Of a stretch of 64,000 bases of DNA, positions 1-64,000 are shown piece by piece. The position numbers and the translations under genes are program-made. Positions within the stretch are counted from its first letter, which is position 1; every line of letters begins with the position of its first letter. The stretch covers positions 62,001 to 126,000 of the forward strand of contig JASCNX010000006.1 in the NCBI GenBank assembly GCA_029968055.1, in the 5' to 3' direction. Origin of the DNA: Xenophilus aerolatus (GTDB lineage: Bacteria > Pseudomonadota > Gammaproteobacteria > Burkholderiales > Burkholderiaceae_C). Under the pieces are notes generated by a model. It made no database searches. It was given only the letters and a program-made list of their open reading frames with translations, and was not told the origin of the DNA.

Positions 1-92
1 TTGGAAGACGGGATCGACACGGTGGGCTTCGCGACCATCTGCGCATTGCGGATGCGCGTCAGCAGGTCGGCGATGGGATCACTCATGCTCAT
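1..92 (-). CDS. rpsH: 30S ribosomal protein S8 (5' part only)
   Basis: Small-subunit protein S8 binds the central domain of 16S rRNA and in E. coli is the translational repressor of the spc operon. Only the first 30 codons are present; the gene continues off the left edge. The N-terminus [19 protein letters not shown] aligns directly with E. coli MSMQDPIADMLTRIRNGQA, which fixes the start. It lies 21 nt behind rpsN in the same leftward operon. Confidence 0.95.
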
Positions 93-113
93 GTTTCTTG
101 CTCCTGCCTGCGC

Positions 114-419
114 TTACCAGCTGGCCTTGGTGACACCGGGGATGTCACCGGCGAAGGCCAGTTCACGGATCTTGGCGCGGGCCAGACCGAACTGACGGAA
201 GGTGCCGCGCGGACGGCCGGTGATTTCGCAGCGGTTGCGCTGACGGGTCGGGTTCGCGTTGCGCGGCAGCTTCTGCAGCGCCAGGCGCGCAGCCGCACGC
301 TCTTCGTCGCTCTTCTTCGCGTCGCCGGCGATCGCCTTCAGCTCTTCGTGCTTCTTGGCGTACTTGGCGACCAGTTTTTCTCGCTTGAGCTCGCGCTCGA
401 TCAAAGCTACTTTAGCCAC
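114..419 (-). CDS. rpsN: 30S ribosomal protein S14, long zinc-free form
   Basis: S14 sits in the 3' major domain of the small subunit. At 101 aa it has the length of the long form, and it contains a single Cys instead of the CxxC pairs of the short zinc-binding form. The conserved C-terminal block ([20 protein letters not shown], then [18 protein letters not shown]) is intact. It lies between rplE and rpsH in canonical spc order with short spacers, so it is surely cotranscribed with them. Confidence 0.97.
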
Positions 420-428
420 AAGTCCACC

Positions 429-968
429 TCAGTTCTTGAACGGGAAACGGAAACCGGCGAGAAGCGCCTTGGCTTCTTCGTCCGACTTGGCCGTCGTCGT
501 GATGCTGATATTGAGGCCGCGCAGGGCATCAACCTTGTCGTACTCGATCTCGGGGAAGATGATCTGTTCCTTGACCCCGATGTTGTAGTTGCCACGACCG
601 TCGAAGGCACGACCGGAGATACCACGGAAGTCGCGCACGCGGGGCAGGGCCACCGTGACGAAGCGGTCCAGGAATTCGTACATCTTCACGCCGCGCAGCG
701 TGACCATGCAGCCGATGGCCTGGCCTTCGCGGATCTTGAAGCCGGCGATGGCCTTCTTGGCCTTCGTCACGACGGGCTTCTGGCCGGCGATCTTGGTCAG
801 ATCGGCGACGGCGTTGTCCATCACCTTCTTGTCGGCCACGGCCTCGCTCACGCCCATGTTCAGCGTGATCTTGGTCAGGCGCGGGACCTGCATCGGCGAC
901 TTGTAGCCGAACTTCTCGGTCAGGTCCTTCGCGATCTTTTCGCGGTAGTGTTGTTGCAGTCGTGCCAT
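429..968 (-). CDS. rplE: 50S ribosomal protein L5
   Basis: L5 binds 5S rRNA and forms part of the central protuberance. The 179-aa product starts [16 protein letters not shown] and carries the family segment [13 protein letters not shown] near residue 30. A second ATG six bases upstream (974, giving MTMARL) forms an ATGA overlap with the rplX stop and may be the real coupled start. I prefer 968 because it gives the usual family N-terminus; only two residues are at stake. Confidence 0.96.
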
Positions 969-970
969 GG

Positions 971-1288
971 TCATGCCACCTTGATTTCTTCGCCGCTGGA
1001 CTTGAAGACGCGCACGCGCTTGCCGTCCACGAGCTTGATGCCCACGCGGTCGGCCTTGCCGGTCGCCGCATTGAAGATCGCCACGTTGGATTGGTGGATC
1101 GGCATGGCCTTCTCGACGATGCCGCCGGTCGTGCCCTTCATCGGGTTCGGCTTGGTGTGCTTCTTGACCAGATTGATGCCGTCGATGACGACATGCGAGT
1201 CGTCGGCGCGCAGCGACACGGTGCCGCGCTTGCCCTTGTCGCGGCCAGCCAACACGATGACCTGGTCGCCCTTGCGAATCTTGTTCAT
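971..1288 (-). CDS. rplX: 50S ribosomal protein L24
   Basis: L24 is an assembly initiator protein of the large subunit. The 105-aa product has the N-terminal KOW motif ([19 protein letters not shown]) and the conserved [13 protein letters not shown] segment. It begins 10 nt after the rplN stop and its stop overlaps the upstream candidate start of rplE, in canonical spc-operon order. Confidence 0.97.
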
Positions 1289-1298
1289 GGCGTTGTCC

Positions 1299-1667
1299 TT
1301 AGAGAACTTCGGGAGCCAGCGAGACGATCTTCATGAACTTCTCGGTACGCAGTTCGCGCGTCACGGGTCCGAAGATGCGGGTGCCGATCGGCTCCAGCTT
1401 GGCATTGAGCAGCACGGCGGCGTTGCCGTCGAACTTGACGAGCGAACCGTCGCCACGGCGGATGCCCTTGGCGGTGCGCACGACCACGGCGTTGTAGATC
1501 TCGCCCTTCTTGACGCGGCCACGCGGCGCGGCTTCCTTGACGCTGACCTTGATCACGTCGCCGACGCTGGCGTAGCGACGCTTGGAGCCACCGAGCACCT
1601 TGATGCACAGGACGGATTTCGCGCCCGTGTTGTCGGCCACTTCGAGCCGGGATTCAGTCTGGATCAT
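1299..1667 (-). CDS. rplN: 50S ribosomal protein L14
   Basis: L14 lies at the subunit interface of the large subunit. The 122-aa product starts [19 protein letters not shown] and ends [12 protein letters not shown], both typical of the family. It is the first gene of the leftward operon. Upstream there is a promoter and then an unrelated gene, not rpsQ and the S10 genes, so the spc operon starts independently here. The ATG at 1667 gives the canonical length; longer in-frame readings would run into noncoding leader. Confidence 0.97.
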
Positions 1668-1810
1668 TGCTAGTAGTTCCCAACTTGTACCGTTGCGCCT
1701 TGCAGAGACTGCGAAAGCGTCACCGGTCAGTCTTGGGCCCGTCGTCGGAGCGCCGAAACCACATCGGCACGCCTTCGTCTGGGCGGAAGTCCTCGCTTTT
1801 TGAAAGCGAA
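1668..1810 (-). other. 5' leader of the rplN operon
   Basis: About 140 nt separate the predicted transcription start near 1811 from the rplN ATG. I see no ORF that looks real and no recognisable ribosomal-protein leader structure. Rho-independent signals are absent. Confidence 0.4.
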
Positions 1811-1846
1811 GCCCGCGATTGTGGCATCCGGCGGGCGGGTTGTCAA
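1811..1846 (-). promoter_or_regulatory. Sigma-70 promoter of the spc (rplN) operon
   Basis: On the minus strand a perfect -35 TTGACA (1841-1846) is followed by exactly 17 nt and a -10 CACAAT (1818-1823), with transcription expected to begin near 1811. This is the best sigma-70 match I found in the window, as expected for a ribosomal protein operon. Confidence 0.8.
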
Positions 1847-1958
1847 ACACCCCGCCAACCGATTTCTGGCCATGCGGCAAATCTGCAACCCGCCGCAGGG
1901 TCGGACCGCAACGCCTCCCGGGCCGACAGGTTCGACCGGCCCGCCTAGACTCCGCGCC

Positions 1959-3118
1959 ATGAGTCCGCCCGCCGCCCCGGCCACCGACACCACGCGCCGC
2001 GCCCTGCTTCACACCCTGGGCGCGCTCGCCCTGGTGGGGTGCGGCTCGCGCCGCCCGCCGGGCGCACCGGGTGCCGGCGCGCTGGAACGAATGGCCGAGG
2101 CGCGCTGGGCGCACAGGCTGGACGTGGGCGGCACCCCGGCCGGCGGCCTCTCGGGCATCGATTACGACATCCGGCGCGGCGAGTACCTGCTCCTGAGCGA
2201 CGACCGCTCTGACAACGCGCCCGCCCGCTACTACGCGGCGCGCTGGGACCGCCCCGCTGACGGCTCGGCACCGACGCCGCTGCGCGTGCAGCCGTTGCTG
2301 CAGGCCGACGGCCGCCCCTGGCCGCCGCGCGCCCGTGCGATCGCCAGGGTGCCCGTGCCCGACCCCGAGGCGCTGCGCCTGCGGCCCGACACCGACACCC
2401 TGCTGTGGACCAGCGAGGGCGACGTGCCGCGCGGCTTCGGCCCCGCGCTGTATGAAAGCAGCCGCGACGGGCGCCTGCTGAGGATGTTCAGCCTGCCGGC
2501 GATGTTCGACGCCGACCCGTCCGGGCGCCGCGGCCCGCGCGACAACCTGAGCTTCGAGGGACTGGCGCTCACGCCCGACGCCCGCCAGGCCTGGGTCGCG
2601 ATGGAGAACGCGCTGATCGAGGACGGCCCCACCCCCACGCTCGACGCGGCCGGCGGCGCCTGCCGCTTCACCTGCATCGACCTCGCCCGCGGCAGCGCCG
2701 TGCGGCAGATCGCCTACGTGCCCGACGCCATCCCGCTGCGGCCGCTGGTGCCCGGCACCTATGCCGACAACGGGGTGAGCGAAATCCTCATGCTCGACGC
2801 CCATCGCCTGCTGGTGCTCGAGCGCGCCTACGCGGCCGGGCGCGGCAACTCGCTGCGTCTGTATGCGATCGACACGCGCGAAGCGAGCGACACGCTGGAC
2901 GTCGCCGCGCTGCGCCCCGGCAACCACCGCCCCGCGCCCAAGACCCTGGTCGCCGACTTCGCCACGCTGGGCCTGGCGCGCCTGGACAACAGCGAGGGCA
3001 TGTGCTGGGGCCCGCCCTTGCCGGACGGCCGCCGCTTGCTGGTGGTGGTGAGCGACGACAACTTCAACCCGCTGCAGATCACCCAGTTTGCCGCCTTCGC
3101 CTTCAAGGACCTGACCGC

Positions 3119-3122
<4 letters not shown>
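1959..3122 (+). CDS. Esterase-like activity of phytase family lipoprotein
   Basis: This 387-aa protein resembles the 'esterase-like activity of phytase' beta-propeller family. The N-terminus has twin arginines ([20 protein letters not shown]) ending in a lipobox-like LVGC, so it is probably an exported lipoprotein, perhaps via Tat. Family-type elements follow: GGLSGIDYD near residue 65, [12 protein letters not shown] near residue 190, and [17 protein letters not shown] near the end. The ATG at 1959 places the signal peptide at the N-terminus; upstream in-frame codons fall in the rplN promoter region. Its stop overlaps the proC start (ATGA), suggesting translational coupling. The substrate is unknown. 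Confidence 0.8.
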
Positions 3123-3955
<833 letters not shown>

Positions 3956-4054
3956 GCCGGATCGCTCGGCTCAAGGGCAGGCTGCGCTCCCTGCGTAGCG
4001 CGCCCTTCCTTCCGAGGATGGGCTGAGCCCAGTTCCGGCCACCCAGCGACGCGT

Positions 4055-4942
4055 TCAGCGCAGCAGCGCGTCGGCCACCACCCCGGCAAACACCGCCAGG
4101 CCCACCCAGTGGTTGAGCCGGAAGGCGGTGAAGCAGCCTTCGCGCGTGCGCTGGCGGATCAGCGTCCAGTGCCACACCGCCTGCGCCGCGGCCGCAGCCA
4201 GGCCCACATAGAAAAGCAGCCCGAGGCCCAGCCTCACGCCGGCCCAGCCCCACATGGCGATGAACAGCGCGTAGCTCGCCATCACCGCCGCGACGTCGAA
4301 GCGTCCGAAGGTGATGGCGGAGGTCTTCATCCCGATCCTCAGGTCGTCGTCGCGGTCGACCATGGCGTATTCGGTGTCGTAGGCCAGCACCCAGAACAGG
4401 TTGCCGGCCAGCAGCCACCACGCGAGCCAGGGCATCTCGCCCGTCACGGCCGAGAAGGCCATCGGGATGCCGAAACTGAAGGCCACGCCCAGCACCGCCT
4501 GCGGCACCGAGACGATGCGCTTGGCGTAGGGATAGACCAAGGCCACCGCCAGCGCCGCGAAGGACCAGAGGATGGTCGGGACGTTGGTCGTGAGCACCAG
4601 GGCAAAGGCGGCCAGCGCCAGCACGGCGCCGAGCGCGAGCGCCTCCTTCACCGACACCTCGCCCGTGGTCACGGGTCGCTTCGCGGTCCGCTTGACGTGT
4701 CGGTCGAAGTCGCGATCGGCCACGTCGTTGACGCAGCAGCCGGCGCTGCGCATGAGGATGGTGCCGAGCACGAACACGACCACGAGATGCCAGCCCGGGA
4801 AGCCCCCGGCCGCGAACCACAGCGCGCTCAGCGAAGGCCACAGCAGCAGCAGCCAGCCGGCGGGCCGGTTCCAGCGGATCAGGTCCAGGTACATGACAAA
4901 CCGCCCGCGCGGGGCGGGCGGCTGGAGCGCGTCGGTGCTCAC
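4055..4942 (-). CDS. ubiA: 4-hydroxybenzoate polyprenyltransferase
   Basis: An inner-membrane prenyltransferase that joins the polyprenyl tail to 4-hydroxybenzoate in ubiquinone synthesis. Two Asp-rich diphosphate/Mg-binding motifs are visible: NDVADRDFD near residue 70 and [12 protein letters not shown] near residue 187, between many hydrophobic helices. I chose the GTG at 4942, giving 295 aa, because it starts seven bases past the dps stop and gives the normal length with an N-terminus of (V)[13 protein letters not shown] shorter start at the Met of [15 protein letters not shown] is possible. It is the last gene of an oxyR-dps-ubiA leftward series. Confidence 0.94.
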
Positions 4943-4949
4943 CGCGGCG

Positions 4950-5555
4950 TCATTCCTCGAGCAGCGAGCGCAGCATCCACGCCGTCTGGTCGTGCACCGT
5001 GCAGCGCGCGGTGAGCATGTCGGCCGTCGGGTCGTCGCCGGCTTCCTCGGCCACCGGAATGAACTCGCGCGCGATGCGCGACACCGTTTCGTGGCCCTTG
5101 ACCAGGATGCGCACCATCTCCATGGCCTTGGGCGGCTGCTGCGGCACGTCGGGCACGGTGGCGATCTTGCTGAACTCGGCGTACGAGCCCGGCGCATAGT
5201 GGCCCAGGGCGCGGATGCGCTCGGCGATCACGTCGGTGGAGTTCCACAGCTCGGTGTACTGCGCCATGAACATGGCGTGCAGCGAGTTGAAGTGCGGGCC
5301 GGTGACGTTCCAGTGGAAATTGTGCGTGGTGAGGTACAGCGTGTACGTGTCGGCCAGCACGCGCGACAGGCCCTCGGCGATGGCGGCACGGTCCTGGCGG
5401 TCGATGCCGATGTTGATGATCGGCGCGCTGCGGCTGCCCGATTCGGGCGCCACGCGCTCGCCACCCTTGGCGGGCACCGTGCCCTTGGCGGCGGCCGGCG
5501 CATCGGCGATCGCGGCCTTGGTGTTCTTCTTGATGTCCTTGGGATTCTTCGCCAT
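4950..5555 (-). CDS. dps: Dps-family DNA-binding ferritin-like protein
   Basis: Dps forms dodecamers that oxidise and store iron and protect DNA in oxidative stress. The ferroxidase region [20 protein letters not shown] (near residues 76-95) with the following D..AER helix is clear. The 201-aa protein has a roughly 45-residue N-terminal extension rich in Lys, Ala and Pro ([20 protein letters not shown]), longer than in E. coli Dps and plausibly a DNA-binding tail. It lies just downstream of oxyR, which activates dps in other proteobacteria. An AGAGGA ribosome site sits seven bases before the ATG. Confidence 0.93.
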
Positions 5556-5583
5556 GTCGGTTCCTCTTGCGGTTCGAACGTAA

Positions 5584-5619
5584 AGATCTGACTCTAGGAG
5601 CGGCGCCGCCGCTTCGCAA
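5584..5619 (-). promoter_or_regulatory. Candidate dps promoter
   Basis: On the minus strand TTGCGA (5614-5619) and TAGAGT (5591-5596) are separated by exactly 17 nt, giving a start near 5584 and a leader of about 28 nt to the dps ATG. Both hexamers are partial matches to consensus. The 139-nt oxyR-dps gap leaves room for an OxyR site upstream, but I could not identify one with confidence. Confidence 0.45.
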
Positions 5620-5694
5620 CAGCCGGACTCTATCGCAGCGATGCGCCCGGCCGATGATGCGGCGCGTAGGTGTGTGCCGCAACTTGCCGGCGCT

Positions 5695-6672
5695 TCACGA
5701 CAGGCGCGTCACGCCCGGCAGCTCGCAGGCATAGATCGCGTTGCGCAGCGCGGCGATGGCCTCGTAGCGTGTGAAGCTGCGGCGCCAGGCCAGCACCACG
5801 CGGCGCGTGGGCGGTTCGCCGCCCTGGCCGTCGCGAATGGGGATGTAGCGCACGATGGGCTCGAGCTCCTTGGCGCGTCCCTTGCCCTTGCCCTCGCGCG
5901 GCTTGAGCGCGTCGGCCGGGACCGACAGGCGCGGCACCAGCGTCACGCCCATGCCCGCGGCCACCATGTGCTTGATGGTCTCGAGCGACGAGCCCTCGAA
6001 GCTCTTGCGGATGCCTTCGGCGTTGCTCGAGAAGCGCGCGAACTCGGGGCACACCTCCAGCACATGGTCGCGAAAGCAGTGGCCGGTGCCCAGCAGCAGC
6101 ATGGTCTCGTTCTTGAGTTCGTCGGAGGTGACGGATTCGCGCTCGGCCAGTGGATGCGAAGCCGGCACCGCCGCCATGAAGGGCTCGTCGTACAGCGGTG
6201 CGATCGCCAGCCCAGTGTCGGGGAAGGGCTCGGCCATGATGGCGCAGTCGATCTCGCCCGAGCGCAGCATCTCCAGCAGCCGGGCGGTGAAGTTCTCCTG
6301 CAGCATCAGCGGCATCTGCGGCGTGCGCGCGATGTTCTGGCGAACCAGGTCGGGCAGCAGGTACGGGCCGATGGTGTAGATCACACCCAGGTTCAGCGGG
6401 CCGGCCAGCGGGTCCTTGCCGCGCTTGGCGATCTCCTTGATGCTGGCCGCCTGGTCGAGCACCGTCTGCGCCTGCTGCACGATCTGCTCGCCCAGCGGCG
6501 TGACGGCCACCTCGCCGGCACTGCGCTCGAAGAGCTTGACCTCCAGTTCGTCCTCGAGCTTCTTGATCGCCACCGACAGGGTGGGCTGCGAGACATAGCA
6601 GGCCTCGGCCGCCTTGCCGAAATGGCGCTCGCGCGCGACCGCCACGATGTATTTGAGTTCGGTCAGGGTCAT
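5695..6672 (-). CDS. oxyR: Hydrogen peroxide sensor, LysR-type regulator OxyR
   Basis: A LysR-family regulator: an N-terminal winged helix-turn-helix (residues 1-65, with HFGKAAEACYVSQPTLSVAI) and a periplasmic-binding-protein-like sensor domain. Counting from the ATG at 6672, the redox cysteines fall at 199 and 208 in GTGHCFRDHVLEVCPE, the same numbers as in E. coli OxyR. This supports both the assignment and this start over one four codons upstream (6684). Length is 325 aa. The neighbours dps (same strand) and recG fit the usual setting. Confidence 0.95.
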   Translation of the reverse strand: MTLTELKYIVAVARERHFGKAAEACYVSQPTLSVAIKKLEDELEVKLFERSAGEVAVTPLGEQIVQQAQTVLDQAASIKEIAKRGKDPLAGPLNLGVIYTIGPYLLPDLVRQNIARTPQMPLMLQENFTARLLEMLRSGEIDCAIMAEPFPDTGLAIAPLYDEPFMAAVPASHPLAERESVTSDELKNETMLLLGTGHCFRDHVLEVCPEFARFSSNAEGIRKSFEGSSLETIKHMVAAGMGVTLVPRLSVPADALKPREGKGKGRAKELEPIVRYIPIRDGQGGEPPTRRVVLAWRRSFTRYEAIAALRNAIYACELPGVTRLS

Positions 6673-6758
6673 AGCTTGCGTCAATTATGCGACGGACCCC
6701 GATGCGCCCGGACGAGCGGGCGCAGAATCCGAAGGCCTCCTGCAGACCGACCCCGACC

Positions 6759-7391
6759 ATGACCCTCGCCGCCTACCTCCTCTTCCTGCCCGCCTGCTTC
6801 GCCATCAACATGGCCTTCGGGCCCAACAACCTGCTGTCGGTCACCAACGGCGCGCGCTACGGCATCGGGCCGGCAGTCGCCGCGGCGAGCGGGCGGCTGG
6901 TGGCCTTCGCGATCATGATCGTGATTGCCGGCGTGGGCATGGGCGCGCTGCTGGCTGCTTCGGGCCTGGCGTTCAGCGCTGTGAAGTGGGCTGGCGTGGC
7001 CTACCTGGTGTGGTTGGGCATCAAGCTGCTGCGGGCGCCGGCACCGCCGATGGCCGCCGACCCGGCGTCCGCCGCGCACGAGGTGCCGGCCCTGCGCGCA
7101 CTGGCGCGCCAGGAGTTCGGTGTCGCCATCGGCAACCCGAAGGCCATCCTGGTGTTCACCGCCTTCTTTCCGCAGTTCGTGGTGGCCGACGCCTACGCCC
7201 TGAGCTATCTGCAACTGGGCCTGACCTTCCTCGCACTGGAAGTGGTGGCCATCGCGCTCTATGCGCTGCTGGGTGCACGCGTGCGGCGGCTGGCGCGCGG
7301 CGGGCCGGTCATGCGCTGGTTCAACCGTGCGAGCGGCGCCATGATGATCGGCTTCGGGCTGCTGCTGGCGACGGTACGGCGTCCCACCTGA
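6759..7391 (+). CDS. LysE-family translocator (amino acid exporter)
   Basis: A 210-aa inner-membrane protein of the LysE/RhtB exporter family with about six hydrophobic segments. Typical features are the N-terminal FAINMAFGPNNLLSVTNGARYG and the central block GVAIGNPKAILVFTAFFPQF. The ATG at 6759 starts directly at the first membrane helix (MTLAAYLLFLPACF). It is divergent from oxyR with 86 nt between. The substrate cannot be read from the sequence. Confidence 0.88.
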   Translation: MTLAAYLLFLPACFAINMAFGPNNLLSVTNGARYGIGPAVAAASGRLVAFAIMIVIAGVGMGALLAASGLAFSAVKWAGVAYLVWLGIKLLRAPAPPMAADPASAAHEVPALRALARQEFGVAIGNPKAILVFTAFFPQFVVADAYALSYLQLGLTFLALEVVAIALYALLGARVRRLARGGPVMRWFNRASGAMMIGFGLLLATVRRPT

Positions 7392-7475
7392 AGCGGGCCA
7401 CCTGCCACCGCCTTGACTCCATGGGCGCTTGCGCCCCGACGAGCGCCGCGGGCCCAGGGGATCGAACGAAGCCGC

Positions 7476-9644
7476 TCAGGCCTTGAGGTACTCGGCCTTG
7501 GTGCCCAGCCAGCGATCCACATGCTCGCGCGCGAGTTCCGGGTGCCGGTCGAGCAGGCGCGGCGCCAGATCGCGCGCCCAGTCGAGCAGCAGCAGGTCGG
7601 TGCTCAGGTCGGCGAAGCGCAGCAGCGGCGCGCCCGACTGCCGCGCGCCGAGGAATTCGCCCGGCCCGCGGATCTCCAGGTCGCGCCGCGCGATCTCGAA
7701 GCCGTCGCCCGTCTCCACCATCGCCTTGAGCCGCGCGCGCGCCGCTTCGCCCACGCGCCCGCTGTCGCCGGTGGCGTAGAGCAGCACGCAGGCCGAGGCC
7801 GCCGCGCCGCGGCCCACGCGCCCGCGCAACTGGTGCAACTGCGAAAGGCCGAAGCGCTCGGCATGCTCGATCACCATCAGCGAGGCATTGGGCACGTCGA
7901 CGCCGACTTCGATCACCGTGGTGCTGACCAGCACGTGCAGCGTGCCGGCGGTGAAGTCGGCCATGACCGTTTGCTTCTCGGCGGTGGGCATGCGCGAATG
8001 CAGGAGGCCCACGCGCACCGCGTCCCCGAGGTGTTCCGCCAGCTCGTCGCGCGTGGCGGTGGCATTGCGCAGATCGACCGCCTCGCTCTCCTCGATCAGC
8101 GGGCACACCCAGTACACCTGGCGCCCCTGCGCGAGCTGGCCGCGGATGCGTTCGATCACCTCGTCGCGCCGGTGCTCGGCCACCAGCTTGGTGACCACCG
8201 GTGTGCGGCCCGGCGGCAACTCGTCGAGGGTGGAGACGTCGAGGTCGGCGTAGTAGCTCATCGCCAGCGTGCGCGGGATGGGCGTGGCGCTCATCATGAG
8301 CAGGTGCGGTTCGAGCGCGCCTCCTTCCGCCGCGAGGGGGGGGACCGGGGACGCGGCGGTCACAGTGCGTGCGTCCGGCGCAGGGCTCGCTTTGCCCCGC
8401 AAGGCCAGCCTCTGCGCCACGCCGAAGCGGTGCTGCTCATCCACGATCGCGAGCGCCAGCCGCCTGAAGCGCACCTTTTCCGAGATGACGGCATGCGTGC
8501 CGACGACCAGCGCCGCCTCGCCGTTGCCGACGATCGCCTCCATCGCCTCGCGCTCTTTCTTCTTCTGGCTGCCGGTGAGCCAGGCCACCCGCAGCCCACG
8601 CGCGGCCAGCAGCGGATCGAGCCAGCCGACCAGCTTGCCGAAGTGTTGCGATGCGAGGATTTCGGTCGGCGCCATCAGCGCACACTGGAAGCCCGCATCG
8701 ATGCATCGTGCCGCCGCCAGCGCCGCCACCAGCGTCTTGCCCGAGCCCACATCGCCCTGCAGCAGGCGGTGCATGGGCTGGGTACGCGCCAGGTCGATGG
8801 CGATCTCGCGGTCGGCGCGCTGCTGGGCGCCCGTGGGCTGGAAGGGCAACACGCCCAGCAACTGCGCGTGCAGCGAGCCCGCGTCGGCCGGCGCGCGCAG
8901 CGCCGGTGCCCGCTGCGCCGCCCGCTCGCGCCGCGCCTGCAACTGCGACAGCTGCTGCGCCAGCAGTTCCTCGGCCTTGAGCCGCTGCCAGGCCGGGTGG
9001 CTGTGGTCCTCGAGCGTGGCGACCGCCACGTCGGGCGCCGGGTAGTGCAGAAAAGACAGTGCCTCGCGCAGGCCCCATGCGCCCTCCGGCATCATGGGGT
9101 TCGGCACGATGGCATGCAGCGGCGCCCGCGCCAGGCCGGCCTGCACCGCGCGGCGCAGCACCGGCTGCGCGAGGCCGGCGATGGTCGAATAGATCGGCGT
9201 CAGCGCCAGCGGCAGCGGCGTGCCGGCGGCCTTGACCGTCGGATGCATGATCGTCCGCCCCACGAAGCCGCCCTTGATCTCGCCTCGCACGCGCACCCTG
9301 GCACCGGGCGCGAGCTGCTTCTGCTGCGAAGGGTAGAAGTTGAAGAAGCGCAGCTGCACCGTGTCGCTGCCGTCGTCCAGCGTGGCGATGAGCTGCCGCC
9401 GCGGGCGGAACACGACCTCGCTGTCGGTGATGACGCCCTCGACCTGCACCGTGTCGCCGTCGCGCGTGTCGACCAGACGCACGACGCGCGTCTCGTCCTC
9501 GTAGCGCATGGGCAGGTAGAGCGCGAAATCGATGTCGCGCACCAACCCCAGCTTCTTGAGCGCGCGCTGCACCTGGCTCTCGCCGCTGCCCGGTGCACGC
9601 GGGGGCGCGTCGGGGGCAGGGGCAACGGCGGATTTGGCGGGCAT
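7476..9644 (-). CDS. recG: ATP-dependent DNA helicase RecG
   Basis: RecG remodels stalled replication forks and Holliday junctions. The 722-aa protein has an N-terminal wedge/OB domain, Walker A GDVGSGKT near residue 297, the DEQH box ([14 protein letters not shown]) near residue 401, motif [14 protein letters not shown], and C-terminal motifs including [20 protein letters not shown] and QLRGRVGRG. Between the DEQH box and motif III there is a roughly 30-residue low-complexity Ala/Pro insert (near residues 417-447) that most RecG proteins lack. It is divergent from queA. Confidence 0.96.
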
Positions 9645-9743
9645 GGGAGAATTCTGCCCTTTGGTTTGGCGCCCCCGCCCTGCGCGGCACTCGGCCCGGC
9701 ACCATCACCTTCCTTGGAACGGGTCCGTCCGGCCCTCAAGCGC

Positions 9744-10783
9744 ATGCGCCCCTTCACGCTTTCCGATTTCGATTTCGACCTGCCCCCCGAGCTGGTGGCG
9801 CAGCATCCCGCCGCCGAACGCAGCGCGTCCCGGCTGCTGGACGGCACGGCAGACGTGCCGACCGACCGCATCTTTCGCGACCTGCCCGGGCTGCTGCGGG
9901 CGGGCGATCTGCTGGTCTTCAACGACACACAGGTGGTCAAGGCGCGGTTGTTCGGCGAGAAGCCGACGGGCGGCAAGCTCGAGCTGCTCGTCGAGCGCGT
10001 GCTGCAAGGCGCCGAGGTCGTGGCGCACATGAAGGTGAGCAAGAAACCGCCGGTCGGCACCGTGCTGCAGATGGCGGGCGGCTTCACGGCCACGCTGCTC
10101 GGCCGCTGGCCCGAGGAAGATGGCGCCCTCTTCCGCTTCGCCTTCCAGAGCCCCGCCGGCGAGGATCCGTACGCGCTGATGGCCCGCTGCGGCCACGTCC
10201 CCCTGCCGCCGTACATCGAGCACGGCGATTCCGAAGACGACGAGCGCCGCTACCAGACCGTGTTCGCTCGCGTGCCCGGCGCCGTGGCCGCGCCCACCGC
10301 CGCCCTGCATTTCGACGAAGCGCTGCTGGCCGAGCTCGACGCGCGCGGCGTGCATCGCGCCAACGTCACGCTGCACGTGGGCGCCGGCACCTTCCAGCCC
10401 GTCAAGACCGAGAACATTGCCGAGCACACGATGCACGCCGAGCGCTACGACGTGCCGCCCACCACCCAGCAGGCCATTGCCGACTGCCGTGCGCGCGGCG
10501 GCCGCATCGTGGCCGTGGGCACGACCACCGTGCGCACGCTCGAATCCTGGGCCGCGAGCGGCCGGGCGCAGGGCGACACGCAGATCTTCATCACGCCGGG
10601 CTTTCGCTTTCGGCATGTGGACCTGCTCATCACCAACTTCCACCTGCCCAAGAGCACGCTGATGATGCTGGTGTCGGCCCTCGCGGGCTATGAACGCGTG
10701 ATGGCGTTGTACGCCCACGCCATCCGCGAGCGCTACCGCTTCTTCAGCTATGGCGACGCGATGCTGCTGGAAAGGGCGGCGCC

Positions 10784-10787
<4 letters not shown>
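9744..10787 (+). CDS. queA: tRNA preQ1(34) S-adenosylmethionine ribosyltransferase-isomerase
   Basis: QueA adds and rearranges the ribosyl group of SAM onto preQ1 at tRNA position 34, the penultimate phase of queuosine synthesis. The 347-aa protein has the family start [20 protein letters not shown] and the signatures [23 protein letters not shown], and [17 protein letters not shown]. The ATG at 9744 gives the standard N-terminus; the longer open frame upstream is antisense to recG. Its stop overlaps the next gene (ATGA). tgt, the first enzyme of the tRNA-modifying branch, follows one gene later. Confidence 0.96.
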
Positions 10788-13272
<2,485 letters not shown>

Positions 13273-13285
13273 CGCCGCGCAGCAA

Positions 13286-13320
13286 TTCATAAGCACGCTT
13301 ACAATCAGTGTGCTTATGAA
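13286..13320. promoter_or_regulatory. Palindromic operator over the marR start codon
   Basis: A perfect inverted repeat with 11-bp arms (TTCATAAGCAC at 13286-13296 and GTGCTTATGAA at 13310-13320, spacer 13 nt) encloses a -10-like TACAAT (13300-13305) and covers the marR ATG at 13316. Inside it TAAGC-AC-GCTTA is a second, tighter inverted repeat. This is the form expected for autorepression by the MarR protein encoded right there. If TACAAT is used, the message would have almost no leader. Confidence 0.75.
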
Positions 13321-13792
13321 AAGCGACCACACGCAGCGCTTCAGCTTCCTCGTCAACCACGTCGCCAGGCTGCATGGCGCGCATTTCGATCGCCTGGCAC
13401 GCGAGCGGCTGGGGCTGTCGCTGGCGCAGTGCCGGCTCATCGGCGCCCTGGTCCGGCACGGGGACGCGACGCCGCTGTCCCAGGCCGAACTGGCACAGCG
13501 CCTCGACATGAGCGCCATGGGCGTCGCCACCCTGTGCGACCGCATGGAGACCGCAGGCTGGATCCGTCGCGAGGCCTCGACCGCCGACCGTCGCGTGAAG
13601 TGGGTGTACCCCGAACCGCGTGCGCTGGCTGCTTTCGATGACGCGCTGGCGATCAGTGACGACGTGCTGGCGCACGGCCTGGCCAACCTCAGTGCCGCGG
13701 AACGCAAGCAACTGATCGCGCTGCTGCGCAAGGCGCGCGAGGGCCTGCTGGCCTGGGAGCCGGGCGCAGCCGGCACGGCGGAGGACGCATGA
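13316..13792 (+). CDS. MarR-family transcriptional regulator
   Basis: A 158-aa winged-helix regulator of the MarR family: LSLAQCRLIGALVR, then the recognition region PLSQAELAQRLDMSAMGVATL and the wing (RREASTADRRVKWVYP). I chose the ATG at 13316 (MKSDHTQRFSF); a GTG at 13310 would add two residues. A palindromic operator lies over its start, and a DHA2-type efflux pump follows, so it probably represses itself and the pump. The stop overlaps a 12-codon reading frame that leads into the pump gene. Confidence 0.88.
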   Translation: MKSDHTQRFSFLVNHVARLHGAHFDRLARERLGLSLAQCRLIGALVRHGDATPLSQAELAQRLDMSAMGVATLCDRMETAGWIRREASTADRRVKWVYPEPRALAAFDDALAISDDVLAHGLANLSAAERKQLIALLRKAREGLLAWEPGAAGTAEDA

Positions 13793-13827
13793 GCCCACGC
13801 CCGGCCGCTCCGAAGGTCGCACCATGA
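13789..13827 (+). CDS. Possible 12-codon coupling ORF between marR and the efflux gene
   Basis: A mini-frame ([12 protein letters not shown]) starts in an ATGA overlap with the marR stop and ends in an ATGA overlap with the efflux gene start, so it bridges the 31-nt gap. Its first 27 nt match 25 of 27 bases at the start of the PQQ-type gene (10784). It may be a reinitiation bridge or just a repeat that happens to be open; no product function is implied. Confidence 0.3.
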   Translation: MSPRPAAPKVAP

Positions 13828-15350
13828 ACACCGCCACGCCGAACACGGTGGCCCACCGCGGAATGATCACGGTGTCGATCATGCTCGCCACCATCATGCA
13901 GGCGCTGGACACGACCATCGCCAACGTCGCGCTGCCGCACATGCAGGGCAGCCTGCAGGCCTCGCAGGACCAGATCACCTGGGTGCTGACCTCCTACATC
14001 GTGGCAGCGGCGATCACGCTGCCGCTGACGGGCTGGCTGTGCGGGCACTGGGGACGGCGGCGCGTGTTCCTGGTGTCGGTCGTGGGCTTCACGGTGGCTT
14101 CGGCGCTGTGCGGGCTGGCCGGCTCGATGGTCGAGATCGTCGCGGCGCGGCTGCTGCAGGGCGTCTTCGGCGCGGCGCTGGTGCCGCTGTCGCAGGCCGT
14201 GCTGCTGGACATCAACCCGCGCGAGAAGGTCGGCCAGGCGATGGCGATCTGGGGCGCGGGCATCATGGTCGGGCCCATCCTCGGGCCGTTGCTGGGCGGC
14301 TGGCTCACCGACCAGTTCGACTGGCGCTGGGTCTTCTTCATCAACCTGCCCGTGGGCCTGGTGGCGCTCTGGGGCATCGCGCGCTACCTGCCCGAGAGCC
14401 GGCCGAAGGCCGAGAAGCTCGACCTCTTCGGCTTCGTCTCGCTGAGCCTGGCGATCGGCATGCTGCAGATGTTCCTCGACCGCGGCGAGCAGCTCGACTG
14501 GTTCGACTCCTGGGAGATCCGCCTCGAGGCCGCCACGGCCGTCGTTGCCTTCGCCTTCTTCGCGGTCCACACCTGGACGGTGCAGGGCACGAGCTTCCTC
14601 GACCGCGCGCTGCTCAAGGACCGCAACTTCGTCACCGGCCTGCTGTTCGCGTTCATCGTCGGCATGATCCTGTTCGCCACGATGTCGCTGCTGCCCACCT
14701 TCCTGCAGGGACTGATGGGCTACCCCGTGGTCTACACCGGCGCGGTGACGGCGCCGCGCGGCGTGGGCACCATGATCGCCATGATCGTGGTCGGGCGGCT
14801 GGTGCAGCGCATCGACGTGCGCGGGATCATGGCGGTGGGCTTCGGGCTCACGGCCTTCTCGCTGTGGCAGATGACCCGCTTCACGCCCGACATGGACAGC
14901 ACGCTGGTCATCACCTCGGGCTTCATCCAGGGCCTGGGCATCGGGTTCACCTTCGTGCCCCTGTCGACCGCCACCTTCGCCACGCTGGCGCCGCATCTGC
15001 GGCACCAGGGCACGCCGATCTTCAGCCTGCTGCGCAATATCGGCAGCAGCGTGGGCATCTCGATCGTGCAGGCGCTGCTGACCGAGGACACGGTGAGCGC
15101 CCATGCCAACCTGGCCGCCCTCGTCGCGCCCGGCAATGCGGCGCTCGCCACCCTGCCGCCGTCGATGAACCCCGGCAGCCTGAGCGGGCTGGCGGCGCTC
15201 AACGCCGAAGTCACGCGCCAGGCCGCGATGATCGGCTACCTCGACGACTTCTGGATCATGATGGTCATCACGGCCATCGCGATCCCCCTGCTGCTGCTGA
15301 TCCGCAAGCCGCAGCGCGCGGCAGCCGGTCCGGCCGAAGTGCCGCACTGA
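13824..15350 (+). CDS. DHA2-family multidrug MFS transporter (EmrB/QacA type)
   Basis: A 508-aa inner-membrane proton-driven exporter with about 14 predicted membrane helices. Typical DHA2 features are MQALDTTIANVALPHMQG in helix 1, SYIVAAAITLPLTGWLCGHW with the GRRR loop, and the motif-C-like GPILGPLLGGWL. No EmrA-type membrane-fusion partner or outer-membrane factor is adjacent, so it may work alone or borrow partners. It follows marR and is probably induced by the ligand of that regulator. Confidence 0.9.
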   Translation: MNTATPNTVAHRGMITVSIMLATIMQALDTTIANVALPHMQGSLQASQDQITWVLTSYIVAAAITLPLTGWLCGHWGRRRVFLVSVVGFTVASALCGLAGSMVEIVAARLLQGVFGAALVPLSQAVLLDINPREKVGQAMAIWGAGIMVGPILGPLLGGWLTDQFDWRWVFFINLPVGLVALWGIARYLPESRPKAEKLDLFGFVSLSLAIGMLQMFLDRGEQLDWFDSWEIRLEAATAVVAFAFFAVHTWTVQGTSFLDRALLKDRNFVTGLLFAFIVGMILFATMSLLPTFLQGLMGYPVVYTGAVTAPRGVGTMIAMIVVGRLVQRIDVRGIMAVGFGLTAFSLWQMTRFTPDMDSTLVITSGFIQGLGIGFTFVPLSTATFATLAPHLRHQGTPIFSLLRNIGSSVGISIVQALLTEDTVSAHANLAALVAPGNAALATLPPSMNPGSLSGLAALNAEVTRQAAMIGYLDDFWIMMVITAIAIPLLLLIRKPQRAAAGPAEVPH

Positions 15351-15430
15351 GCGGCCAGGCCTGCCTGCGCGGCGGCTTCAGCGCCCGGCGCCCGCAGCCT
15401 TGACCGGCAGCGGCGTGGTGCAGGGCTCGC

Positions 15431-15811
15431 TCAGTCGCGCAGTTCGGGCGGCAGCGTGCCGCCGTTGGCGGCGATGCGGGTCATCACCTGCTTGTGCAGG
15501 CCGATGTTCCATTCGGCCGAGCCCGGCTCGCCGTTGCTGTAGAGGATTTCGTTGGCCAGCTCCTTGCGCGCGGCCAGGCTGCTGTCCAGGCCCAGCAGCT
15601 TGAGCAGGTCGACGATGGAGGTGCGCCAGTTCAGGGCAGCGGCACCGGGCATGGCGTCCAGGATCGCAGGCACGTCACCCAGCGGGATGGACGGCGGCGG
15701 TGCGGCCACGGCCGGGGCGCCCGACGGTGCGGGTGCGGGCGGTGCGGCCTGCACCTCGGCGGCGTTGGCCGAGGGGAAAATCTTGGAAAAAATCTTGCCG
15801 AAAAAGCTCAT
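15431..15811 (-). CDS. DUF3597 domain protein
   Basis: A 126-aa protein of the DUF3597 family: N-terminal MSFFGKIFSKIFPSANA, an Ala/Pro-rich linker (residues 18-42), then the conserved domain with NWRTSIVDLLKLLGLDSSL and ELANEILYSNGEPGSAEWN. There is no signal peptide or membrane span. Function is unknown. It is convergent with the efflux gene and stands 189 nt downstream of the next leftward gene, so it may have its own promoter; that gap holds no other gene. Confidence 0.82.
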   Translation of the reverse strand: MSFFGKIFSKIFPSANAAEVQAAPPAPAPSGAPAVAAPPPSIPLGDVPAILDAMPGAAALNWRTSIVDLLKLLGLDSSLAARKELANEILYSNGEPGSAEWNIGLHKQVMTRIAANGGTLPPELRD

Positions 15812-16000
15812 GGATGGGTCCTCGACGTTGGTTCTGCGGGGCCGGCGACGACGTCAGTGATCGCCGACTGCGCGCCGAATGCAGCGCAGACCGAGGTTCT
15901 AACACTTCGGCGCGACCGGCCTGCCAAAGATTGGGGTCAGGCGTGCAGATTGCCCGGCCGGGCGCGCAAAAAGCGTCCGGCGCCTACACGCCGGGGGCGT

Positions 16001-17089
16001 TCAGGCCAGCGCGACCGGCCCCGGCGCCGACGGAGGCGCGGATGACGCGGGTACCGCCTGCGCCGACGTTCCGCAGCCGTGGCAGAAGCGCGAGAACGCG
16101 CTCTTGCGCGTCTCGCACACGCGGCAGTGGTCGAACAGGCCGATGCCACAGTGCGGGCAGAAGTCGATGGCGGTGTTCTTCAGGTCGACAGGCCGCTCGC
16201 AGCCGGGGCACACGCCCTTGGCCAGCCGTGCGAGCGCCGTGTCGTAGCTCAGCTCCTCGCGTCGCACCTGGTCGGGCTGCGCCTCGGCCAGCTTCTGCCG
16301 CGCCAGGTAGCGGTTGAGCGCCACGATGGCATAGCGCCCCACCAGCACGGTGACGACGATGCCCACGACATAACGCACGTAGCCGCCATAGCTCGGCAGG
16401 TAGGGCACGAGCTCGACGAAGAAGGCGAAGAGCGCGAAAAAGATGAAGCCCCAGACGAAGGGCCACCAGGTGCTCCGGCGCTTCTTCGCGAACAGCCAGC
16501 CCGCGACCAACAGCAGCGGCAGCGTGAGTGCGAGGCGGTAGCCGAACACGCGCAGTTCCACGCGGCGCTGCTCGGCCACCATGCGCTGCGCCGCAGCTTC
16601 TTCCAGCAGGTCCAGCTTGTGCTGCTCGCTCTCCTGTGCCTGCTGGGCATCGAGCAGTTGCTGGCGCTGCAGGCCCAGGGCTTTCTGCGCTGCGTCTTCG
16701 GCGACCTTCAAGGCGTCGAGCTGGCGCGTGCGCGCGATCAGCTCGGTGTCCTGGTCGGGCGCCTGCGTGGCGCGTCGCGTGGCGATCCAGTTCGAGAAGG
16801 TCTCGCGCGCATTGCGGCTGGCCTGCTCCGCGGCATCGAGGCGCAGCTGTGCCTGCTCGAGCGCACGGCGTGCGGCGACCTCCTTGTCGCCCGCCTCGCG
16901 CACGGCGGCGCGCAGCGGTTCGGCGGCGCCGGGCGGCATGAAGTCGTCGAGCTGCAGCGCGCGCTCGACGCGCGGCAGGTCGCCGACCACCGTGCCGCCC
17001 AGGCCGATCAGGAAGCTCGCGAACACCACCGCCACCAGCCAGAGGCCACGGCGAAACCATTTCTCGGACAGGCGCAGGGACTTGCTCAT
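16001..17089 (-). CDS. Membrane protein with coiled coil and C-terminal double zinc ribbon
   Basis: A 362-aa protein without an assigned function. It has an N-terminal membrane helix (WLVAVVFASFLIGLGGTVVG), a long Ala/Gln/Glu-rich coiled coil (about residues 60-165), two or three membrane helices (about 175-255), and a cytoplasmic tail with four Cys pairs (CPGC, CPHC, CRVC, CHGC) typical of double zinc ribbons, ending in a Pro/Ala tail. It lies 81 nt behind the DUF2145 gene and probably belongs to its operon. It may be a scaffold or sensor of envelope state, but that is a guess. Confidence 0.75.
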   Translation of the reverse strand: MSKSLRLSEKWFRRGLWLVAVVFASFLIGLGGTVVGDLPRVERALQLDDFMPPGAAEPLRAAVREAGDKEVAARRALEQAQLRLDAAEQASRNARETFSNWIATRRATQAPDQDTELIARTRQLDALKVAEDAAQKALGLQRQQLLDAQQAQESEQHKLDLLEEAAAQRMVAEQRRVELRVFGYRLALTLPLLLVAGWLFAKKRRSTWWPFVWGFIFFALFAFFVELVPYLPSYGGYVRYVVGIVVTVLVGRYAIVALNRYLARQKLAEAQPDQVRREELSYDTALARLAKGVCPGCERPVDLKNTAIDFCPHCGIGLFDHCRVCETRKSAFSRFCHGCGTSAQAVPASSAPPSAPGPVALA

Positions 17090-17170
17090 GGATGCTCACT
17101 CCTCGCTTTGCTTGTTCATTCGTGGATGGCAGCCTGCGTCCGCCCGTGGGGCGCGGCAGGCCCATTGGGC

Positions 17171-18070
17171 TCAGATCTTCAGGCGTTGCACCGGCGCGGC
17201 CAATCCGGCGCGCGGCAGCCAGTCGAAGACCGAATCGACCGTCACCGTCTCGATGCGGTCCGAGTAGCGCTTCTCGCTCGGGTGGTCGTCGAAAGCAACG
17301 TTGGCCGAGCCCACGCGACCGCCCAGGCGCGCCAGCGGGCCGAGGCGCAGCGTGGTCGGCGCGTAGCCCTTGAACTGCAGCCAGGCCTGGGCCTGCTGGC
17401 GGGTGCGGATGGTCTCCGGCTCCATCGCGGCGGCCAGCGTCTCGATGGCCCACTGGTTCGACTGCTGGTACTTCTGCCCCCAGGCGTAACTCACCAGGCT
17501 GTAGGCCGGCGTGTGCACGCGGGCCAGCGCTTCACCCAGGCGTGGAGCGGGCTGCGACAGCAGGCCCAGCAACTGCTGCTGCACCTGCGGCGAAGGGACT
17601 TCCCACGCCGCCTCGTAGCGCCACAGGTCATCGAGAAAGAACTCGCCCAGCCCCTGGCGGTAGATCGTCGCCTCGGCCGTGCCGCAGCGGTTGAGCTTGT
17701 GGACCACGCGCCAGGGCCCCTCGGCGCTCCGGTAGGCCAGGCCCAGGTGCGAGTAGCGCAGGCCGTACTTGCTCAGGTCCTGTCCCGCGCGGGCCAGCAC
17801 GACCACCCGGGCACCGCTGGCGTCCAGCGCCTGCGCGGTGCGTTCGGCCAGCTGCATGCCCTTGGCGACCACGGCCGGGCTCGGCTTCACCGACTCGCAG
17901 GAGCGGCCGGCATGCGCATGCACGGGGAACAGGAACAGACCCGCCAGCACCACCAGCACGATCAGCACGGCGGCATGGAGCACCGTGCGCACGAACCGGC
18001 GCAGGCGCGGCTCGTTGGCCTGCGCCTCCTCGTCGTAGGGGCCGAAGTTGGTACGGGGCTCGTTTTTCAC
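17171..18070 (-). CDS. DUF2145 family exported/membrane-anchored protein
   Basis: A 299-aa DUF2145 protein. A hydrophilic N-terminus is followed by a single membrane segment (residues 32-54, VLHAAVLIVLVVLAGLFLFP) and then an extracytoplasmic domain with GRSCESVKPSP, SKYGLRYSHLGLAYRS and HTPAYSLVSYAWGQKYQQSN. The SHLGLAY and NQW blocks recall papain-like/NlpC-type folds, but I cannot assign catalytic residues safely. The start forms an ATGA overlap with the gene upstream, implying coupled synthesis. Confidence 0.8.
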   Translation of the reverse strand: MKNEPRTNFGPYDEEAQANEPRLRRFVRTVLHAAVLIVLVVLAGLFLFPVHAHAGRSCESVKPSPAVVAKGMQLAERTAQALDASGARVVVLARAGQDLSKYGLRYSHLGLAYRSAEGPWRVVHKLNRCGTAEATIYRQGLGEFFLDDLWRYEAAWEVPSPQVQQQLLGLLSQPAPRLGEALARVHTPAYSLVSYAWGQKYQQSNQWAIETLAAAMEPETIRTRQQAQAWLQFKGYAPTTLRLGPLARLGGRVGSANVAFDDHPSEKRYSDRIETVTVDSVFDWLPRAGLAAPVQRLKI

Positions 18071-18534
18071 AGCACCCTCTCGTTGTACAGCAACGCCTGG
18101 CCGATGGCATTGGGGATGAAAGCCAGCACCTCACCGGCGGCCGACAGCACGATGCCGCTGCCGACGACGCCGACCTCGACCGAGCCGCCCACGGCCATCG
18201 AGGCGCGCCGGCTGCCACGATCCAGCACCTTGACGCTGGCGCGGGCGCCGTCGGAGGCGCGCTCGAGCAGGTAGACGGTGCCCTCGGCCACCGCCTCGAC
18301 GGCCACCACGCCGAGCACCGCGCCGCCCACGGAGAGTACGGCGGGCACGGCCACCACGGCGGTGGACGCGGCACCGGCCACCGAGGCGGTGCCGACGACC
18401 GAGGCCACCGGCACCAGGGACAACGCTGCCGAGGCCTCGCTCTGGGCGCGGGCGGGCGCTGCCGCCCCGAGGCCGGCCAGTGCGGCGCAGGCAGCCAGGC
18501 CGAGGGCGGCGAAGGAAGAACGCAGGAATGTCAT
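18067..18534 (-). CDS. Small exported protein of unknown function
   Basis: A 155-aa protein with a clear Sec signal peptide (MTFLRSSFAALGLAACAALA..., likely cut after ARA near residue 30). The mature part is very rich in Ala, Val, Gly and Ser and has no recognised domain. I chose the ATG at 18534, with AGGAG nine bases upstream, over a start 20 codons earlier that would hide the signal peptide. It overlaps the DUF2145 start by four bases and follows the YiaA gene by 34 nt. Confidence 0.75.
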   Translation of the reverse strand: MTFLRSSFAALGLAACAALAGLGAAAPARAQSEASAALSLVPVASVVGTASVAGAASTAVVAVPAVLSVGGAVLGVVAVEAVAEGTVYLLERASDGARASVKVLDRGSRRASMAVGGSVEVGVVGSGIVLSAAGEVLAFIPNAIGQALLYNERVL

Positions 18535-18568
18535 GGTCGGATCTCCTGAGGAAGGTGCCGGGTTGGCG

Positions 18569-19048
18569 TCATTCGGCGGCCGGGGCATCGGCACGCACTT
18601 CGCGTCGGCCCTGCTGACGGGCCTCGGCCAGGTCGGCCTCGTGCCGGTCGCGCAGCGTCTTGGCCAGCGTGAAGGCCGAGCTGATGAGGAACAGCCAGCT
18701 CACGCCCAGGTAGGCCTTGTAGGCATCGTTGATCTCCATGCGGACCAGGCCCCAGCCGGTCAGGCCCATGGCGGTGAAGAAGCCGCCCCAGACGACCAGC
18801 TTCCACATCGGCGTGTCGCCGGCCAGCGAGGGGCGTTGGCTGTCGCGCACGAACTTGGCCAGCACGAAGGCGGCCGACAGGCAGAACACGTACCCCATCA
18901 CCATGAAGGCGCGCTCCAGGTTCTGGCCGGGCAGCCAGCTCAGGCCGGTGGCGCACAGGAACACCGCCAGGCCGAAGGACAGCCAGACCTGGACGGTCCA
19001 GGCCCGGGTGTCGCGCAGGATCGAGAGGTGCGAAGAGGTGGAGTGCAT
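18569..19048 (-). CDS. YiaA/YiaB-family inner membrane protein
   Basis: A 159-aa membrane protein with four helices arranged as two similar pairs: VWLSFGLAVFLCATGLSWLP plus MGYVFCLSAAFVLAKFVRDS, and WKLVVWGGFFTAMGLTGWGL plus YLGVSWLFLISSAFTLAKTL with RDR. This repeat pattern and the K-x-RD endings are typical of the YiaA/YiaB family. The family has no established biochemical function. It is the first gene of the leftward YiaA, exported protein, DUF2145 and zinc-ribbon series. Confidence 0.85.
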   Translation of the reverse strand: MHSTSSHLSILRDTRAWTVQVWLSFGLAVFLCATGLSWLPGQNLERAFMVMGYVFCLSAAFVLAKFVRDSQRPSLAGDTPMWKLVVWGGFFTAMGLTGWGLVRMEINDAYKAYLGVSWLFLISSAFTLAKTLRDRHEADLAEARQQGRREVRADAPAAE

Positions 19049-19113
19049 GGGGGCCTCGCGGCGGTAGTGAAGGTGCGCGGATCATGGATGGCTCCTGCAC
19101 CGCTCAGCCTCAT

Positions 19114-19130
19114 CAGACTGCACCAGTCTG
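19114..19130. repeat. Inverted repeat upstream of the YiaA gene
   Basis: CAGACTG-CAC-CAGTCTG is a perfect inverted repeat with 7-bp arms, 66 nt before the YiaA start and 24 nt past the stop of the PAP2 gene. It may be an operator. The 3-nt loop and lack of a T-run argue against a terminator. Confidence 0.35.
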
Positions 19131-19153
19131 CCTATTCGACGCGACAAGTACCT

Positions 19154-19822
19154 TCAGAAGATACTTTTCCCGGCGCGCGCACGGGGCATCGGGTGGGTGC
19201 CCGCGTGCAGATCCACGCGCGTGTACGGGCGCTCGAGCCCGGCCACGCCCGCCGCCACGCGCTCCAGCAGTCCGTGCGTGGGCGCCCGTTGGCCGGGCGG
19301 CAGCAAAACCATGGGCACCGCCAGGCTGGCCGCGACCCACCATGCGGGCAACTGCGGGTGCGGCCGGGTGTGCTGCAGCACAAGGAACAGCCCGCTCGCG
19401 GCAGCGCCCACCAGGAAACCGGCAACCACCTCCGACACGCTGTGCGCGTCGATCGCCAGGCGCGAGACACCGATGGCCGCCCCGAGCAGCCAGCCCGCAC
19501 AGGCGGCGGCCACGCGCAGGCGATGGCCGCCCCGTGAGGCGAGCAGCCACAGGGCCACGGGCCAGAAGCAGGAAGAAAGCGCTGTGTGGCCGCTGAAGCC
19601 GGTGAAGTCGAAGGCGACATCGCCCAGGCCCCAGCCCATGAAGGCGAGCTTGGACAGCGCGACGATTGCCCCGCACGCGCCGAAGCACAGCGTCCACAGC
19701 ACGGCCGAATACCAGGTGCGCCGCGACGACGCCAGCCACACCAGGACGAAGGCGGCGGCCGGCAGCAGCAGCCCGCTGTCGCCCAACCAGGTGAAGGTGT
19801 GCCAGTCAAGCATGCGCGGCAT
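19154..19822 (-). CDS. PAP2-family membrane phosphatase
   Basis: A 222-aa membrane protein with the acid phosphatase core of the PAP2 superfamily: FSGHTALSSCFWP (motif 2, catalytic-type His) near residue 75 and SRLAIDAHSVSEVVAGFLVG (motif 3) near residue 119. In motif 3 the usual Asp after the nucleophile His is Glu (HSVSE). The first motif is weak (SKLAFMGWG). It could act on lipid pyrophosphates such as undecaprenyl-PP or phosphatidate. Starts at 19822 and 19813 are both possible. It is 59 nt downstream of the LplT-PlsC gene on the same strand. Confidence 0.82.
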   Translation of the reverse strand: MPRMLDWHTFTWLGDSGLLLPAAAFVLVWLASSRRTWYSAVLWTLCFGACGAIVALSKLAFMGWGLGDVAFDFTGFSGHTALSSCFWPVALWLLASRGGHRLRVAAACAGWLLGAAIGVSRLAIDAHSVSEVVAGFLVGAAASGLFLVLQHTRPHPQLPAWWVAASLAVPMVLLPPGQRAPTHGLLERVAAGVAGLERPYTRVDLHAGTHPMPRARAGKSIF

Positions 19823-19881
19823 GCCGGCGCCCGCGAGGGCGTGCGAGGCGGAGCGGGCGAGGTCGCGGCGTCAAGGCGCGG

Positions 19882-21828
19882 TCAGGCGGCCAGCAGGCCG
19901 CTCACGCGCTGGCGCAGGGCTTCGGGCTGCACCTCCACAGGCGGCACGGCCGCACCCACGTTGAGGCCGACCCGGCTGAACATGCCCCGGCGGAACGGGC
20001 GCACCATGGCCACGCTTTCGCCGCGTCGCTGCTCGATGCGGCTGAAGAAGGAGCCCCAGAGGTTGGTCAGTGCCATCGGAATCACCGGCGCTTCGATGCC
20101 CTCGGCGCGGGCGAGTTCCATGATCTTCATCACGCCGCCCTTGAAAGGCTGCAGCTGCCCGTCACGGGTGATGGCACCTTCGGGAAAGATCGCCAGCAGG
20201 TCGCCCTCCCGCAGCACCTTCGCGGCCTCGGCGAAGGCGCGCTCGTAGGCGGCCGCATCTTCCTTCTGCGGCGCGATGGGGATGGCCTTGGCGAGGCGGA
20301 ACATCCAGCCCAGCACCGGCACCCTGAAGATGCGGTGGTCCATGATGAAGCGGATCGGGCGCGGGCTCGCGGCCATGAGCAGCACGGCGTCGATGAAGCT
20401 CACGTGGTTGCACACCAGGACGGCCGGACCTTCGCTCGGGATGTGCTCGTCGCCCTGGATCTCGAAGCGGTAGACGAAGCGCGACAGCACCCACGCGACG
20501 AAGCGCAGCAGGTACTCCGGCACCAGCATGAAGATGTAGAACGCGACCACCGCGTTGGCGATGCCGGTGGCGAGGAAGATCTGCGGAATGCTGAAGCCCG
20601 CACCCAGCAGCGCGCCGGCAATGACCGAGCTGCCGATCATGAACAGCGCGTTGAGGATGTTGTTGGCCGCGATGATGCGCGCACGGTGGGTGGGCTGGCT
20701 GCGCAACTGGATCAGCGCGTACATCGGCACGCTGTACAGGCCGGCGAAGAGCGACAGCAGCGCCAGATCGGCCATCACGCGCCAGTGCGCAGTCTGCGAG
20801 ACGAACGCGGCGGCGCCCATCTCGGCGGACGGCGGCAGCCCGCGCGAGGCGAAGTACAGGTCGATCGCGAACACGCTCATGCCGATGGCACCCAGCGGCA
20901 CCAGCCCGATCTCGACCTGGCGGCGCGACAGCGTCTCGCACAGCAGCGAGCCGATGCCGATGCCCACCGAGAACACCACCAGCAGCAGCGACGCCACCTG
21001 TTCGTTGCCGTGCAGCACCTCCTTGGCGAAAGCCGGGAAGTTGCTGAGGAACACGGCGCCGAAGAACCACATCCACGAGATGCCCAGCAGCGAGCGGAAG
21101 ACGACGATGTTGCCGCGCGCGAGCTTGAGGTTGCGCCAGGTTTCGCTGACGGGGTTCCAGTTGATCTTCAGCGCCGGGTCGGTGGCCGCGGTGTCGGGGA
21201 TCGCCTGCGCCACGCCACGCCCCACCAGCGCCAGCAGCACGCAGCCGACCGCGACCGTCGCGTGCCCGACGCCCGGCAGCGCCACGAGCAGCCCGCCCGC
21301 CACCTGCCCGAGCAGGATCGCGACGAAGGTGCCCATCTCCACCATGCCGTTGCCGCCGGTGAGCTCGCGCGCATCGAGCACCTGGGGCAGGTAGGCGAAC
21401 TTGACCGGGCCGAAAAGCGTGGAGTGCAGCCCCATGAGGAACACGCAGGCCAGCAGCACGGGCACGTTGGCGGCGACGAAGCCCCAGGCCGCGAGCGCCA
21501 TGATCGCGATCTCCAGGTTCTTCACCAGCCGGATGATCCGCGTCTTGTCGTACTTGTCGGTCAGTTGCCCCGCCGTGGCCGAGAAGAGCAGGAAGGGCAG
21601 GATGAACAGGGCGCCGATCACGAGGCCCGCCATGGCCGGCTTCATCCAGGCCACCTGCAGCTGGTAGGTGACCATCACCGTGAACGCGAACTTGAACAGG
21701 TTGTCGTTGGCCGCGCCCGCGAACTGCGTCCAGAAGAAGGGCGCGAAGCGGCGCTGGCCCAGCAGCGCGAACTGGTTGGCGTGCGCGTTCGCACCCGGGT
21801 GCGTGGGGTTGCTGGCGGTGGTGCTCAT
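19882..21828 (-). CDS. LplT-like MFS transporter fused to a PlsC-type acyltransferase
   Basis: A 648-aa fusion. Residues 20-430 form a lysophospholipid-transporter-like MFS unit (FFWTQFAGAANDNLFKFAFT, FGPVKFAYLPQVL). Residues about 450-640 form a 1-acyl-glycerophosphate acyltransferase domain with the HX4D box in VLVCNHVSFIDAVLLMAASP and FPEGAITRDGQ. In some bacteria a third, AMP-ligase domain completes an Aas-type lysophospholipid repair enzyme; here it is missing. Probable role: flipping lysophospholipids inward and re-acylating them with a separate acyl donor. Confidence 0.88.
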   Translation of the reverse strand: MSTTASNPTHPGANAHANQFALLGQRRFAPFFWTQFAGAANDNLFKFAFTVMVTYQLQVAWMKPAMAGLVIGALFILPFLLFSATAGQLTDKYDKTRIIRLVKNLEIAIMALAAWGFVAANVPVLLACVFLMGLHSTLFGPVKFAYLPQVLDARELTGGNGMVEMGTFVAILLGQVAGGLLVALPGVGHATVAVGCVLLALVGRGVAQAIPDTAATDPALKINWNPVSETWRNLKLARGNIVVFRSLLGISWMWFFGAVFLSNFPAFAKEVLHGNEQVASLLLVVFSVGIGIGSLLCETLSRRQVEIGLVPLGAIGMSVFAIDLYFASRGLPPSAEMGAAAFVSQTAHWRVMADLALLSLFAGLYSVPMYALIQLRSQPTHRARIIAANNILNALFMIGSSVIAGALLGAGFSIPQIFLATGIANAVVAFYIFMLVPEYLLRFVAWVLSRFVYRFEIQGDEHIPSEGPAVLVCNHVSFIDAVLLMAASPRPIRFIMDHRIFRVPVLGWMFRLAKAIPIAPQKEDAAAYERAFAEAAKVLREGDLLAIFPEGAITRDGQLQPFKGGVMKIMELARAEGIEAPVIPMALTNLWGSFFSRIEQRRGESVAMVRPFRRGMFSRVGLNVGAAVPPVEVQPEALRQRVSGLLAA

Positions 21829-21892
21829 CGGTGGGTCCCTCGGCGTCGACCGGCGGCAGCTGCGTGCCGCCGCACCTTCTTCTTGGATGGCC

Positions 21893-22705
21893 TCAGGCAG
21901 TTGCCGCAGCCGCGCCCGGATTGTGCCGCAGGCCCCTGGCGCGGCCGCGCTGCAGCGCCGCGATCACCGGCAGCGCCGCGAGCGCCGCCACGCCGTGCTT
22001 GAGCGTGTGGCCCGAGACCAGGTGGCCGGTCGCTTCGTACACCCACGCATCGCCAGCCTCCAGCAGCTTGGCCGCCGCGTACAGGGCGATGACCCCGCCC
22101 AGGCGCAGGCCGACGGCCCCCGGCACCTTCGGCGTGAGCGCCAGCGCCAGCACCACCGCCATGCCGCCGAACTGCACCGCCCCCCACGGCATCAGGTTGC
22201 CGGCCTCCGCGGCGCACGCCACGGCCAGCAGGCCGCCGCCGAGCGTGGACCAGGCCAGCACCCAGCCGGCGCGCTGCGACACCCGTTCGCAGGCGGCCAG
22301 GCCGACCAGCCCGGCGAAGGCGACGGTCATGCCGGCCCGGTCGGCCGCGAGGCGCATCTCGTCGGGTTGCAGGTGAAAGAAGGCCGACCCGGCCGCCGTG
22401 ACCAGCAGACCGGCAAAGAACAACCAGGCGCAATCGAGCGTGCTGCCCGGCGGCTCGTCGGCGACGGCCGCGGCGTCGAAGCGCCGCAGCTGCCACAGGC
22501 CCCAGAGCCCGAACACGGCAAAGGGCAGGTTGCTCAGCACGTCCATGGCGTTGTCCACGCCGTGCCAGGGCCGCTGGTCGGCAAAAGCGCGCAACGCAAA
22601 GGCTTCGGCGGGCAGCGCCGGCGCCAGCACGGCGGTCAGCAGCAGCGCCAGTGCGGCCGCGGCCAGAAGACATTCGCGGCGGCTCAGGGGGAAGGGAGCG
22701 GTCAT
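21893..22705 (-). CDS. Ceramidase-like (CREST superfamily) membrane protein
   Basis: A 270-aa protein with seven or more hydrophobic segments. Conserved polar residues fit the alkaline ceramidase/CREST metal site: VDNAMDVLSNLPF near residue 50, SAFFHLQPD near residue 108, and SGHTLKHGVAAL near residue 240. I chose the ATG at 22705 (GGAG nine bases upstream) since longer readings add 29 residues across the divergent promoter region. It may act on lipids, but the substrate is unproven. The XRE regulator is divergent. Confidence 0.72.
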   Translation of the reverse strand: MTAPFPLSRRECLLAAAALALLLTAVLAPALPAEAFALRAFADQRPWHGVDNAMDVLSNLPFAVFGLWGLWQLRRFDAAAVADEPPGSTLDCAWLFFAGLLVTAAGSAFFHLQPDEMRLAADRAGMTVAFAGLVGLAACERVSQRAGWVLAWSTLGGGLLAVACAAEAGNLMPWGAVQFGGMAVVLALALTPKVPGAVGLRLGGVIALYAAAKLLEAGDAWVYEATGHLVSGHTLKHGVAALAALPVIAALQRGRARGLRHNPGAAAATA

Positions 22706-22780
22706 GGGCGGAACTCCGGTGGGCACAAGGAAGGGTTCGGCCGCAATGTAGGTAGACCGGGCGCTGCGAAGCATCGAAAA

Positions 22781-22817
22781 TCGATACGGCACCCATCCGT
22801 GACATTTTCGGTATCGA
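22781..22817. promoter_or_regulatory. Inverted repeat between the ceramidase-like and XRE genes
   Basis: TCGATAC (22781-22787) and GTATCGA (22811-22817) are perfect 7-bp arms 23 nt apart, in the divergent gap and only 17 nt before the XRE start. This is a plausible operator for the adjacent XRE regulator. Confidence 0.4.
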
Positions 22818-22833
22818 ATTCCTGTACCCAGCC

Positions 22834-23631
22834 ATGAGCACCACCGTCGATCTCGTCCAGGCCCTGAAGCACGAACTCAAAACCGCCCGCATGACCTACG
22901 CCGACCTGGCGCGTGCGTTGGGCATGGCGGAATCGAGCGTCAAACGCATGCTGGCCAAGGGCGACATGCCGCTGTCTCGCGTGGATGCGATCTGCCGCGC
23001 GCTGAAGATCGACTTCGCCGAACTCGCGCGCCGCGTGGCCGACGCGCAGCCGCTGCTCAAGGAGCTCTCGCAGGAGCAGGAGAAGGCGGTGGTCAGGGAC
23101 AAGAAGCTGCTGCTGGTGGCCATCAGCGTCCTGAGCCAATGGACGCTGGAGCAGATCGTGGGCGCCTACCGCATCACCGAGGCCGAGTGCATCGGCTTCC
23201 TGGCCCAGCTCGACCGCATCGGCATCATCGAACTGCGGCCGATGAACCGCTACCGCCTGAAGCTAGCCAAGACCTTCCGCTGGCGACCCAACGGCCCGGT
23301 GATGGAGTTCTTTCGCGACCACGTGGTGCTCGACTACTACCGCGGCGGCTTCGACGGGCCAGCCGAAGGCCTGCTGCTGGTGCACGGCACCATCAGCAAG
23401 GCGCTGGCGCCGGCCTTCCTGGAGCGGCTGCAGCGCGTGGCAGCCGATTTCGCGCAGCAGCACCAGACCGACCAGAAGCTGCCGCCGGAGCACCTGGAGG
23501 GCTACACGTTGCTCCTGGGCATGCGCAACTGGGAGTTCGAGGCCTTCACGCAACTGCGGCGCGGGGAGATCACGGCGCGCGCCTCGCGCACTGCGGCCCA
23601 CGCGCGGGTTGCCGGGGTGCGGCCGGCCTGA
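22834..23631 (+). CDS. XRE-family transcriptional regulator
   Basis: A 265-aa protein with an N-terminal Cro/C1-type helix-turn-helix (residues 18-70: [20 protein letters not shown] then SRVDAICRALKIDFAELARR). The long C-terminal part has no recognised sensor domain; it contains WTLEQIVGAYRITEAECIGF and FFRDHVVLDYYRGGFDGPAEG. It is divergent from the ceramidase-like gene and an inverted repeat lies between them, so it probably controls that gene and itself. Confidence 0.82.
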   Translation: MSTTVDLVQALKHELKTARMTYADLARALGMAESSVKRMLAKGDMPLSRVDAICRALKIDFAELARRVADAQPLLKELSQEQEKAVVRDKKLLLVAISVLSQWTLEQIVGAYRITEAECIGFLAQLDRIGIIELRPMNRYRLKLAKTFRWRPNGPVMEFFRDHVVLDYYRGGFDGPAEGLLLVHGTISKALAPAFLERLQRVAADFAQQHQTDQKLPPEHLEGYTLLLGMRNWEFEAFTQLRRGEITARASRTAAHARVAGVRPA

Positions 23632-23649
23632 GCCGCCGCACCCCAGCGC

Positions 23650-24441
23650 TCACTCGGCCTCACTGGCGCCGAATCGCGGGCGACGCCGGCCGAGGAAGGC
23701 GTTCAGGCCTTCGCGCAGATCGGTCGAGAAAGCCAGCTCGACCGCGCGCTCGCGCGAGAAGGCCAGCGCTTGCGAAGGCGGCTGGTCCAGCGCGGCATCG
23801 ATCGCCGCCTTGCACGCCGCGATGGCCAAGGCCGGCCCACCCGCCAGCCGCGTCGCGAGTGCCAATGCCTCGTCGACCGCCCGGCCGTCGTCGACAACGT
23901 GATCGACCAGGCCCCAGGCGAGCGACTCCTCCACGCCGACCGGGTCGCCCAGAAGCATCATGCGGCGCGCACGACCGGGCCCGACGCGCCGCGTGATGCG
24001 CAACGTGCCGCCGCTGCCCGGAAAGGCCCCGAGCAGGATCTCCGGCAGGGCCAGGCGAGCGCTCCGGCCGACGAGCACCTGGTCGCAGCACACCGCGAGC
24101 TCCAGCCCGCCACCGACCGCCGTGCCCTCGATGGCGGCCATGGTCGGCTTGCCCAGGCCGGCCAGCGCCCCGAACACCGCCTCGTCCTGGGCGAACTTTT
24201 CCTCGATGGCCTCTCGCCCCTGCGCGACGATGCCCGCAAGCTCGGCGAGGTCGGATCCGACACTGAAACTGCGCAGGCCCGCGCCACGCAACACGACGGC
24301 ACGCACGCGCGCATCGTGCGCGCACTGGGCAACGCGCTCGCCCAGGCGGGCCACCATCGCGCGATCCAGCGGATTCATGGGCGGTGCATCCAGCGTCAGC
24401 AGCGCGACCGGCCCGTGCATGTCGATCGAAACATGTCCCAT
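23650..24441 (-). CDS. Enoyl-CoA hydratase/isomerase (crotonase) family protein
   Basis: A 263-aa crotonase. The oxyanion-hole regions are visible: SFSVGSDLAEL near residue 58 and GTAVGGGLELAVCCD near residue 105. LPEILLGAFPGSGGTLRITR carries one acidic residue where classical hydratases have two Glu, so the exact reaction (hydratase, isomerase or hydrolase) is open. It starts 10 nt after a Bug receptor gene, which suggests a two-gene leftward operon from the divergent promoter near 25.5 kb. Confidence 0.85.
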   Translation of the reverse strand: MGHVSIDMHGPVALLTLDAPPMNPLDRAMVARLGERVAQCAHDARVRAVVLRGAGLRSFSVGSDLAELAGIVAQGREAIEEKFAQDEAVFGALAGLGKPTMAAIEGTAVGGGLELAVCCDQVLVGRSARLALPEILLGAFPGSGGTLRITRRVGPGRARRMMLLGDPVGVEESLAWGLVDHVVDDGRAVDEALALATRLAGGPALAIAACKAAIDAALDQPPSQALAFSRERAVELAFSTDLREGLNAFLGRRRPRFGASEAE

Positions 24442-24451
24442 CTGCCTGCCC

Positions 24452-25453
24452 TCAGTTCAATGTGATGCCGGATTGCGCGATCAGCTCGGACCACACCGTC
24501 GTCTGCGTTCTGAGCAGCCCGTCCACCTCCAGGGGCGACATCGGCTGCGCGACCAGGCCCTGCACGGCGAGTTGGCCCAGGAGCTCCGGCTGCGTCAGGA
24601 TCTCGTCGATGGCCCGATGCACCGGGGCGATGGCCTCTGCGGAAGCGCGCGCGGGCGCGAAGAGCGCCAGCCATGCACCGCTGTCGGTGGCCGGGATCGA
24701 CAGCCCTGCTTCTGCAAATGTGGGAACACCCGGCAGGCCTGATGTCCGCTGCCGGCCGGTGATCGCCAGGGCGCGCAGCTTCCCGGCCGACACCAGGGGC
24801 TGCACGCTGGCCGTGCCGCCCAGCATCATCGTGACCAGCCCGGCCTGCAGATCGGTGAGCGCTCCTGCCGCGCCCCGGTACGGCACGTGGCGGATGTCGA
24901 TGGCGGCGGTGCGTTTGAAGATCTCCCCGAAGAGATGCGTGACGTTGCCGATGCCAGCCGACGCGAAGGTGAATTCGCCGGGCCTCGCCCGGCATTGGGC
25001 GATCAGCGCCTGCAGCGTGCGTGCCTCGGTCGTCTCGGGATGGACCACCAGCACCAGCGGGCCGAGCGTCAGCCCCGCCACGCCGCGCACATCCCGGGTC
25101 GCAAGGAACTGCCGGCTGCCGATCAGGCTGGGCGCGGTGGCGATCTCCATGCCCCCGAGCAGCAGCGTGAGGCCGTCCGCCGCGGCGGTGGCGACCTGCG
25201 TGCCGGCCAGGGTGCCACCCCCGCCGGGCCGGTTCTCGACCACCACGGGCCGCTCCAGCACGCGCGCCAGGCGTGCGCCGACCAGGCGCGCGACCACGTC
25301 GGTCGTGCCACCGGCTGCGTAGGGCACGACCAAGCGCATCGCCGAGCCTCTTGCCGCCTCGGGTGCCGGGGCATCGGCCGCCCATCCCGGCATCGGGGCT
25401 GCCACCAGGCAGCCCAGGCCTGCGCCGATCAGGGTCCGTCTCTTTGCATGCAT
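24452..25453 (-). CDS. Bug-family tripartite tricarboxylate transporter (TTT) substrate-binding protein
   Basis: A 333-aa periplasmic receptor of the TctC/Bug family. It has an export signal with KRR (MHAKRRTLIGAGLGCLVAAP, cut near AWA) and the family blocks MRLVVPYAAGGTTDVVARLV, VVENRPGGGGTLAG, IRHVPYRGAAGALTDLQAG and LPGVPTFAEAG. I chose the ATG at 25453 over a TTG four codons upstream. No TctA/TctB membrane genes are in the window, so it is an orphan receptor. It heads a leftward pair with a crotonase gene. Confidence 0.9.
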   Translation of the reverse strand: MHAKRRTLIGAGLGCLVAAPMPGWAADAPAPEAARGSAMRLVVPYAAGGTTDVVARLVGARLARVLERPVVVENRPGGGGTLAGTQVATAAADGLTLLLGGMEIATAPSLIGSRQFLATRDVRGVAGLTLGPLVLVVHPETTEARTLQALIAQCRARPGEFTFASAGIGNVTHLFGEIFKRTAAIDIRHVPYRGAAGALTDLQAGLVTMMLGGTASVQPLVSAGKLRALAITGRQRTSGLPGVPTFAEAGLSIPATDSGAWLALFAPARASAEAIAPVHRAIDEILTQPELLGQLAVQGLVAQPMSPLEVDGLLRTQTTVWSELIAQSGITLN

Positions 25454-25481
25454 CTGTTCTTCCAAAGGGGCCGCACGCCGT

Positions 25482-25578
25482 ACCTTAGTGCGCCCCGCAC
25501 CGGCCTACCGTCCTACCGGAACAGGACAACGCTTGTCCTCGCCGCATACGACATCGCGCGGCAACTCCCACCGATACG
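25482..25578. promoter_or_regulatory. Divergent promoter with two lux-box-like operators (copy A)
   Basis: Two 20-bp elements of the form TGTCST-N8-ASGACA lie between the divergent Bug and DUF3237 genes. Site 1 is CGTCCT-N8-AGGACA (25509-25528), site 2 TGTCCT-N8-ACGACA (25534-25553). A leftward -10-like TAAGGT (25482-25487, minus strand) lies 21 nt from site 1, and a rightward GATACG (25573-25578) 19 nt from site 2. Good -35 hexamers are absent, as expected if an activator bound over the -35 region recruits polymerase. The same layout recurs at 30.7 and 39.1 kb. Confidence 0.6.
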
Positions 25579-25586
25579 CTTGCCGC

Positions 25587-26096
25587 ATGACGAACGACGA
25601 CGCCCCTCGCGAACCCGATCAACACCCGCTCCAGCCGCGTTTCGAATTCGCCTTCGAGACCACGCTCACGCTGGCGCCGCGGCTGGTCCTGCAGGACCCG
25701 CCCTCGGGCGGCGCCCGCATGTCGGTCCCGGTGCTCGACGGCCGCTTCGAAGGGCCAAGGCTGCGCGGGCGCGTCCTCGCCCACGGCGGCGAATTCCCGC
25801 ATGTGCGCACCGACGGCGTCTTCTGCTTCGACGCCCGCTACTTCATGCAGGAAGACGACGGCACCCTGATCTACATCCAGAACCGCGGCTTCCGGCACGG
25901 TCCGCCGGACGTGATGGAAACCCTGCTGAAGCTGCCACCGGGCATGGAGGTCGATCCGCGCAGCTACTACCTGCGTTGCACGCCCACCTTCGAGACCCCG
26001 CCCGGCAAGCACGACTGGCTGACGCGGCATATCTTCATCGGCGTCGGTGCCCGGCTGCAGACCGGCAACGTCATCCGGTACTACCAGGTGCTGTGA
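25587..26096 (+). CDS. DUF3237 domain protein (first copy)
   Basis: A 169-aa DUF3237 (UPF0311-type) protein, probably a cytoplasmic beta-barrel. Family segments include LRGRVLAHGGEFPHVRTDGV, YIQNRGFRHGPPDVM and KHDWLTRHIFIGVGARL. It is homologous to the second copy at 39259. Its stop overlaps the GTG start of the feruloyl-CoA-synthase-like gene, so the two are very likely made together. Some family members are annotated near aromatic catabolism, but no activity is established; a role in handling an aromatic or acyl intermediate is inference. Confidence 0.82.
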   Translation: MTNDDAPREPDQHPLQPRFEFAFETTLTLAPRLVLQDPPSGGARMSVPVLDGRFEGPRLRGRVLAHGGEFPHVRTDGVFCFDARYFMQEDDGTLIYIQNRGFRHGPPDVMETLLKLPPGMEVDPRSYYLRCTPTFETPPGKHDWLTRHIFIGVGARLQTGNVIRYYQVL

Positions 26097-27976
26097 CAAG
26101 TCGGGCACCCGCGAGCGCGTCGCACGCGCCGTACCGCGACATTCCGCTTGGCAGTCGCTGCGTCGAGGTCGATCGGCGCGGGGACGGCAGCATCCTGGTG
26201 CGCGCCACCGAAGCGCTCGGTCCGCATGCCGGCCGGCTCACGGACGTTCTGGAAGCCCACGCCCGGACGCATCCCGAGCGCGTGTTCCTGGCCAGTCGCG
26301 ACCCGGCCACGGGCGCCTGGCGCACGCTGCGCTATGCCGAGGCCTGGCACGACGTGCAGCGCATCGCGCAGGCGCTGGTGGAGCGCGGTCTCGGACCCGA
26401 ACGCCCAGTCGCGATCCTGTCCGAGAGCGGCATCGAACATGCATTGCTCGCCCTTGCCGCGCTGCATGTCGGCATCCCCTACTGCGCGGTCACGCCCGCC
26501 TATTCGCTGCTGTCTGCAGACCATGCGAAGCTCGGCCACGTGCTGGGGCTGCTCCAGCCCGGCCTCGTGTTCGCAGACGACGCTGCCGCCTTCGAGACGG
26601 CGATCGAACGCGCAGCACCGCCGCAGGCGGAAGTCGTGCACGTGCAGCGCGCCTGCGCCCGGCGTTCGAGCACGCCGTGGTCCGCGTTGCTCGAACGTGA
26701 ACCCACCGATGCCATGGTGCGCGCCGCCGCGCAGGTCACCCCCGACTCGGTGGCCAAGGTCCTCTTCACGTCGGGCTCGACCGGCATGCCCAAGGGCGTG
26801 ATCAACACGCAGCGCATGCTGGCCTGCAACCAGCAGATGATGGTGCAGGCGTTTCCTGCGATCGGCGTCGAACCGCTGATCATCCTCAGCTGGCTGCCCT
26901 GGCACCACACCTCGGGCGGCAACCAGATGCTGGGCCTGACCCTGCACTGCGCGGGGACTTTGTATCTCGACGACGGCAGGCCGGTACCGGGCGAAGTCGA
27001 ACGCACGGTGCGAAACCTGCGCGAGGTCGCGCCGACCGTGTACTTCAGCGTGCCGCGCGGCTTCGCCATGCTGCTGCCCTTCCTTCGCGCCGACGACGCG
27101 TTGCGCGACCGCTTTTTCTCGCGGCTTCGCATGCTCTATTACTCCGGCGCGGCCTTGAACCCCTCGCTCGCGCGGGAGTTGGCCGAACTCTCGGTGGCAG
27201 CCTGTGGCGTGCGCACGCCGATGATGTCGGGCTACGGCGCGACCGAGACGGCGCCCGCCGCCCTGGCGGCCAACTGGCTCACGGAGCGCAGCGGGCTGGC
27301 CGGCCTGCCGATCCCCGGCTGCGAGCTCAAGCTCGTGCCCCTCGCGCCCGGCCGATTCGAGGCGCGCCTGCGCGGGCCGAACGTCACGCCCGGCTACTGG
27401 GCCCAGCCCGAGGCCGACGCTCGCCTCTTCGACGACGAAGGCTTTGCCCGGCTCGGCGATGCGCTGTCGTGGGTCGCACCGGACGACCCCCAGCAGGGCT
27501 TGGCGTTCGAGGGCCGCATCGCGGAGGACTTCAAGCTCAGCACAGGCACCTGGGTCAGCGTGGGCGGACTGCGGGCGGCGCTTCTTCAGGCCGGCGACGG
27601 CCTGTTCCTGGATGCCGTGATGGCCGGTGAAGGCCAGGACGAGGTCGGCGCTTTCATCGTCGCCGACCGTGCCGCCGCCGCAGCCTGCTGCGAGGCGGAC
27701 CCCGAGCTGTCCTGGCCCGCGCTGCTGTCGCATCCCGCGTTCAAGCAGCGCGTGCAGTCCGCCGTCGACGCCCTGGCGGCACGTGGCACGGGAAGCTCGA
27801 CCTTCGTCGGGCGCGCCTTGGTGCTCGAGGAGCCGCCCTCGGCCGCCGCCGGCGAGCTGACGGACAAGGGCTCGGTCAACCAGCGCGCATTTCTTGCCAA
27901 CCGCGCCCCGCTGGTGAGTGCCCTGTTCGCGATGCCGCCCGGTCCCGGGGTGGTCGTCGCCCGGCGGGCGACCTGA
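26093..27976 (+). CDS. Feruloyl-CoA synthase-like acyl-CoA ligase
   Basis: A 627-aa ANL-superfamily adenylating enzyme. It has the P-loop LFTSGSTGMPKGVINT near residue 225, LSWLPWHHTSGGNQMLGL, MMSGYGATETAP near residue 380 and the C-terminal LSTGTWVSVGGLR, which is typical of feruloyl-CoA synthases and marks them off from other acyl-CoA ligases. It would activate ferulate or a related hydroxycinnamate with ATP and CoA. The GTG at 26093 overlaps the DUF3237 stop (GTGA) and gives the family length. No vanillin dehydrogenase is in the window. Confidence 0.85.
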   Translation: MTSRAPASASHAPYRDIPLGSRCVEVDRRGDGSILVRATEALGPHAGRLTDVLEAHARTHPERVFLASRDPATGAWRTLRYAEAWHDVQRIAQALVERGLGPERPVAILSESGIEHALLALAALHVGIPYCAVTPAYSLLSADHAKLGHVLGLLQPGLVFADDAAAFETAIERAAPPQAEVVHVQRACARRSSTPWSALLEREPTDAMVRAAAQVTPDSVAKVLFTSGSTGMPKGVINTQRMLACNQQMMVQAFPAIGVEPLIILSWLPWHHTSGGNQMLGLTLHCAGTLYLDDGRPVPGEVERTVRNLREVAPTVYFSVPRGFAMLLPFLRADDALRDRFFSRLRMLYYSGAALNPSLARELAELSVAACGVRTPMMSGYGATETAPAALAANWLTERSGLAGLPIPGCELKLVPLAPGRFEARLRGPNVTPGYWAQPEADARLFDDEGFARLGDALSWVAPDDPQQGLAFEGRIAEDFKLSTGTWVSVGGLRAALLQAGDGLFLDAVMAGEGQDEVGAFIVADRAAAAACCEADPELSWPALLSHPAFKQRVQSAVDALAARGTGSSTFVGRALVLEEPPSAAAGELTDKGSVNQRAFLANRAPLVSALFAMPPGPGVVVARRAT

Positions 27977-28111
27977 GCGCCTGAGGCCGTCCTTGCAGCC
28001 TTGCCGCCCGAACATCGGCCGGCGGAGCGCCCTTCCCACACAGCAACGCCTTCTCTCTGAAGGCGGATCGGGTTTGCCCTAGCCCATGCGACCGCCCCTC
28101 GATTTATCGTT

Positions 28112-28136
28112 AACCAGGTTTACAGTAAACCCAGTT
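28112..28136. promoter_or_regulatory. 25-bp palindrome upstream of the LuxR-MarR gene pair
   Basis: The core GGTTTACAGTAAACC (28117-28131) is a perfect palindrome with 7-bp arms around one base. It extends to 25 bp with two mismatched pairs and a symmetric AAC/GTT edge. It lies 52 nt before the luxR-type start, inside the 211-nt gap after the ligase gene. It differs in sequence from the TGTCST-N8-ASGACA sites, so a second regulator, probably the MarR protein at 29075, is the likely ligand. Confidence 0.6.
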
Positions 28137-28187
28137 CACGAACTGCATCGCGCTCGGAGCGCATGCCCCTGCACAAGGAGACAACCC

Positions 28188-29057
28188 GTGCATTTCCAGC
28201 TGATCGAACATTCCGCGCCTCGGCGACTCGTGGACGCAGCAGCGGTCGCGGGCCTGATCGACGTGATCGGTTCACCCGATCCGGAAGCTTTCGCGGCACG
28301 CCTGCTGGAGGCTGTCAGGCCGCTGCTGCATGCCTGCGAGTGCACGGTGTTCGCGCACGAAGCCCAGCGTCCGCCGCGCTTCCTGTCCGCAGCATCCGAC
28401 CAGGGGCCGTGGGATGCGACGCGGCGAGCCGCCATCCATGCGCGCGAATTCGACGGGCAGGACGAGCTTCAGCCGGTGATCGAACGCAGGCCTGCGGCCG
28501 GCGAGGTCGGCGCGGTGTTCATCTGCCATCAGCCGCTGCACGACATGCGGCCCAACCGGCTGCGCAGCGACTGCCTGGAGTCGGCCGGCCTGACCGATCG
28601 GCTGACGGTGCTGGCGCGGGTGGGCGAGGCCGAATGGCTGGCCGCCCACCTCTATCGGAATGGCGAGACCGGCCCGTTCGGGCCCGACGACGTCGAGGCC
28701 GGCGCCAGCATCGCGCGCCTGGTCGCCGGCTGCATGGCGCGCCACCATCTGAGCGACCCGACCGGGGTCGGCACCCTGCGCGGTCGGGTCAGCGAAGGCG
28801 TCCGCGAGTTCGGCGATCGGCTGACTGATCGCGAGCGCGAGGTGCTGACGCGCATCCTGGACGGCGTCACCGTCAACCGTATCGCCGAAGACCTCAAACT
28901 GCGGCCGACGACGGTCGCGACCTATCGCCTGCGCGCCTACGAGAAGCTGGGCGTCACGTCGCGGCAGGAACTGTTCGCCGCGATACTGAAGCGACGCGCA
29001 GTCGCACCGGAGCGGCTGCGCCCGGGCCGTGCGACGTCGCTCGCGCACGCTGCCTGA
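28188..29057 (+). CDS. LuxR-family transcriptional regulator
   Basis: A 289-aa regulator with a C-terminal LuxR/FixJ helix-turn-helix (residues about 217-275: LTDREREVLTRILDGVTVNR, then LRPTTVATYRLRAYEKLGV). The N-terminal 200 residues look like a GAF-type sensor region without homoserine-lactone signature residues, so a catabolic ligand is more likely than a quorum signal. I chose the GTG at 28188, which has an AAGGAG seven bases upstream; longer frames cross the palindrome. It is the leading candidate to bind the paired 20-bp elements in this island. Confidence 0.85.
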   Translation: MHFQLIEHSAPRRLVDAAAVAGLIDVIGSPDPEAFAARLLEAVRPLLHACECTVFAHEAQRPPRFLSAASDQGPWDATRRAAIHAREFDGQDELQPVIERRPAAGEVGAVFICHQPLHDMRPNRLRSDCLESAGLTDRLTVLARVGEAEWLAAHLYRNGETGPFGPDDVEAGASIARLVAGCMARHHLSDPTGVGTLRGRVSEGVREFGDRLTDREREVLTRILDGVTVNRIAEDLKLRPTTVATYRLRAYEKLGVTSRQELFAAILKRRAVAPERLRPGRATSLAHAA

Positions 29058-29074
29058 CGCCAACGGAGCCATGC

Positions 29075-29629
29075 TTGAAGGACCACACCATCGCAGCTCG
29101 GACACCCGCGGCGCCGCACGCCCAGGCGACGCCACCACGTGGCGGCAGCGCCCGCCTGGGTCACGGTGGCGTGATCGATCCGCACACCTACGCCGCTCCC
29201 GGCCTGCTCAACACCGACCCGATGCATGCCTACCTCGGCTACCTGGTACGGCGGCTCGACAACAAAATCTACGAGAGCTTCATCGAAGAACTCGGCGGCG
29301 AGGACATCACGCCATCGCGCTTCACGGCGCTGTCGATCATCGGCCACAACCCGGGCGCGCGGCAGGTGGACGTCGCGCGTGCGCTGGAGGTCGCGCGGCC
29401 CGCTGCGCTGAAAGTGGTGAACCACCTGATCGCGCTCGGGCTCGTCGAGGCCCATTCCATCCCGTCGGACAAACGCATCGGCGCCCTCGCCCTCACCGCG
29501 CTCGGCCATGCCAAGCTGGCCGACTACGAGCAGGCGGTGCATCGCCACGAGCAGCGCGTCTTCCGCGCCTTGGACCCGTGCGAGCGCGGCGAACTCGCCC
29601 GCCTGCTCGACAAGCTGCTGGCGGACTGA
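29075..29629 (+). CDS. MarR-family transcriptional regulator
   Basis: A winged-helix MarR regulator: ITPSRFTALSIIGHNPGARQ, VDVARALEVARPAALKVVNH as recognition helix region, then HSIPSDKRIGALALTALGHA as the wing. Read from TTG 29075 (GGAG eight bases upstream) it has 184 aa, including a roughly 45-residue N-terminal stretch that may not be translated; an in-frame GTG at 29171 is an alternative start. It follows the luxR-type gene by 17 nt. MarR proteins often repress hydroxycinnamate catabolism in response to CoA thioesters, which fits the cluster. Confidence 0.82.
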   Translation: MKDHTIAARTPAAPHAQATPPRGGSARLGHGGVIDPHTYAAPGLLNTDPMHAYLGYLVRRLDNKIYESFIEELGGEDITPSRFTALSIIGHNPGARQVDVARALEVARPAALKVVNHLIALGLVEAHSIPSDKRIGALALTALGHAKLADYEQAVHRHEQRVFRALDPCERGELARLLDKLLAD

Positions 29630-29675
29630 ACAGGCGCGCGGACGCCGCGCCCACGCGCCAAGGCGCAGCGCCGCT

Positions 29676-30656
29676 TCAGTTGCCCTTGATGCCCAGCGCC
29701 TCCACCACCTGCTGCAGTGCCGCGCCATCCTGGCGCGCCTGCTGGAGGAATTCTTCGGGCGAGGCCGACGGCGCCGGCTCGTAGCCCTGCTGCTGCAGCT
29801 TGGCCTGCACGACGGGGTCGGCCAGGGCCCGCGCGCTGGCGTCGAAAAGCTTGCGCAGCACGTCCTTCGGAAGATGGGCGGGTCCCGCCAACGCGAACCA
29901 GTAACCCACGTCGAAGCCGCGCAGTCCCAGTTCCGACAGGGTCGGCACGTCCGGCGCCAGCGCCGAGCGCTGGGCGGCCGTGATGGCCAGTGCCTGCAGC
30001 TTGCCGTCCCGCACCATCGGCATCACCGAGCTCGGCACCGCGAAGGTGGCCGGCACCTCGCCCGCGACCACCGCAAGCACCGCCGGTGCACCGCCCTTGT
30101 ACGGCACCTGGCTCAGCTTCACGCCGGACTGGCGTGCGAACTTCTCCAGGATCAACGCCGGATAGGGTCCTTGCGTGGAGGCGACGAACAGGCCGCCTTC
30201 GGTGGCACGCGCCTTGGCCAGCAACTGCTCGAAGCCGCCTGCGCCGACGGCGGGGTTCACGGCCAGCACGAAGAAGGTTCGGGCCCACTTGCTCACGGGG
30301 GTGAAGCTCGCGCCGTCGTATTTCACGAGCGCGGGCCACATGGCCTTGTCGGCGCCGAACACCGAGTCCGGCGCCAGCGCCAGGGTATAGCCGTCGGGCG
30401 CGGCGGCCGCCACGGCAGCAGGTGCCAGCGTGGTTCCGGCGCCGGGCTTGTTGTCCACGATGACCGGCTGCCCGAGCGTTCGGCCCAGATGCTCGGCCAT
30501 GATGCGCGCCACGGCATCGCCCCCGCCGCCCGGCGCGAAACCCACCATCAGGCGGATCGGCTTGTTGGGATAGGCGCCCTGTGCCGCAGCGGCGCAGGAC
30601 AGTGCCAGCAGACCCGCGCCGAACGCGCGCCGGGTCCAGGGATGCGAGGAATTCAT
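29676..30656 (-). CDS. Bug-family TTT substrate-binding protein (second)
   Basis: A 326-aa periplasmic Bug receptor: signal peptide with twin Arg (MNSSHPWTRRAFGAGLLALS, cut near AAAQ), IRLMVGFAPGGGGDAVARIM, VIVDNKPGAGTTLAPAAVA, SQVPYKGGAPAVLAVVAGEV and LAPDVPTLSELGL. It is closer in detail to the third receptor at 38101 (FAPGGG, ADKA.., YKGGAPA, ASPEEF/ASPEDF endings) than to the one at 24452. It is transcribed away from the thiolase operon and no membrane partner is nearby. Confidence 0.9.
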   Translation of the reverse strand: MNSSHPWTRRAFGAGLLALSCAAAAQGAYPNKPIRLMVGFAPGGGGDAVARIMAEHLGRTLGQPVIVDNKPGAGTTLAPAAVAAAAPDGYTLALAPDSVFGADKAMWPALVKYDGASFTPVSKWARTFFVLAVNPAVGAGGFEQLLAKARATEGGLFVASTQGPYPALILEKFARQSGVKLSQVPYKGGAPAVLAVVAGEVPATFAVPSSVMPMVRDGKLQALAITAAQRSALAPDVPTLSELGLRGFDVGYWFALAGPAHLPKDVLRKLFDASARALADPVVQAKLQQQGYEPAPSASPEEFLQQARQDGAALQQVVEALGIKGN

Positions 30657-30722
30657 GATGTGTCTCCGGTGGTCGGCCGCAGCCCCGGGGCAGGATCCGC
30701 CGGTGGTGGTCGCCGTCGGATC

Positions 30723-30816
30723 ATTCTGGTGGCGCGCACGCGCACGGCCTGTCCTTCGAGAACACGACGTGTCCTAGTTGCAAACGACAGCCGGGACGGG
30801 CTCTATTTCCTATCGT
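30723..30816. promoter_or_regulatory. Divergent promoter with two lux-box-like operators (copy B)
   Basis: Two abutting 20-bp elements: site 1 TGTCCT-N8-ACGACG (30750-30769) and site 2 TGTCCT-N8-ACGACA (30770-30789). A leftward -10-like CAGAAT (30723-30728, minus strand) lies 21 nt from site 1, and a rightward TATCGT (30811-30816) 21 nt from site 2. From the end of site 2 to the thiolase ATG there are 33 nt, the same distance as in copy A to its ATG. Confidence 0.6.
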
Positions 30817-30822
30817 GCCGGC

Positions 30823-32031
30823 ATGACCGATGCCTTCATCTACGACGCCGTGCGCACGCCGCGCGGCGCCGGTCGATCCACCGGATCGCTGCACACCCTC
30901 TCACCCATCGACCTCGGTGCCGCCGTCCTCCTTGCGCTGCGCGAGCGCACGGGCTTCGACCGCCATGCCGTCGAGGACGTGATCTTCGGCGTGGGCGACG
31001 GGGTGGACGACCAGGGCGCCAACCTCGCCCGCTCGGCCGCCCTGCATGCAGGGCTGGACGAATCGATCCCCGGTTGCACCGTCAGCCGCTTCTGCGCATC
31101 GGGCCTGGATGCGGTGAACATGGCCGCGGCACGCGTCGCCGCCGGCCATGGCGAACTGCTGGTGGCCGGCGGCGTGGAAATGATGTCGCTCATTCCCATT
31201 GCCGGCACGGGCGGCCCGTGGGGCACCGACCCGGCCTTCAACACGACCTCCAACTTCACGCCCCTGGGCGTGGCCGCCGATCTGCTCGGTACGCTCGAAG
31301 GTCACACGCGGCAGCAGGTGGACGCATTCGCGGCCGAATCGCAGGCGCGCGCCGCGACGGCCTGGTCCGAAGGACGCTTCGCGAGGTCGATCGTGCCTGT
31401 GCGCGACGTCAACGGTGCGCTGTGCCTGGATCGCGACGAGCACATGCGCCCGGGCACCACGGCCGAGGCGCTCGCGAAGCTTCGGCCGGCCTTCGCCGAC
31501 CTGGCCCTCAAGGGCGGCTTCGGCGAGACGGTCAAGCGCCGGTACCCGGAGGTCGACACCCTTCGGCATCTGCACACGGGCGGCAATTCCTCGGGCGTCG
31601 TCGACGGCGCCAGCGCGCTGCTCATCGGTTCGCGCGAGGCGGGCAGGAAGCTCGGCCTTTCGCCGCGCGCACGCATCAGCGCCGCCGCCACCACGGCCTG
31701 CGACCCCTGCCTGATGCTGGTCGCGCCCGCGACCGCTGCGCGCAATGCGGCACAGCGGCGCGGCATGTCGCTCGCGGACATCGACCTGTTCGAGGTCAAC
31801 GAAGCCTTCGCGTCGGTGGTGCTGCGGTTCATGCGCGAGACCGGCGTGCCGCACGACCGGGTCAACGTCAACGGCGGCGCGATCGCCATGGGCCATCCCA
31901 TCGGCGCCACCGGCGGCATCCTGGTGGGCACGCTGCTCGACGAGATGGAGCGGCGCGACGCCCGCACCGGGATCGTGACGCTGTGTGCCGGGCTCGGCCT
32001 GGGCGTGGCGACCCTCATCGAACGCACCTGA
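30823..32031 (+). CDS. Acetyl-CoA acyltransferase (thiolase)
   Basis: A 402-aa thiolase that cleaves 3-ketoacyl-CoA with CoA. The nucleophile Cys91 sits in TVSRFCASGLDAVNMA; the second active-site region GGAIAMGHPIGATGG and the terminal TLCAGLGLG are intact, as is DLFEVNEAFA. The ATG at 30823 gives the standard start MTDAFIYDAVRTPRG. It heads a compact rightward operon of six genes ending at 38055, driven by promoter copy B. Confidence 0.93.
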   Translation: MTDAFIYDAVRTPRGAGRSTGSLHTLSPIDLGAAVLLALRERTGFDRHAVEDVIFGVGDGVDDQGANLARSAALHAGLDESIPGCTVSRFCASGLDAVNMAAARVAAGHGELLVAGGVEMMSLIPIAGTGGPWGTDPAFNTTSNFTPLGVAADLLGTLEGHTRQQVDAFAAESQARAATAWSEGRFARSIVPVRDVNGALCLDRDEHMRPGTTAEALAKLRPAFADLALKGGFGETVKRRYPEVDTLRHLHTGGNSSGVVDGASALLIGSREAGRKLGLSPRARISAAATTACDPCLMLVAPATAARNAAQRRGMSLADIDLFEVNEAFASVVLRFMRETGVPHDRVNVNGGAIAMGHPIGATGGILVGTLLDEMERRDARTGIVTLCAGLGLGVATLIERT

Positions 32032-32050
32032 ACCCCGGGAGCCACCCACC

Positions 32051-34159
32051 ATGATCAGACAACAGGACCTTGGCGACGGCGTGATCGCGCTGATGTACGG
32101 CTCGGACAAGGCCGTGAACACACTGGACGCCGCGCTCAACGAGGAACTCGCGGAACGCAGCGCCGCCCTGATGGCCGACGGGTCCGTCAAGGGCATCGTC
32201 GTCGGCTCGGACAAGGACGACTTCATCGCCGGCGGCGATCTGCAGGAGCTGATGCGTGCGCGCGACCCGGACGCCGTACGCGCCATCGTCGCACCCTTCC
32301 TGCAGGCGCTGCGTCGCCTGGAGACGGGCGGCAAGCCGGTCGTGGCCGCGCTCACGGGCACCGCGCTGGGCGGCGGGCTCGAACTCGCGCTGGCCTGCCA
32401 CCACCGCATCGCGGCACAGAACCCTGGCGCGCGCGTGGGATTTCCCGAGGCCACGCTGGGGCTGATGCCCGGGGCCGGCGGCACACAGCGGCTGCCGCGC
32501 CGGATCGGCATCGCGGCCGCGGCGCCCCTGCTGCTGGAGGGCCGCCGCATCACCTTCGAGCAGGCGCACGAGCTCGGCCTCGTCGACGAGATCGTGCCTG
32601 CAGGCGAACTGCTCACCCGCGCCAAGGCCTGGGCGCTGGCGCATCCCGACGCCTCGCAGCCCTGGGACCGCAAGGGCTTCACGGTGCCCGGCTTCGGCGT
32701 CCAGTCGCCGGCGGGCCGCCAGTTCTTCGCGGGCGCCTGGGCGCGCATGCGCAAGACGGCGGGCGGCACCGACGAAGCGGCACAAGCCATCCTGCAGGTG
32801 CTGCACCAAGGGCTACAGCGCGGGCTGGATGCGGGCATCGCGATCGAGACCAGGCACTTCGCGCGGCTGGCGGCCGGCGCTTCCGCACGTCAGCGCGTGC
32901 GCACCCTCTTCACCGGCGTCAACCGCGCGCGCGCCATGAAGGCGCGTCCCCAAGCCGTGCCGGCGTCGCAGGTCGGGCACCTGGGCGTGGTCGGCGGCGG
33001 CGTAATGGGCCGCGGCATCGCCCACATCGCGGCACTGGCCGGCGTGCGCGTCACGCTGATGGATGTGGACGAGGCCGCGGGCCGGCGGGCGATCGAGGCG
33101 ATCCGCGGCAATGCGATGCGCGAGGCGGAACGCGGCCGGCTCCGGATGCCGGTCGACACGCTGATGGATCGCATTGCCCTGGCGACGCAGGACGGCGCCC
33201 TGCGTGATGTGGACTTCGTGGTCGAGGCGGTCTTCGAGAACGCGGCGTTGAAGCAGTCGGTGCTGCAGCGCATGGCGCGCGTCGTGCGCGACGACGTGCC
33301 CCTGGCCAGCAACACGTCGACCCTGCCCATCGGCGGGCTGTCCACAGACCTGCCGAACCCGGCCCGCGCGATCGGCCTGCACTTCTTCTCGCCGGTGGAC
33401 CGCATGCCGCTGGTCGAGGTGGTACGTGCCGCGCAGACCGACGACGCGACCCTGGCGCGCGCACTCGACTTCATGAAGCAGTTGGGCAAGACGCCGGTCG
33501 TCGTGCGCGACGGCCTGGGTTTCTACACCAGTCGCATCGTCACCACCTATTCGAGCGAGACGCTCAACCTGGTCGGCGAGGGCGTGCCGCCGCAGTGGAT
33601 CGACAACGCGGCGGTGGGCGCCGGCTTCGCGCTGGGTGCGGCCTCGCTCGCGGAGCTCACCACGCTGCCGCTGCTGCGCGACATCCTGCAGTCGATGCGC
33701 GGCGACGGGCGCCGTATCGCGAACGCCGGCAACGTGGCCGAGGAGACGGTCGCGCAGCTGCTGGCGCTGGGCCGCGTGGGCAAGGCCGCGGGCGGCGGCC
33801 TGTACGACTACGGGCCCGAGGGCCGCACCGCCTGGCCCGGCCTGGCCACGCATTTCCCTCAGCGAGAGCCGCCCGAGCTCGAGACGATCCGGCGCCGGCT
33901 TCTGCACGTGCAGTCGCTGGAGGCGGTGCGCTGCCTGGACGACGGCATCCTGGACGATCCGCTGGACGGCGACGTGGCCGCCGTGCTCGGCTGGGGCTAC
34001 CCCAGCCACCTGGGAGGCCCTTTCGCCTACATCGACCGCCTCGGGGCCGCGCGTTTGTGCAGCGAGTCCGACGACTTGGCGCGCCGCTACGGCGCGCGCT
34101 TCGACGTGCCCGCCCGCCTGCGCCGCATGGCCGATGCCGGCGAGACCTTCCACACTTGA
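32051..34159 (+). CDS. Bifunctional enoyl-CoA hydratase / 3-hydroxyacyl-CoA dehydrogenase
   Basis: A 702-aa FadB/FadJ-type enzyme for hydration and NAD-dependent oxidation in beta-oxidation. Residues 1-290 form a crotonase unit with DDFIAGGDLQEL, GTALGGGLELALACH and FPEATLGLMPGAGGTQRLPR, which keeps both Glu of active hydratases. The NAD-binding motif LGVVGGGVMGRGIAHIAALA is near residue 310, with ASNTSTLPIGGL and LHFFSPVDRMPLVEVV following. A GGGAG lies ten bases upstream of the ATG. It is second in the thiolase operon. Confidence 0.92.
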   Translation: MIRQQDLGDGVIALMYGSDKAVNTLDAALNEELAERSAALMADGSVKGIVVGSDKDDFIAGGDLQELMRARDPDAVRAIVAPFLQALRRLETGGKPVVAALTGTALGGGLELALACHHRIAAQNPGARVGFPEATLGLMPGAGGTQRLPRRIGIAAAAPLLLEGRRITFEQAHELGLVDEIVPAGELLTRAKAWALAHPDASQPWDRKGFTVPGFGVQSPAGRQFFAGAWARMRKTAGGTDEAAQAILQVLHQGLQRGLDAGIAIETRHFARLAAGASARQRVRTLFTGVNRARAMKARPQAVPASQVGHLGVVGGGVMGRGIAHIAALAGVRVTLMDVDEAAGRRAIEAIRGNAMREAERGRLRMPVDTLMDRIALATQDGALRDVDFVVEAVFENAALKQSVLQRMARVVRDDVPLASNTSTLPIGGLSTDLPNPARAIGLHFFSPVDRMPLVEVVRAAQTDDATLARALDFMKQLGKTPVVVRDGLGFYTSRIVTTYSSETLNLVGEGVPPQWIDNAAVGAGFALGAASLAELTTLPLLRDILQSMRGDGRRIANAGNVAEETVAQLLALGRVGKAAGGGLYDYGPEGRTAWPGLATHFPQREPPELETIRRRLLHVQSLEAVRCLDDGILDDPLDGDVAAVLGWGYPSHLGGPFAYIDRLGAARLCSESDDLARRYGARFDVPARLRRMADAGETFHT

Positions 34160-34183
34160 CCGATTCTTCGAGGAATTTCAGCA

Positions 34184-35197
34184 ATGAGAGCAATGGTGAT
34201 GGCAGCGCCGGGGTTGGAGAACCTCCGCATCGAGGAACGGCCCGATCCGCGCCCCGGCCCGGGGCAGGTGCTCGTGCGCCTGCGCGCGGCCTCGCTCAAC
34301 TTCCGCGATGTGCTCGCGCTGCGCGGCGGCTACGGCTCGCGCCAGAAGCAGGCCGGCCTGGTGCCGCTGTCCGACGGCGCGGGCGAGGTGCTGGAGGTCG
34401 GCAGCGGCGTCACGCGCTTCAAGGCCGGCGACCGGGTGGTGAACACGTTCTTTCCCGGCTGGCTGGCGGGCCCGCCCGCCGAAGCCTTTCTCGAGGAGGA
34501 CGTGGGCGGCCTGCATGACGGTGTGGCCTGCGAGATGCGGCTGTTCTCCCAGGAAGGCCTGCTGCCGATCCCCGCGGGCATGGACTTCCTGCAGGCGGCC
34601 ACCCTGCCTTGTGCCGCCGTCACCGCATGGAACGCCGTGCGCGCGCATGGCGGTGTCGGGCCGGAGCATGTCGTGCTGACGCAGGGTTCCGGCGGCGTGG
34701 CGATCTTCGCGCTGCAGTTCGCCAAGGCCGCCGGCGCCCGCGCGATCGCGATCTCTTCGAGCGACGACAAGCTCGCGCGCCTGGCGGCACTCGGCGCCGA
34801 CGACGGCATCAACTACCGCAGCGATGCCGAATGGGGCAAGACCGCGCGCAAGCGCACGCAGGGCCGCGGCGTCGACCTGGTGGTGGAGACGGCGGGCGCG
34901 GCCACGCTCAAGCAGTCGATGCGCGCCGTGTCGCTCGGCGGCATGATCGCCGTCATCGGGATGGTCGGCGGCCCGGTCGCCGAGGTTCAGTTGCCGCTCG
35001 TGGCGATGGGCAGCCTGCGCCTGCACGGCATCGCCGTCGGCAGCCGCCGGCACCTGCAGGAGGTTCTGCAGGCTTGCGCGCAGCACCGCATCGAGCCGGT
35101 GATCGACCGCGTGTTCCCCCTGGCGGAGCTGCCCGAGGCAATCGGCCACGTGGCCAGCGGCCAGCAGTTCGGCAAAGTCTGCATCGAGATCGGCTGA
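34184..35197 (+). CDS. MDR-superfamily NAD(P)-dependent oxidoreductase
   Basis: A 337-aa medium-chain dehydrogenase/reductase of the quinone-oxidoreductase-like, zinc-free type. It has an N-terminal GroES-like domain (LRAASLNFRDVLALRGGYG, VPLSDGAGEVLEVGSGVTRF) without the catalytic Cys/His zinc ligands, and a Rossmann domain with VLTQGSGGVAIFALQFAKAA near residue 165. It could reduce an enoyl-CoA or oxidise an alcohol in the pathway. A GAGGA ribosome site precedes the ATG; it lies 24 nt after the bifunctional enzyme. Confidence 0.87.
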   Translation: MRAMVMAAPGLENLRIEERPDPRPGPGQVLVRLRAASLNFRDVLALRGGYGSRQKQAGLVPLSDGAGEVLEVGSGVTRFKAGDRVVNTFFPGWLAGPPAEAFLEEDVGGLHDGVACEMRLFSQEGLLPIPAGMDFLQAATLPCAAVTAWNAVRAHGGVGPEHVVLTQGSGGVAIFALQFAKAAGARAIAISSSDDKLARLAALGADDGINYRSDAEWGKTARKRTQGRGVDLVVETAGAATLKQSMRAVSLGGMIAVIGMVGGPVAEVQLPLVAMGSLRLHGIAVGSRRHLQEVLQACAQHRIEPVIDRVFPLAELPEAIGHVASGQQFGKVCIEIG

Positions 35198-35202
35198 GGT
35201 CC

Positions 35203-35997
35203 ATGCTCGAGCTGCAGACCACCGGCGCCGTCGCCACGCTCACCCTCGACCGGCCCGAGGTGCTGAACGCCCTGAGCGGCGAACTCATCGCCGCGCTGCT
35301 GCAGCGCCTCGCCCAGCTGAGCTCGGACGACACCGTGCGTGCCATCGTCCTCACGGGCCGCGGGCGCGCCTTCTGCGCCGGCGCCGACCTGTCCGACCCG
35401 ATGATGAACACGCAGGCACCGCCCGACGTGCGCGCCGAACGCTTCCTCGCCAGTGCGGACGCCGGCATCCATGCGCTGGCACGCGCGCTGGCCGGCCTGC
35501 GCAAGCCACTGGTGGCGGCCGTCAACGGCGCCGCCGTGGGCGGCGGCGCCGCGCTCGCACTGTCGGCGCACGTGACGCTCGCCGCGGAAACGGCCTACCT
35601 GCAGCAGCCCTTCACGGCGCAGCTCGGGCTGGCGCCCGACATGGGCGCGAGCTGGCAACTGATGCGCCGGCTCGGTCCGGGGCGCGCTCTGCCGCTCGCC
35701 ATGCTCGGCGAACGCCTCGGCGCGCGCGAAGCGGCCGACTGGGGCCTGATCTGGCGCTGCGTGCCGGACGGCGAACTCGCGGCGGCGGCGGCCGACGTCG
35801 CCGGCCGCCTTGCCGCGGGCGCGCCAGCCGCGCTTGCGGCCCTGCCCGCCCTCATGGCCGACGCACTGACGAACGGACTGGACGCGCAGCTCGACCGCGA
35901 GCGGGACGCGCAGGCCGCCCTCGTCCGGACCCAGGACTTCATCGAGGCCGTGACGGCCTTTCGCGAGAAACGCAAACCGCGGTTCTGCGGACACTGA
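35203..35997 (+). CDS. Enoyl-CoA hydratase/isomerase family protein
   Basis: A 264-aa crotonase with GRAFCAGADLSDP near residue 60 and NGAAVGGGAALALSAHV near residue 105 (oxyanion hole). The usual second Glu position reads QLGLAPDMGASWQLMRRLG, with Asp in place of the second acid, a pattern common in PaaG-like isomerases. It starts 5 nt after the MDR gene stop, so it is cotranscribed. The reaction on the pathway substrate is not determined by sequence alone. Confidence 0.88.
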   Translation: MLELQTTGAVATLTLDRPEVLNALSGELIAALLQRLAQLSSDDTVRAIVLTGRGRAFCAGADLSDPMMNTQAPPDVRAERFLASADAGIHALARALAGLRKPLVAAVNGAAVGGGAALALSAHVTLAAETAYLQQPFTAQLGLAPDMGASWQLMRRLGPGRALPLAMLGERLGAREAADWGLIWRCVPDGELAAAAADVAGRLAAGAPAALAALPALMADALTNGLDAQLDRERDAQAALVRTQDFIEAVTAFREKRKPRFCGH

Positions 35998-36023
35998 CTC
36001 CCCCTGCCCTTCGAGGAGCCCAC

Positions 36024-37583
36024 TTGAACGAACGACTCACCCAGACATTGCGCCGGGCGGCGCAGTCGAACCCGAACGGCATGGCCACCGTCGACGGCGA
36101 CCGGCGCCGGACCTGGCGCGAGGTGGAAGCGCGCGTCGCACGCGCGGCCGGCGGCCTGCGCGCCCTGGGCGTGGCCGAGGGCGCGCGCGTCGCGATCCTC
36201 TCGCTCAACAGCGACCGCTACCTGGAGGCCTACTACGCCATCGCCTGGGCCGGCGGCGTGATGCTGCCGCTGAACACCCGGTTGACCACCGACGACGTGA
36301 TCTACATGCTCGGCGACGCCGAGGCCTCCGTGCTGTGCGTGGACGCGTCCTTCCTGCCGCTGGTAGCGCAGGTGCGCGAGCGCTGCCCACTGCTGCGCCA
36401 CGTCGTCTTTCTGGGAGACACCGGCGCCCAGCCCGCCGGAGCGATGCCCTGGGACGCCCTGGCCGCCGGCGAGCTGCTGGACGATGCCTGCGCCGCGGGC
36501 GACGCACTGGCCGGCATCTTCTACACGGGCGGGAGCACCGGCCGGCCCAAGGGCGTGATGCTGTCGCATGCCAACCTGGTGTCGAACGCGGTGAACGCCG
36601 TCTACATGATCGGCTACCAGCCCGACTGCGTGTTCCTGCACGCGGCGCCGATGTGCCACCTGACCGACGGCATGTCCACGGTGGCGCTGACCATGGCCGG
36701 CGGCACGCACGTGTTCACCCCGAAGTTCGATGCACGCGAGGCGCTGCGGCAGGTCGAGCTGCACCGCGTCACCCATCTCACGCTGGTGCCCACCATGATC
36801 GCGATGCTGCTCGAGGTCGAGGGCATCGAGCGGATGAAGCTCGACAGCCTGCGCCAGTTCATGTTCGGCTCGGCGCCGATGCCCGACGCAACGCTGCACC
36901 AGGCCGTCGCGATCTGGCCCGGGATGCTGTTCCTGCACGGCTGGGGCATGACCGAGCTCGCGCCGATCGGCACCATGCTGCCGCTGGCCATGCGCAGGCC
37001 GGCGGTGGCCGGCGACCGGCTGCGCTCGTGCGGGCAGGCCATGCCGAACCTGGACTTGCGCATCGTCGATGCGGAGGGCCGCGAGGTGCCGCGCGGCACC
37101 ACCGGACAGATCGTCGTGCGCGGCCCGACCGTCATGCTCGGCTACTGGCGCCGTCCGCAGGAGAGCGCCGCAGCGCTGCGCGACGGCTGGCTGCAGACCG
37201 GCGACGCCGCGGTGATGGACGAGGACGGCTATGTCTACATCGTCGACCGGTTGAAGGACATGATCATCAGCGGCGGCGAGAACATCTATTCGACCGAGGT
37301 GGAGAACGCGATCTCGCTGATGCCCGGCGTGGCCGAAGTGGCGGTGATCGGCATCCCCGACGACAAGTGGGGCGAGCGCGTGCATGCCATCGTCGTCCCG
37401 CGCGAGGGCGCGCAGCTGGACGAGCCCGCGGTGCAGGCCTGGGCGCGTGCCCGCATCGCGGGCTACAAGGTGCCGCGCAGCGTGCAGGTCCGGCGCGAGC
37501 GCCTGCCGCTGTCGGGTGCCGGCAAGGTGCTCAAGAGCGAACTGCGTGCGCCCTTCTGGCGTGCGCACGAGCGCAGCATCTGA
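36024..37583 (+). CDS. Class I adenylate-forming acyl-CoA ligase
   Basis: A 519-aa long-chain/aryl acyl-CoA synthetase-type enzyme. Motifs: A3 P-loop FYTGGSTGRPKGVMLSH near residue 170, HGWGMTELAPIGTMLP near residue 310, LQTGDAAVMDEDGYVYIVDR, DMIISGGENIYSTEVENAI, and the C-terminal lysine in PLSGAGKVLKSELR. The start is a TTG at 36024 with GAGGAG seven bases upstream. It is the second CoA ligase of the island and probably activates a different acid from the enzyme at 26093. Confidence 0.9.
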   Translation: MNERLTQTLRRAAQSNPNGMATVDGDRRRTWREVEARVARAAGGLRALGVAEGARVAILSLNSDRYLEAYYAIAWAGGVMLPLNTRLTTDDVIYMLGDAEASVLCVDASFLPLVAQVRERCPLLRHVVFLGDTGAQPAGAMPWDALAAGELLDDACAAGDALAGIFYTGGSTGRPKGVMLSHANLVSNAVNAVYMIGYQPDCVFLHAAPMCHLTDGMSTVALTMAGGTHVFTPKFDAREALRQVELHRVTHLTLVPTMIAMLLEVEGIERMKLDSLRQFMFGSAPMPDATLHQAVAIWPGMLFLHGWGMTELAPIGTMLPLAMRRPAVAGDRLRSCGQAMPNLDLRIVDAEGREVPRGTTGQIVVRGPTVMLGYWRRPQESAAALRDGWLQTGDAAVMDEDGYVYIVDRLKDMIISGGENIYSTEVENAISLMPGVAEVAVIGIPDDKWGERVHAIVVPREGAQLDEPAVQAWARARIAGYKVPRSVQVRRERLPLSGAGKVLKSELRAPFWRAHERSI

Positions 37584-37584
37584 A

Positions 37585-38055
37585 ATGCGCACGGTGGGTG
37601 CACGGCCACCCAATGCCGACCAGCTGCGGATCCTCGACTTCCTGCGCCATCCGACGGTGCCCGCACCCGTGGACACCAACCCCGTGGCACGCGCGCTCGC
37701 CGCCGTCCTGCTGGACTGGGACGCGCATGCGCGCTGCCTCACCGTGGGTTTCACCGCATCGGCGGAACACCTGCAGGGCAACGGCGCCGTGCACGGCGGC
37801 GTGCTGGCGACGATGCTGGACTTCGGTGTGGCCTTTGCGACGCTGGCCTGCCTGGCGCCGCCGCGCGTCGCCGTGACCGCGACGCTGCACCTGCAGTACG
37901 AGCGCGCCCTGCACGCGCCGGCCGCGGTGCGCGTGAAGGCCCGCGTCGACCGGCTGGGCGGGCGCATGGCCTTCGCCTCGGCGCTGCTCGTGGGCGAGGA
38001 CGCGCCCGAGGACGTGATCGCGCGTGCGAGTGCCAGCCTCGCGCTCACCGCCTGA
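37585..38055 (+). CDS. PaaI-type hotdog thioesterase
   Basis: A 156-aa hotdog-fold thioesterase: LQGNGAVHGGVLATMLDFGV near residue 60 is the active-site helix region, followed by VTATLHLQYERALHAP and RLGGRMAFASALL. Such enzymes release CoA from stalled aryl-CoA intermediates. It starts one base after the ligase stop and ends the thiolase operon. Confidence 0.87.
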   Translation: MRTVGARPPNADQLRILDFLRHPTVPAPVDTNPVARALAAVLLDWDAHARCLTVGFTASAEHLQGNGAVHGGVLATMLDFGVAFATLACLAPPRVAVTATLHLQYERALHAPAAVRVKARVDRLGGRMAFASALLVGEDAPEDVIARASASLALTA

Positions 38056-38100
38056 CTGCGCTGCGCACAGCCCGGCAGGCGAGCGCACCGCAGCCGCTCG

Positions 38101-39075
38101 CTACTGGGGCTTGATGCCCGCCTGCTCCACGCGAAGGCGCAGCGCTTCGCCTTCGCGCAGCGAGGTCGCCTTGAAGTCTTCGGGCGACGCGGAGGGTTCT
38201 GCCTCGAAGCCGAGCGCCTGCATCCGCTGCTGCACGGCGGGATCCTTCAACGCGGACGCCGCCGCATCGAACAGCTTGCGCGAAACGTCCGCCGGCAGTC
38301 CCGCCGGTCCGACCAGGCCGTACCAGTAGCTCAGCGCGACGCCGGGCAGCCCCGACTCGGCCAGCGTCGGCAATTCGCCCGTGAGGCCCGAGCGCCGGTC
38401 CTTGGTGATCGCCACGGCGGTGAGCTTGTCCTCCTTCGCCAGTGGAAGCAGGGCGGCAGGCCCCATCAGCGTGAGTGGCGCCTCGCCGCTCACCACGGCC
38501 ATGGCGGCCGGCGCGCCGCCCTTGTACAGCACCTCCTCCAGGCCGACACCGGCCACCCGCTGCACGTCGGCCGCGAAAATCCTCAGGTTGGCACCGCCCG
38601 GGGAAGCCAGGAACAGCGGCTTGCCGCTGCCCCGGCCCGCGCGCAAGAGGTCCTCGACGCTGCGGATGCCCGACTGCCGGCTGGCCGCCAGCACGAAGAA
38701 CGAGCTGGCCACCTTGGAGATCGGCGTGAAGTTCGCCCCGTCGTACTTCACGGTGCCGTACAGGGCCTTGTCGGCACCGAACGCAGCGTCGAGGACCAGC
38801 AGCAGCGTGTAGCCGTCCGGTGCCGCACCGGCGACGTAGGCGGACGCCAGCGTGGTGTTGGCGCCTGGCCGGTTCTCGACCACCACCGCCTGCCCGAGCG
38901 AACGCGTCATGCTGTCGGCCAGCACGCGCGCGATGCCGTCTGCCCCACCGCCCGGCGCGAAGCCGACCACCAGGCGCACCGGCCGCGACGGGTAAGGATC
39001 GGCTGCGCGGCCGACGGGAGCGTGGAAGGCGATGACAGCGGCGAGCAAGGCCCCGAGCAGTGGCTTCATGCGCAT
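38101..39075 (-). CDS. Bug-family TTT substrate-binding protein (third)
   Basis: A 324-aa periplasmic Bug receptor: signal peptide MRMKPLLGALLAAVIAFHAP cut near GRAAD, VRLVVGFAPGGGADGIARVL, VVVENRPGANTTLASAYVAG, EEVLYKGGAPAAMAVVSGEA and GELPTLAESGLPG. The ATG at 39075 has GGAGA eight bases upstream; the longer upstream reading is antisense to the DUF3237 gene. It faces the end of the thiolase operon and is divergent from the second DUF3237 gene, mirroring the arrangement at 24.5-26.1 kb. Confidence 0.9.
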   Translation of the reverse strand: MRMKPLLGALLAAVIAFHAPVGRAADPYPSRPVRLVVGFAPGGGADGIARVLADSMTRSLGQAVVVENRPGANTTLASAYVAGAAPDGYTLLLVLDAAFGADKALYGTVKYDGANFTPISKVASSFFVLAASRQSGIRSVEDLLRAGRGSGKPLFLASPGGANLRIFAADVQRVAGVGLEEVLYKGGAPAAMAVVSGEAPLTLMGPAALLPLAKEDKLTAVAITKDRRSGLTGELPTLAESGLPGVALSYWYGLVGPAGLPADVSRKLFDAAASALKDPAVQQRMQALGFEAEPSASPEDFKATSLREGEALRLRVEQAGIKPQ

Positions 39076-39107
39076 GCGTGTGTCTCCGTGTTGGTCGATG
39101 CGAAGCC

Positions 39108-39225
39108 ATTGTGTGGAGGGCATGCGCCCGCCGATGTCGTCGCCGAATACGACAGGCGCCGGGCCGGCGCATGCCGGGCTGTCGTCTTCGCCTACGACAG
39201 CGGCGCGGCATCGCGGCGCTAAGCT
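39108..39225. promoter_or_regulatory. Divergent promoter with two lux-box-like operators (copy C)
   Basis: Two 20-bp elements: site 1 TGTCGT-N8-ACGACA (39135-39154) and site 2 TGTCGT-N8-ACGACA (39180-39199), both with perfect arms; at site 2 the arms extend to GCTGTCGT/ACGACAGC. A leftward -10-like CACAAT (39108-39113, minus strand) lies 21 nt from site 1, and a rightward TAAGCT (39220-39225) 20 nt from site 2. This is the clearest copy of the element. Confidence 0.65.
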
Positions 39226-39258
39226 GAAGGCTCCTTTCACCCCCGCCCTGCATCGCCC

Positions 39259-39744
39259 ATGCGTTTCGAACCCCCTCCCCGCGACCCACCCGGCCTGGAC
39301 TTCGCCTTCGCCATGCGACTTCAGTTTTCGCCTCGCGTGAAGATGGGCCGCATGCCCAACGGCTTCGTGCGCGGCTACACCGGCGTGGTGGGCGGCGAGG
39401 TGGTCGGCCCGATGCTCAACGGCGAGGTGGTTCCGCACAGCGGCGGCGACTGGCCCGCGTACTGGGACAACGGCACCGTCGAGTTCACGGCCCAGTACAT
39501 GCTGCGGGCTGAAGACGGCACGCCGATCCTGTTGAAGAACCGCGGCTTCCGCCATGCGCCGGCCGAGGTCTGCGCCCGGATGGAACGGCTGGACCCGGTC
39601 GAGCCCGAGGAGTACTACATGCGGCTCGCCCCGTTCTTCGAGGCACCCGTCGGCCCGCACGACTGGATGAACCAGCATGTGTTCGTCGGCAGCGCGCAGC
39701 GGCGCACCGACCATTCGATCTTCCATTTCTGGATCGTTCGTTGA
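39259..39744 (+). CDS. DUF3237 domain protein (second copy)
   Basis: A 161-aa DUF3237 protein related to the one at 25587: it shares NRGFRH, an EEYYMR/RSYYLR segment, and HDWMNQHVFVG against HDWLTRHIFIG. It stands alone rightward, divergent from a Bug receptor, behind promoter copy C. Pairing of a DUF3237 gene with a divergent Bug gene occurs twice in this island, which suggests a linked role in substrate use. Biochemical function is unknown. Confidence 0.82.
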   Translation: MRFEPPPRDPPGLDFAFAMRLQFSPRVKMGRMPNGFVRGYTGVVGGEVVGPMLNGEVVPHSGGDWPAYWDNGTVEFTAQYMLRAEDGTPILLKNRGFRHAPAEVCARMERLDPVEPEEYYMRLAPFFEAPVGPHDWMNQHVFVGSAQRRTDHSIFHFWIVR

Positions 39745-39791
39745 GTTTGCCGTCGGCGCTTGGCGATCGGCGCCTGCGTCCATACAATCGC

Positions 39792-40013
39792 GGCCTTGCA
39801 GGAGAACGGGCGACGCCGCCGGCGGCGCCCTACCGAAGGCGCAAACTCCCATAAACGCTCAGGTCTGCCCGCCGCGCACGACGCGCGGGCCCGTACTGCA
39901 AGCCATCGTCAGAGCCGTCTGGAGAGCCATCCCGCCAGGGATGCACCGAAGGAGCAAACCCGCTGCGGGTGCAGCGTGTGAATCTCTCAGGTACCGAGGA
40001 CAGGGGGAGCGGC
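39792..40013 (+). ncRNA. Tandem glycine riboswitch
   Basis: Two glycine aptamers in series. Aptamer 1 (39792-39904) is closed by a perfect P1 stem (CTTGCAG 39795-39801 with CTGCAAG 39896-39902) and has GGAGAAC, TACCGAAGGCGCAAACTCCC and ACGCTCAGG. Aptamer 2 (39912-40013) has CTGGAGAG, GCACCGAAGGAGCAAA, AATCTCTCAGGTACCGAGGA and CAGGGGGAGCGGC. These are hallmark core sequences of the gcvT glycine riboswitch. It fills most of the 355-nt gap before the amino acid dehydrogenase gene; the rest shows nothing else. A terminator overlaps its 3' end, so glycine binding probably relieves termination. Confidence 0.92.
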
Positions 40014-40050
40014 AACTTGAACCGTGCGTTCGGGTTGCTATTGTTTTCAT
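40012..40050 (+). terminator. Intrinsic terminator of the glycine riboswitch
   Basis: An 11-bp stem (GCAACTTGAAC 40012-40022 with GTTCGGGTTGC 40028-40038, two G-U pairs, loop CGTGC) is followed by TATTGTTTTC. The base of the stem shares two bases with the P1 strand of aptamer 2. Glycine-bound aptamer would compete with the stem, giving an ON switch as in known glycine riboswitches. The U-tract is imperfect. Confidence 0.65.
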
Positions 40051-40099
40051 AGCCGCTCCCGCCCGCCGTTCAAGCGCTGCAACCTCCGAAGGTTCTCCA

Positions 40100-41407
40100 A
40101 TGCGCGTGATCGTCCTCGGTGCCGGCCTGCTCGGCACCACCTCTGCCTACTTCCTTTCCCAGCTCGGCCACGACGTGACCGTGGTCGACCGCCAGGCCAC
40201 GCCCGGCGCCGAGACCAGCTTCGCCAACGGCGGGCAGATCTCGGTGAGCCATGCCGAACCCTGGGCCAACCCGAGCGCGCCGCTGAAGGTGCTGCAATGG
40301 CTGGGCAAGGAAGACGCACCCCTGCTCTTTCGCATCCGCGCCGACATGCGCCAGTGGCTGTGGGGCCTCTCGTTCCTGCGCGAATGCACGCCGGCGCGCA
40401 CGCGCCACAACATCGAGCAGATCGTGCGTCTGGGCACCTACAGCCGCGACACGCTGCAGCAGCTGCGCCGCGACACCGGCATCGACTACGACCAGCGCAC
40501 GCAGGGCATCCTGCACTTCTACACGACGCAGAAGGAGTTCGACGGCGCGCTCGCGCCTGCCGAGCAGATGCGCCAGCTCGGCTGCGAGCGCCGCGTGATC
40601 TCGGCCGACGAGGCCGTGCTGCTCGAGCCGGCGCTGGCGCACATCCGCCCGCAGCTGGCCGGCGCCACCTACACCGCCGAAGACGAGTCGGGCGACGCCA
40701 ACCGCTTCACGCGTGAACTGGCGCAGCGGGCCGAGGCCGCAGGCGTGCAGTTCCGCCTGGGCCATACCGTCACGGCGCTGCGCGAAGTCGGCGGCCGCAT
40801 CGACCACGTCGAGGTGACCGACACGGAGGGGCGCTTCCAGCGCCTGCAGGCCGACGCCTTCGTGCTGGCCATGGGCGCGTTCAGCCCGATGCTGGCCGCG
40901 CCGCTGGGCGTGCGGCTGCCAATCTACCCGGCCAAGGGCTACTCGGTGACGATGCCGGTGAAGGACGCGTCGAAGGCGCATCAGGTCTCACTGACGGACG
41001 ACGAGTTCAAGCTCGTGTTCTCGCGCCTCACGGGCCCGAACGGCGACCGCCTTCGCATTGCGGGCACGGCCGAACTCAACGGCTACGACCGCGACCTCAA
41101 CGCGGTGCGCTGCGAGGCGATCGTGCGGCGCGTGGAGCAGTTGTTCCCCGGCGCCGGCGACACCACCCAGGCGCAGTTCTGGACCGGCCTGCGCCCGGCG
41201 ACGCCGAGCAACGTGCCGATCATCGGTCGCAGCAAGGTGCCGAACCTCTTCCTCAATACCGGGCACGGCACGCTGGGTTGGACGCATGCCTGCGGTTCGG
41301 GCAAGTCGATCGCGCGCATCGTGACCGGGCTGACGCCGGAGGTGGACTTCGCGTTCCACGGCGTGGAGAAAGGCGCATCGGGCGTCGCGCGGCCCGTGGC
41401 GGCGTGA
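40100..41407 (+). CDS. dadA: D-amino acid dehydrogenase (DadA-like FAD oxidoreductase)
   Basis: A 435-aa FAD-dependent dehydrogenase of the DadA/glycine oxidase family that deaminates D-amino acids, passing electrons to the respiratory chain. It has the N-terminal dinucleotide fold MRVIVLGAGLLGTTSAYFLS, FANGGQISVSHAEPWANP near residue 42, IYPAKGYSVTMPV near residue 275, and the FAD-tail block GLRPATPSNVPIIGRS with GTLGWTHACGSGK. The ATG at 40100 follows the riboswitch terminator by 50 nt. Control by glycine suggests glycine is a substrate, or that the enzyme takes part in glycine/alanine overflow. Confidence 0.9.
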   Translation: MRVIVLGAGLLGTTSAYFLSQLGHDVTVVDRQATPGAETSFANGGQISVSHAEPWANPSAPLKVLQWLGKEDAPLLFRIRADMRQWLWGLSFLRECTPARTRHNIEQIVRLGTYSRDTLQQLRRDTGIDYDQRTQGILHFYTTQKEFDGALAPAEQMRQLGCERRVISADEAVLLEPALAHIRPQLAGATYTAEDESGDANRFTRELAQRAEAAGVQFRLGHTVTALREVGGRIDHVEVTDTEGRFQRLQADAFVLAMGAFSPMLAAPLGVRLPIYPAKGYSVTMPVKDASKAHQVSLTDDEFKLVFSRLTGPNGDRLRIAGTAELNGYDRDLNAVRCEAIVRRVEQLFPGAGDTTQAQFWTGLRPATPSNVPIIGRSKVPNLFLNTGHGTLGWTHACGSGKSIARIVTGLTPEVDFAFHGVEKGASGVARPVAA

Positions 41408-41626
41408 TCGTCGAGTCTGCGCTGCGTTCGGGCGTGCTGCCTGGCTCAGTGGCGCGGGAGGGCCGTTGCGTGTTGGCTTTTTGATCTTTTTTCTTTGGTG
41501 GTTGAGGGATGCTGGGCTGAACCCGGCCGACGGCGCCGAAATCAGCCCCACATCCCCCCTCTCGTCCCCCAACCCCTCCGAAGCGCCTATCGTCGACATC
41601 CCGCCCGATCCACCCCATCGACATCC

Positions 41627-42232
41627 ATGACCACGCCCCGTGAATCCGTCGACCTTTCCAAGGCCTACCGGCTGCTCAACCACGGCCCGACCGTGCTGGT
41701 GAGCGCGGCGGCCGACGGCCGCCGAAACCTCATGGCCGCGGCCTGGGCGATGCCGCTGGACTTTGCGCCCCCCAAGGTGGCGGTGGTGCTCGACAAGGCG
41801 ACCTACACGCGCCGGCTCATCGAAGCCAGCGGCGAGTTCGTGCTCCAAGTGCCGGTACGCGCGCAGCTCGACCTGGTCGAGGCCCTGGGCAACGTCTCGG
41901 GCTCGAATGAAGAAGCGCTGGGCGGGCGCGACAAGTTCGACGCCTTCGGCCTCTCGGCCTTCTCAGGCAGCGCCGTCGGCGCGCCTTTGCTCGAAGGCTG
42001 CGCGGCCTGGCTCGAATGCCGGCTGTTGCCCGAGCCGGCGATCCAGCAGCGCTACGACCTGTTCCTGGGCGAAGTGGTCGCCGCGCAGGCCGACCCGCGC
42101 GTCTTCAGCGCCGGGCGCTGGCACTTCGACGGGCAGGATGCACGGCGCACGCTGCACCATGTGGCGGGCGGGCATTTCATCGTGGATGGCGAGGCCGTCG
42201 ACGCCCGGCCGCTGGCGCCGCGTCCACGCTGA
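41627..42232 (+). CDS. Flavin reductase-like domain protein
   Basis: A 201-aa FMN-binding split-barrel protein: PTVLVSAAADGRRNLMAAAW near residue 21, then PPKVAVVLDKATYTRRLIEA, GEFVLQVPVRAQ and GCAAWLECRLLP. Such proteins reduce flavins for partner oxygenases or act as flavoproteins on their own. The 219 nt before it hold no gene; there is a T-rich run near 41480-41500 that could end dadA transcription but no convincing stem. Confidence 0.82.
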   Translation: MTTPRESVDLSKAYRLLNHGPTVLVSAAADGRRNLMAAAWAMPLDFAPPKVAVVLDKATYTRRLIEASGEFVLQVPVRAQLDLVEALGNVSGSNEEALGGRDKFDAFGLSAFSGSAVGAPLLEGCAAWLECRLLPEPAIQQRYDLFLGEVVAAQADPRVFSAGRWHFDGQDARRTLHHVAGGHFIVDGEAVDARPLAPRPR

Positions 42233-42239
42233 CGCGCCT

Positions 42240-42710
42240 TCAGGCCGGCGCCACGTCGGCGCTGCGACGGCGCCACAGCGCCAGCACCATCACGGCCACC
42301 ACCGCCAGGTTCGCCAGCAGCAGCACGGCATGCAGCGCATCGGCGTGGCGCAGCAGGCCGGCGAGCTCGAAGGGCACGTAGATCGCGCCGCTGGCCGCGC
42401 TGAGCCACTCGGCCCAGGCGCGGTTGCGCAACAGGCCGTAGGCCTCCACCAGCCGCACCGCGGCATAGGCGAAGGCGCCCAGCGCCAACAGCCCGAGTCG
42501 CGAATCCTGCAGATGTTGCGCGAAGTCGAGGAAGACGTGCGGGTAGTGCGCCGCGGGGTTCAGGTGCAGGTGGTGCACCAGGCGCACCGCCAGCCCGTGC
42601 AGGTCGCCGTGCAGCAGCGTCAGCAGGCCCGAGGCCGCGGCCAGCGCCAGCACGCCCTTGAAGGCTTCGAACAGGGCGACGGTGCGAAGGGCGGCGGTGG
42701 GCGTGCGCAT
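42240..42710 (-). CDS. DUF2127 family membrane protein
   Basis: A 156-aa protein with four hydrophobic segments. AYAAVRLVEAYGLLRNRAWA followed by EWLSAASGAIYVPFELAGLL is typical of DUF2127. It begins MRTPTAALRTVALFEAFKGV, also family-like. Function is unknown. It is convergent with the flavin reductase-like gene (7 nt apart) and about 95 nt downstream of the GST gene on the same strand. Confidence 0.82.
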   Translation of the reverse strand: MRTPTAALRTVALFEAFKGVLALAAASGLLTLLHGDLHGLAVRLVHHLHLNPAAHYPHVFLDFAQHLQDSRLGLLALGAFAYAAVRLVEAYGLLRNRAWAEWLSAASGAIYVPFELAGLLRHADALHAVLLLANLAVVAVMVLALWRRRSADVAPA

Positions 42711-42805
42711 GCCGCGATCTTCGCAGGACGCCGGCGTCCGGCGGCCGGCCGCCGGCGATCACCGGCGTCGGAGGCCGAGCGTTCTCTGTCCAGGCCGCCC
42801 GTGGC

Positions 42806-43429
42806 TCAGCCGTGCGGCCAGGCCGCGAACGCCGGCAGCGCCTCGGCCTGCGACGAGTGTGCGGCCTGCAGCGGAAAGTCCGCGGGCGCCACCACGCCGG
42901 GCAACAGGGCTTGCGTGAAGTGCCAGACCACGGCGATCGTCAGGCTCGCCTGGCCGATCGGCTGTCCGCCGGCGGCAGGGGCCAATGCGGCGCGGCGCAT
43001 GTCGGCCTCGATCGCCTCCCAGGCGGCCAGCACCTGGCCGTGCACCCGGTCGGTCCACGGCACGTGGCGCTTGTCGGCGGGGCGCAGTTCGCGCTCGTAC
43101 ACGAGCTGCACCGCCTTCTCGCAGGCCGCCAGCGCGAGGCCGGTGAGCCGCAGCGCCCGCACGCGCTCGGACGGCGCCGCGGGCCACAGGCTGCGCGCCG
43201 GCCCGGCCAGTTCCTCGGCATGCTGCAGGATCAGGTTGGAATCCATCAGCGCCGTGCCGTCCTCCAGCATCAGCGTGGGCGCCTTGACGACCGGATTGAA
43301 GCGGCGGAATTCATCGACTTGCCGAAAGACCGACACCGGCCGCGATTCGAAGCCCAGCCCGAGCAGTTGCAGAGAGATCGCCGTGCGCCGGACGAAAGGC
43401 GAGTCGAGCATGCCGATGAGTTGCATCAT
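42806..43429 (-). CDS. Glutathione S-transferase family protein
   Basis: A 207-aa GST: thioredoxin-like domain (MQLIGMLDSPFVRRTAISLQ, with Ser10 as the likely activating residue; FNPVVKAPTLMLEDGTALMDS with cis-Pro and the glutathione-binding D-S) and a helical C-terminal domain (SLTIAVVWHFTQALLP). The substrate is unknown. Starts at 43429 and 43426 are equivalent. It is divergent from a LysR gene, the classic layout of a LysR regulator and its target. Confidence 0.87.
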   Translation of the reverse strand: MMQLIGMLDSPFVRRTAISLQLLGLGFESRPVSVFRQVDEFRRFNPVVKAPTLMLEDGTALMDSNLILQHAEELAGPARSLWPAAPSERVRALRLTGLALAACEKAVQLVYERELRPADKRHVPWTDRVHGQVLAAWEAIEADMRRAALAPAAGGQPIGQASLTIAVVWHFTQALLPGVVAPADFPLQAAHSSQAEALPAFAAWPHG

Positions 43430-43543
43430 TTCAGTTGCGCTTTCTTTGCTGCACGCGCCGTCGCATGCCAGGTTCGAAATCTAGCCCGCCAAGAGGGCGA
43501 AGACCATCGACTTCTTCTGCCCGGATGCGTTAGAAATCCTGAC

Positions 43544-44458
43544 ATGCCAACACCACCGCCCGACGCCCGCACCCCCACCGACCTGCCACCCCTGCAGGCG
43601 CTTCGCTGCTTCGAGGCGGTGGCGCGCTTGGGCAGCGTCACGGGCGCCGCACAGGCGCTGCACGTCACGCACTCGGCCGTCAGCCAGCAGGTGCGGCAAC
43701 TGGAGGAACTGCTGGGCCTGTCGCTTTTCGAGCGCGCGGGTCGTGGGCTGCGCCTGTCGGAGAACGGGCGCCTCTATGCGATGCAGGTGCGGGCCGCGCT
43801 GCAGGGCATCGGTGAAGCCACGCGTGCGCTGCGCGTCCGCCCGCGCGCCGGCGAGCTGGTCGTGGCCGTGGTGCCCTCCTTCGGCCTGCATTGGCTGCTG
43901 CCTCGCCTGCCACGATTCCTGGCCCTGCATCCCGGGCACCGCGTGCGCCTGCAGGCCAGCCTGGAAGTGCAGGACCTGCGACAGGGCGCGGCGCACATCG
44001 CCATCCGCATGGGCCAGGGCCCGTGGGAGGGACTCGCGCAGCAGCACCTCTTCGACGACGAACTGCTCATGGTGGCGTCGCCCCGCCTGAACGGCGGTGC
44101 GCTCCCGCGCACGCCGGCCGAGGTGCTCGCATGCACGCCCATCCGCTCGGCCGAACCCTGGGCGCCCTGGTGCCAGGCCGCGGGCCTGCCCGAGCCCCCG
44201 GGCACGCGCGGCGGCCTGTGGATCAACGATTCCAACCTCTCACTGGAAGCCGCCCGCCTGGGCCAGGGCGTGGCGCTGGAGCGCCGCAGCGTGGCAGATG
44301 CCCTGCTGCACCGCGGCGAGCTGGTGGCGCTGACGGACATCCGCGTGCCCTACGCGTACCCCTACTGGCTGGTGTGGCCCGAAGGCCGTGCCAGCGCGCA
44401 GCGCGAGGACTTCGCGCGCTGGCTCGAGGCCGAGGTCGCGGCGTACCGGCAGGCCTAG
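43544..44458 (+). CDS. LysR-family regulator (GcvA-like)
   Basis: A 304-aa LysR regulator: helix-turn-helix LPPLQALRCFEAVARLGSVT, GAAQALHVTHSAVSQQVRQL and LFERAGRGLRLSENG, then a substrate-binding domain (ELVVAVVPSFGLHWLLPRLP). The layout LPPL-AL-FEA with HVTHSAVSQQ is typical of GcvA-type members. It is divergent from the GST gene across a 114-nt gap that should hold its binding site. Confidence 0.88.
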   Translation: MPTPPPDARTPTDLPPLQALRCFEAVARLGSVTGAAQALHVTHSAVSQQVRQLEELLGLSLFERAGRGLRLSENGRLYAMQVRAALQGIGEATRALRVRPRAGELVVAVVPSFGLHWLLPRLPRFLALHPGHRVRLQASLEVQDLRQGAAHIAIRMGQGPWEGLAQQHLFDDELLMVASPRLNGGALPRTPAEVLACTPIRSAEPWAPWCQAAGLPEPPGTRGGLWINDSNLSLEAARLGQGVALERRSVADALLHRGELVALTDIRVPYAYPYWLVWPEGRASAQREDFARWLEAEVAAYRQA

Positions 44459-45150
44459 GCGTCCCCGCCCAGGCGCACCTCGATGCGCAGCGGCGCGGCC
44501 GCGCCGCCCAGCTGCTCGCGCATCCACTTGTGCGCGAACTCGCGGATCGTCTGCTCGGCCATCGGCGCCTGCGCGCGCAGGTACTCGCTGCGCCCGGCGC
44601 GGCGTTCCAGCTCGGGGCCGAGGTTGCGCATCATCAGCGCCTGGTTGGCGGCGCCGTCGGGCGCCAGCAGGCCGCCCTTCTCGCTGCGGAATTCGGCCTT
44701 GGCGAGGTCGACGGCCGGCGGCAGCAGCGGCTGCGGCGCGGGCACGCTGAGCACGTAGCCGTCGCCGGCCGGCCTCAGCGTCCAGGTGTCGGCCAGCGGG
44801 ATGCGGTAGGTGTAGTGCACGGGCGCGCGAACGGTGCCCAGGCGCTCGCCCAAGAGCCAGCCGCAGTCGCGCCACAGGCAGGTGCGCGAGGAGCGCCAGC
44901 CGAATTCCTCGACCTTCACGAGCGTCGACACCTCGAGGTGCCCGCCGGGCGTGCGCAGCACCAGCACCCGGGTCGGGTCGAGCACCGGCACGCCCTGCTC
45001 CGAGCGCCCGAGCGGGGTGCGCAGCGGCCCGAGCCAGGCGAAGCTCGCTCCCGCAAGAACCAGCACGAGGGCCAGCACCGGGAGCACCCACGGCCGGCGT
45101 GCGCCGGTGTGCGCAACCGGTGGCGACGACGGGGGGCCGGCCCCAGGCAT
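44455..45150 (-). CDS. Membrane-anchored protein of unknown function
   Basis: A 231-aa protein with a Pro-rich N-terminus, one membrane helix (WVLPVLALVLVLAGASFAWL, residues 21-40), and an extracytoplasmic domain. It contains TRVLVLRTPGGHLEVSTLVK and TCLWRDCGWLLGERLGTV with a likely disulfide pair, and ends FAHKWMREQLGGAAAPLRIE. The ordering faintly recalls DUF4230-type proteins but I do not assign it. It begins 16 nt after the FIST gene and overlaps the LysR gene stop tail to tail by four bases. Confidence 0.65.
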   Translation of the reverse strand: MPGAGPPSSPPVAHTGARRPWVLPVLALVLVLAGASFAWLGPLRTPLGRSEQGVPVLDPTRVLVLRTPGGHLEVSTLVKVEEFGWRSSRTCLWRDCGWLLGERLGTVRAPVHYTYRIPLADTWTLRPAGDGYVLSVPAPQPLLPPAVDLAKAEFRSEKGGLLAPDGAANQALMMRNLGPELERRAGRSEYLRAQAPMAEQTIREFAHKWMREQLGGAAAPLRIEVRLGGDA

Positions 45151-45166
45151 GGCGTGCGCCTCGTGC

Positions 45167-46453
45167 TCAGTCGGTGGTGAACACCGTCAGCACGCCGGTG
45201 TAGCCATAGAGGTGGTGGCGCGCGATCTCGCCGCCGGCGAAGAAGCCGGCCAGCGGTACGTCGCCCAGCGCGTGGCGCAGGATCTGCAGCTCGGCATGGG
45301 GCGCGCCGAAATGCGCGCCACCACGGCCCACGCAGCTCACGTAGACCGCGCCGGCAATGCGCCGGGCCGGGTGCGGCGCGGCCTCGGCCTCGCCGGCGGC
45401 CACGGCCTGGGCCACGGCCAGGGTCTGCTCCTCGGGCTCGAGTTCCTCGCGGATCTCGGCACAGATGCGCATCAGGTCGGCGCGCGCCGCCACCGCGTTG
45501 CGACGGCACAGGCTCATGCGCATGCCGACCTCCACCTGGTCGGCGACGGCGATGCCGCGGCGATTCGGGTCCAGGCCGATGATGTGGCGCACCAGCACGT
45601 CGGCGCCGAGGTCACCGGTGCGGCGCCGGCCGTCCGCCCCGGCGGCCACCAGGCCGACCAGGGTCGCACGCACCGCGTCGATGGCCTCCTGCGGCTCTTC
45701 CAGCGACACCTTCAGCGTGTCGAGCAGCCAGTCCAGCGCCGGCTGCTGGCCCACGCGCAGGACGAGGTTGCCGTCGGCCTCGGTGATTTCGCGCTCGGAC
45801 GAGATCGGCTGGCAGCCCTGCGTGACGCGCGACACCAGCCGCACCTGCGGCCCGAAGGCCACGCCCGAGAGGCCGCCGCTGAACACGCCGCTGGCCGCGC
45901 CCTGGCCCCGGATCGTGCCGTTGCCGCCGACCGCGAACTGCAGCGCCCCGCGCCGGCCGGACGACAGGCCGCCGAAGAGATAGCCGGTGTCGGTGCGGCC
46001 CGCCACCTCGGCGATCAGCTCCGGCAGCTCGGGCGTCTCGCCGTCGGCATGGACCAGCGCCGTGTGGGCGCGGAAGTGCTGGTTGGGCCCGTTGGCACCA
46101 TCGCCGTCAGCCACGGCCAGCGGCGCCACGCCCGAGAACACGCGGTACTGGTCGGCCGGCAGCGCGCACAGCAGCACGCCGAGCGCCGGCTCGTCGACGT
46201 ACTCGACGTTGTTGGCGACGATGCCCACACCGACGGTGCCGGCCCAGTCGGTGACTTCGGGCAGCTCGGCGCCGAAGTGCTCGAGGATGTCCTGCGCATC
46301 GGAGGCGTAGTGATCGGTGATGTACAGCAGGCCCAGCGTGGGTGCCGACTCGTGGTCGGGCAGCGCCATCTGCGCCCGCAGCTGCGCGAGCACGAGGCCG
46401 GCGGCCATGCGCCATTGCGGATGGGTGGCGTGGCCGGAGGGAAAGAGCTTCAT
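45167..46453 (-). CDS. FIST N/C domain sensory protein
   Basis: A 428-aa soluble protein with FIST domains, proposed sensors of small ligands such as amino acids, here without an attached signalling output domain. FIST-N region: TLGLLYITDHYASDAQDIL, WAGTVGVGIVANNVEYVDEP and TGYLFGGLSSGR. FIST-C region: GADVLVRHIIGLDPNRRGIA, GAVYVSCVGRGGAHFG, LAGFFAGGEIARHHLYGYTG. It lies 55 nt behind phaM and may be cotranscribed with it. Confidence 0.87.
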   Translation of the reverse strand: MKLFPSGHATHPQWRMAAGLVLAQLRAQMALPDHESAPTLGLLYITDHYASDAQDILEHFGAELPEVTDWAGTVGVGIVANNVEYVDEPALGVLLCALPADQYRVFSGVAPLAVADGDGANGPNQHFRAHTALVHADGETPELPELIAEVAGRTDTGYLFGGLSSGRRGALQFAVGGNGTIRGQGAASGVFSGGLSGVAFGPQVRLVSRVTQGCQPISSEREITEADGNLVLRVGQQPALDWLLDTLKVSLEEPQEAIDAVRATLVGLVAAGADGRRRTGDLGADVLVRHIIGLDPNRRGIAVADQVEVGMRMSLCRRNAVAARADLMRICAEIREELEPEEQTLAVAQAVAAGEAEAAPHPARRIAGAVYVSCVGRGGAHFGAPHAELQILRHALGDVPLAGFFAGGEIARHHLYGYTGVLTVFTTD

Positions 46454-46508
46454 GCGGACTTTCTGGGCGCCGGCGGCGGGTGCACCGGCGCCGGCATCGT
46501 GTGAGGGA

Positions 46509-47300
46509 CTAGCCGCGCGTTCTTCGGGACGCGGGGCGCTGGGTGGCCGCGGTGGCCTTCTTCGCCGCAGCCTTGCGGGCCGGCGACTTGGTGGCCGCAG
46601 CCTTCTTCTGCGGCGCGGCCTTGCGGGCGGCGGTCGGGGCGTTTGGCTTGGAGGTCGTGGACGGCACGCCCGGCATCTTCAGCTGCGCCGCGTCCTGCAG
46701 GGCGTTGCTCGCGATCTGCTGGAACTGCTGCGTGAGCGCATTCCACCATTGGAGCGGGTCGACGACGCCCGGCGCATCGCCGGCGGGCTTGTCCGCAGCG
46801 TCGCCAGGGGCTTCGCCCTTGGCGGACCGGGTGCGGGCGAACGCGGGGGCGGGGCCGACCGGCGGAGCGTCTTCGTCCTCCACGGGCTCCTCCTCGGGGC
46901 TCGGCGCGGGTGCAGGTGACGGCGCGGCAGGCGCCACGGCCGGGCTTGCCGCATCGCGCACCGCGGCAGCGGCGCTGGCGGTGGAACGGGTGAAGGCGTT
47001 GGCCAGGTCTTCCATGCGCACGTTCATTCCGCGCAGGGTGGACAGCGTCATCTTCTGCACCTCCAGCGCCTGGATGGTGGCCTTGAGCGCGTGCACGTTC
47101 TGCTCCAGCCAGTACTGCACGGTCTTGAGCTCGTTGATGCGCTTGTCCAGCTCTTCCACGCTCAGCGTGGGCGCCACCCAGTTCGACAGGCTGGGCAGCC
47201 CCGGCACCGTGCCGCTGGCCGCCGCGCCCGTGAGGCTCTTCAGGAAATCGAAGCCCGGAACGAGCTGGCTGAAGGCGAAGGGTTTGGCGGCTTCGGTCAT
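46509..47300 (-). CDS. phaM: PhaM-like polyhydroxyalkanoate granule regulatory protein
   Basis: A 263-aa PhaM-type protein. PhaM in Ralstonia binds PHB synthase, PHB granules and DNA, and so links granules to the nucleoid. Visible here: the N-terminal PGLPSLSNWVAPTLSVEELD and KRINELKTVQYWLEQNVHAL, typical of PhaM; a coiled-coil helix (residues 48-85); an acidic Pro-rich middle; and a Lys/Ala-rich histone-like tail (KKAAATKSPARKAAAKKATA). AGGAG lies seven bases before the ATG at 47300. No pha synthesis genes are in the window. Confidence 0.85.
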   Translation of the reverse strand: MTEAAKPFAFSQLVPGFDFLKSLTGAAASGTVPGLPSLSNWVAPTLSVEELDKRINELKTVQYWLEQNVHALKATIQALEVQKMTLSTLRGMNVRMEDLANAFTRSTASAAAAVRDAASPAVAPAAPSPAPAPSPEEEPVEDEDAPPVGPAPAFARTRSAKGEAPGDAADKPAGDAPGVVDPLQWWNALTQQFQQIASNALQDAAQLKMPGVPSTTSKPNAPTAARKAAPQKKAAATKSPARKAAAKKATAATQRPASRRTRG

Positions 47301-47415
47301 GGGGGGTCTCCTGCGCTGTGGTTCTGGGGTCGGGACAAGTCGCGCCAGCTTAACCCGACTGCCGTGCGCCAGAAACCGGAAACCCCGGCCACCCCGGCGC
47401 GGGGCGCGCTCTCGC

Positions 47416-47892
47416 TCAGTGCTTGTGGCCTGCCATGGCACCCGGCGCGCTGGCCTGCACGGGCGCCTGCAGCGCCAGCGTGCTCTTCACGCCCCTGGCA
47501 TCTTCGAAAGTGAGCGTGAGCGGGATGGTGCCGCCGGCCTGGATGGGCTGCTTCAGGTCCATCAGCATCAGGTGGTAGCCGCCGGGCTTGAGTTCGACGG
47601 GCTGGCGTGCCGGCAGGTCGAGTGCCGGGACGCCGCGCATCTTCATGGTGTCGCCTTCCATCTTCATCTCGTGCACCTCGGCCACCCCGGCCGCGGGCGT
47701 GGCGACGCCCACCAGCTTGAGCGGCGCCTGCGAAGTGAGTTTCATGAAGGCGCCGGTGCCGCTCTGGCCCGGGACGGCGGCGCGTACCCAAACGCCGGTG
47801 GCTTCGACGGGCGCGGCATTCTGGGCGAAAGCGGCTGCGGTGGCGCACAGGGCGCAGGCCGCGAAGAACTTGATGGCAAGTGAAGAAGTCAT
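47416..47892 (-). CDS. Periplasmic copper chaperone PCuAC
   Basis: A 158-aa exported PCuAC-family protein that carries Cu(I) toward cytochrome oxidase assembly. It has a signal peptide (MTSSLAIKFFAACALCATAA, cut near AFAQ), the Met/His copper ligands in VAEVHEMKMEGDTMKMR and GGYHLMLMDL, and a His-rich end (GHKH). The ATG at 47892 puts the signal at the N-terminus; ten more upstream codons are open but unlikely. It is nearly identical in its core to the PCuAC domain of the fusion gene at 48202. Confidence 0.92.
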   Translation of the reverse strand: MTSSLAIKFFAACALCATAAAFAQNAAPVEATGVWVRAAVPGQSGTGAFMKLTSQAPLKLVGVATPAAGVAEVHEMKMEGDTMKMRGVPALDLPARQPVELKPGGYHLMLMDLKQPIQAGGTIPLTLTFEDARGVKSTLALQAPVQASAPGAMAGHKH

Positions 47893-47918
47893 TGAGGGTG
47901 TTCTCGGGAGCAAGAGGA

Positions 47919-48170
47919 TCAATCCTTGGCCGGCGTCGGCCGGCCGACGGCCACGCTGATGAGGTAGCTGCCGGTCTGCGTGCAGACCTCGACCCAGCGC
48001 GTGAGCGCGCGGTCGGTGGAGCCGTCGGTTTCGGTCACGAAGCGCAGGGCCGCCAGGCCGAGCGCAATGCCGACGACCGATACCAGCGCCACCACGGCGA
48101 CGGCACGCATGGCACGCCAGCGCCGCGGGCGCGCGGCGGGCGGGGGCGAGGCATCGGGCGGCGGCGTCAT
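47919..48170 (-). CDS. Small membrane protein between the two PCuAC genes
   Basis: An 83-aa protein with a Pro/Arg-rich N-terminus, one membrane helix (AVAVVALVSVVGIALGLAAL, residues 28-47) and a short periplasmic tail with one Cys (VEVCTQTGSYLISVAVGRP). I do not recognise a family. It lies between two copper chaperone genes with 26-31 nt gaps and reads in the same direction, so it may be part of copper handling. The start is uncertain: 48185 would add five residues. Confidence 0.6.
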   Translation of the reverse strand: MTPPPDASPPPAARPRRWRAMRAVAVVALVSVVGIALGLAALRFVTETDGSTDRALTRWVEVCTQTGSYLISVAVGRPTPAKD

Positions 48171-48201
48171 GCGGCCACTGTCCATGGCGGGGCGGGGCGC
48201 G

Positions 48202-49095
48202 TCAATGCTTGTGGCCCTCGGCGCCCGCGCCGCCTGCCGGCGCGGCCTGCACCGGCGCCTGCACGAGGAGCGTGCTCTTCGCACCCTTCGCGTCTTCGAA
48301 GCTGAGGGTGAGCGGGATGACGCCGCCGGCGGCGATGGGCTGCTTCAGGTCCATGAGCATGAGGTGATAGCCGCCCGGCTTGAGTTCCACCGCCTGCCCT
48401 GCCGGCAGCGCGAGCGAGGGAACGGCGCGCATCTTCATGGTGTCGCCTTCCATCTTCATCTCGTGCACCTCGGCCACGCCGGCCGCGGGGGTGGCGACGC
48501 CGACCAGCCGCAGCGGCACGCCGGCCGCGAGCGTCATGAAGCCGCCGGTGCCGCTCTGGCCCGGCACCGCCGCACGCACCCACACGCCGCTGGCGTCGAC
48601 CGGCGCGCTGCCGGGTGCCACCACGTTCAGGCGCGCTGCTGGAAAGGGCAGCTTCTCACCCGCCGCGCCGGTGGGCAGCTGCGCCCAGTCGGCGCTGCCG
48701 ACGTCGCAGGTCTGCAACACGGCGAAGTACAGCGGCCCCGGCGCGCTCGGCAGCGTCCCGCGCAGCACGAATTCGCTCTTCTGGTCGCCGGCCAGGGCCT
48801 GCGCGGGGCTGTCGGCGGTCCAGCGCACGGCGCCGTTCGCGGAGGCACCGCCACGGTCGATGTCGACCTTCCAGCCGGCGCGCGCCGGCACGTCCTGCAG
48901 CACGAAGCCTTTCGGCAGGCGCACCGTGAGGCCGGTGGTGCTGCGCGCGTCCTTGCAGGCATGGCCGACCTTGAAGGCGGCCTCGTACGTGCTGCCTGCC
49001 ACGGCCGGGCCGGGCGGCAGGACCACGTGGGCAAAAGAGATTGCAGCGCCCGACAGCATGGCGCAGGCAGCGATGAATTGAGGAGCAAATTGCAT
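48202..49095 (-). CDS. YcnI-like DUF1775 domain fused to a PCuAC copper chaperone
   Basis: A 297-aa exported two-domain protein. After the signal peptide (MQFAPQFIAACAMLSGAAIS, cut near SFA) the mature chain starts with His (HVVLPPGPAVAGSTYEAAFK), the hallmark of YcnI copper sites. The DUF1775 domain ends with YFAVLQTCDVGSADWAQLP near residue 150. The PCuAC domain (about 165-297) has VHEMKMEGDTMKMR and GGYHLMLMDL, and the chain ends GHKH. Joining both copper-binding modules in one chain, next to a free PCuAC, suggests direct copper hand-off. Confidence 0.92.
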   Translation of the reverse strand: MQFAPQFIAACAMLSGAAISFAHVVLPPGPAVAGSTYEAAFKVGHACKDARSTTGLTVRLPKGFVLQDVPARAGWKVDIDRGGASANGAVRWTADSPAQALAGDQKSEFVLRGTLPSAPGPLYFAVLQTCDVGSADWAQLPTGAAGEKLPFPAARLNVVAPGSAPVDASGVWVRAAVPGQSGTGGFMTLAAGVPLRLVGVATPAAGVAEVHEMKMEGDTMKMRAVPSLALPAGQAVELKPGGYHLMLMDLKQPIAAGGVIPLTLSFEDAKGAKSTLLVQAPVQAAPAGGAGAEGHKH

Positions 49096-49122
49096 GATGG
49101 ATAGATGTGAGGAGGTGACGCG

Positions 49123-49146
49123 CTTCGACAGGCTCAGCGTGAACGG
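49123..49146 (+). repeat. Short dispersed repeat (copy 1)
   Basis: CTTCGACAGGCTCAGCGTGAACGG lies in the gap before the YcnI-PCuAC gene. It matches 21 of 24 bases of the element at 57714-57737 read on the other strand. Elements with the core TTCGACA-GCTCAG are common dispersed repeats of proteobacteria. Confidence 0.6.
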
Positions 49147-49193
49147 TCTAGGGGATGCGGAGGCGTGGGAGGTGAGACCGCATGGCAGTCTGT

Positions 49194-51545
49194 TCACAGA
49201 TTCCACTTCACGGACGCCGTGTACGTCCGCTGCGGATAGGGATGGAAATTCCAGTACTGGTCGTTGTTGGCGTTGTCGATGCCGAAGGACGCCGACCATT
49301 GCCGCGTGATCTGGTAGCGCACGCGCAGGTCGACGGTGAAGTACTTGCTGGCGCCGAAGTAGGCGTTGGCATTGACGTCGCTGTTGTCCAGGTTCGAGTA
49401 CTGCCGGCCGCTGTAGCGCGCCGCCACGGTGAAGGCCCAGCGGTCGTCGGGCCGGTAGGTGGCGTAGACGGTGGAGCGCCAGCGCGGCACGCGCGGCTGC
49501 CATTTGCCCACGCTGGCCGGATTGTTGGCGTTGGCCACGGTCTTCGAATCGGCATACGTGAGGCTCGCGCCCAGGTCCACGCCCTTGAAGCCCCAGGCGG
49601 CGAACACGTCCGTACCGCTGTAGGCCAGTTCGAGGCCGGTGGTGCGCACCTTGTCGACGTTCTGCACGCGCGAGACGGTGCTGTTGGGAATGAGCTGGCT
49701 GTAGAGCGCGTCCTTCGTTGTCTCGTGGAACAGCGTGGCGCGCGCCAGGCCGTGGCCCAGGTCCTTCTCCAGGCTCAGCTCGCCCGTCCACGACTTCTCG
49801 GGCTTGAGCGTCGGGTCGTTGATGAACGACAGCGCGCCGCCCGAGGTGGCACCGTACAGCTCGCCTACGGTGGGAAAGCGCACCGCGCGCCCGACCGAGC
49901 CCTTCAACACGGTGTCGGAAGCGAGTTGCCAGGCCAGCGCGGCCTTGGGCGAGAGGTGCGACTCGCTGCGCTCGCCGTAGCGCTGCAGGCTGCTGGCGGT
50001 GGCCGTGAAGCCGCTCGATGCCTTCCAGTCTTCCCAGCGCAGGCCCAGCACCGCCTTCCAGTCGGGGGCGAAGCGCCACGCGTCCTGCACCCAGGCGCTG
50101 GTGGTCTGCGTGCGGCCACCGACATCACTCACCACCGACAGCGGGTTGGCCGGCCCTGCGAGCCAACTGCCGACGACGTTGTTCTTGTCGATCGCGAGCT
50201 CGTAGCTGTCGCGCCCCACGCCGAAGTCGACGATGTGCGCGCCCTGCGGGCCGCCCGGTCGCCAGGTGCCCTTGAGCGCCAGCGTGTTCCAGCCCGTGCC
50301 GTTCTGGTCCTGCAGCGTGCCGGCGCCGCCGAAGGCCGCGAGCGGCAGCGCCACCGTCGGTGCGCGCTGCTGGTCCTTGCGGAAGTCGTAGAGGCTGGCG
50401 GCAACTTCCCAGTCGAATACGCCATTCGTCCGGCTCTTTACCGACAGCCCGTGCATCACATGCGTCTGGTCGTCGTTGGTGAGCGGGAAGGCCGTGGGCG
50501 CCAGCGTGTAGCTGCGCCCGAGGATGTTGACGTTGCCGCTGTAGACCGCCAGGCCGTTGGCGGCCGTGAGGTAGCTTTGCGGACGCCCTTCGCCGGTGTT
50601 CTGCCACCAGCCCAGCGTGTAGGTGGCGCGCACCGTCGGCGAGAAGTCGTAGGCCAGCTTGAGCTTGGCCTGTTCCTGCACCGTGTGGTACTGCGTGCCG
50701 GTGCCCAGGATGTACCAGGGCGTGTTGGTGGTGTTGAGTCCGCCCACATAGCCCGCCACCGGCGTGCCGGCCGGGCCCGCGCGGCCCGAGGCGGCCGTGG
50801 CGGTGGTGAAGGTCAGTGGCTGGCCCTCGCTGTCGGTGCGCGACAGGTGCAGCCACCACGACCAGTCGCCCGCCTTGCTGCCCAGCGAGGCGCTCGTTTG
50901 CCAGCTGTCGAAGGTCTGGCGGGTGTTGTACAGGTCGTTGGGCTGCGAGGAATAGCCGGCGCTCACGTGCGCCTCGAACTGCGTCGGCATGCGCGTCACG
51001 TAATCGACCACCGCGCCGGCCGAATTGCCCGGGTAGGCGGCCGAGAAGGGGCCGTACATCACGTCGACGCGCTCGATCTCCTCGGGCGACACCAGCCCCC
51101 AGCGGGGCGCGTAATTGGTGCCGTTGGCGATGCCGTTGCCCAGGTAGTTGGACAGCAGGATGCCGTCGGCATACACGGCCGAGCGCGCGCTGTTCCCGGT
51201 GCCCGAGGCGCGCGTGGACAGGATGGCGTGGTTGTAGTCGCCGATGTAGCGCTTGCGGACCAGCAGGCTGGGCAGGTACTTGAGCGCGTCCTCGCTGTCG
51301 GTGGCGTTGATGCGCGTGTCGATCTCCTCGCGCGTCATGCCTTCGATGGTGGTGGGAATCTGCGTCGGCAGCGAAGTCGGCTGGCCGCCGGTGACGGTCA
51401 CGATGCCCAGCGACTTGGTGCGCTCGGGCGCGTCCTCGGCAGGCGCGGCCTGCTGGGCCATGGCCAGGCTCGCCAGGCTCCAGCCGCACACGACCAGGGG
51501 GACTGTGGCGGCACCGATGGCGCGCGACAGCACGGATCTCTTCAT
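49194..51545 (-). CDS. TonB-dependent outer-membrane receptor, probably for copper
   Basis: A 783-aa TonB-dependent receptor: signal peptide with KRS start (MKRSVLSRAIGAATVPLVVC, cut near AMAQ), TonB-box-like IVTVTGG, plug domain (DALKYLPSLLVRKRYIGDYN, SRASGTGNSARSAVYADGIL-type region, ERVDVMYGPFSAAYPGNSAG) and a 22-strand barrel ending in the aromatic-rich ASVKWNL. The DUF2946 and PCuAC/YcnI neighbours point to copper as cargo, as for OprC/NosA-type receptors. This is inference from context. Confidence 0.88.
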   Translation of the reverse strand: MKRSVLSRAIGAATVPLVVCGWSLASLAMAQQAAPAEDAPERTKSLGIVTVTGGQPTSLPTQIPTTIEGMTREEIDTRINATDSEDALKYLPSLLVRKRYIGDYNHAILSTRASGTGNSARSAVYADGILLSNYLGNGIANGTNYAPRWGLVSPEEIERVDVMYGPFSAAYPGNSAGAVVDYVTRMPTQFEAHVSAGYSSQPNDLYNTRQTFDSWQTSASLGSKAGDWSWWLHLSRTDSEGQPLTFTTATAASGRAGPAGTPVAGYVGGLNTTNTPWYILGTGTQYHTVQEQAKLKLAYDFSPTVRATYTLGWWQNTGEGRPQSYLTAANGLAVYSGNVNILGRSYTLAPTAFPLTNDDQTHVMHGLSVKSRTNGVFDWEVAASLYDFRKDQQRAPTVALPLAAFGGAGTLQDQNGTGWNTLALKGTWRPGGPQGAHIVDFGVGRDSYELAIDKNNVVGSWLAGPANPLSVVSDVGGRTQTTSAWVQDAWRFAPDWKAVLGLRWEDWKASSGFTATASSLQRYGERSESHLSPKAALAWQLASDTVLKGSVGRAVRFPTVGELYGATSGGALSFINDPTLKPEKSWTGELSLEKDLGHGLARATLFHETTKDALYSQLIPNSTVSRVQNVDKVRTTGLELAYSGTDVFAAWGFKGVDLGASLTYADSKTVANANNPASVGKWQPRVPRWRSTVYATYRPDDRWAFTVAARYSGRQYSNLDNSDVNANAYFGASKYFTVDLRVRYQITRQWSASFGIDNANNDQYWNFHPYPQRTYTASVKWNL

Positions 51546-51649
51546 GGATGAACCCTCAGCGGCCCGATGCATGCGGGCCGCGATTTGCGAATGAACTCGC
51601 GCCGCGGCGCCCGGGTTGGGGCGCGAGGCGCTACGACATCAACGGCAAA

Positions 51650-52012
51650 TCAGAGGGCGGGCGGCCCGCGCGCCGGCAGCGGCGCAGCGGTGGCCGCGGC
51701 AATGCGCGCGGCGGGGATCGGTTGCACCGCATGCCCGAGCGGTTGCGGCCGGGGCAGTTGCACGACGGGCGTTGCCGGCGGCGGCGCACCGGTCAGCACG
51801 CACAGCGGACAGTCGAGGTGCGAGGCGCCCATCTCCTGCGCGCCGTCGTCGGTCTTGACGACCACCTTCACCGCACCGGCGCTGGAGCACACCACTTCCA
51901 TGGCCTGCGGGTTCACGACCGGCGAGGCGATCGCAACACCCAGCGACAGCACGAACCACAGCAGCACGAGGCGGCCGAGCTGGATCACGCGGAGGCGGGG
52001 CAGGACAGGCAT
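51650..52012 (-). CDS. DUF2946-like small exported protein
   Basis: A 120-aa protein with an N-terminal membrane/signal helix (LVLLWFVLSLGVAIASPVVN) and a CPLC motif near residue 68 (GASHLDCPLCVLTGAPPPAT), typical of DUF2946 proteins found in copper clusters, followed by a Pro/Ala-rich tail. The two Cys could bind metal. It is the first gene of the leftward copper cluster, 104 nt before the TonB receptor. Confidence 0.75.
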   Translation of the reverse strand: MPVLPRLRVIQLGRLVLLWFVLSLGVAIASPVVNPQAMEVVCSSAGAVKVVVKTDDGAQEMGASHLDCPLCVLTGAPPPATPVVQLPRPQPLGHAVQPIPAARIAAATAAPLPARGPPAL

Positions 52013-52058
52013 GGGAAGCGGCGATTATGCGGCCCGTGCGCCCGCGTCGCGCTCCAGG

Positions 52059-53060
52059 TCATGTCGCCGGCACCACCCGAGTGACGGTGAAGCCCCGCTG
52101 CCGGAGCAGCGCCACCAGCCCCTGCGGCCCGACCATGTGGAGCGCGCCGACGGCGGCGAAGACGCGCTGGCCGCGCTCGTGCAGGGCCGCGATGCCGTCG
52201 GCCAGGTGCGGGTTGCGCTCGTCGAGCAGCCTTTTCATCATCGCGCGCTCGGCCGGGGTCTGCATGCAGTCGCACCAGCGTTCGTAGTCCGCCAGGCGCG
52301 GCAGGTCGCCGCGCGACCACATGTCGGCCAGCGCGAGCATGCGCTGGCGCAGCTTGCCGTTCTCGAGTTCGTCGAGGGCGTCGTCGACCTGCTCGATCTC
52401 TTCCTGCGCGCTGTCGGCGGTGAAAAGCGCGAGCTGCGCCTGCACGCTCTCGAGCGCCACCAGCGGCAGCTTCGCGCGGCGTGCGTAGCCGGCCAGCACG
52501 GTGTCGATGGCGAAGTCGGTGTACAGGCCGTCGCGGCGCGCCACGTAGCCGGCCAGTGCGGTCGTCTGCAGGATCGGCTGGAGCCTCAGATGCGGGTCGC
52601 CGGTCTCGCGCGCACAGGCGGCGGCCCACTGCCGGTTGAGGCGGTCGACACGCGCCGGCGTCATCACCTCGGCGCGCCGCACCGGGTCGCCGGGTGCGAA
52701 CAGCGGCTGCATGGCCTCGGTGTCGAGCGGGTCGAGCTCCAGCGCGACGGCATCGCTGCGCCGCAGCGCCTGCGCGATGCGCGGCCCCGGCACCACCCAG
52801 TCGGCGCGGCCCAGGTGCAGGGTGCCGTAGAGCCAGGAGGTGCGTCCGTCCTTCTCGATGCGCCAGAGGTAGCCGCGATCGACCGGCCGGCGGCGCGCCT
52901 GCTCGAGCACCTGCGGCGTGAGGCGTGCTTCGGCGCTCGGCGGGCAGGCCGGCGCGGCGGCTGGTGCCGCAGCTGCGACGCCGGCAAGGGCGAGCCCGAT
53001 CGCCGCAGCGCGCGCGATGCGCGCAGCGAACGTCTTCAGCATCGACAGGGAACGCAGCAT
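52059..53060 (-). CDS. TraB/GumN family protein
   Basis: A 333-aa exported protein of the TraB/GumN (erythromycin esterase/ChaN-like) superfamily: signal peptide (residues about 8-33, Ala-rich), GYLWRIEKDGRTSWLYGTLH with the GTLH metal-type His, a long helical middle, and FAAVGALHMVGPQGLVALLR near the end. Exported members have been proposed to be metalloproteases. Starts at 53060 and 53042 (MLKTFAAR) are both possible. It lies upstream of the copper cluster on the same strand, but a link is unproven. Confidence 0.85.
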   Translation of the reverse strand: MLRSLSMLKTFAARIARAAAIGLALAGVAAAAPAAAPACPPSAEARLTPQVLEQARRRPVDRGYLWRIEKDGRTSWLYGTLHLGRADWVVPGPRIAQALRRSDAVALELDPLDTEAMQPLFAPGDPVRRAEVMTPARVDRLNRQWAAACARETGDPHLRLQPILQTTALAGYVARRDGLYTDFAIDTVLAGYARRAKLPLVALESVQAQLALFTADSAQEEIEQVDDALDELENGKLRQRMLALADMWSRGDLPRLADYERWCDCMQTPAERAMMKRLLDERNPHLADGIAALHERGQRVFAAVGALHMVGPQGLVALLRQRGFTVTRVVPAT

Positions 53061-53131
53061 GGTGGGAGTCGCAGGCGACAGGCGGGGCTGCCGCGATTCT
53101 CCTGCGACAGGGCGCTGCCTATGATCGCGCC

Positions 53132-53545
53132 ATGCAGAGCATCTTCCATTTCGCCTTCAACGTGCGCGACCTGGACGCGGCGCGGCGCTTCTACGGCGGC
53201 GTGCTCGGCTGCGCCGAGGGGCGCAGCACCGACACCTGGGTCGACTTCGACTTCTTCGGCCACCAGATTTCGCTGCACCTGGGCGAACCCTTCGCCACCG
53301 CGCGTACCGGCCAGGTGGGCGACGTCCTGGTGCCGATGCCGCACTTCGGCCTGGTCCTGCAACTGGACGACTGGCAGGCGCTGGCGCAGCGGCTGGAGGC
53401 GGCCGGCACGGACTTCGTGCTCAAGCCGCAGGTGCGCTTCGAAGGACAGGCCGGCGAGCAGTGGACGATGTTCTTCTGCGACCCGTTCGGCAATCCGATC
53501 GAGGTCAAGGGCTTCCGCTCTTTGGAAGCGGTGTACGAAAAATGA
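53132..53545 (+). CDS. VOC family (glyoxalase/dioxygenase-like) protein
   Basis: A 137-aa vicinal-oxygen-chelate protein with two beta-alpha-beta-beta-beta modules: MQSIFHFAFNVRDLDAARRF, FFGHQISLHLGEPFAT, then a second half with MFFCDPFGNPIEVKGFRS. Metal-type ligands (His7, His in GHQISLHL, Glu in NPIEVKGF) are present. The substrate is unknown. It overlaps the next gene by ATGA. Confidence 0.87.
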   Translation: MQSIFHFAFNVRDLDAARRFYGGVLGCAEGRSTDTWVDFDFFGHQISLHLGEPFATARTGQVGDVLVPMPHFGLVLQLDDWQALAQRLEAAGTDFVLKPQVRFEGQAGEQWTMFFCDPFGNPIEVKGFRSLEAVYEK

Positions 53546-54717
53546 CGCGCCGCTTCAGCCTGGGCGCTGGCCTGGGGCCGGCGATCGCCATGCTGTGCCT
53601 CGCAGCGGGCACTGCCCACGCCGTGCAGGACTGCGAGCTCAACGGCCAGAGCGTGAACCCGGCCAACGGCAACACCACGGCCGGCAAGACGGGCCTGATG
53701 CGCTGCAAGGACCGCGACAGCGGCGTCGTTCAGCGCGAGCAGGAACTGAAAAACGGCGTCTTCATGGGGCTGGTGCGCTTCTACGAGCAGGGCAGGCTCG
53801 CCAAGGAACATGGCGTGAACGCCAAGGGCAACATGGACGGGCGTGCGCGCGAGTTCGCGCCTTCGGGGCAGGTGGTGCGCGAGGCCACCTACGACGACGG
53901 GCGCACGGTCGGGCTGGTGCGCAGCTTCCATCCCGCGGGGTCCTTGCGGCGCGTGTCCTTCCACGAAGAGCCGGGCGGCGAGCGGGCATCGGCCGAGTTC
54001 ACCGAGCGCGGCCAACTTTCGACGCTGCGCTGCGCCGACCGACCGGTGCTGGCGCCGGCCTTCGACGATGCACGCGCCTGCGGACACTCGGGTCCCACGC
54101 CATCGACGGTCGAGCTGTTCGATGGCAAGGGCGCCTTGCGCTCGCGCCTGGGCTTCACCGCCGGCAAGCGCGCGCGGTCCGAGGAGTTCTACGACAACGG
54201 CCAGCCGTCGGCGCAGATGGAGCAGTCGGGCAACCAGCGCATCGAGCGCCGCTTTTCGAGCGAGGGCGTGAAGCGCCGCGAGGTGGTGTCGCTGCTGGTC
54301 GAGCGTGGCGCCGTACGCCAGCGCGAGGCGGAGTTCTCGGAACGCGGCACGCTGGTGCGCGAGCAGCGGTGGACGCCCGAGGGCGAACCGATGGGCGACG
54401 ACAGCTACTACCTGAACGGCCAGCCGCGCAGCAAGGCCGCCTACAGCGGCAGCGGCGACGCGCGCGTGCGCGAGGTGACGGAGTACTTCGACAACGGCCA
54501 GCGCGCCGCGCAGGGCCGCTACACCGCCGCCGGCCGCGGCCGCCAGCTGCCCACGGGCACGCACCAGCGCTTCAACGATCAGGGCCGGCTGGTGGCGGAA
54601 TCGACCTTCGATGCCCGGGGCCGCGTGACGCGCGAGCGGACCTGGGGCGACGACGGGCTGTTGCAGCGCGACGACGAGGTGTTCGAGGACGGATCGCGCA
54701 AGGCCTACGCGCGATAG
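53542..54717 (+). CDS. Exported YwqK/MORN_2-type repeat protein
   Basis: A 391-aa protein with a signal peptide (MTRRFSLGAGLGPAIAMLCL, cut near AHA) and repeats of the form F/Y-D-x-G-x-x (KNGVFMGLVRFYEQGRLAKE, EEFYDNGQPSAQMEQSGNQR, EYFDNGQRAAQGRYTAAGRG, HQRFNDQGRLVAESTFDARG). These resemble the YwqK/MORN_2 repeats, which form beta-hairpin arrays. It is probably periplasmic or surface-exposed, of unknown role. Start ATG 53542 overlaps the VOC stop, so the two may be made together. Confidence 0.82.
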   Translation: MTRRFSLGAGLGPAIAMLCLAAGTAHAVQDCELNGQSVNPANGNTTAGKTGLMRCKDRDSGVVQREQELKNGVFMGLVRFYEQGRLAKEHGVNAKGNMDGRAREFAPSGQVVREATYDDGRTVGLVRSFHPAGSLRRVSFHEEPGGERASAEFTERGQLSTLRCADRPVLAPAFDDARACGHSGPTPSTVELFDGKGALRSRLGFTAGKRARSEEFYDNGQPSAQMEQSGNQRIERRFSSEGVKRREVVSLLVERGAVRQREAEFSERGTLVREQRWTPEGEPMGDDSYYLNGQPRSKAAYSGSGDARVREVTEYFDNGQRAAQGRYTAAGRGRQLPTGTHQRFNDQGRLVAESTFDARGRVTRERTWGDDGLLQRDDEVFEDGSRKAYAR

Positions 54718-54736
54718 AAGGCGCCGGTCCTTTGGG

Positions 54737-55873
54737 TCAGATGATGGCCATGTGCTCGGTGCCCGCCGAGAGATCCGTGGAGCGCGCACGCTGGCTGCCC
54801 AGCTTGATCTGCAGGCGCAGGTCGTTGGCCGAGTCGGCGTTGCGCAGTGCCTCCTCGAAGGAGATCGTGTGCTGCTCGAACAGGTCGAACAGCGCCTGGT
54901 CGAAGGTCTGCATGCCGAGGTTTCGGCTCTTCTTCATGATCTCCTTGATCTCCCCCACCTCGCCCTTGAAGATGAGGTCGGAAATCAGCGGCGTGTTCAG
55001 CAGGATCTCCACCGCGGCGGCCCGGCCGCGACCGTCTTCGGTCGGCACCAGGCGCTGCGAGATCAGCGACCGCAGGTTGAGCGACAGGTCCATCAGCAGC
55101 TGGGCCCGGCGCTCCTCGGGGAAGAAGTTGATGATCCGGTCCAGCGCCTGGTTGGCGCTGTTGGCGTGCAGCGTCGCCATGCACAGGTGGCCGGTCTCGG
55201 CGAAGGCGACGGCATGCTCCATCGTCTCGCGGTCGCGGATCTCGCCCATCAGGATCACGTCGGGGGCCTGGCGCAGCGTGTTCTTCAGCGCCGCTTCCCA
55301 GGAATCGGTGTCGATGCCGACCTCGCGCTGCGTGACCACGCAGTTCTTGTGCGGGTGCACGAATTCCACCGGGTCTTCCACGGTGACGATGTGGCCCTGC
55401 GAGTTCTCGTTGCGCCAGTCGATCATGGCTGCCAGCGTGGTCGACTTGCCCGAGCCGGTGGCGCCCACCAGGATGACCAGGCCGCGCTTGGTCATCGACA
55501 CGTCTTTCAGCACCTGCGGCATGTTCAGGCCGTCGATGGTCGGCAGCTTGGCCGGGATGGTCCGCAGCACCATGCCCACCCGGCCCTGCTGCACGAAGGC
55601 GTTGACGCGAAAGCGCCCGACGCCCGAGGGCGAGATGGCGAAATTGCACTCCTTGGTGCGCTCGAACTCGGCCGTCTGCCGGTCGTTCATCACCGAGCGC
55701 GTGAGTGCCAGCGTGTGCTGCCCCGACAGCGCCTGCTGCGACACCTTGGTCACCTTGCCGTCGATCTTGATGGCCGGCGGGAAATCGGCCGTGATGAACA
55801 GGTCGGAGCCGTTGCGGCTGACCATGAGCTTGAGCAGGTCGGTGATGAACTGGCTGGCTTGATCGCGTTCCAT
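54737..55873 (-). CDS. pilU: Type IV pilus retraction ATPase PilU
   Basis: A 378-aa PilT-like hexameric ATPase that assists pilus retraction. N-terminal PAS-like part with GSDLFITADFPPAIKIDGKV, Walker A VGATGSGKSTTLAAM near residue 137, Walker B VILMGEIRDRETM near residue 205, and His box AETGHLCMATLHANSANQAL. The longer, acidic/variable C-terminus and details such as FITADFPPAIKIDG separate it from PilT. It lies 19 nt behind pilT. Confidence 0.95.
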   Translation of the reverse strand: MERDQASQFITDLLKLMVSRNGSDLFITADFPPAIKIDGKVTKVSQQALSGQHTLALTRSVMNDRQTAEFERTKECNFAISPSGVGRFRVNAFVQQGRVGMVLRTIPAKLPTIDGLNMPQVLKDVSMTKRGLVILVGATGSGKSTTLAAMIDWRNENSQGHIVTVEDPVEFVHPHKNCVVTQREVGIDTDSWEAALKNTLRQAPDVILMGEIRDRETMEHAVAFAETGHLCMATLHANSANQALDRIINFFPEERRAQLLMDLSLNLRSLISQRLVPTEDGRGRAAAVEILLNTPLISDLIFKGEVGEIKEIMKKSRNLGMQTFDQALFDLFEQHTISFEEALRNADSANDLRLQIKLGSQRARSTDLSAGTEHMAII

Positions 55874-55892
55874 GATGGAGTTGCTCCGTGGT

Positions 55893-56936
55893 TCAGCCGG
55901 GGAAGTTTTCCGGGATCTTCGCTTTACCGCGCGCTTCGGCGGCAGAAATTACCCCACGGCGCACCAGGTCCGTCAGGTTCTGGTCCAGCGTCTGCATGCC
56001 GGCGCCCTGACCGGTCTGGATGGACGAGTACATCTGCGCCACCTTGGCTTCGCGAATGAGATTCCGGATCGCAGGCGTGCCCAGCATGATCTCGTGCGCG
56101 GCCACGCGGCCGGAGCCGTCCTTGGTCTTGCACAGCGTCTGGGAGATCACGGCCTGCAGCGACTCGGACAGCATGGCGCGGATCATTTCCTTCTCTTCAC
56201 CCGGGAAGACGTCGATGATCCGGTCGATGGTCTTGGCGGCCGAGGAGGTGTGCAGCGTGCCGAACACGAGGTGGCCCGTTTCGGCGGCCGTCATGGCGAG
56301 GCGGATGGTTTCGAGGTCGCGCATTTCGCCCACCAGGATGGCGTCCGGGTCTTCACGCAGCGCCGAGCGCAAGGCGTTGGCGAAGGACAGCGTCATCGGC
56401 CCCACCTCGCGCTGGTTGATCAGGCACTTCTTCGATTCGTGCACGAACTCGATCGGGTCTTCCACCGTGAGGATGTGGCCGTACTCCGTCTCGTTCAGGT
56501 AGTTGATCATCGCGGCCAGCGTGGTCGACTTGCCCGAGCCCGTGGGGCCGGTGACCAGCACCAGCCCGCGAGGCTTGAGCGCCAGTTCGCCGAAAATCTT
56601 GGGCGCATTGAGTTGCTCCAGCGTGAGGATCTTCGACGGGATGGTCCGGAAGACCGCCGCCGCGCCGCGGTTCTGGTTGAAGGCGTTGACGCGGAAACGC
56701 GCCAGGCCCTCGATCTCGAAGGAGAAGTCGACCTCGAGGAACTCTTCGTAGTGCTTGCGCTGGGTGTCGCTCATGATGTCGTACACCATGGCGTGCACCG
56801 CCTTGTGATCGAGCGCGTCGACGTTGATGCGCCGCACGTCGCCGTGCACCCGGATCATGGGCGGGAGGCCCGCCGACAGGTGCAAGTCGGACGCCTTGTT
56901 CTTGACGCTGAAGGCCAGCAGTTGGGTGATGTCCAC
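55893..56936 (-). CDS. pilT: Type IV pilus retraction ATPase PilT
   Basis: The main motor for pilus disassembly and twitching. The 347-aa protein has ASDLHLSAGLPPMIRVHGDV, Walker A GPTGSGKSTTLAAMINYL near residue 135, Walker B AILVGEMRDLET, His box AETGHLVFGTLHTSSAAKTI and the C-terminal GTPAIRNLIREAK (AIRNLIRE motif). The start is the GTG at 56936, with GAGGA seven bases upstream, giving (V)DITQLLAFSVKNKASDLH as in other PilT. It is divergent from yggS across 79 nt. Confidence 0.96.
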   Translation of the reverse strand: MDITQLLAFSVKNKASDLHLSAGLPPMIRVHGDVRRINVDALDHKAVHAMVYDIMSDTQRKHYEEFLEVDFSFEIEGLARFRVNAFNQNRGAAAVFRTIPSKILTLEQLNAPKIFGELALKPRGLVLVTGPTGSGKSTTLAAMINYLNETEYGHILTVEDPIEFVHESKKCLINQREVGPMTLSFANALRSALREDPDAILVGEMRDLETIRLAMTAAETGHLVFGTLHTSSAAKTIDRIIDVFPGEEKEMIRAMLSESLQAVISQTLCKTKDGSGRVAAHEIMLGTPAIRNLIREAKVAQMYSSIQTGQGAGMQTLDQNLTDLVRRGVISAAEARGKAKIPENFPG

Positions 56937-57015
56937 GCGCGGTTCCTCGGTTGACTGGACGTCCGAACCGGCTGAATTCCAGCTCCGTGACGTTTTGATA
57001 CGATTTTGGAAGATT

Positions 57016-57726
57016 ATGACGACGATCGGCGACAACCTCCAACAAGTACGTGCTCGCGTCGCCAAAGCGTGCAAATCGGCCGGCCGGGATGCAGCGGGCG
57101 TGCAACTGTTGGCGGTTTCCAAGACCTTCGGCCCCGAGGCCGTCCGGGACGCCCACGCCGCCGGGCAGCGCGCCTTCGGCGAGAACTACGTCCAGGAGGC
57201 CCTCAGCAAGATCGAGGCCCTGGCCGACCTGCGCACTGAACTCGAGTGGCATTGCATCGGTCCGCTGCAGAGCAACAAGACCCGCGCCGTGGCCGAGCAC
57301 TTCGATTGGGTCCACAGCGTGGACCGGCTCAAGATCGCGCAGCGCCTGTCGGAGCAGCGCCCCGCCGAGTTGCCGCCGTTGCAGGTGTGCCTTCAGGTGA
57401 ACGTGGACGGCGGCGCCAACAAATCGGGCGTGACGCCCGCGGAAGCAATGGCCCTGGCCAGCGCAGTGGCCGAACTGCCTCGCTTGCGGCTGCGCGGGAT
57501 CATGGCCATTCCCGAACCCGCGCCCGATTTCGCAGCGCAGCGCGACCTGTTCATGCGCGCCGCAGTCGTTTTCGACGATATACGCCAGGCGGGCGTGGCG
57601 CTCGACACCCTGTCGCTGGGCATGAGCGCCGACTTGGAGGCCGCCATCTCCGCAGGCAGCACGATGGTGCGGGTGGGAACAGCAATCTTCGGCGGACGGC
57701 CGCAGCCCGCCGCCCGTTCGGGCTGA
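57016..57726 (+). CDS. yggS: YggS/PROSC-family pyridoxal phosphate homeostasis protein
   Basis: A 236-aa PLP-binding protein that buffers vitamin B6. The PLP lysine is in VQLLAVSKTFGPEAVRDAHA (near residue 36), followed by GENYVQEALSKIEAL, WHCIGPLQSNKTR and LSLGMSADLEAAISAGSTMV with VRVGTAIFG at the phosphate site. Its divergent pairing with pilT is common in proteobacteria. Its last codons and the TGA stop lie inside a dispersed repeat (57714-57737). Confidence 0.94.
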   Translation: MTTIGDNLQQVRARVAKACKSAGRDAAGVQLLAVSKTFGPEAVRDAHAAGQRAFGENYVQEALSKIEALADLRTELEWHCIGPLQSNKTRAVAEHFDWVHSVDRLKIAQRLSEQRPAELPPLQVCLQVNVDGGANKSGVTPAEAMALASAVAELPRLRLRGIMAIPEPAPDFAAQRDLFMRAAVVFDDIRQAGVALDTLSLGMSADLEAAISAGSTMVRVGTAIFGGRPQPAARSG

Positions 57727-57737
57727 GCTTGTCGAAG
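57714..57737 (-). repeat. Short dispersed repeat (copy 2), overlapping the yggS stop
   Basis: On the minus strand CTTCGACAAGCTCAGCCCGAACGG, 21 of 24 identical to the copy at 49123. It supplies the last codons and stop of yggS and fills the convergent gap to the Sel1 gene. Confidence 0.6.
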
Positions 57738-57751
57738 CCACGCCCCCAAAG

Positions 57752-58219
57752 TCACGCCGCCTGCAATCCTCCCAACTGCTCCCGAGCAATCGCGTGGCCC
57801 AGTTGCGCCGCCCGCCGCAGCCAGCGCAGGCTCTCGCCATGGTCCTGGGCCACGCCCACGCCCCGCGCCGACAACACTGCCAGCCACTGCATCGCGTCGG
57901 CACTGCCCCGCTCCGCCGCCTGCTGCAGCCAATAGGCGCCCAGATCGTTCCGGTCGGCCAGACAGAACATCTGGCCCAGTTCGGCCTGCGCCTCGGCGTG
58001 GCCCATGCTGGCCTGCATCAGCAACGGCTCCATGTCCGCCGTAAAAGGAATCGCCGCTGCGGGCAGCACGTCCTCCAGCACCAGTCGCGTCTGCAAGCCC
58101 GCATCGGGCCCGACCTGCCGTACCGCGCCTTCCTCCAGCCGACGCATCCACGTGCGCTTGCTGCGCCGGTCCGTGATGGCCATGGCTGTTTCGATGGTGA
58201 TGGTGGGCAGTTCTGTCAT
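57752..58219 (-). CDS. Sel1-repeat protein
   Basis: A 155-aa soluble protein whose C-terminal two-thirds consist of Sel1-like helical repeats: MGHAEAQAELGQMFCLADRN, LGAYWLQQAAERGSADAMQW, GVAQDHGESLRWLRRAAQLG. Such repeats mediate protein-protein contacts. The ATG at 58219 (MTELPTITIETAMAITDRRS) avoids a long basic extension. It is divergent from pilA; no pilus link is established. Confidence 0.82.
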   Translation of the reverse strand: MTELPTITIETAMAITDRRSKRTWMRRLEEGAVRQVGPDAGLQTRLVLEDVLPAAAIPFTADMEPLLMQASMGHAEAQAELGQMFCLADRNDLGAYWLQQAAERGSADAMQWLAVLSARGVGVAQDHGESLRWLRRAAQLGHAIAREQLGGLQAA

Positions 58220-58257
58220 GCGCAGCGGACGTCGGATGACACGATTCTGGCACGCAC

Positions 58258-58276
58258 TGTCACGCCAAGCGTGACA
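58258..58276. promoter_or_regulatory. Inverted repeat upstream of the pilA promoter
   Basis: TGTCACG-CCAAG-CGTGACA is a perfect inverted repeat with 7-bp arms, about 73 nt upstream of the sigma-54 promoter. PilR sites in other bacteria contain TGTC half-sites upstream of pilA, so this is a plausible enhancer site. It is also 38 nt before the divergent Sel1 gene start. Confidence 0.45.
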
Positions 58277-58348
58277 TGGTGACACGCGCACAGCGCCAGA
58301 GCCGTTACAGATGAATACAAAATCACACTTTGCACCGCAGATCGACGC

Positions 58349-58364
58349 TGGCACGCCGACTGCA
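58349..58364 (+). promoter_or_regulatory. Sigma-54 promoter of pilA
   Basis: TGGCAC-N5-CTGCA matches the -24/-12 consensus TGGCAC-N5-TTGCW with one mismatch (58349-58354 and 58360-58364). The start would be near 58376, leaving a leader of about 68 nt. Sigma-54 with PilR is the known control of pilA in Pseudomonas and relatives. Confidence 0.75.
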
Positions 58365-58443
58365 AAGAGGATGGCACCGAGGCGGTGACCCGTCACGGAT
58401 CACCCAATCCAGGGCTTGTCGTTTCTTCAAGGAGTTAGTTCAA

Positions 58444-58983
58444 ATGAACCGTCGTTCCATCGCACGTAATGTGCAAAAGGGTTTCACCCTTATCGAACTG
58501 ATGATCGTCGTGGCGATCATTGGTATTTTGGCCGCCGTGGCGCTGCCGGCGTATCAGGACTACACGATCCGCAGCCGAGTAGCTGAAGGTTTGAGTCTTG
58601 CTTCGGAAGCAAAGGTTACGGTTGCTGACAACGCGGCAAACGCCACCCCGGCTGCGAACGGCGGCTTGGGTGCTGGCATGCGTACGGGTGCAGCATCTAC
58701 CTGCACGACGAACGGCACTTGTACTAACCCCATCAACTCGCAAAACGTGACCAGCGTCCAGGTCCTTACCGGCTCTGGTCAGATCAACGTTATCTACACC
58801 GCCCGGGTTGCGCCCACAGCGAACACCATTGTTCTCGTTCCGCTTTCCAACGGCGCAGCGCTGGTTGCTGGCACCCCGCCCACCGGCCCCATTACATGGA
58901 CTTGTTTTGCAGCTGGCAAGACGGGGGCCCCTGCTGCTGCAACACTGCTGGGCAAGTACGCTCCGGCCGAATGCCGCGCTTAA
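58444..58983 (+). CDS. pilA: Type IV major pilin PilA
   Basis: A 179-aa type IVa prepilin. The short leader [13 protein letters not shown] ends at Gly13, cut by PilD before [20 protein letters not shown], with Glu5 of the mature pilin. The globular domain is Ala/Thr/Asn-rich, with Cys pairs in CTTNGTC and between TWTCFAAG and APAECRA that could form the D-region disulfide. AAGGAG lies nine bases before the ATG. Base composition is less GC-rich than the neighbours. Expression is likely from the sigma-54 promoter upstream. Confidence 0.95.
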
Positions 58984-59006
58984 CTACCGATAAACTCGGC
59001 TGTACT

Positions 59007-59031
59007 AAAAGGGCGCATGGCGCCCTTTTTT
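59007..59031 (+). terminator. Intrinsic terminator between pilA and tfpZ
   Basis: A 10-bp stem (AAAAGGGCGC 59007-59016 and GCGCCCTTTT 59020-59029) with loop ATG, then T residues to 59031. It lies 23 nt after the pilA stop and only 4 nt before the tfpZ start, so most transcripts should end after pilA and tfpZ would be made from read-through. Confidence 0.85.
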
Positions 59032-59035
59032 ATTT

Positions 59036-59782
59036 ATGCTGCAACTTGGCCAACGCCTTAAATCATCCCTCTTTTTTTTCGTTGCCGCCAGCGCGTTAGT
59101 GGCGCTGGCTCTCTTCATTCTATTGCAGGTATGGTTTCCTGGTGAACTACGTGTAGCCTTGGGAATTCCAAGAATCATTTTCGTTCTAGGTTGTGGTGCC
59201 GTCCTAATCATCGCGACACTTAGTACCGCAGTTGGCTGTACGCGAAAAACGCAAAAGGATTTGAGGCGAGGCTTCGTCCAAGTCGCCGCAATTGTTTTCC
59301 TTTGCCTACTTGCCGCAGTTAAATTTCTTTTGGATGTGCGCCCGGTTTACCTTGCCTTTGAGGGCGATAGGTTCAGAGTGGTCGAGGCGCACGAAATAGT
59401 GGACGATACCACTGAAGCCGATTCATCTACGCGAGCAAGAAATATATTTAGCGGGCCACAACTGCTAGGCGTCAAACTATTGAGTGCGGGCGACCCAGGT
59501 TACGCGGACAGTGTTCTACTGTCTGCGGCCGGATTGCATCCTTCTTTCCGACAGTCGCGATGGCTCCAGTACGCGGACCAGAAATTTGAAGTACTCAGAA
59601 ATCTGAAACCGCTCACCGAACGTTCGATTCTCGAATCTAGTCCCAGTTTGCAAATTCGCGCACATCCGCGGAACTTCGGATTTCTACCTCTTGTCGGCTC
59701 GCACGTAAAAGGCGATTGGATAGTTTTGATTCGAAGATCTGATGGAGAGATGGAGACTTTGCTGCCTTTGGACGGGTGGTAA
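59036..59782 (+). CDS. TfpX/TfpZ-family type IV pilin accessory protein
   Basis: A 248-aa membrane protein: three hydrophobic segments in the first 105 residues (SLFFFVAASALVALALFILL, IIFVLGCGAVLIIATLSTAV, VAAIVFLCLLAAVKFLLDVR), then an extracytoplasmic domain starting RPVYLAFEGDRFRVVEAHEI, a TfpZ-like signature, and later GDWIVLIRRSDGEMETLLPL. Position directly after pilA is diagnostic for this family, which helps display specific pilins. It is the most AT-rich gene of the window. No Shine-Dalgarno is visible because the terminator abuts the ATG. Confidence 0.85.
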   Translation: MLQLGQRLKSSLFFFVAASALVALALFILLQVWFPGELRVALGIPRIIFVLGCGAVLIIATLSTAVGCTRKTQKDLRRGFVQVAAIVFLCLLAAVKFLLDVRPVYLAFEGDRFRVVEAHEIVDDTTEADSSTRARNIFSGPQLLGVKLLSAGDPGYADSVLLSAAGLHPSFRQSRWLQYADQKFEVLRNLKPLTERSILESSPSLQIRAHPRNFGFLPLVGSHVKGDWIVLIRRSDGEMETLLPLDGW

Positions 59783-59870
59783 CTTTGCGATACGAAAGTT
59801 AGCCCGCGTGGTGATGCATAGGTGTGTAGCTGCAAAATGCGCATACATACAGAGTTTCGGCGCATACGCC

Positions 59871-59898
59871 TTGAAAGCAAAAGCCAAGTGGATATGGT
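59871..59898 (+). promoter_or_regulatory. Candidate promoter of the glutamate dehydrogenase gene
   Basis: TTGAAA (59871-59876), 16 nt, then TATGGT (59893-59898), in the 144-nt gap after tfpZ. Both hexamers are partial matches. An imperfect hairpin (AACTTT/AAAGTT, 59781-59800) at the tfpZ stop lacks a T-run. Confidence 0.4.
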
Positions 59899-59926
59899 TT
59901 GCTCTTCTTGCCGTCTTTAAGAAAAT

Positions 59927-61207
59927 ATGTCCGACTCGTCCGCACTCTCCTACGTCCACCCCTCCCCCACCAGCCCCTGGGGCACCTACCTCTCCCAGGT
60001 CGACCGCGTTCTCCCCTACCTCGGCCACTTGGCCCGCTGGTCCGAGACGCTCAAGCGCCCCAAGCGCGCGCTGATCGTGGACGTGCCGATCGAGATGGAC
60101 AACGGCACGATCGCCCATTACGAGGGCTACCGCGTGCAGCACAACATGAGCCGGGGCCCGGGCAAGGGCGGCGTGCGCTTTCACCCTGACGTGACGCTCG
60201 AAGAGGTGATGGCGCTGTCGGCATGGATGACCGTCAAATGCGCGGCGGTGAACCTGCCCTACGGCGGCGCCAAGGGCGGCATCCGGGTCGATCCCAAGAC
60301 GCTGTCGCGCAACGAGCTGGAAAAGGTCACGCGCCGCTACACGAGCGAGATCGGCCTGATCATCGGCCCGCACTCCGACATTCCCGCCCCCGACGTGAAC
60401 ACCAACGGCCAGATCATGGCCTGGATGATGGACACGTACTCGATGAACACCGGCTCCACGGCCACGGGCGTCGTCACGGGCAAGCCGATCCACCTGGGCG
60501 GCTCGCTGGGCCGGGTGAAGGCGACGGGCCGCGGCGTGTTCGTGACCGGGCGCGAGGCGGCTCGGCGCATGGGGCTGGACCTGCGCGGAGCGCGTGTCGC
60601 GGTGCAGGGCTTCGGCAACGTGGGCTCGGTGGCGGCCGAGCTTTTCGCCGAGGCGGGCGCCAAGGTGGTGGCGGTGCAGGACCACACCGGGACGCTGGTC
60701 AACGACAAGGGCTTCGACATGCCGGCGCTGATGGCCTTTTCCAGGGACCAAGGCGGCATCATGGGCTTCAAGGACGGTGAAAAGGTCGACAACGACGCCT
60801 TCTGGGACGTGAAGTGCGACATCCTGATCCCGGCCGCGCTGGAGGGCCAGATCACGGCCGAGCGCGCGCGCAAGATCAGCGCGCGTCTGGTGCTCGAGGG
60901 CGCGAACGGCCCGACGGTGCCCGAGGCGGACGACATCCTGGCCGAGCGCGGGGTGCTGGTGGTACCCGACGTGATCTGCAACGCCGGCGGCGTGACGGTG
61001 TCGTATTTCGAGTGGGTGCAGGATTTCTCCTCCTTCTTCTGGACCGAGGACGAGATCAACCAGCGGTTGGACCGCATCATGGTGGGCGCCTTCGACCACA
61101 TCTGGGCCAAGGGCGAGCAGCACAAGATCTCGCTGCGCACTGCCACCTACGCGGTGGCTTGCGAGCGGATCCTGATCGCTCGGGAAGAGCGCGGCCTGTA
61201 CCCCTGA
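59927..61207 (+). CDS. Glu/Leu/Phe/Val dehydrogenase, probably glutamate dehydrogenase
   Basis: A 426-aa enzyme that interconverts glutamate and 2-oxoglutarate plus ammonia. Substrate/catalytic region [16 protein letters not shown] with the active Lys near residue 114, [16 protein letters not shown], the [20 protein letters not shown] block, and the NAD(P) fold [20 protein letters not shown] near residue 222. Length and the [15 protein letters not shown] sequence fit the GdhA/RocG-like NAD group. It stands alone between the pilin cassette and the kinase gene. Confidence 0.93.
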
Positions 61208-61248
61208 GCTGGGCAGACGCGGCGGGGAGCAGCGCCACAATCGGCGCG

Positions 61249-61920
61249 ATGCTCTTGCCGCCGCTCCCACCCGACGCCCTCGCCCGCATCGATGCCCTGC
61301 TCGCCCCCGGCCGGCGGGTGCTGCTGGGGCTGACGGGGCCGCCGGGCGCGGGCAAGTCCACGCTGGCCGAGGCGCTGGCGGCGCGCTATGGGGCCCGTGC
61401 GCAGGTGGTGCCGATGGACGGCTTCCACCTGGCCAACGCCGAACTTCGGCGGCTGGGCCGCGCTGGCCGCAAGGGCGCGCCTGACACTTTCGACGCCGTG
61501 GGTTACGCGGCCCTTTTGGCACGGGCGCGCGCTCAGCGCCCGGGCGACGCGGCTATTTACGCCCCGGCCTTCCACCGCGACATCGAAGAGGCGGTGGCGG
61601 GAAGCATCCCGATCCACGCGGAAACCACGCTGCTCATCGCCGAAGGCAACTATCTGCTGTTCGACGAAGGCGACTGGGCCGGCGTGCGCCCGCTGCTCGA
61701 CGCCTGCTGGTATGTCGACGGCGACGACGATCTGCGGCTGCAGCGCCTGGTTGCCCGGCACGAGGCCTTCGGCCGCAGCCCGGCGGATGCGCGCGCCTGG
61801 GTGGCCGGCACCGACGAGCCCAATGCCCGCCGAATTGCCGCCACGCGGGGGCGGGCCGACCATGTCTTTTGCTGGCCCGGCGGGCAGCGCGCCGCGGTAG
61901 GGGCCCCGTATGATCCATGA
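61249..61920 (+). CDS. P-loop nucleoside/nucleotide kinase family protein
   Basis: A 223-aa kinase of the uridine-kinase/pantothenate-kinase-like P-loop family: Walker A RVLLGLTGPPGAGKSTLAEA near residue 30, VVPMDGFHLANAELRRLGRA with the DGFH motif near residue 58, YAPAFHRDIEEAVAGSIPIH, and TTLLIAEGNYLLFDEGDWAG. The phosphoryl acceptor is unknown (related proteins act on sugars or nucleosides). Its stop forms an ATGA with a possible upstream start of the heme oxygenase gene. Confidence 0.87.
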   Translation: MLLPPLPPDALARIDALLAPGRRVLLGLTGPPGAGKSTLAEALAARYGARAQVVPMDGFHLANAELRRLGRAGRKGAPDTFDAVGYAALLARARAQRPGDAAIYAPAFHRDIEEAVAGSIPIHAETTLLIAEGNYLLFDEGDWAGVRPLLDACWYVDGDDDLRLQRLVARHEAFGRSPADARAWVAGTDEPNARRIAATRGRADHVFCWPGGQRAAVGAPYDP

Positions 61921-61976
61921 TTGTCACCAGGTTGTGCCGATTTGGGCACGATCCTTTCCTACTCCGCTTTCGCCTG

Positions 61977-62576
61977 ATGGCCCTGCCCGCCACCGATGCC
62001 CGCCGCGCTCCGGCGAGCGCCCCTGACCCCCGCGATGCGCTGCGGCGGGCCACGGCGCACCTGCACGCGGAGGTGGATGCAAACATGCCGCTGGCGCGCC
62101 CGAACCCCTCGCTGGCCGACTACCGGCACCACCTCGCCCTGCTGGCCGACTGGGTGCAAGCCCTGCGAGCGCTGCCCGTGGACGCCGCGCGGCTGAACGA
62201 CGAGGCACGGCGGGTGGACGCGGATCTCAGCGAATGTGAGCGCCTGCTCAATCTCCCACCTACGGCTGCAGCGCAGCCCCCTGAGCGAGCGGCCGTGGCT
62301 CACGGCGCGTTCGGCTGGGGCGTCGCTTACGTGATCGAGGGCTCGCGCCTGGGCGGCCAGGTGATGTACCGCCGCCTGGCCGATGCGTTGGCGCCCCACC
62401 CCCTGACCTACCTCCAGGGTGCGGGCCGCGAGACGGGCGCCCGGTGGACCGCGTTCCTGGCCGAACTGCGCCGGCAACTGCGCACCGAAGCCGACATCCA
62501 TGCCGCCTGCGACGGGGCGGCCCAGGCCTTTGCCCTGCTGCTGGCCTGTGGCCGGGCCCGGGAGCGCGCCACATGA
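61977..62576 (+). CDS. bphO: Biliverdin-producing heme oxygenase (BphO type)
   Basis: A 199-aa heme oxygenase that opens heme to biliverdin, the chromophore of the phytochrome encoded next. The heme-ligand region RRATAHLHAEVDANM (near residues 24-38) and AHGAFGWGVAYVIEGSRLGG are typical of bacterial HO linked to phytochromes. I chose the ATG at 61977 (MALPATDARRAPAS); an ATG at 61917, overlapping the kinase stop, would add 20 unusual residues. Its stop overlaps the phytochrome start by ATGA. Confidence 0.9.
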   Translation: MALPATDARRAPASAPDPRDALRRATAHLHAEVDANMPLARPNPSLADYRHHLALLADWVQALRALPVDAARLNDEARRVDADLSECERLLNLPPTAAAQPPERAAVAHGAFGWGVAYVIEGSRLGGQVMYRRLADALAPHPLTYLQGAGRETGARWTAFLAELRRQLRTEADIHAACDGAAQAFALLLACGRARERAT

Positions 62577-64000
62577 CGCCAGCACCGACCGCAGCGCCCG
62601 CGGTGGCCGCGCCCGTCACGCTGGACAACTGCGACCGCGAGCCGATCCACATCCCGGGCCTGGTGCAGCCGCACGGCGCACTGCTGGCCTTCGATGCGCA
62701 GGGCCGCGCCACGCACGTCAGCGCCAACGCGCCAGCCCTGCTGGGTGTGGCGCTGCCGCAGCCGGGCGCCACGCTGGCTCCCGCCGATTTCGGCGGCGAC
62801 GCCGAGGTGCATGGCCTGATCGCCGCGGCGCTGGCCGATACCGCCGAAGGGCAGCCCCAGGCGGCCGAAGTGCGGCTGGGGGGCCGCGTGTTCGATTTCG
62901 TCGCCCACCGCGTGGGCACCGAGGCGGTCGCCGAGTTTGAGCTGCGGCCCGTGGCCGATGACGCGGTGGCCGACTTCGCGCTCAAGGCGCACCGGGCGAT
63001 GGACCGCCTCAAGCGCCAGACCAGCACCGATGCCCTTTTGGCGCTGGCCGTCGGCGCCGTGCGCGCGCTCACCGGTTTCGACCGCGTGATGGCCTACCGC
63101 TTCCGCCATGACGACAGCGGCGAGGTGGTCGCGGAAGAGAAGGTCGACGAGTTGGAGCCCTTCGCCGGCCGCCGCTACCCGGCCAGCGACATCCCGGCTC
63201 AGGCGCGGCGCCTGTACGTGGTCAACACGCTGCGGCTGATCGCCGACGTGCAGGCCGCGCCGGTGGCGGTGACGGCCGCCAGCGCCGCACTGCCGCCGCT
63301 GGACATGAGCCACTGCCTGCTGCGCAGCGTGTCGCCCATCCACATCGAGTACCTGCGCAACATGGGCGTGGGCGCCTCGATGAGCATCTCGATCGTGGTG
63401 CAGGGCAAGCTGTGGGGCATGCTGGCCTGCCACCACCGCACCGCCCTGCAGGTGCCGTACTCGGTGCGCATGGCCTGCGACGTCCTGGCCCAGGTGCTGG
63501 CCGCCAACGTGCAGAGCCTGCTGGCGCGCGAGGACGCCCGGCGCGCCGACGAGGGCGCCCGCCTGCGCGCCGGCCTCATCGAGGCGGTGCTGCATGCCGA
63601 CGACCCGCTGGGTGCGCTGGCTTCGATGATCGGCGACATCGGCGAGGCCTTCGATGCCCAGTCGGTGATCGTGGCGGAAGACGCCAAGCTGGTGGTGCAT
63701 GGCGACCTGCCCCGCGAAGCGGCCACCCGGCTGGTGCAGTGGCTCACCGGCCCCGACGCGCCGTCGGGCCCGATGATCGAAAGCCACCGCCTCGCCGACC
63801 TCTCCCCCATGCTGGCGGACGATGCCGGCGTGTGGGCCGGCATGCTGGCGCTGCGCTTCGACGAACTGGCCGGCGGCTGGCTGGTGCTGATGCGCAAGGA
63901 GCAGATCGAGACCATCCACTGGGGCGGCCGGCCCGAGAAGGAGTACGTGAGCGGCCCGCTCGGGCCGCGCCTCACGCCGCGGGGCTCCTTCGACGTCTGG
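62573..64000 (+). CDS. bphP: Bacteriophytochrome photosensor (N-terminal 476 residues)
   Basis: A red/far-red light sensor, cut by the right edge. The biliverdin-binding Cys is at residue 20 (TLDNCDREPIHIPGLVQPHG). PAS domain to about 115; GAF domain with ALTGFDRVMAYRFRHDDSGE, RRYPASDIPAQARRLYVVNT (Asp of the PASDIP motif) and DMSHCLLRSVSPIHIEYLRN; PHY domain with ETIHWGGRPEK and the tongue motif LTPRGSFDVW at the very end. The output domain, usually a histidine kinase, lies beyond the window. Coupling to the heme oxygenase by ATGA overlap supplies the chromophore with the apoprotein. Confidence 0.95.
   Translation, partial: MTPAPTAAPAVAAPVTLDNCDREPIHIPGLVQPHGALLAFDAQGRATHVSANAPALLGVALPQPGATLAPADFGGDAEVHGLIAAALADTAEGQPQAAEVRLGGRVFDFVAHRVGTEAVAEFELRPVADDAVADFALKAHRAMDRLKRQTSTDALLALAVGAVRALTGFDRVMAYRFRHDDSGEVVAEEKVDELEPFAGRRYPASDIPAQARRLYVVNTLRLIADVQAAPVAVTAASAALPPLDMSHCLLRSVSPIHIEYLRNMGVGASMSISIVVQGKLWGMLACHHRTALQVPYSVRMACDVLAQVLAANVQSLLAREDARRADEGARLRAGLIEAVLHADDPLGALASMIGDIGEAFDAQSVIVAEDAKLVVHGDLPREAATRLVQWLTGPDAPSGPMIESHRLADLSPMLADDAGVWAGMLALRFDELAGGWLVLMRKEQIETIHWGGRPEKEYVSGPLGPRLTPRGSFDVW

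Follow-up and report, generated by a model that had tools for sequence, protein, structure and literature searches.

The six sites that lie in pairs within three divergent intergenic gaps of the window (the whole 64,000-nucleotide stretch of Xenophilus aerolatus DNA analysed here) raise the question of which protein acts on them, and whether it activates or represses the flanking genes. A sequence-only reading had described them as lux-box-like operators of a LuxR-family regulator encoded within the same island. Each of the three gaps contains two matches to the 20-letter box TGTCST-N8-ASGACA at up to one mismatch, six in all, at exactly the coordinates given in that reading (Table 1). It had allowed one or two mismatches in the weakest sites; two of them (25509 and 30750) do carry one, but none carries two, and the matches at 25534, 30770, 39135 and 39180 are perfect. 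The flanking genes are likewise those it had named, with TctC/Bug receptor genes to the left and the DUF3237-ligase genes, the thiolase operon and a second DUF3237 gene to the right. Looser matches are mostly noise, as the window holds 71 sites at up to three mismatches versus 48.9 +/- 6.7 in shuffled sequence. In the 5.1 Mb genome the box has four exact matches, all within the three gaps, and the pattern read backward has none. At up to one mismatch there are 35 sites compared to 31 in the backward control, so that a one-mismatch site is informative only where its promoter context supports it. An extension of the regulon to the 29 one-mismatch sites outside the gaps was rejected, as only 2 of the 29 have a -10-like hexamer (score >3) located 19-22 nt away; open reading frames cannot separate these sites, as long chance frames cover the window sites too.

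Table 1. Boxes, predicted -10 elements, genes and a candidate operator in the window.
Feature	Position	Strand	Basis
Box, one mismatch, 5' of Bug1	25509..25528	-	motif scan
Box, exact, 5' of DUF3237a-ligase	25534..25553	+	motif scan
Box, one mismatch, 5' of Bug2	30750..30769	-	motif scan
Box, exact, 5' of thiolase operon	30770..30789	+	motif scan
Box, exact, 5' of Bug3	39135..39154	-	motif scan
Box, exact, 5' of DUF3237b	39180..39199	+	motif scan
-10-like TAAGGT (Bug1), 21 nt from box	25482..25487	-	hexamer scoring
-10-like TACGCT (DUF3237a-ligase), 21 nt from box; predicted start at the ATG	25575..25580	+	hexamer scoring
-10-like CAGAAT (Bug2), 21 nt from box	30723..30728	-	hexamer scoring
-10-like TATCGT (thiolase operon), 21 nt from box; predicted start at the ATG	30811..30816	+	hexamer scoring
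-10-like CACAAT (Bug3), 21 nt from box	39108..39113	-	hexamer scoring
-10-like TAAGCT (DUF3237b), 20 nt from box	39220..39225	+	hexamer scoring
Bug1 (TctC receptor)	24452..25465	-	domain match
DUF3237a	25587..26096	+	domain match
AMP-binding CoA ligase, PRK12582-like but under that model's cut-off (scanned region, start codon not fixed)	26096..27976	+	
luxR, GerE HTH C-terminal; presumed box binder	28188..29057	+	domain match, predicted structure
marR, starting at TTG 29075 or ATG 29222; CouR (6c28) is its closest relative of solved structure	29075..29629	+	
Bug2 (TctC receptor)	29676..30656	-	domain match
Thiolase, first gene of operon	30823..32031	+	
FadJ-like fusion (scanned region)	32057..34159	+	
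Zinc-type quinone/acryloyl-CoA reductase family	34184..35197	+	
Enoyl-CoA hydratase/isomerase (scanned region)	35239..35997	+	
Acyl-CoA ligase	36024..37583	+	
4HBT thioesterase (scanned region)	37582..38055	+	
Bug3 (TctC receptor; scanned region)	38101..39078	-	
DUF3237b	39259..39744	+	domain match
AT-rich repeat GTTAAC-GGTTTAC-GTAAACC, conserved, 5' of luxR-marR; candidate MarR operator	28109..28142	+	

The positions of the boxes relative to the predicted promoters resemble those of class II activator sites. The lux box is a 20-bp dyad in which 6-bp arms (ACCTGT) surround 8 bp, and in class II promoters it is positioned near -42.5, over the -35 region. The present boxes share this layout, but their arms begin with TGTC. 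As had been proposed, a -10-like hexamer begins beyond each box, at 21 nt for five sites and at 20 nt for the sixth, which places the predicted box centres at -43.5 (five) and -42.5 (one), close to the expected -42 and over -35 hexamers that are indeed poor, a feature that argues for activation. At two promoters the predicted starts coincide with the ATG codons at 25587 and 30823, and these would yield leaderless mRNAs. Hexamers were scored using approximate E. coli sigma-70 frequencies. Within the window, the best hexamer located 10-39 nt from the box falls at 20-21 nt for four of the six sites (at 24 for Bug2 and 12 for the thiolase operon), and two of the six chosen hexamers begin with CA. 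When 18 sites from three genomes were combined (selected because they lie in gaps, as 17 further matches with one or two mismatches occur elsewhere in the same loci), the mean score peaked at exactly 21 nt (1.1, as compared to -3.0 at the next offset), and 5000 random shifts produced no higher peak (p=0.0002). The pattern TAnnnT occurs at 20-21 nt in 10 of these sites versus 0.04 expected, and in 6 of the 18 the best hexamer within 10-39 nt lies at another distance. The 12 sites outside the window, taken alone, peak at 21 nt as well (p=0.0002), as do 45 sites drawn from distant LuxR loci and a pattern scan.

The arrangement recurs in two other genomes, G272 and G399, in which box pairs and most of the flanking genes are found beside luxR genes whose products are 57-58% identical. 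Together the three clusters contain 18 gap sites at up to two mismatches, 16 of which form eight pairs in divergent gaps. Every exact match in these two genomes lies near luxR (2/2 within 7 kb in G272, 3/3 within 23 kb in G399; control 0 in each), and the luxR gap of the G399 locus, L016, holds only a two-mismatch site. Directly 3' of luxR in all three clusters is a marR gene that the sequence-only reading had passed over. When genome contigs were searched with the LuxR protein, L016 was the one real relative recovered, and five further matches covered the HTH region.

More distant LuxR relatives carry a box that is related but not identical (TGTCMTCC...). With the pattern TGTCVT-N8-ABGACA at up to one mismatch, a site is present within 260 bp 5' of luxR in 12 of 28 distant loci (L024-L051) and absent from this region in 16. 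Across the distant LuxR loci there are 10 exact matches in 9/28 and 19 matches at up to one mismatch in 16/28, whereas distant MarR loci contain it in 0/28 at either setting, with Bug genes in 13/28 of them; this comparison is partly circular, as the pattern was widened after the distant sites had been seen. No MarR match was found in the fetched loci of the distant LuxR relatives. As a check on this, a dyad search that was given no motif found TGTC-N12-GACA within 300 bp 5' of 9 of 33 distant luxR genes (some of them close relatives) versus 0.1 expected. The shuffles used for it preserve nothing but the base composition of 50-bp blocks, and GC-rich words could bring some dyad to a count of 9 in them. 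The pattern TGTCMTC-N6-GAKGACA occurs in 48 of 399 genomes of the family (backward control, 2/399), and in 13 of the 48, as judged by visual comparison, a LuxR relative lies no more than 2 kb from it. A search at the level of the order gave matches in 9 of 399 genomes, including four that do not belong to the family. Among 30 fetched pattern loci, 14 have no LuxR relative in their 1.5-kb flanks and two more have a short HTH match only. The expectation that the motif would be limited to these and functionally linked promoters held for exact matches in the organism's own genome, but the box is not confined to the present system: in a related form it marks part of a wider LuxR group.

The window LuxR protein is a GerE-type regulator with an unusual sensor domain. 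Its C-terminus matches PF00196 (54 bits; cut-off 23.5), a domain present in 32/32 relatives. The AHL-binding domain PF03472 was not found in the window protein, whose sole matches with E no higher than 10 are GerE and Sigma70_r4_2, nor is it among the 25 families, of 27, that are listed for the 32 relatives. In the predicted model, the N-terminal domain has TraR-, QscR- and SdiA-type structures as its top matches, ahead of phytochrome (PAS-GAF) structures (E 3e-4 and worse). The best TM-score among the matches listed belongs to the VqsR ligand domain (5xhx; 0.73 by target length, 4.1 A), and a weak VqsR profile match spans residues 16-192 (E 5e-4). The likeness to VqsR concerns the sensor domain; the gene contexts differ and no common ligand is claimed. 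The protein thus shares its GerE DNA-binding domain and two-domain fold with the quorum-sensing LuxR, TraR and QscR activators and LuxR solos, but differs from these in lacking a PF03472 match and a neighbouring luxI (the sole PF00765 match in the genome is on contig C2, not C6), and in having predicted catabolic targets.

Those targets probably serve the uptake and breakdown of a plant-derived aromatic acid; gene content suggests a phenylpropanoid. The two DUF3237 genes recall the decarboxylases PhcF, PhcG and PinX of lignin-dimer catabolism, and PMC12607616 (see also PMC12997858) describes PinX as a DUF3237-domain protein 42% identical to PhcG and 38% to PhcF. Unlike the present cluster, those pathways are described there from Novosphingobium and Sphingobium, and the word LuxR is absent from the main texts of both papers.

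Given the recurrence of box pairs, the 21-nt spacing, the orthologous luxR genes and the contrast with MarR relatives, we favour, with considerable confidence, the original proposal that LuxR acts as a class II activator of all six promoters through the box; to this we add a sensor that most likely responds to a non-AHL ligand and a MarR protein that probably acts separately. A LuxR dimer would bind the box over the -35 region, centred near -43, and recruit RNA polymerase where the -35 hexamer is poor; with one box per direction, each divergent pair would comprise two separately activated promoters. Its targets would be the genes for the three Bug receptors, both DUF3237 transcripts and the CoA/beta-oxidation operon. 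Since the LuxR/VqsR-like fold is without the AHL-domain signature, the ligand is most likely not an AHL, and is probably a Bug-imported substrate or a pathway product. MarR is probably a second regulator, separate from box control, and the AT-rich element 5' of luxR-marR is a better candidate for its operator than the boxes; even with three mismatches allowed, the genome contains no second copy of GTTAACNNGGTTTACNGTAAAC from this element. MarR would probably repress the luxR-marR promoter through this element, creating a two-step switch.

The alternative that survives best is that the boxes are operators of the MarR protein, which resembles CouR-type repressors of p-hydroxycinnamate catabolism, and that this protein keeps the six promoters repressed until a pathway CoA thioester releases it. 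The marR gene follows luxR in every cluster, a box over the -35 fits a repressor as well, and the CouR box overlaps the -35 of the cou promoters (PMC4737184). However, that same paper gives the CouR box as cATTGA-N5-TCAATg, shorter than TGTC-N12-GACA, the boxes do not follow MarR relatives but occur at distant LuxR loci where MarR has no match, the poor -35 hexamers point to activation, and a separate element exists only at the luxR-marR promoter. We rejected MarR as the main box binder and regard this role as improbable. Slightly less probable still is a box-binding regulator encoded elsewhere, with the adjoining luxR incidental. Regulators need not be linked to their targets and nearly half of the fetched pattern loci have no nearby LuxR relative, but the exact matches in all three genomes lie within 23 kb of luxR, and the 13 pattern genomes with a LuxR relative within 2 kb also speak against it. 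That a GC-rich genome produced the boxes by chance, as the similar one-mismatch counts might suggest, is contradicted already by the exact counts (4 versus 0) and by positions and spacing conserved in other genomes, and has a negligible probability.

In a limited literature collection, we found no published description of this system. DUF3237 occurs in six of the papers there, and no paper combines it with LuxR. The papers listed for LuxR together with tripartite/Bug receptors, with hydroxycinnamate or with the motif show nothing on the system; the available parts of PMC5911999 and PMC10134790 also contain nothing on it. The LuxR-solo survey of PMC10134790 defines solos through PF03472, and the present group would therefore fall outside it. 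On balance, we lean towards an undescribed LuxR subfamily that belongs to a single large bacterial family and the order containing it, having a non-AHL-family sensor of LuxR/VqsR fold and a TGTC-N12-GACA box 21 nt from the -10, and running Bug and DUF3237-decarboxylase genes, often with leaderless enzyme mRNAs and leadered receptor mRNAs. It would supply both the DNA code and the promoter geometry of LuxR proteins that PF03472-based solo surveys would miss, and would link a LuxR group to uptake receptors and DUF3237 decarboxylases. Related bacteria encode Bug receptors in great number, most of them, to our knowledge, lacking a known ligand, and the box offers a way to predict their regulons and hence their substrates.

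The six boxes lie where the sequence-only reading had placed them, and four match TGTCST-N8-ASGACA perfectly; that reading had allowed one or two mismatches in the weakest sites, and two sites carry one mismatch and none carries two. The motif was also expected to be enriched only in these and functionally linked promoters, and a scan of the 5.1 Mb genome found its exact form four times, every time in the three gaps, with no match to the same pattern read in reverse (the backward control). With up to one mismatch allowed, 35 sites were found as compared to 31 for the backward control, so at this level only the context of a site is informative. A -10-like hexamer lies 19-22 nt away at 2 of the 29 one-mismatch sites outside the gaps.

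Orthologous clusters are present in two other genomes. In G272, from the same family and a different genus, LuxR is 57-58% identical and the whole genome contains two exact boxes, neither of them more than 7 kb from luxR; in G399 it occurs three times, all within 23 kb of luxR, and the backward control is empty in both genomes. The three clusters together contain 18 gap sites at up to two mismatches, a set that excludes seventeen other one- or two-mismatch matches elsewhere in the same loci. Not every paired gap adjoins a Bug receptor gene: one in G272 has an enoyl-CoA hydratase gene instead.

The placement of the boxes near -42 over a poor -35 region, as originally proposed, agrees with the promoter geometry. 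A -10-like hexamer is positioned 20-21 nt from all six window sites, predicted box centres fall at -43.5 (five sites) or -42.5 (one) relative to the predicted starts, and hexamer inspection found no good -35 at any of the six. Two sites have a higher-scoring hexamer elsewhere, 24 nt away for Bug2 and 12 nt away for the thiolase. When -10 scores were anchored on the 18 gap sites, a single sharp peak was obtained at 21 nt (mean 1.1 versus -3.0 at the next offset; p = 0.0002 versus random shifts), which the 12 non-window sites alone reproduce. TAnnnT is located at 20-21 nt in 10 of the 18 sites (0.04 expected), and the best single hexamer within 10-39 nt falls at 20-21 nt in 12. The -10 peak is again at 21 nt for 45 distinct sites (51 minus copies) from distant LuxR loci and the pattern scan.

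Predicted leaderless transcripts were counted over the 45 promoter sides that have a -10 scoring at least 2 at 20-21 nt, sides without such a hexamer being excluded. An ATG follows 5-7 nt past the hexamer at 11 of them (7 at 6 nt), and every other single ATG distance accounts for at most 5; judged from these spacings, transcription at the 11 sides would start on the ATG itself. Outside the window, predicted leaderless sides are found in L016, L057, L059, L030, L034, L044, L050, L071 and L083. The orthologous thiolases of G272 and L016 (a G399 contig) instead show 65-71 nt, so the trait is recurrent rather than fixed.

Features of the regulon and related loci
Feature	Locus	Coordinates	Remarks
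Right of gap 1	window		DUF3237a and CoA ligase
Right of gap 2	window		operon: thiolase, FadJ-like, reductase, hydratase, ligase, thioesterase
Right of gap 3	window		DUF3237b
AT-rich repeat	window	28109-28142	upstream of luxR-marR
Predicted leaderless DUF3237a	window	25575-25587 (hexamer-ATG)	ATG 25587
Predicted leaderless thiolase	window	30811-30823 (hexamer-ATG)	ATG 30823
Box pairs	window		three gaps
Box pairs	G272		two gaps
Box pairs	G399		three gaps
Single site	G272		before luxR
Single site	L016		before luxR
Paired boxes	L059 (G399)	1094-1242	one of two pairs flanking branched-chain-type transporter and porin-like genes
Paired boxes	L059 (G399)	12957-13042	the other of these two pairs
luxI-like AHL synthase gene	G000 (own genome), L145	C2:352678-353151	
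Palindromic TGTC...GACA sites	G085	C11:358864; C20:17791, 20572, 23993	four, near-identical

Of LuxR and the adjacent MarR, LuxR is the more probable partner of the box. LuxR relatives (E 1e-15 or better) occur in 52 of 399 family genomes, own included, mostly at ~30% identity. Among 28 distant LuxR loci (L024-L051), TGTCVT-N8-ABGACA at up to one mismatch is present in 16 (19 matches, 10 exact) and lies within 260 bp upstream of luxR in 12, and six scrambled patterns gave 0-1 matches apiece. It is absent from all 28 distant MarR loci, despite Bug genes in 13, a comparison that is partly circular because the pattern was broadened after the distant LuxR sites were inspected. A motif-free dyad search 300 bp upstream of 33 distant luxR genes recovered TGTC-N12-GACA in 9 versus 0.1 expected, with the caveats that the top shuffle count for any dyad was also 9 (other words) and that some of these genes are close kin. 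The motif label requires 5 changes on the LuxR tree; shuffled labels require 11.4, and none of the 500 shuffles gave so low a number. In this analysis L016 is scored as motif-less because its site carries two mismatches. TGTCMTC-N6-GAKGACA is found in 48 of 399 genomes (backward control, 2), 13 of which have a match within 2 kb of a LuxR relative when the two listings are compared. Such a relative is present in 16 of 30 fetched pattern loci, two by a short HTH match only, and in none of the other 14, so the pattern is present elsewhere too.

Two further sets of sites were noted. For the four palindromic sites in genome G085, the one locus fetched (L061) has flanks without a LuxR relative. The word TGTCCTCGGCCTTGATGACA, possibly a conserved coding stretch, is identical in G007, G030, G036, G156, G306 and G357, and the four loci fetched (L074, L087, L088, L089) are without a LuxR relative.

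The AlphaFold2 model of LuxR (mean pLDDT 88.9) matches TraR/QscR-type proteins best. Its N-terminal domain matches the ligand domain of VqsR (TM-score 0.73 relative to the length of the target; 4.1 A), which the family profile also reaches weakly by sequence (E 5e-4); PAS-GAF phytochrome structures rank next. PF03472 does not match the window LuxR and is not among the families listed (25 of 27) for 32 relatives, two of which match GAF_2 weakly. An AHL is an unlikely ligand, as the only luxI-like gene of the genome is on a different contig from luxR.

A TctC/Bug receptor gene lies to the left of each window gap. PMC12607616 and PMC12997858 describe PinX, which carries a DUF3237 domain, and the related proteins PhcF and PhcG as decarboxylases in lignin-dimer catabolism, which supports, rather than proves, a plant aromatic as the substrate. 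The marR gene directly after luxR, absent from the sequence-only reading, has CouR as its closest PDB relative. Upstream of both genes, the AT-rich repeat (GTTAACCAGGTTTACAGTAAAC in the window) is common to the window and L016, and has a looser version in G272 (L057). With up to 3 mismatches allowed, the genome of the window contains no second copy of this repeat, a putative operator for MarR.

Judged from sequence, the uptake and catabolism genes most likely form a compact regulon under a class II activator of the LuxR type, which has a box of its own. Systems of this kind are already known, and no description of this LuxR group, box and layout was found in the open-licence literature searched. 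In G399, two box pairs flank genes that, by inspection of the ORFs, would encode a branched-chain-type transporter and a porin-like protein, and the regulon there may therefore be larger.
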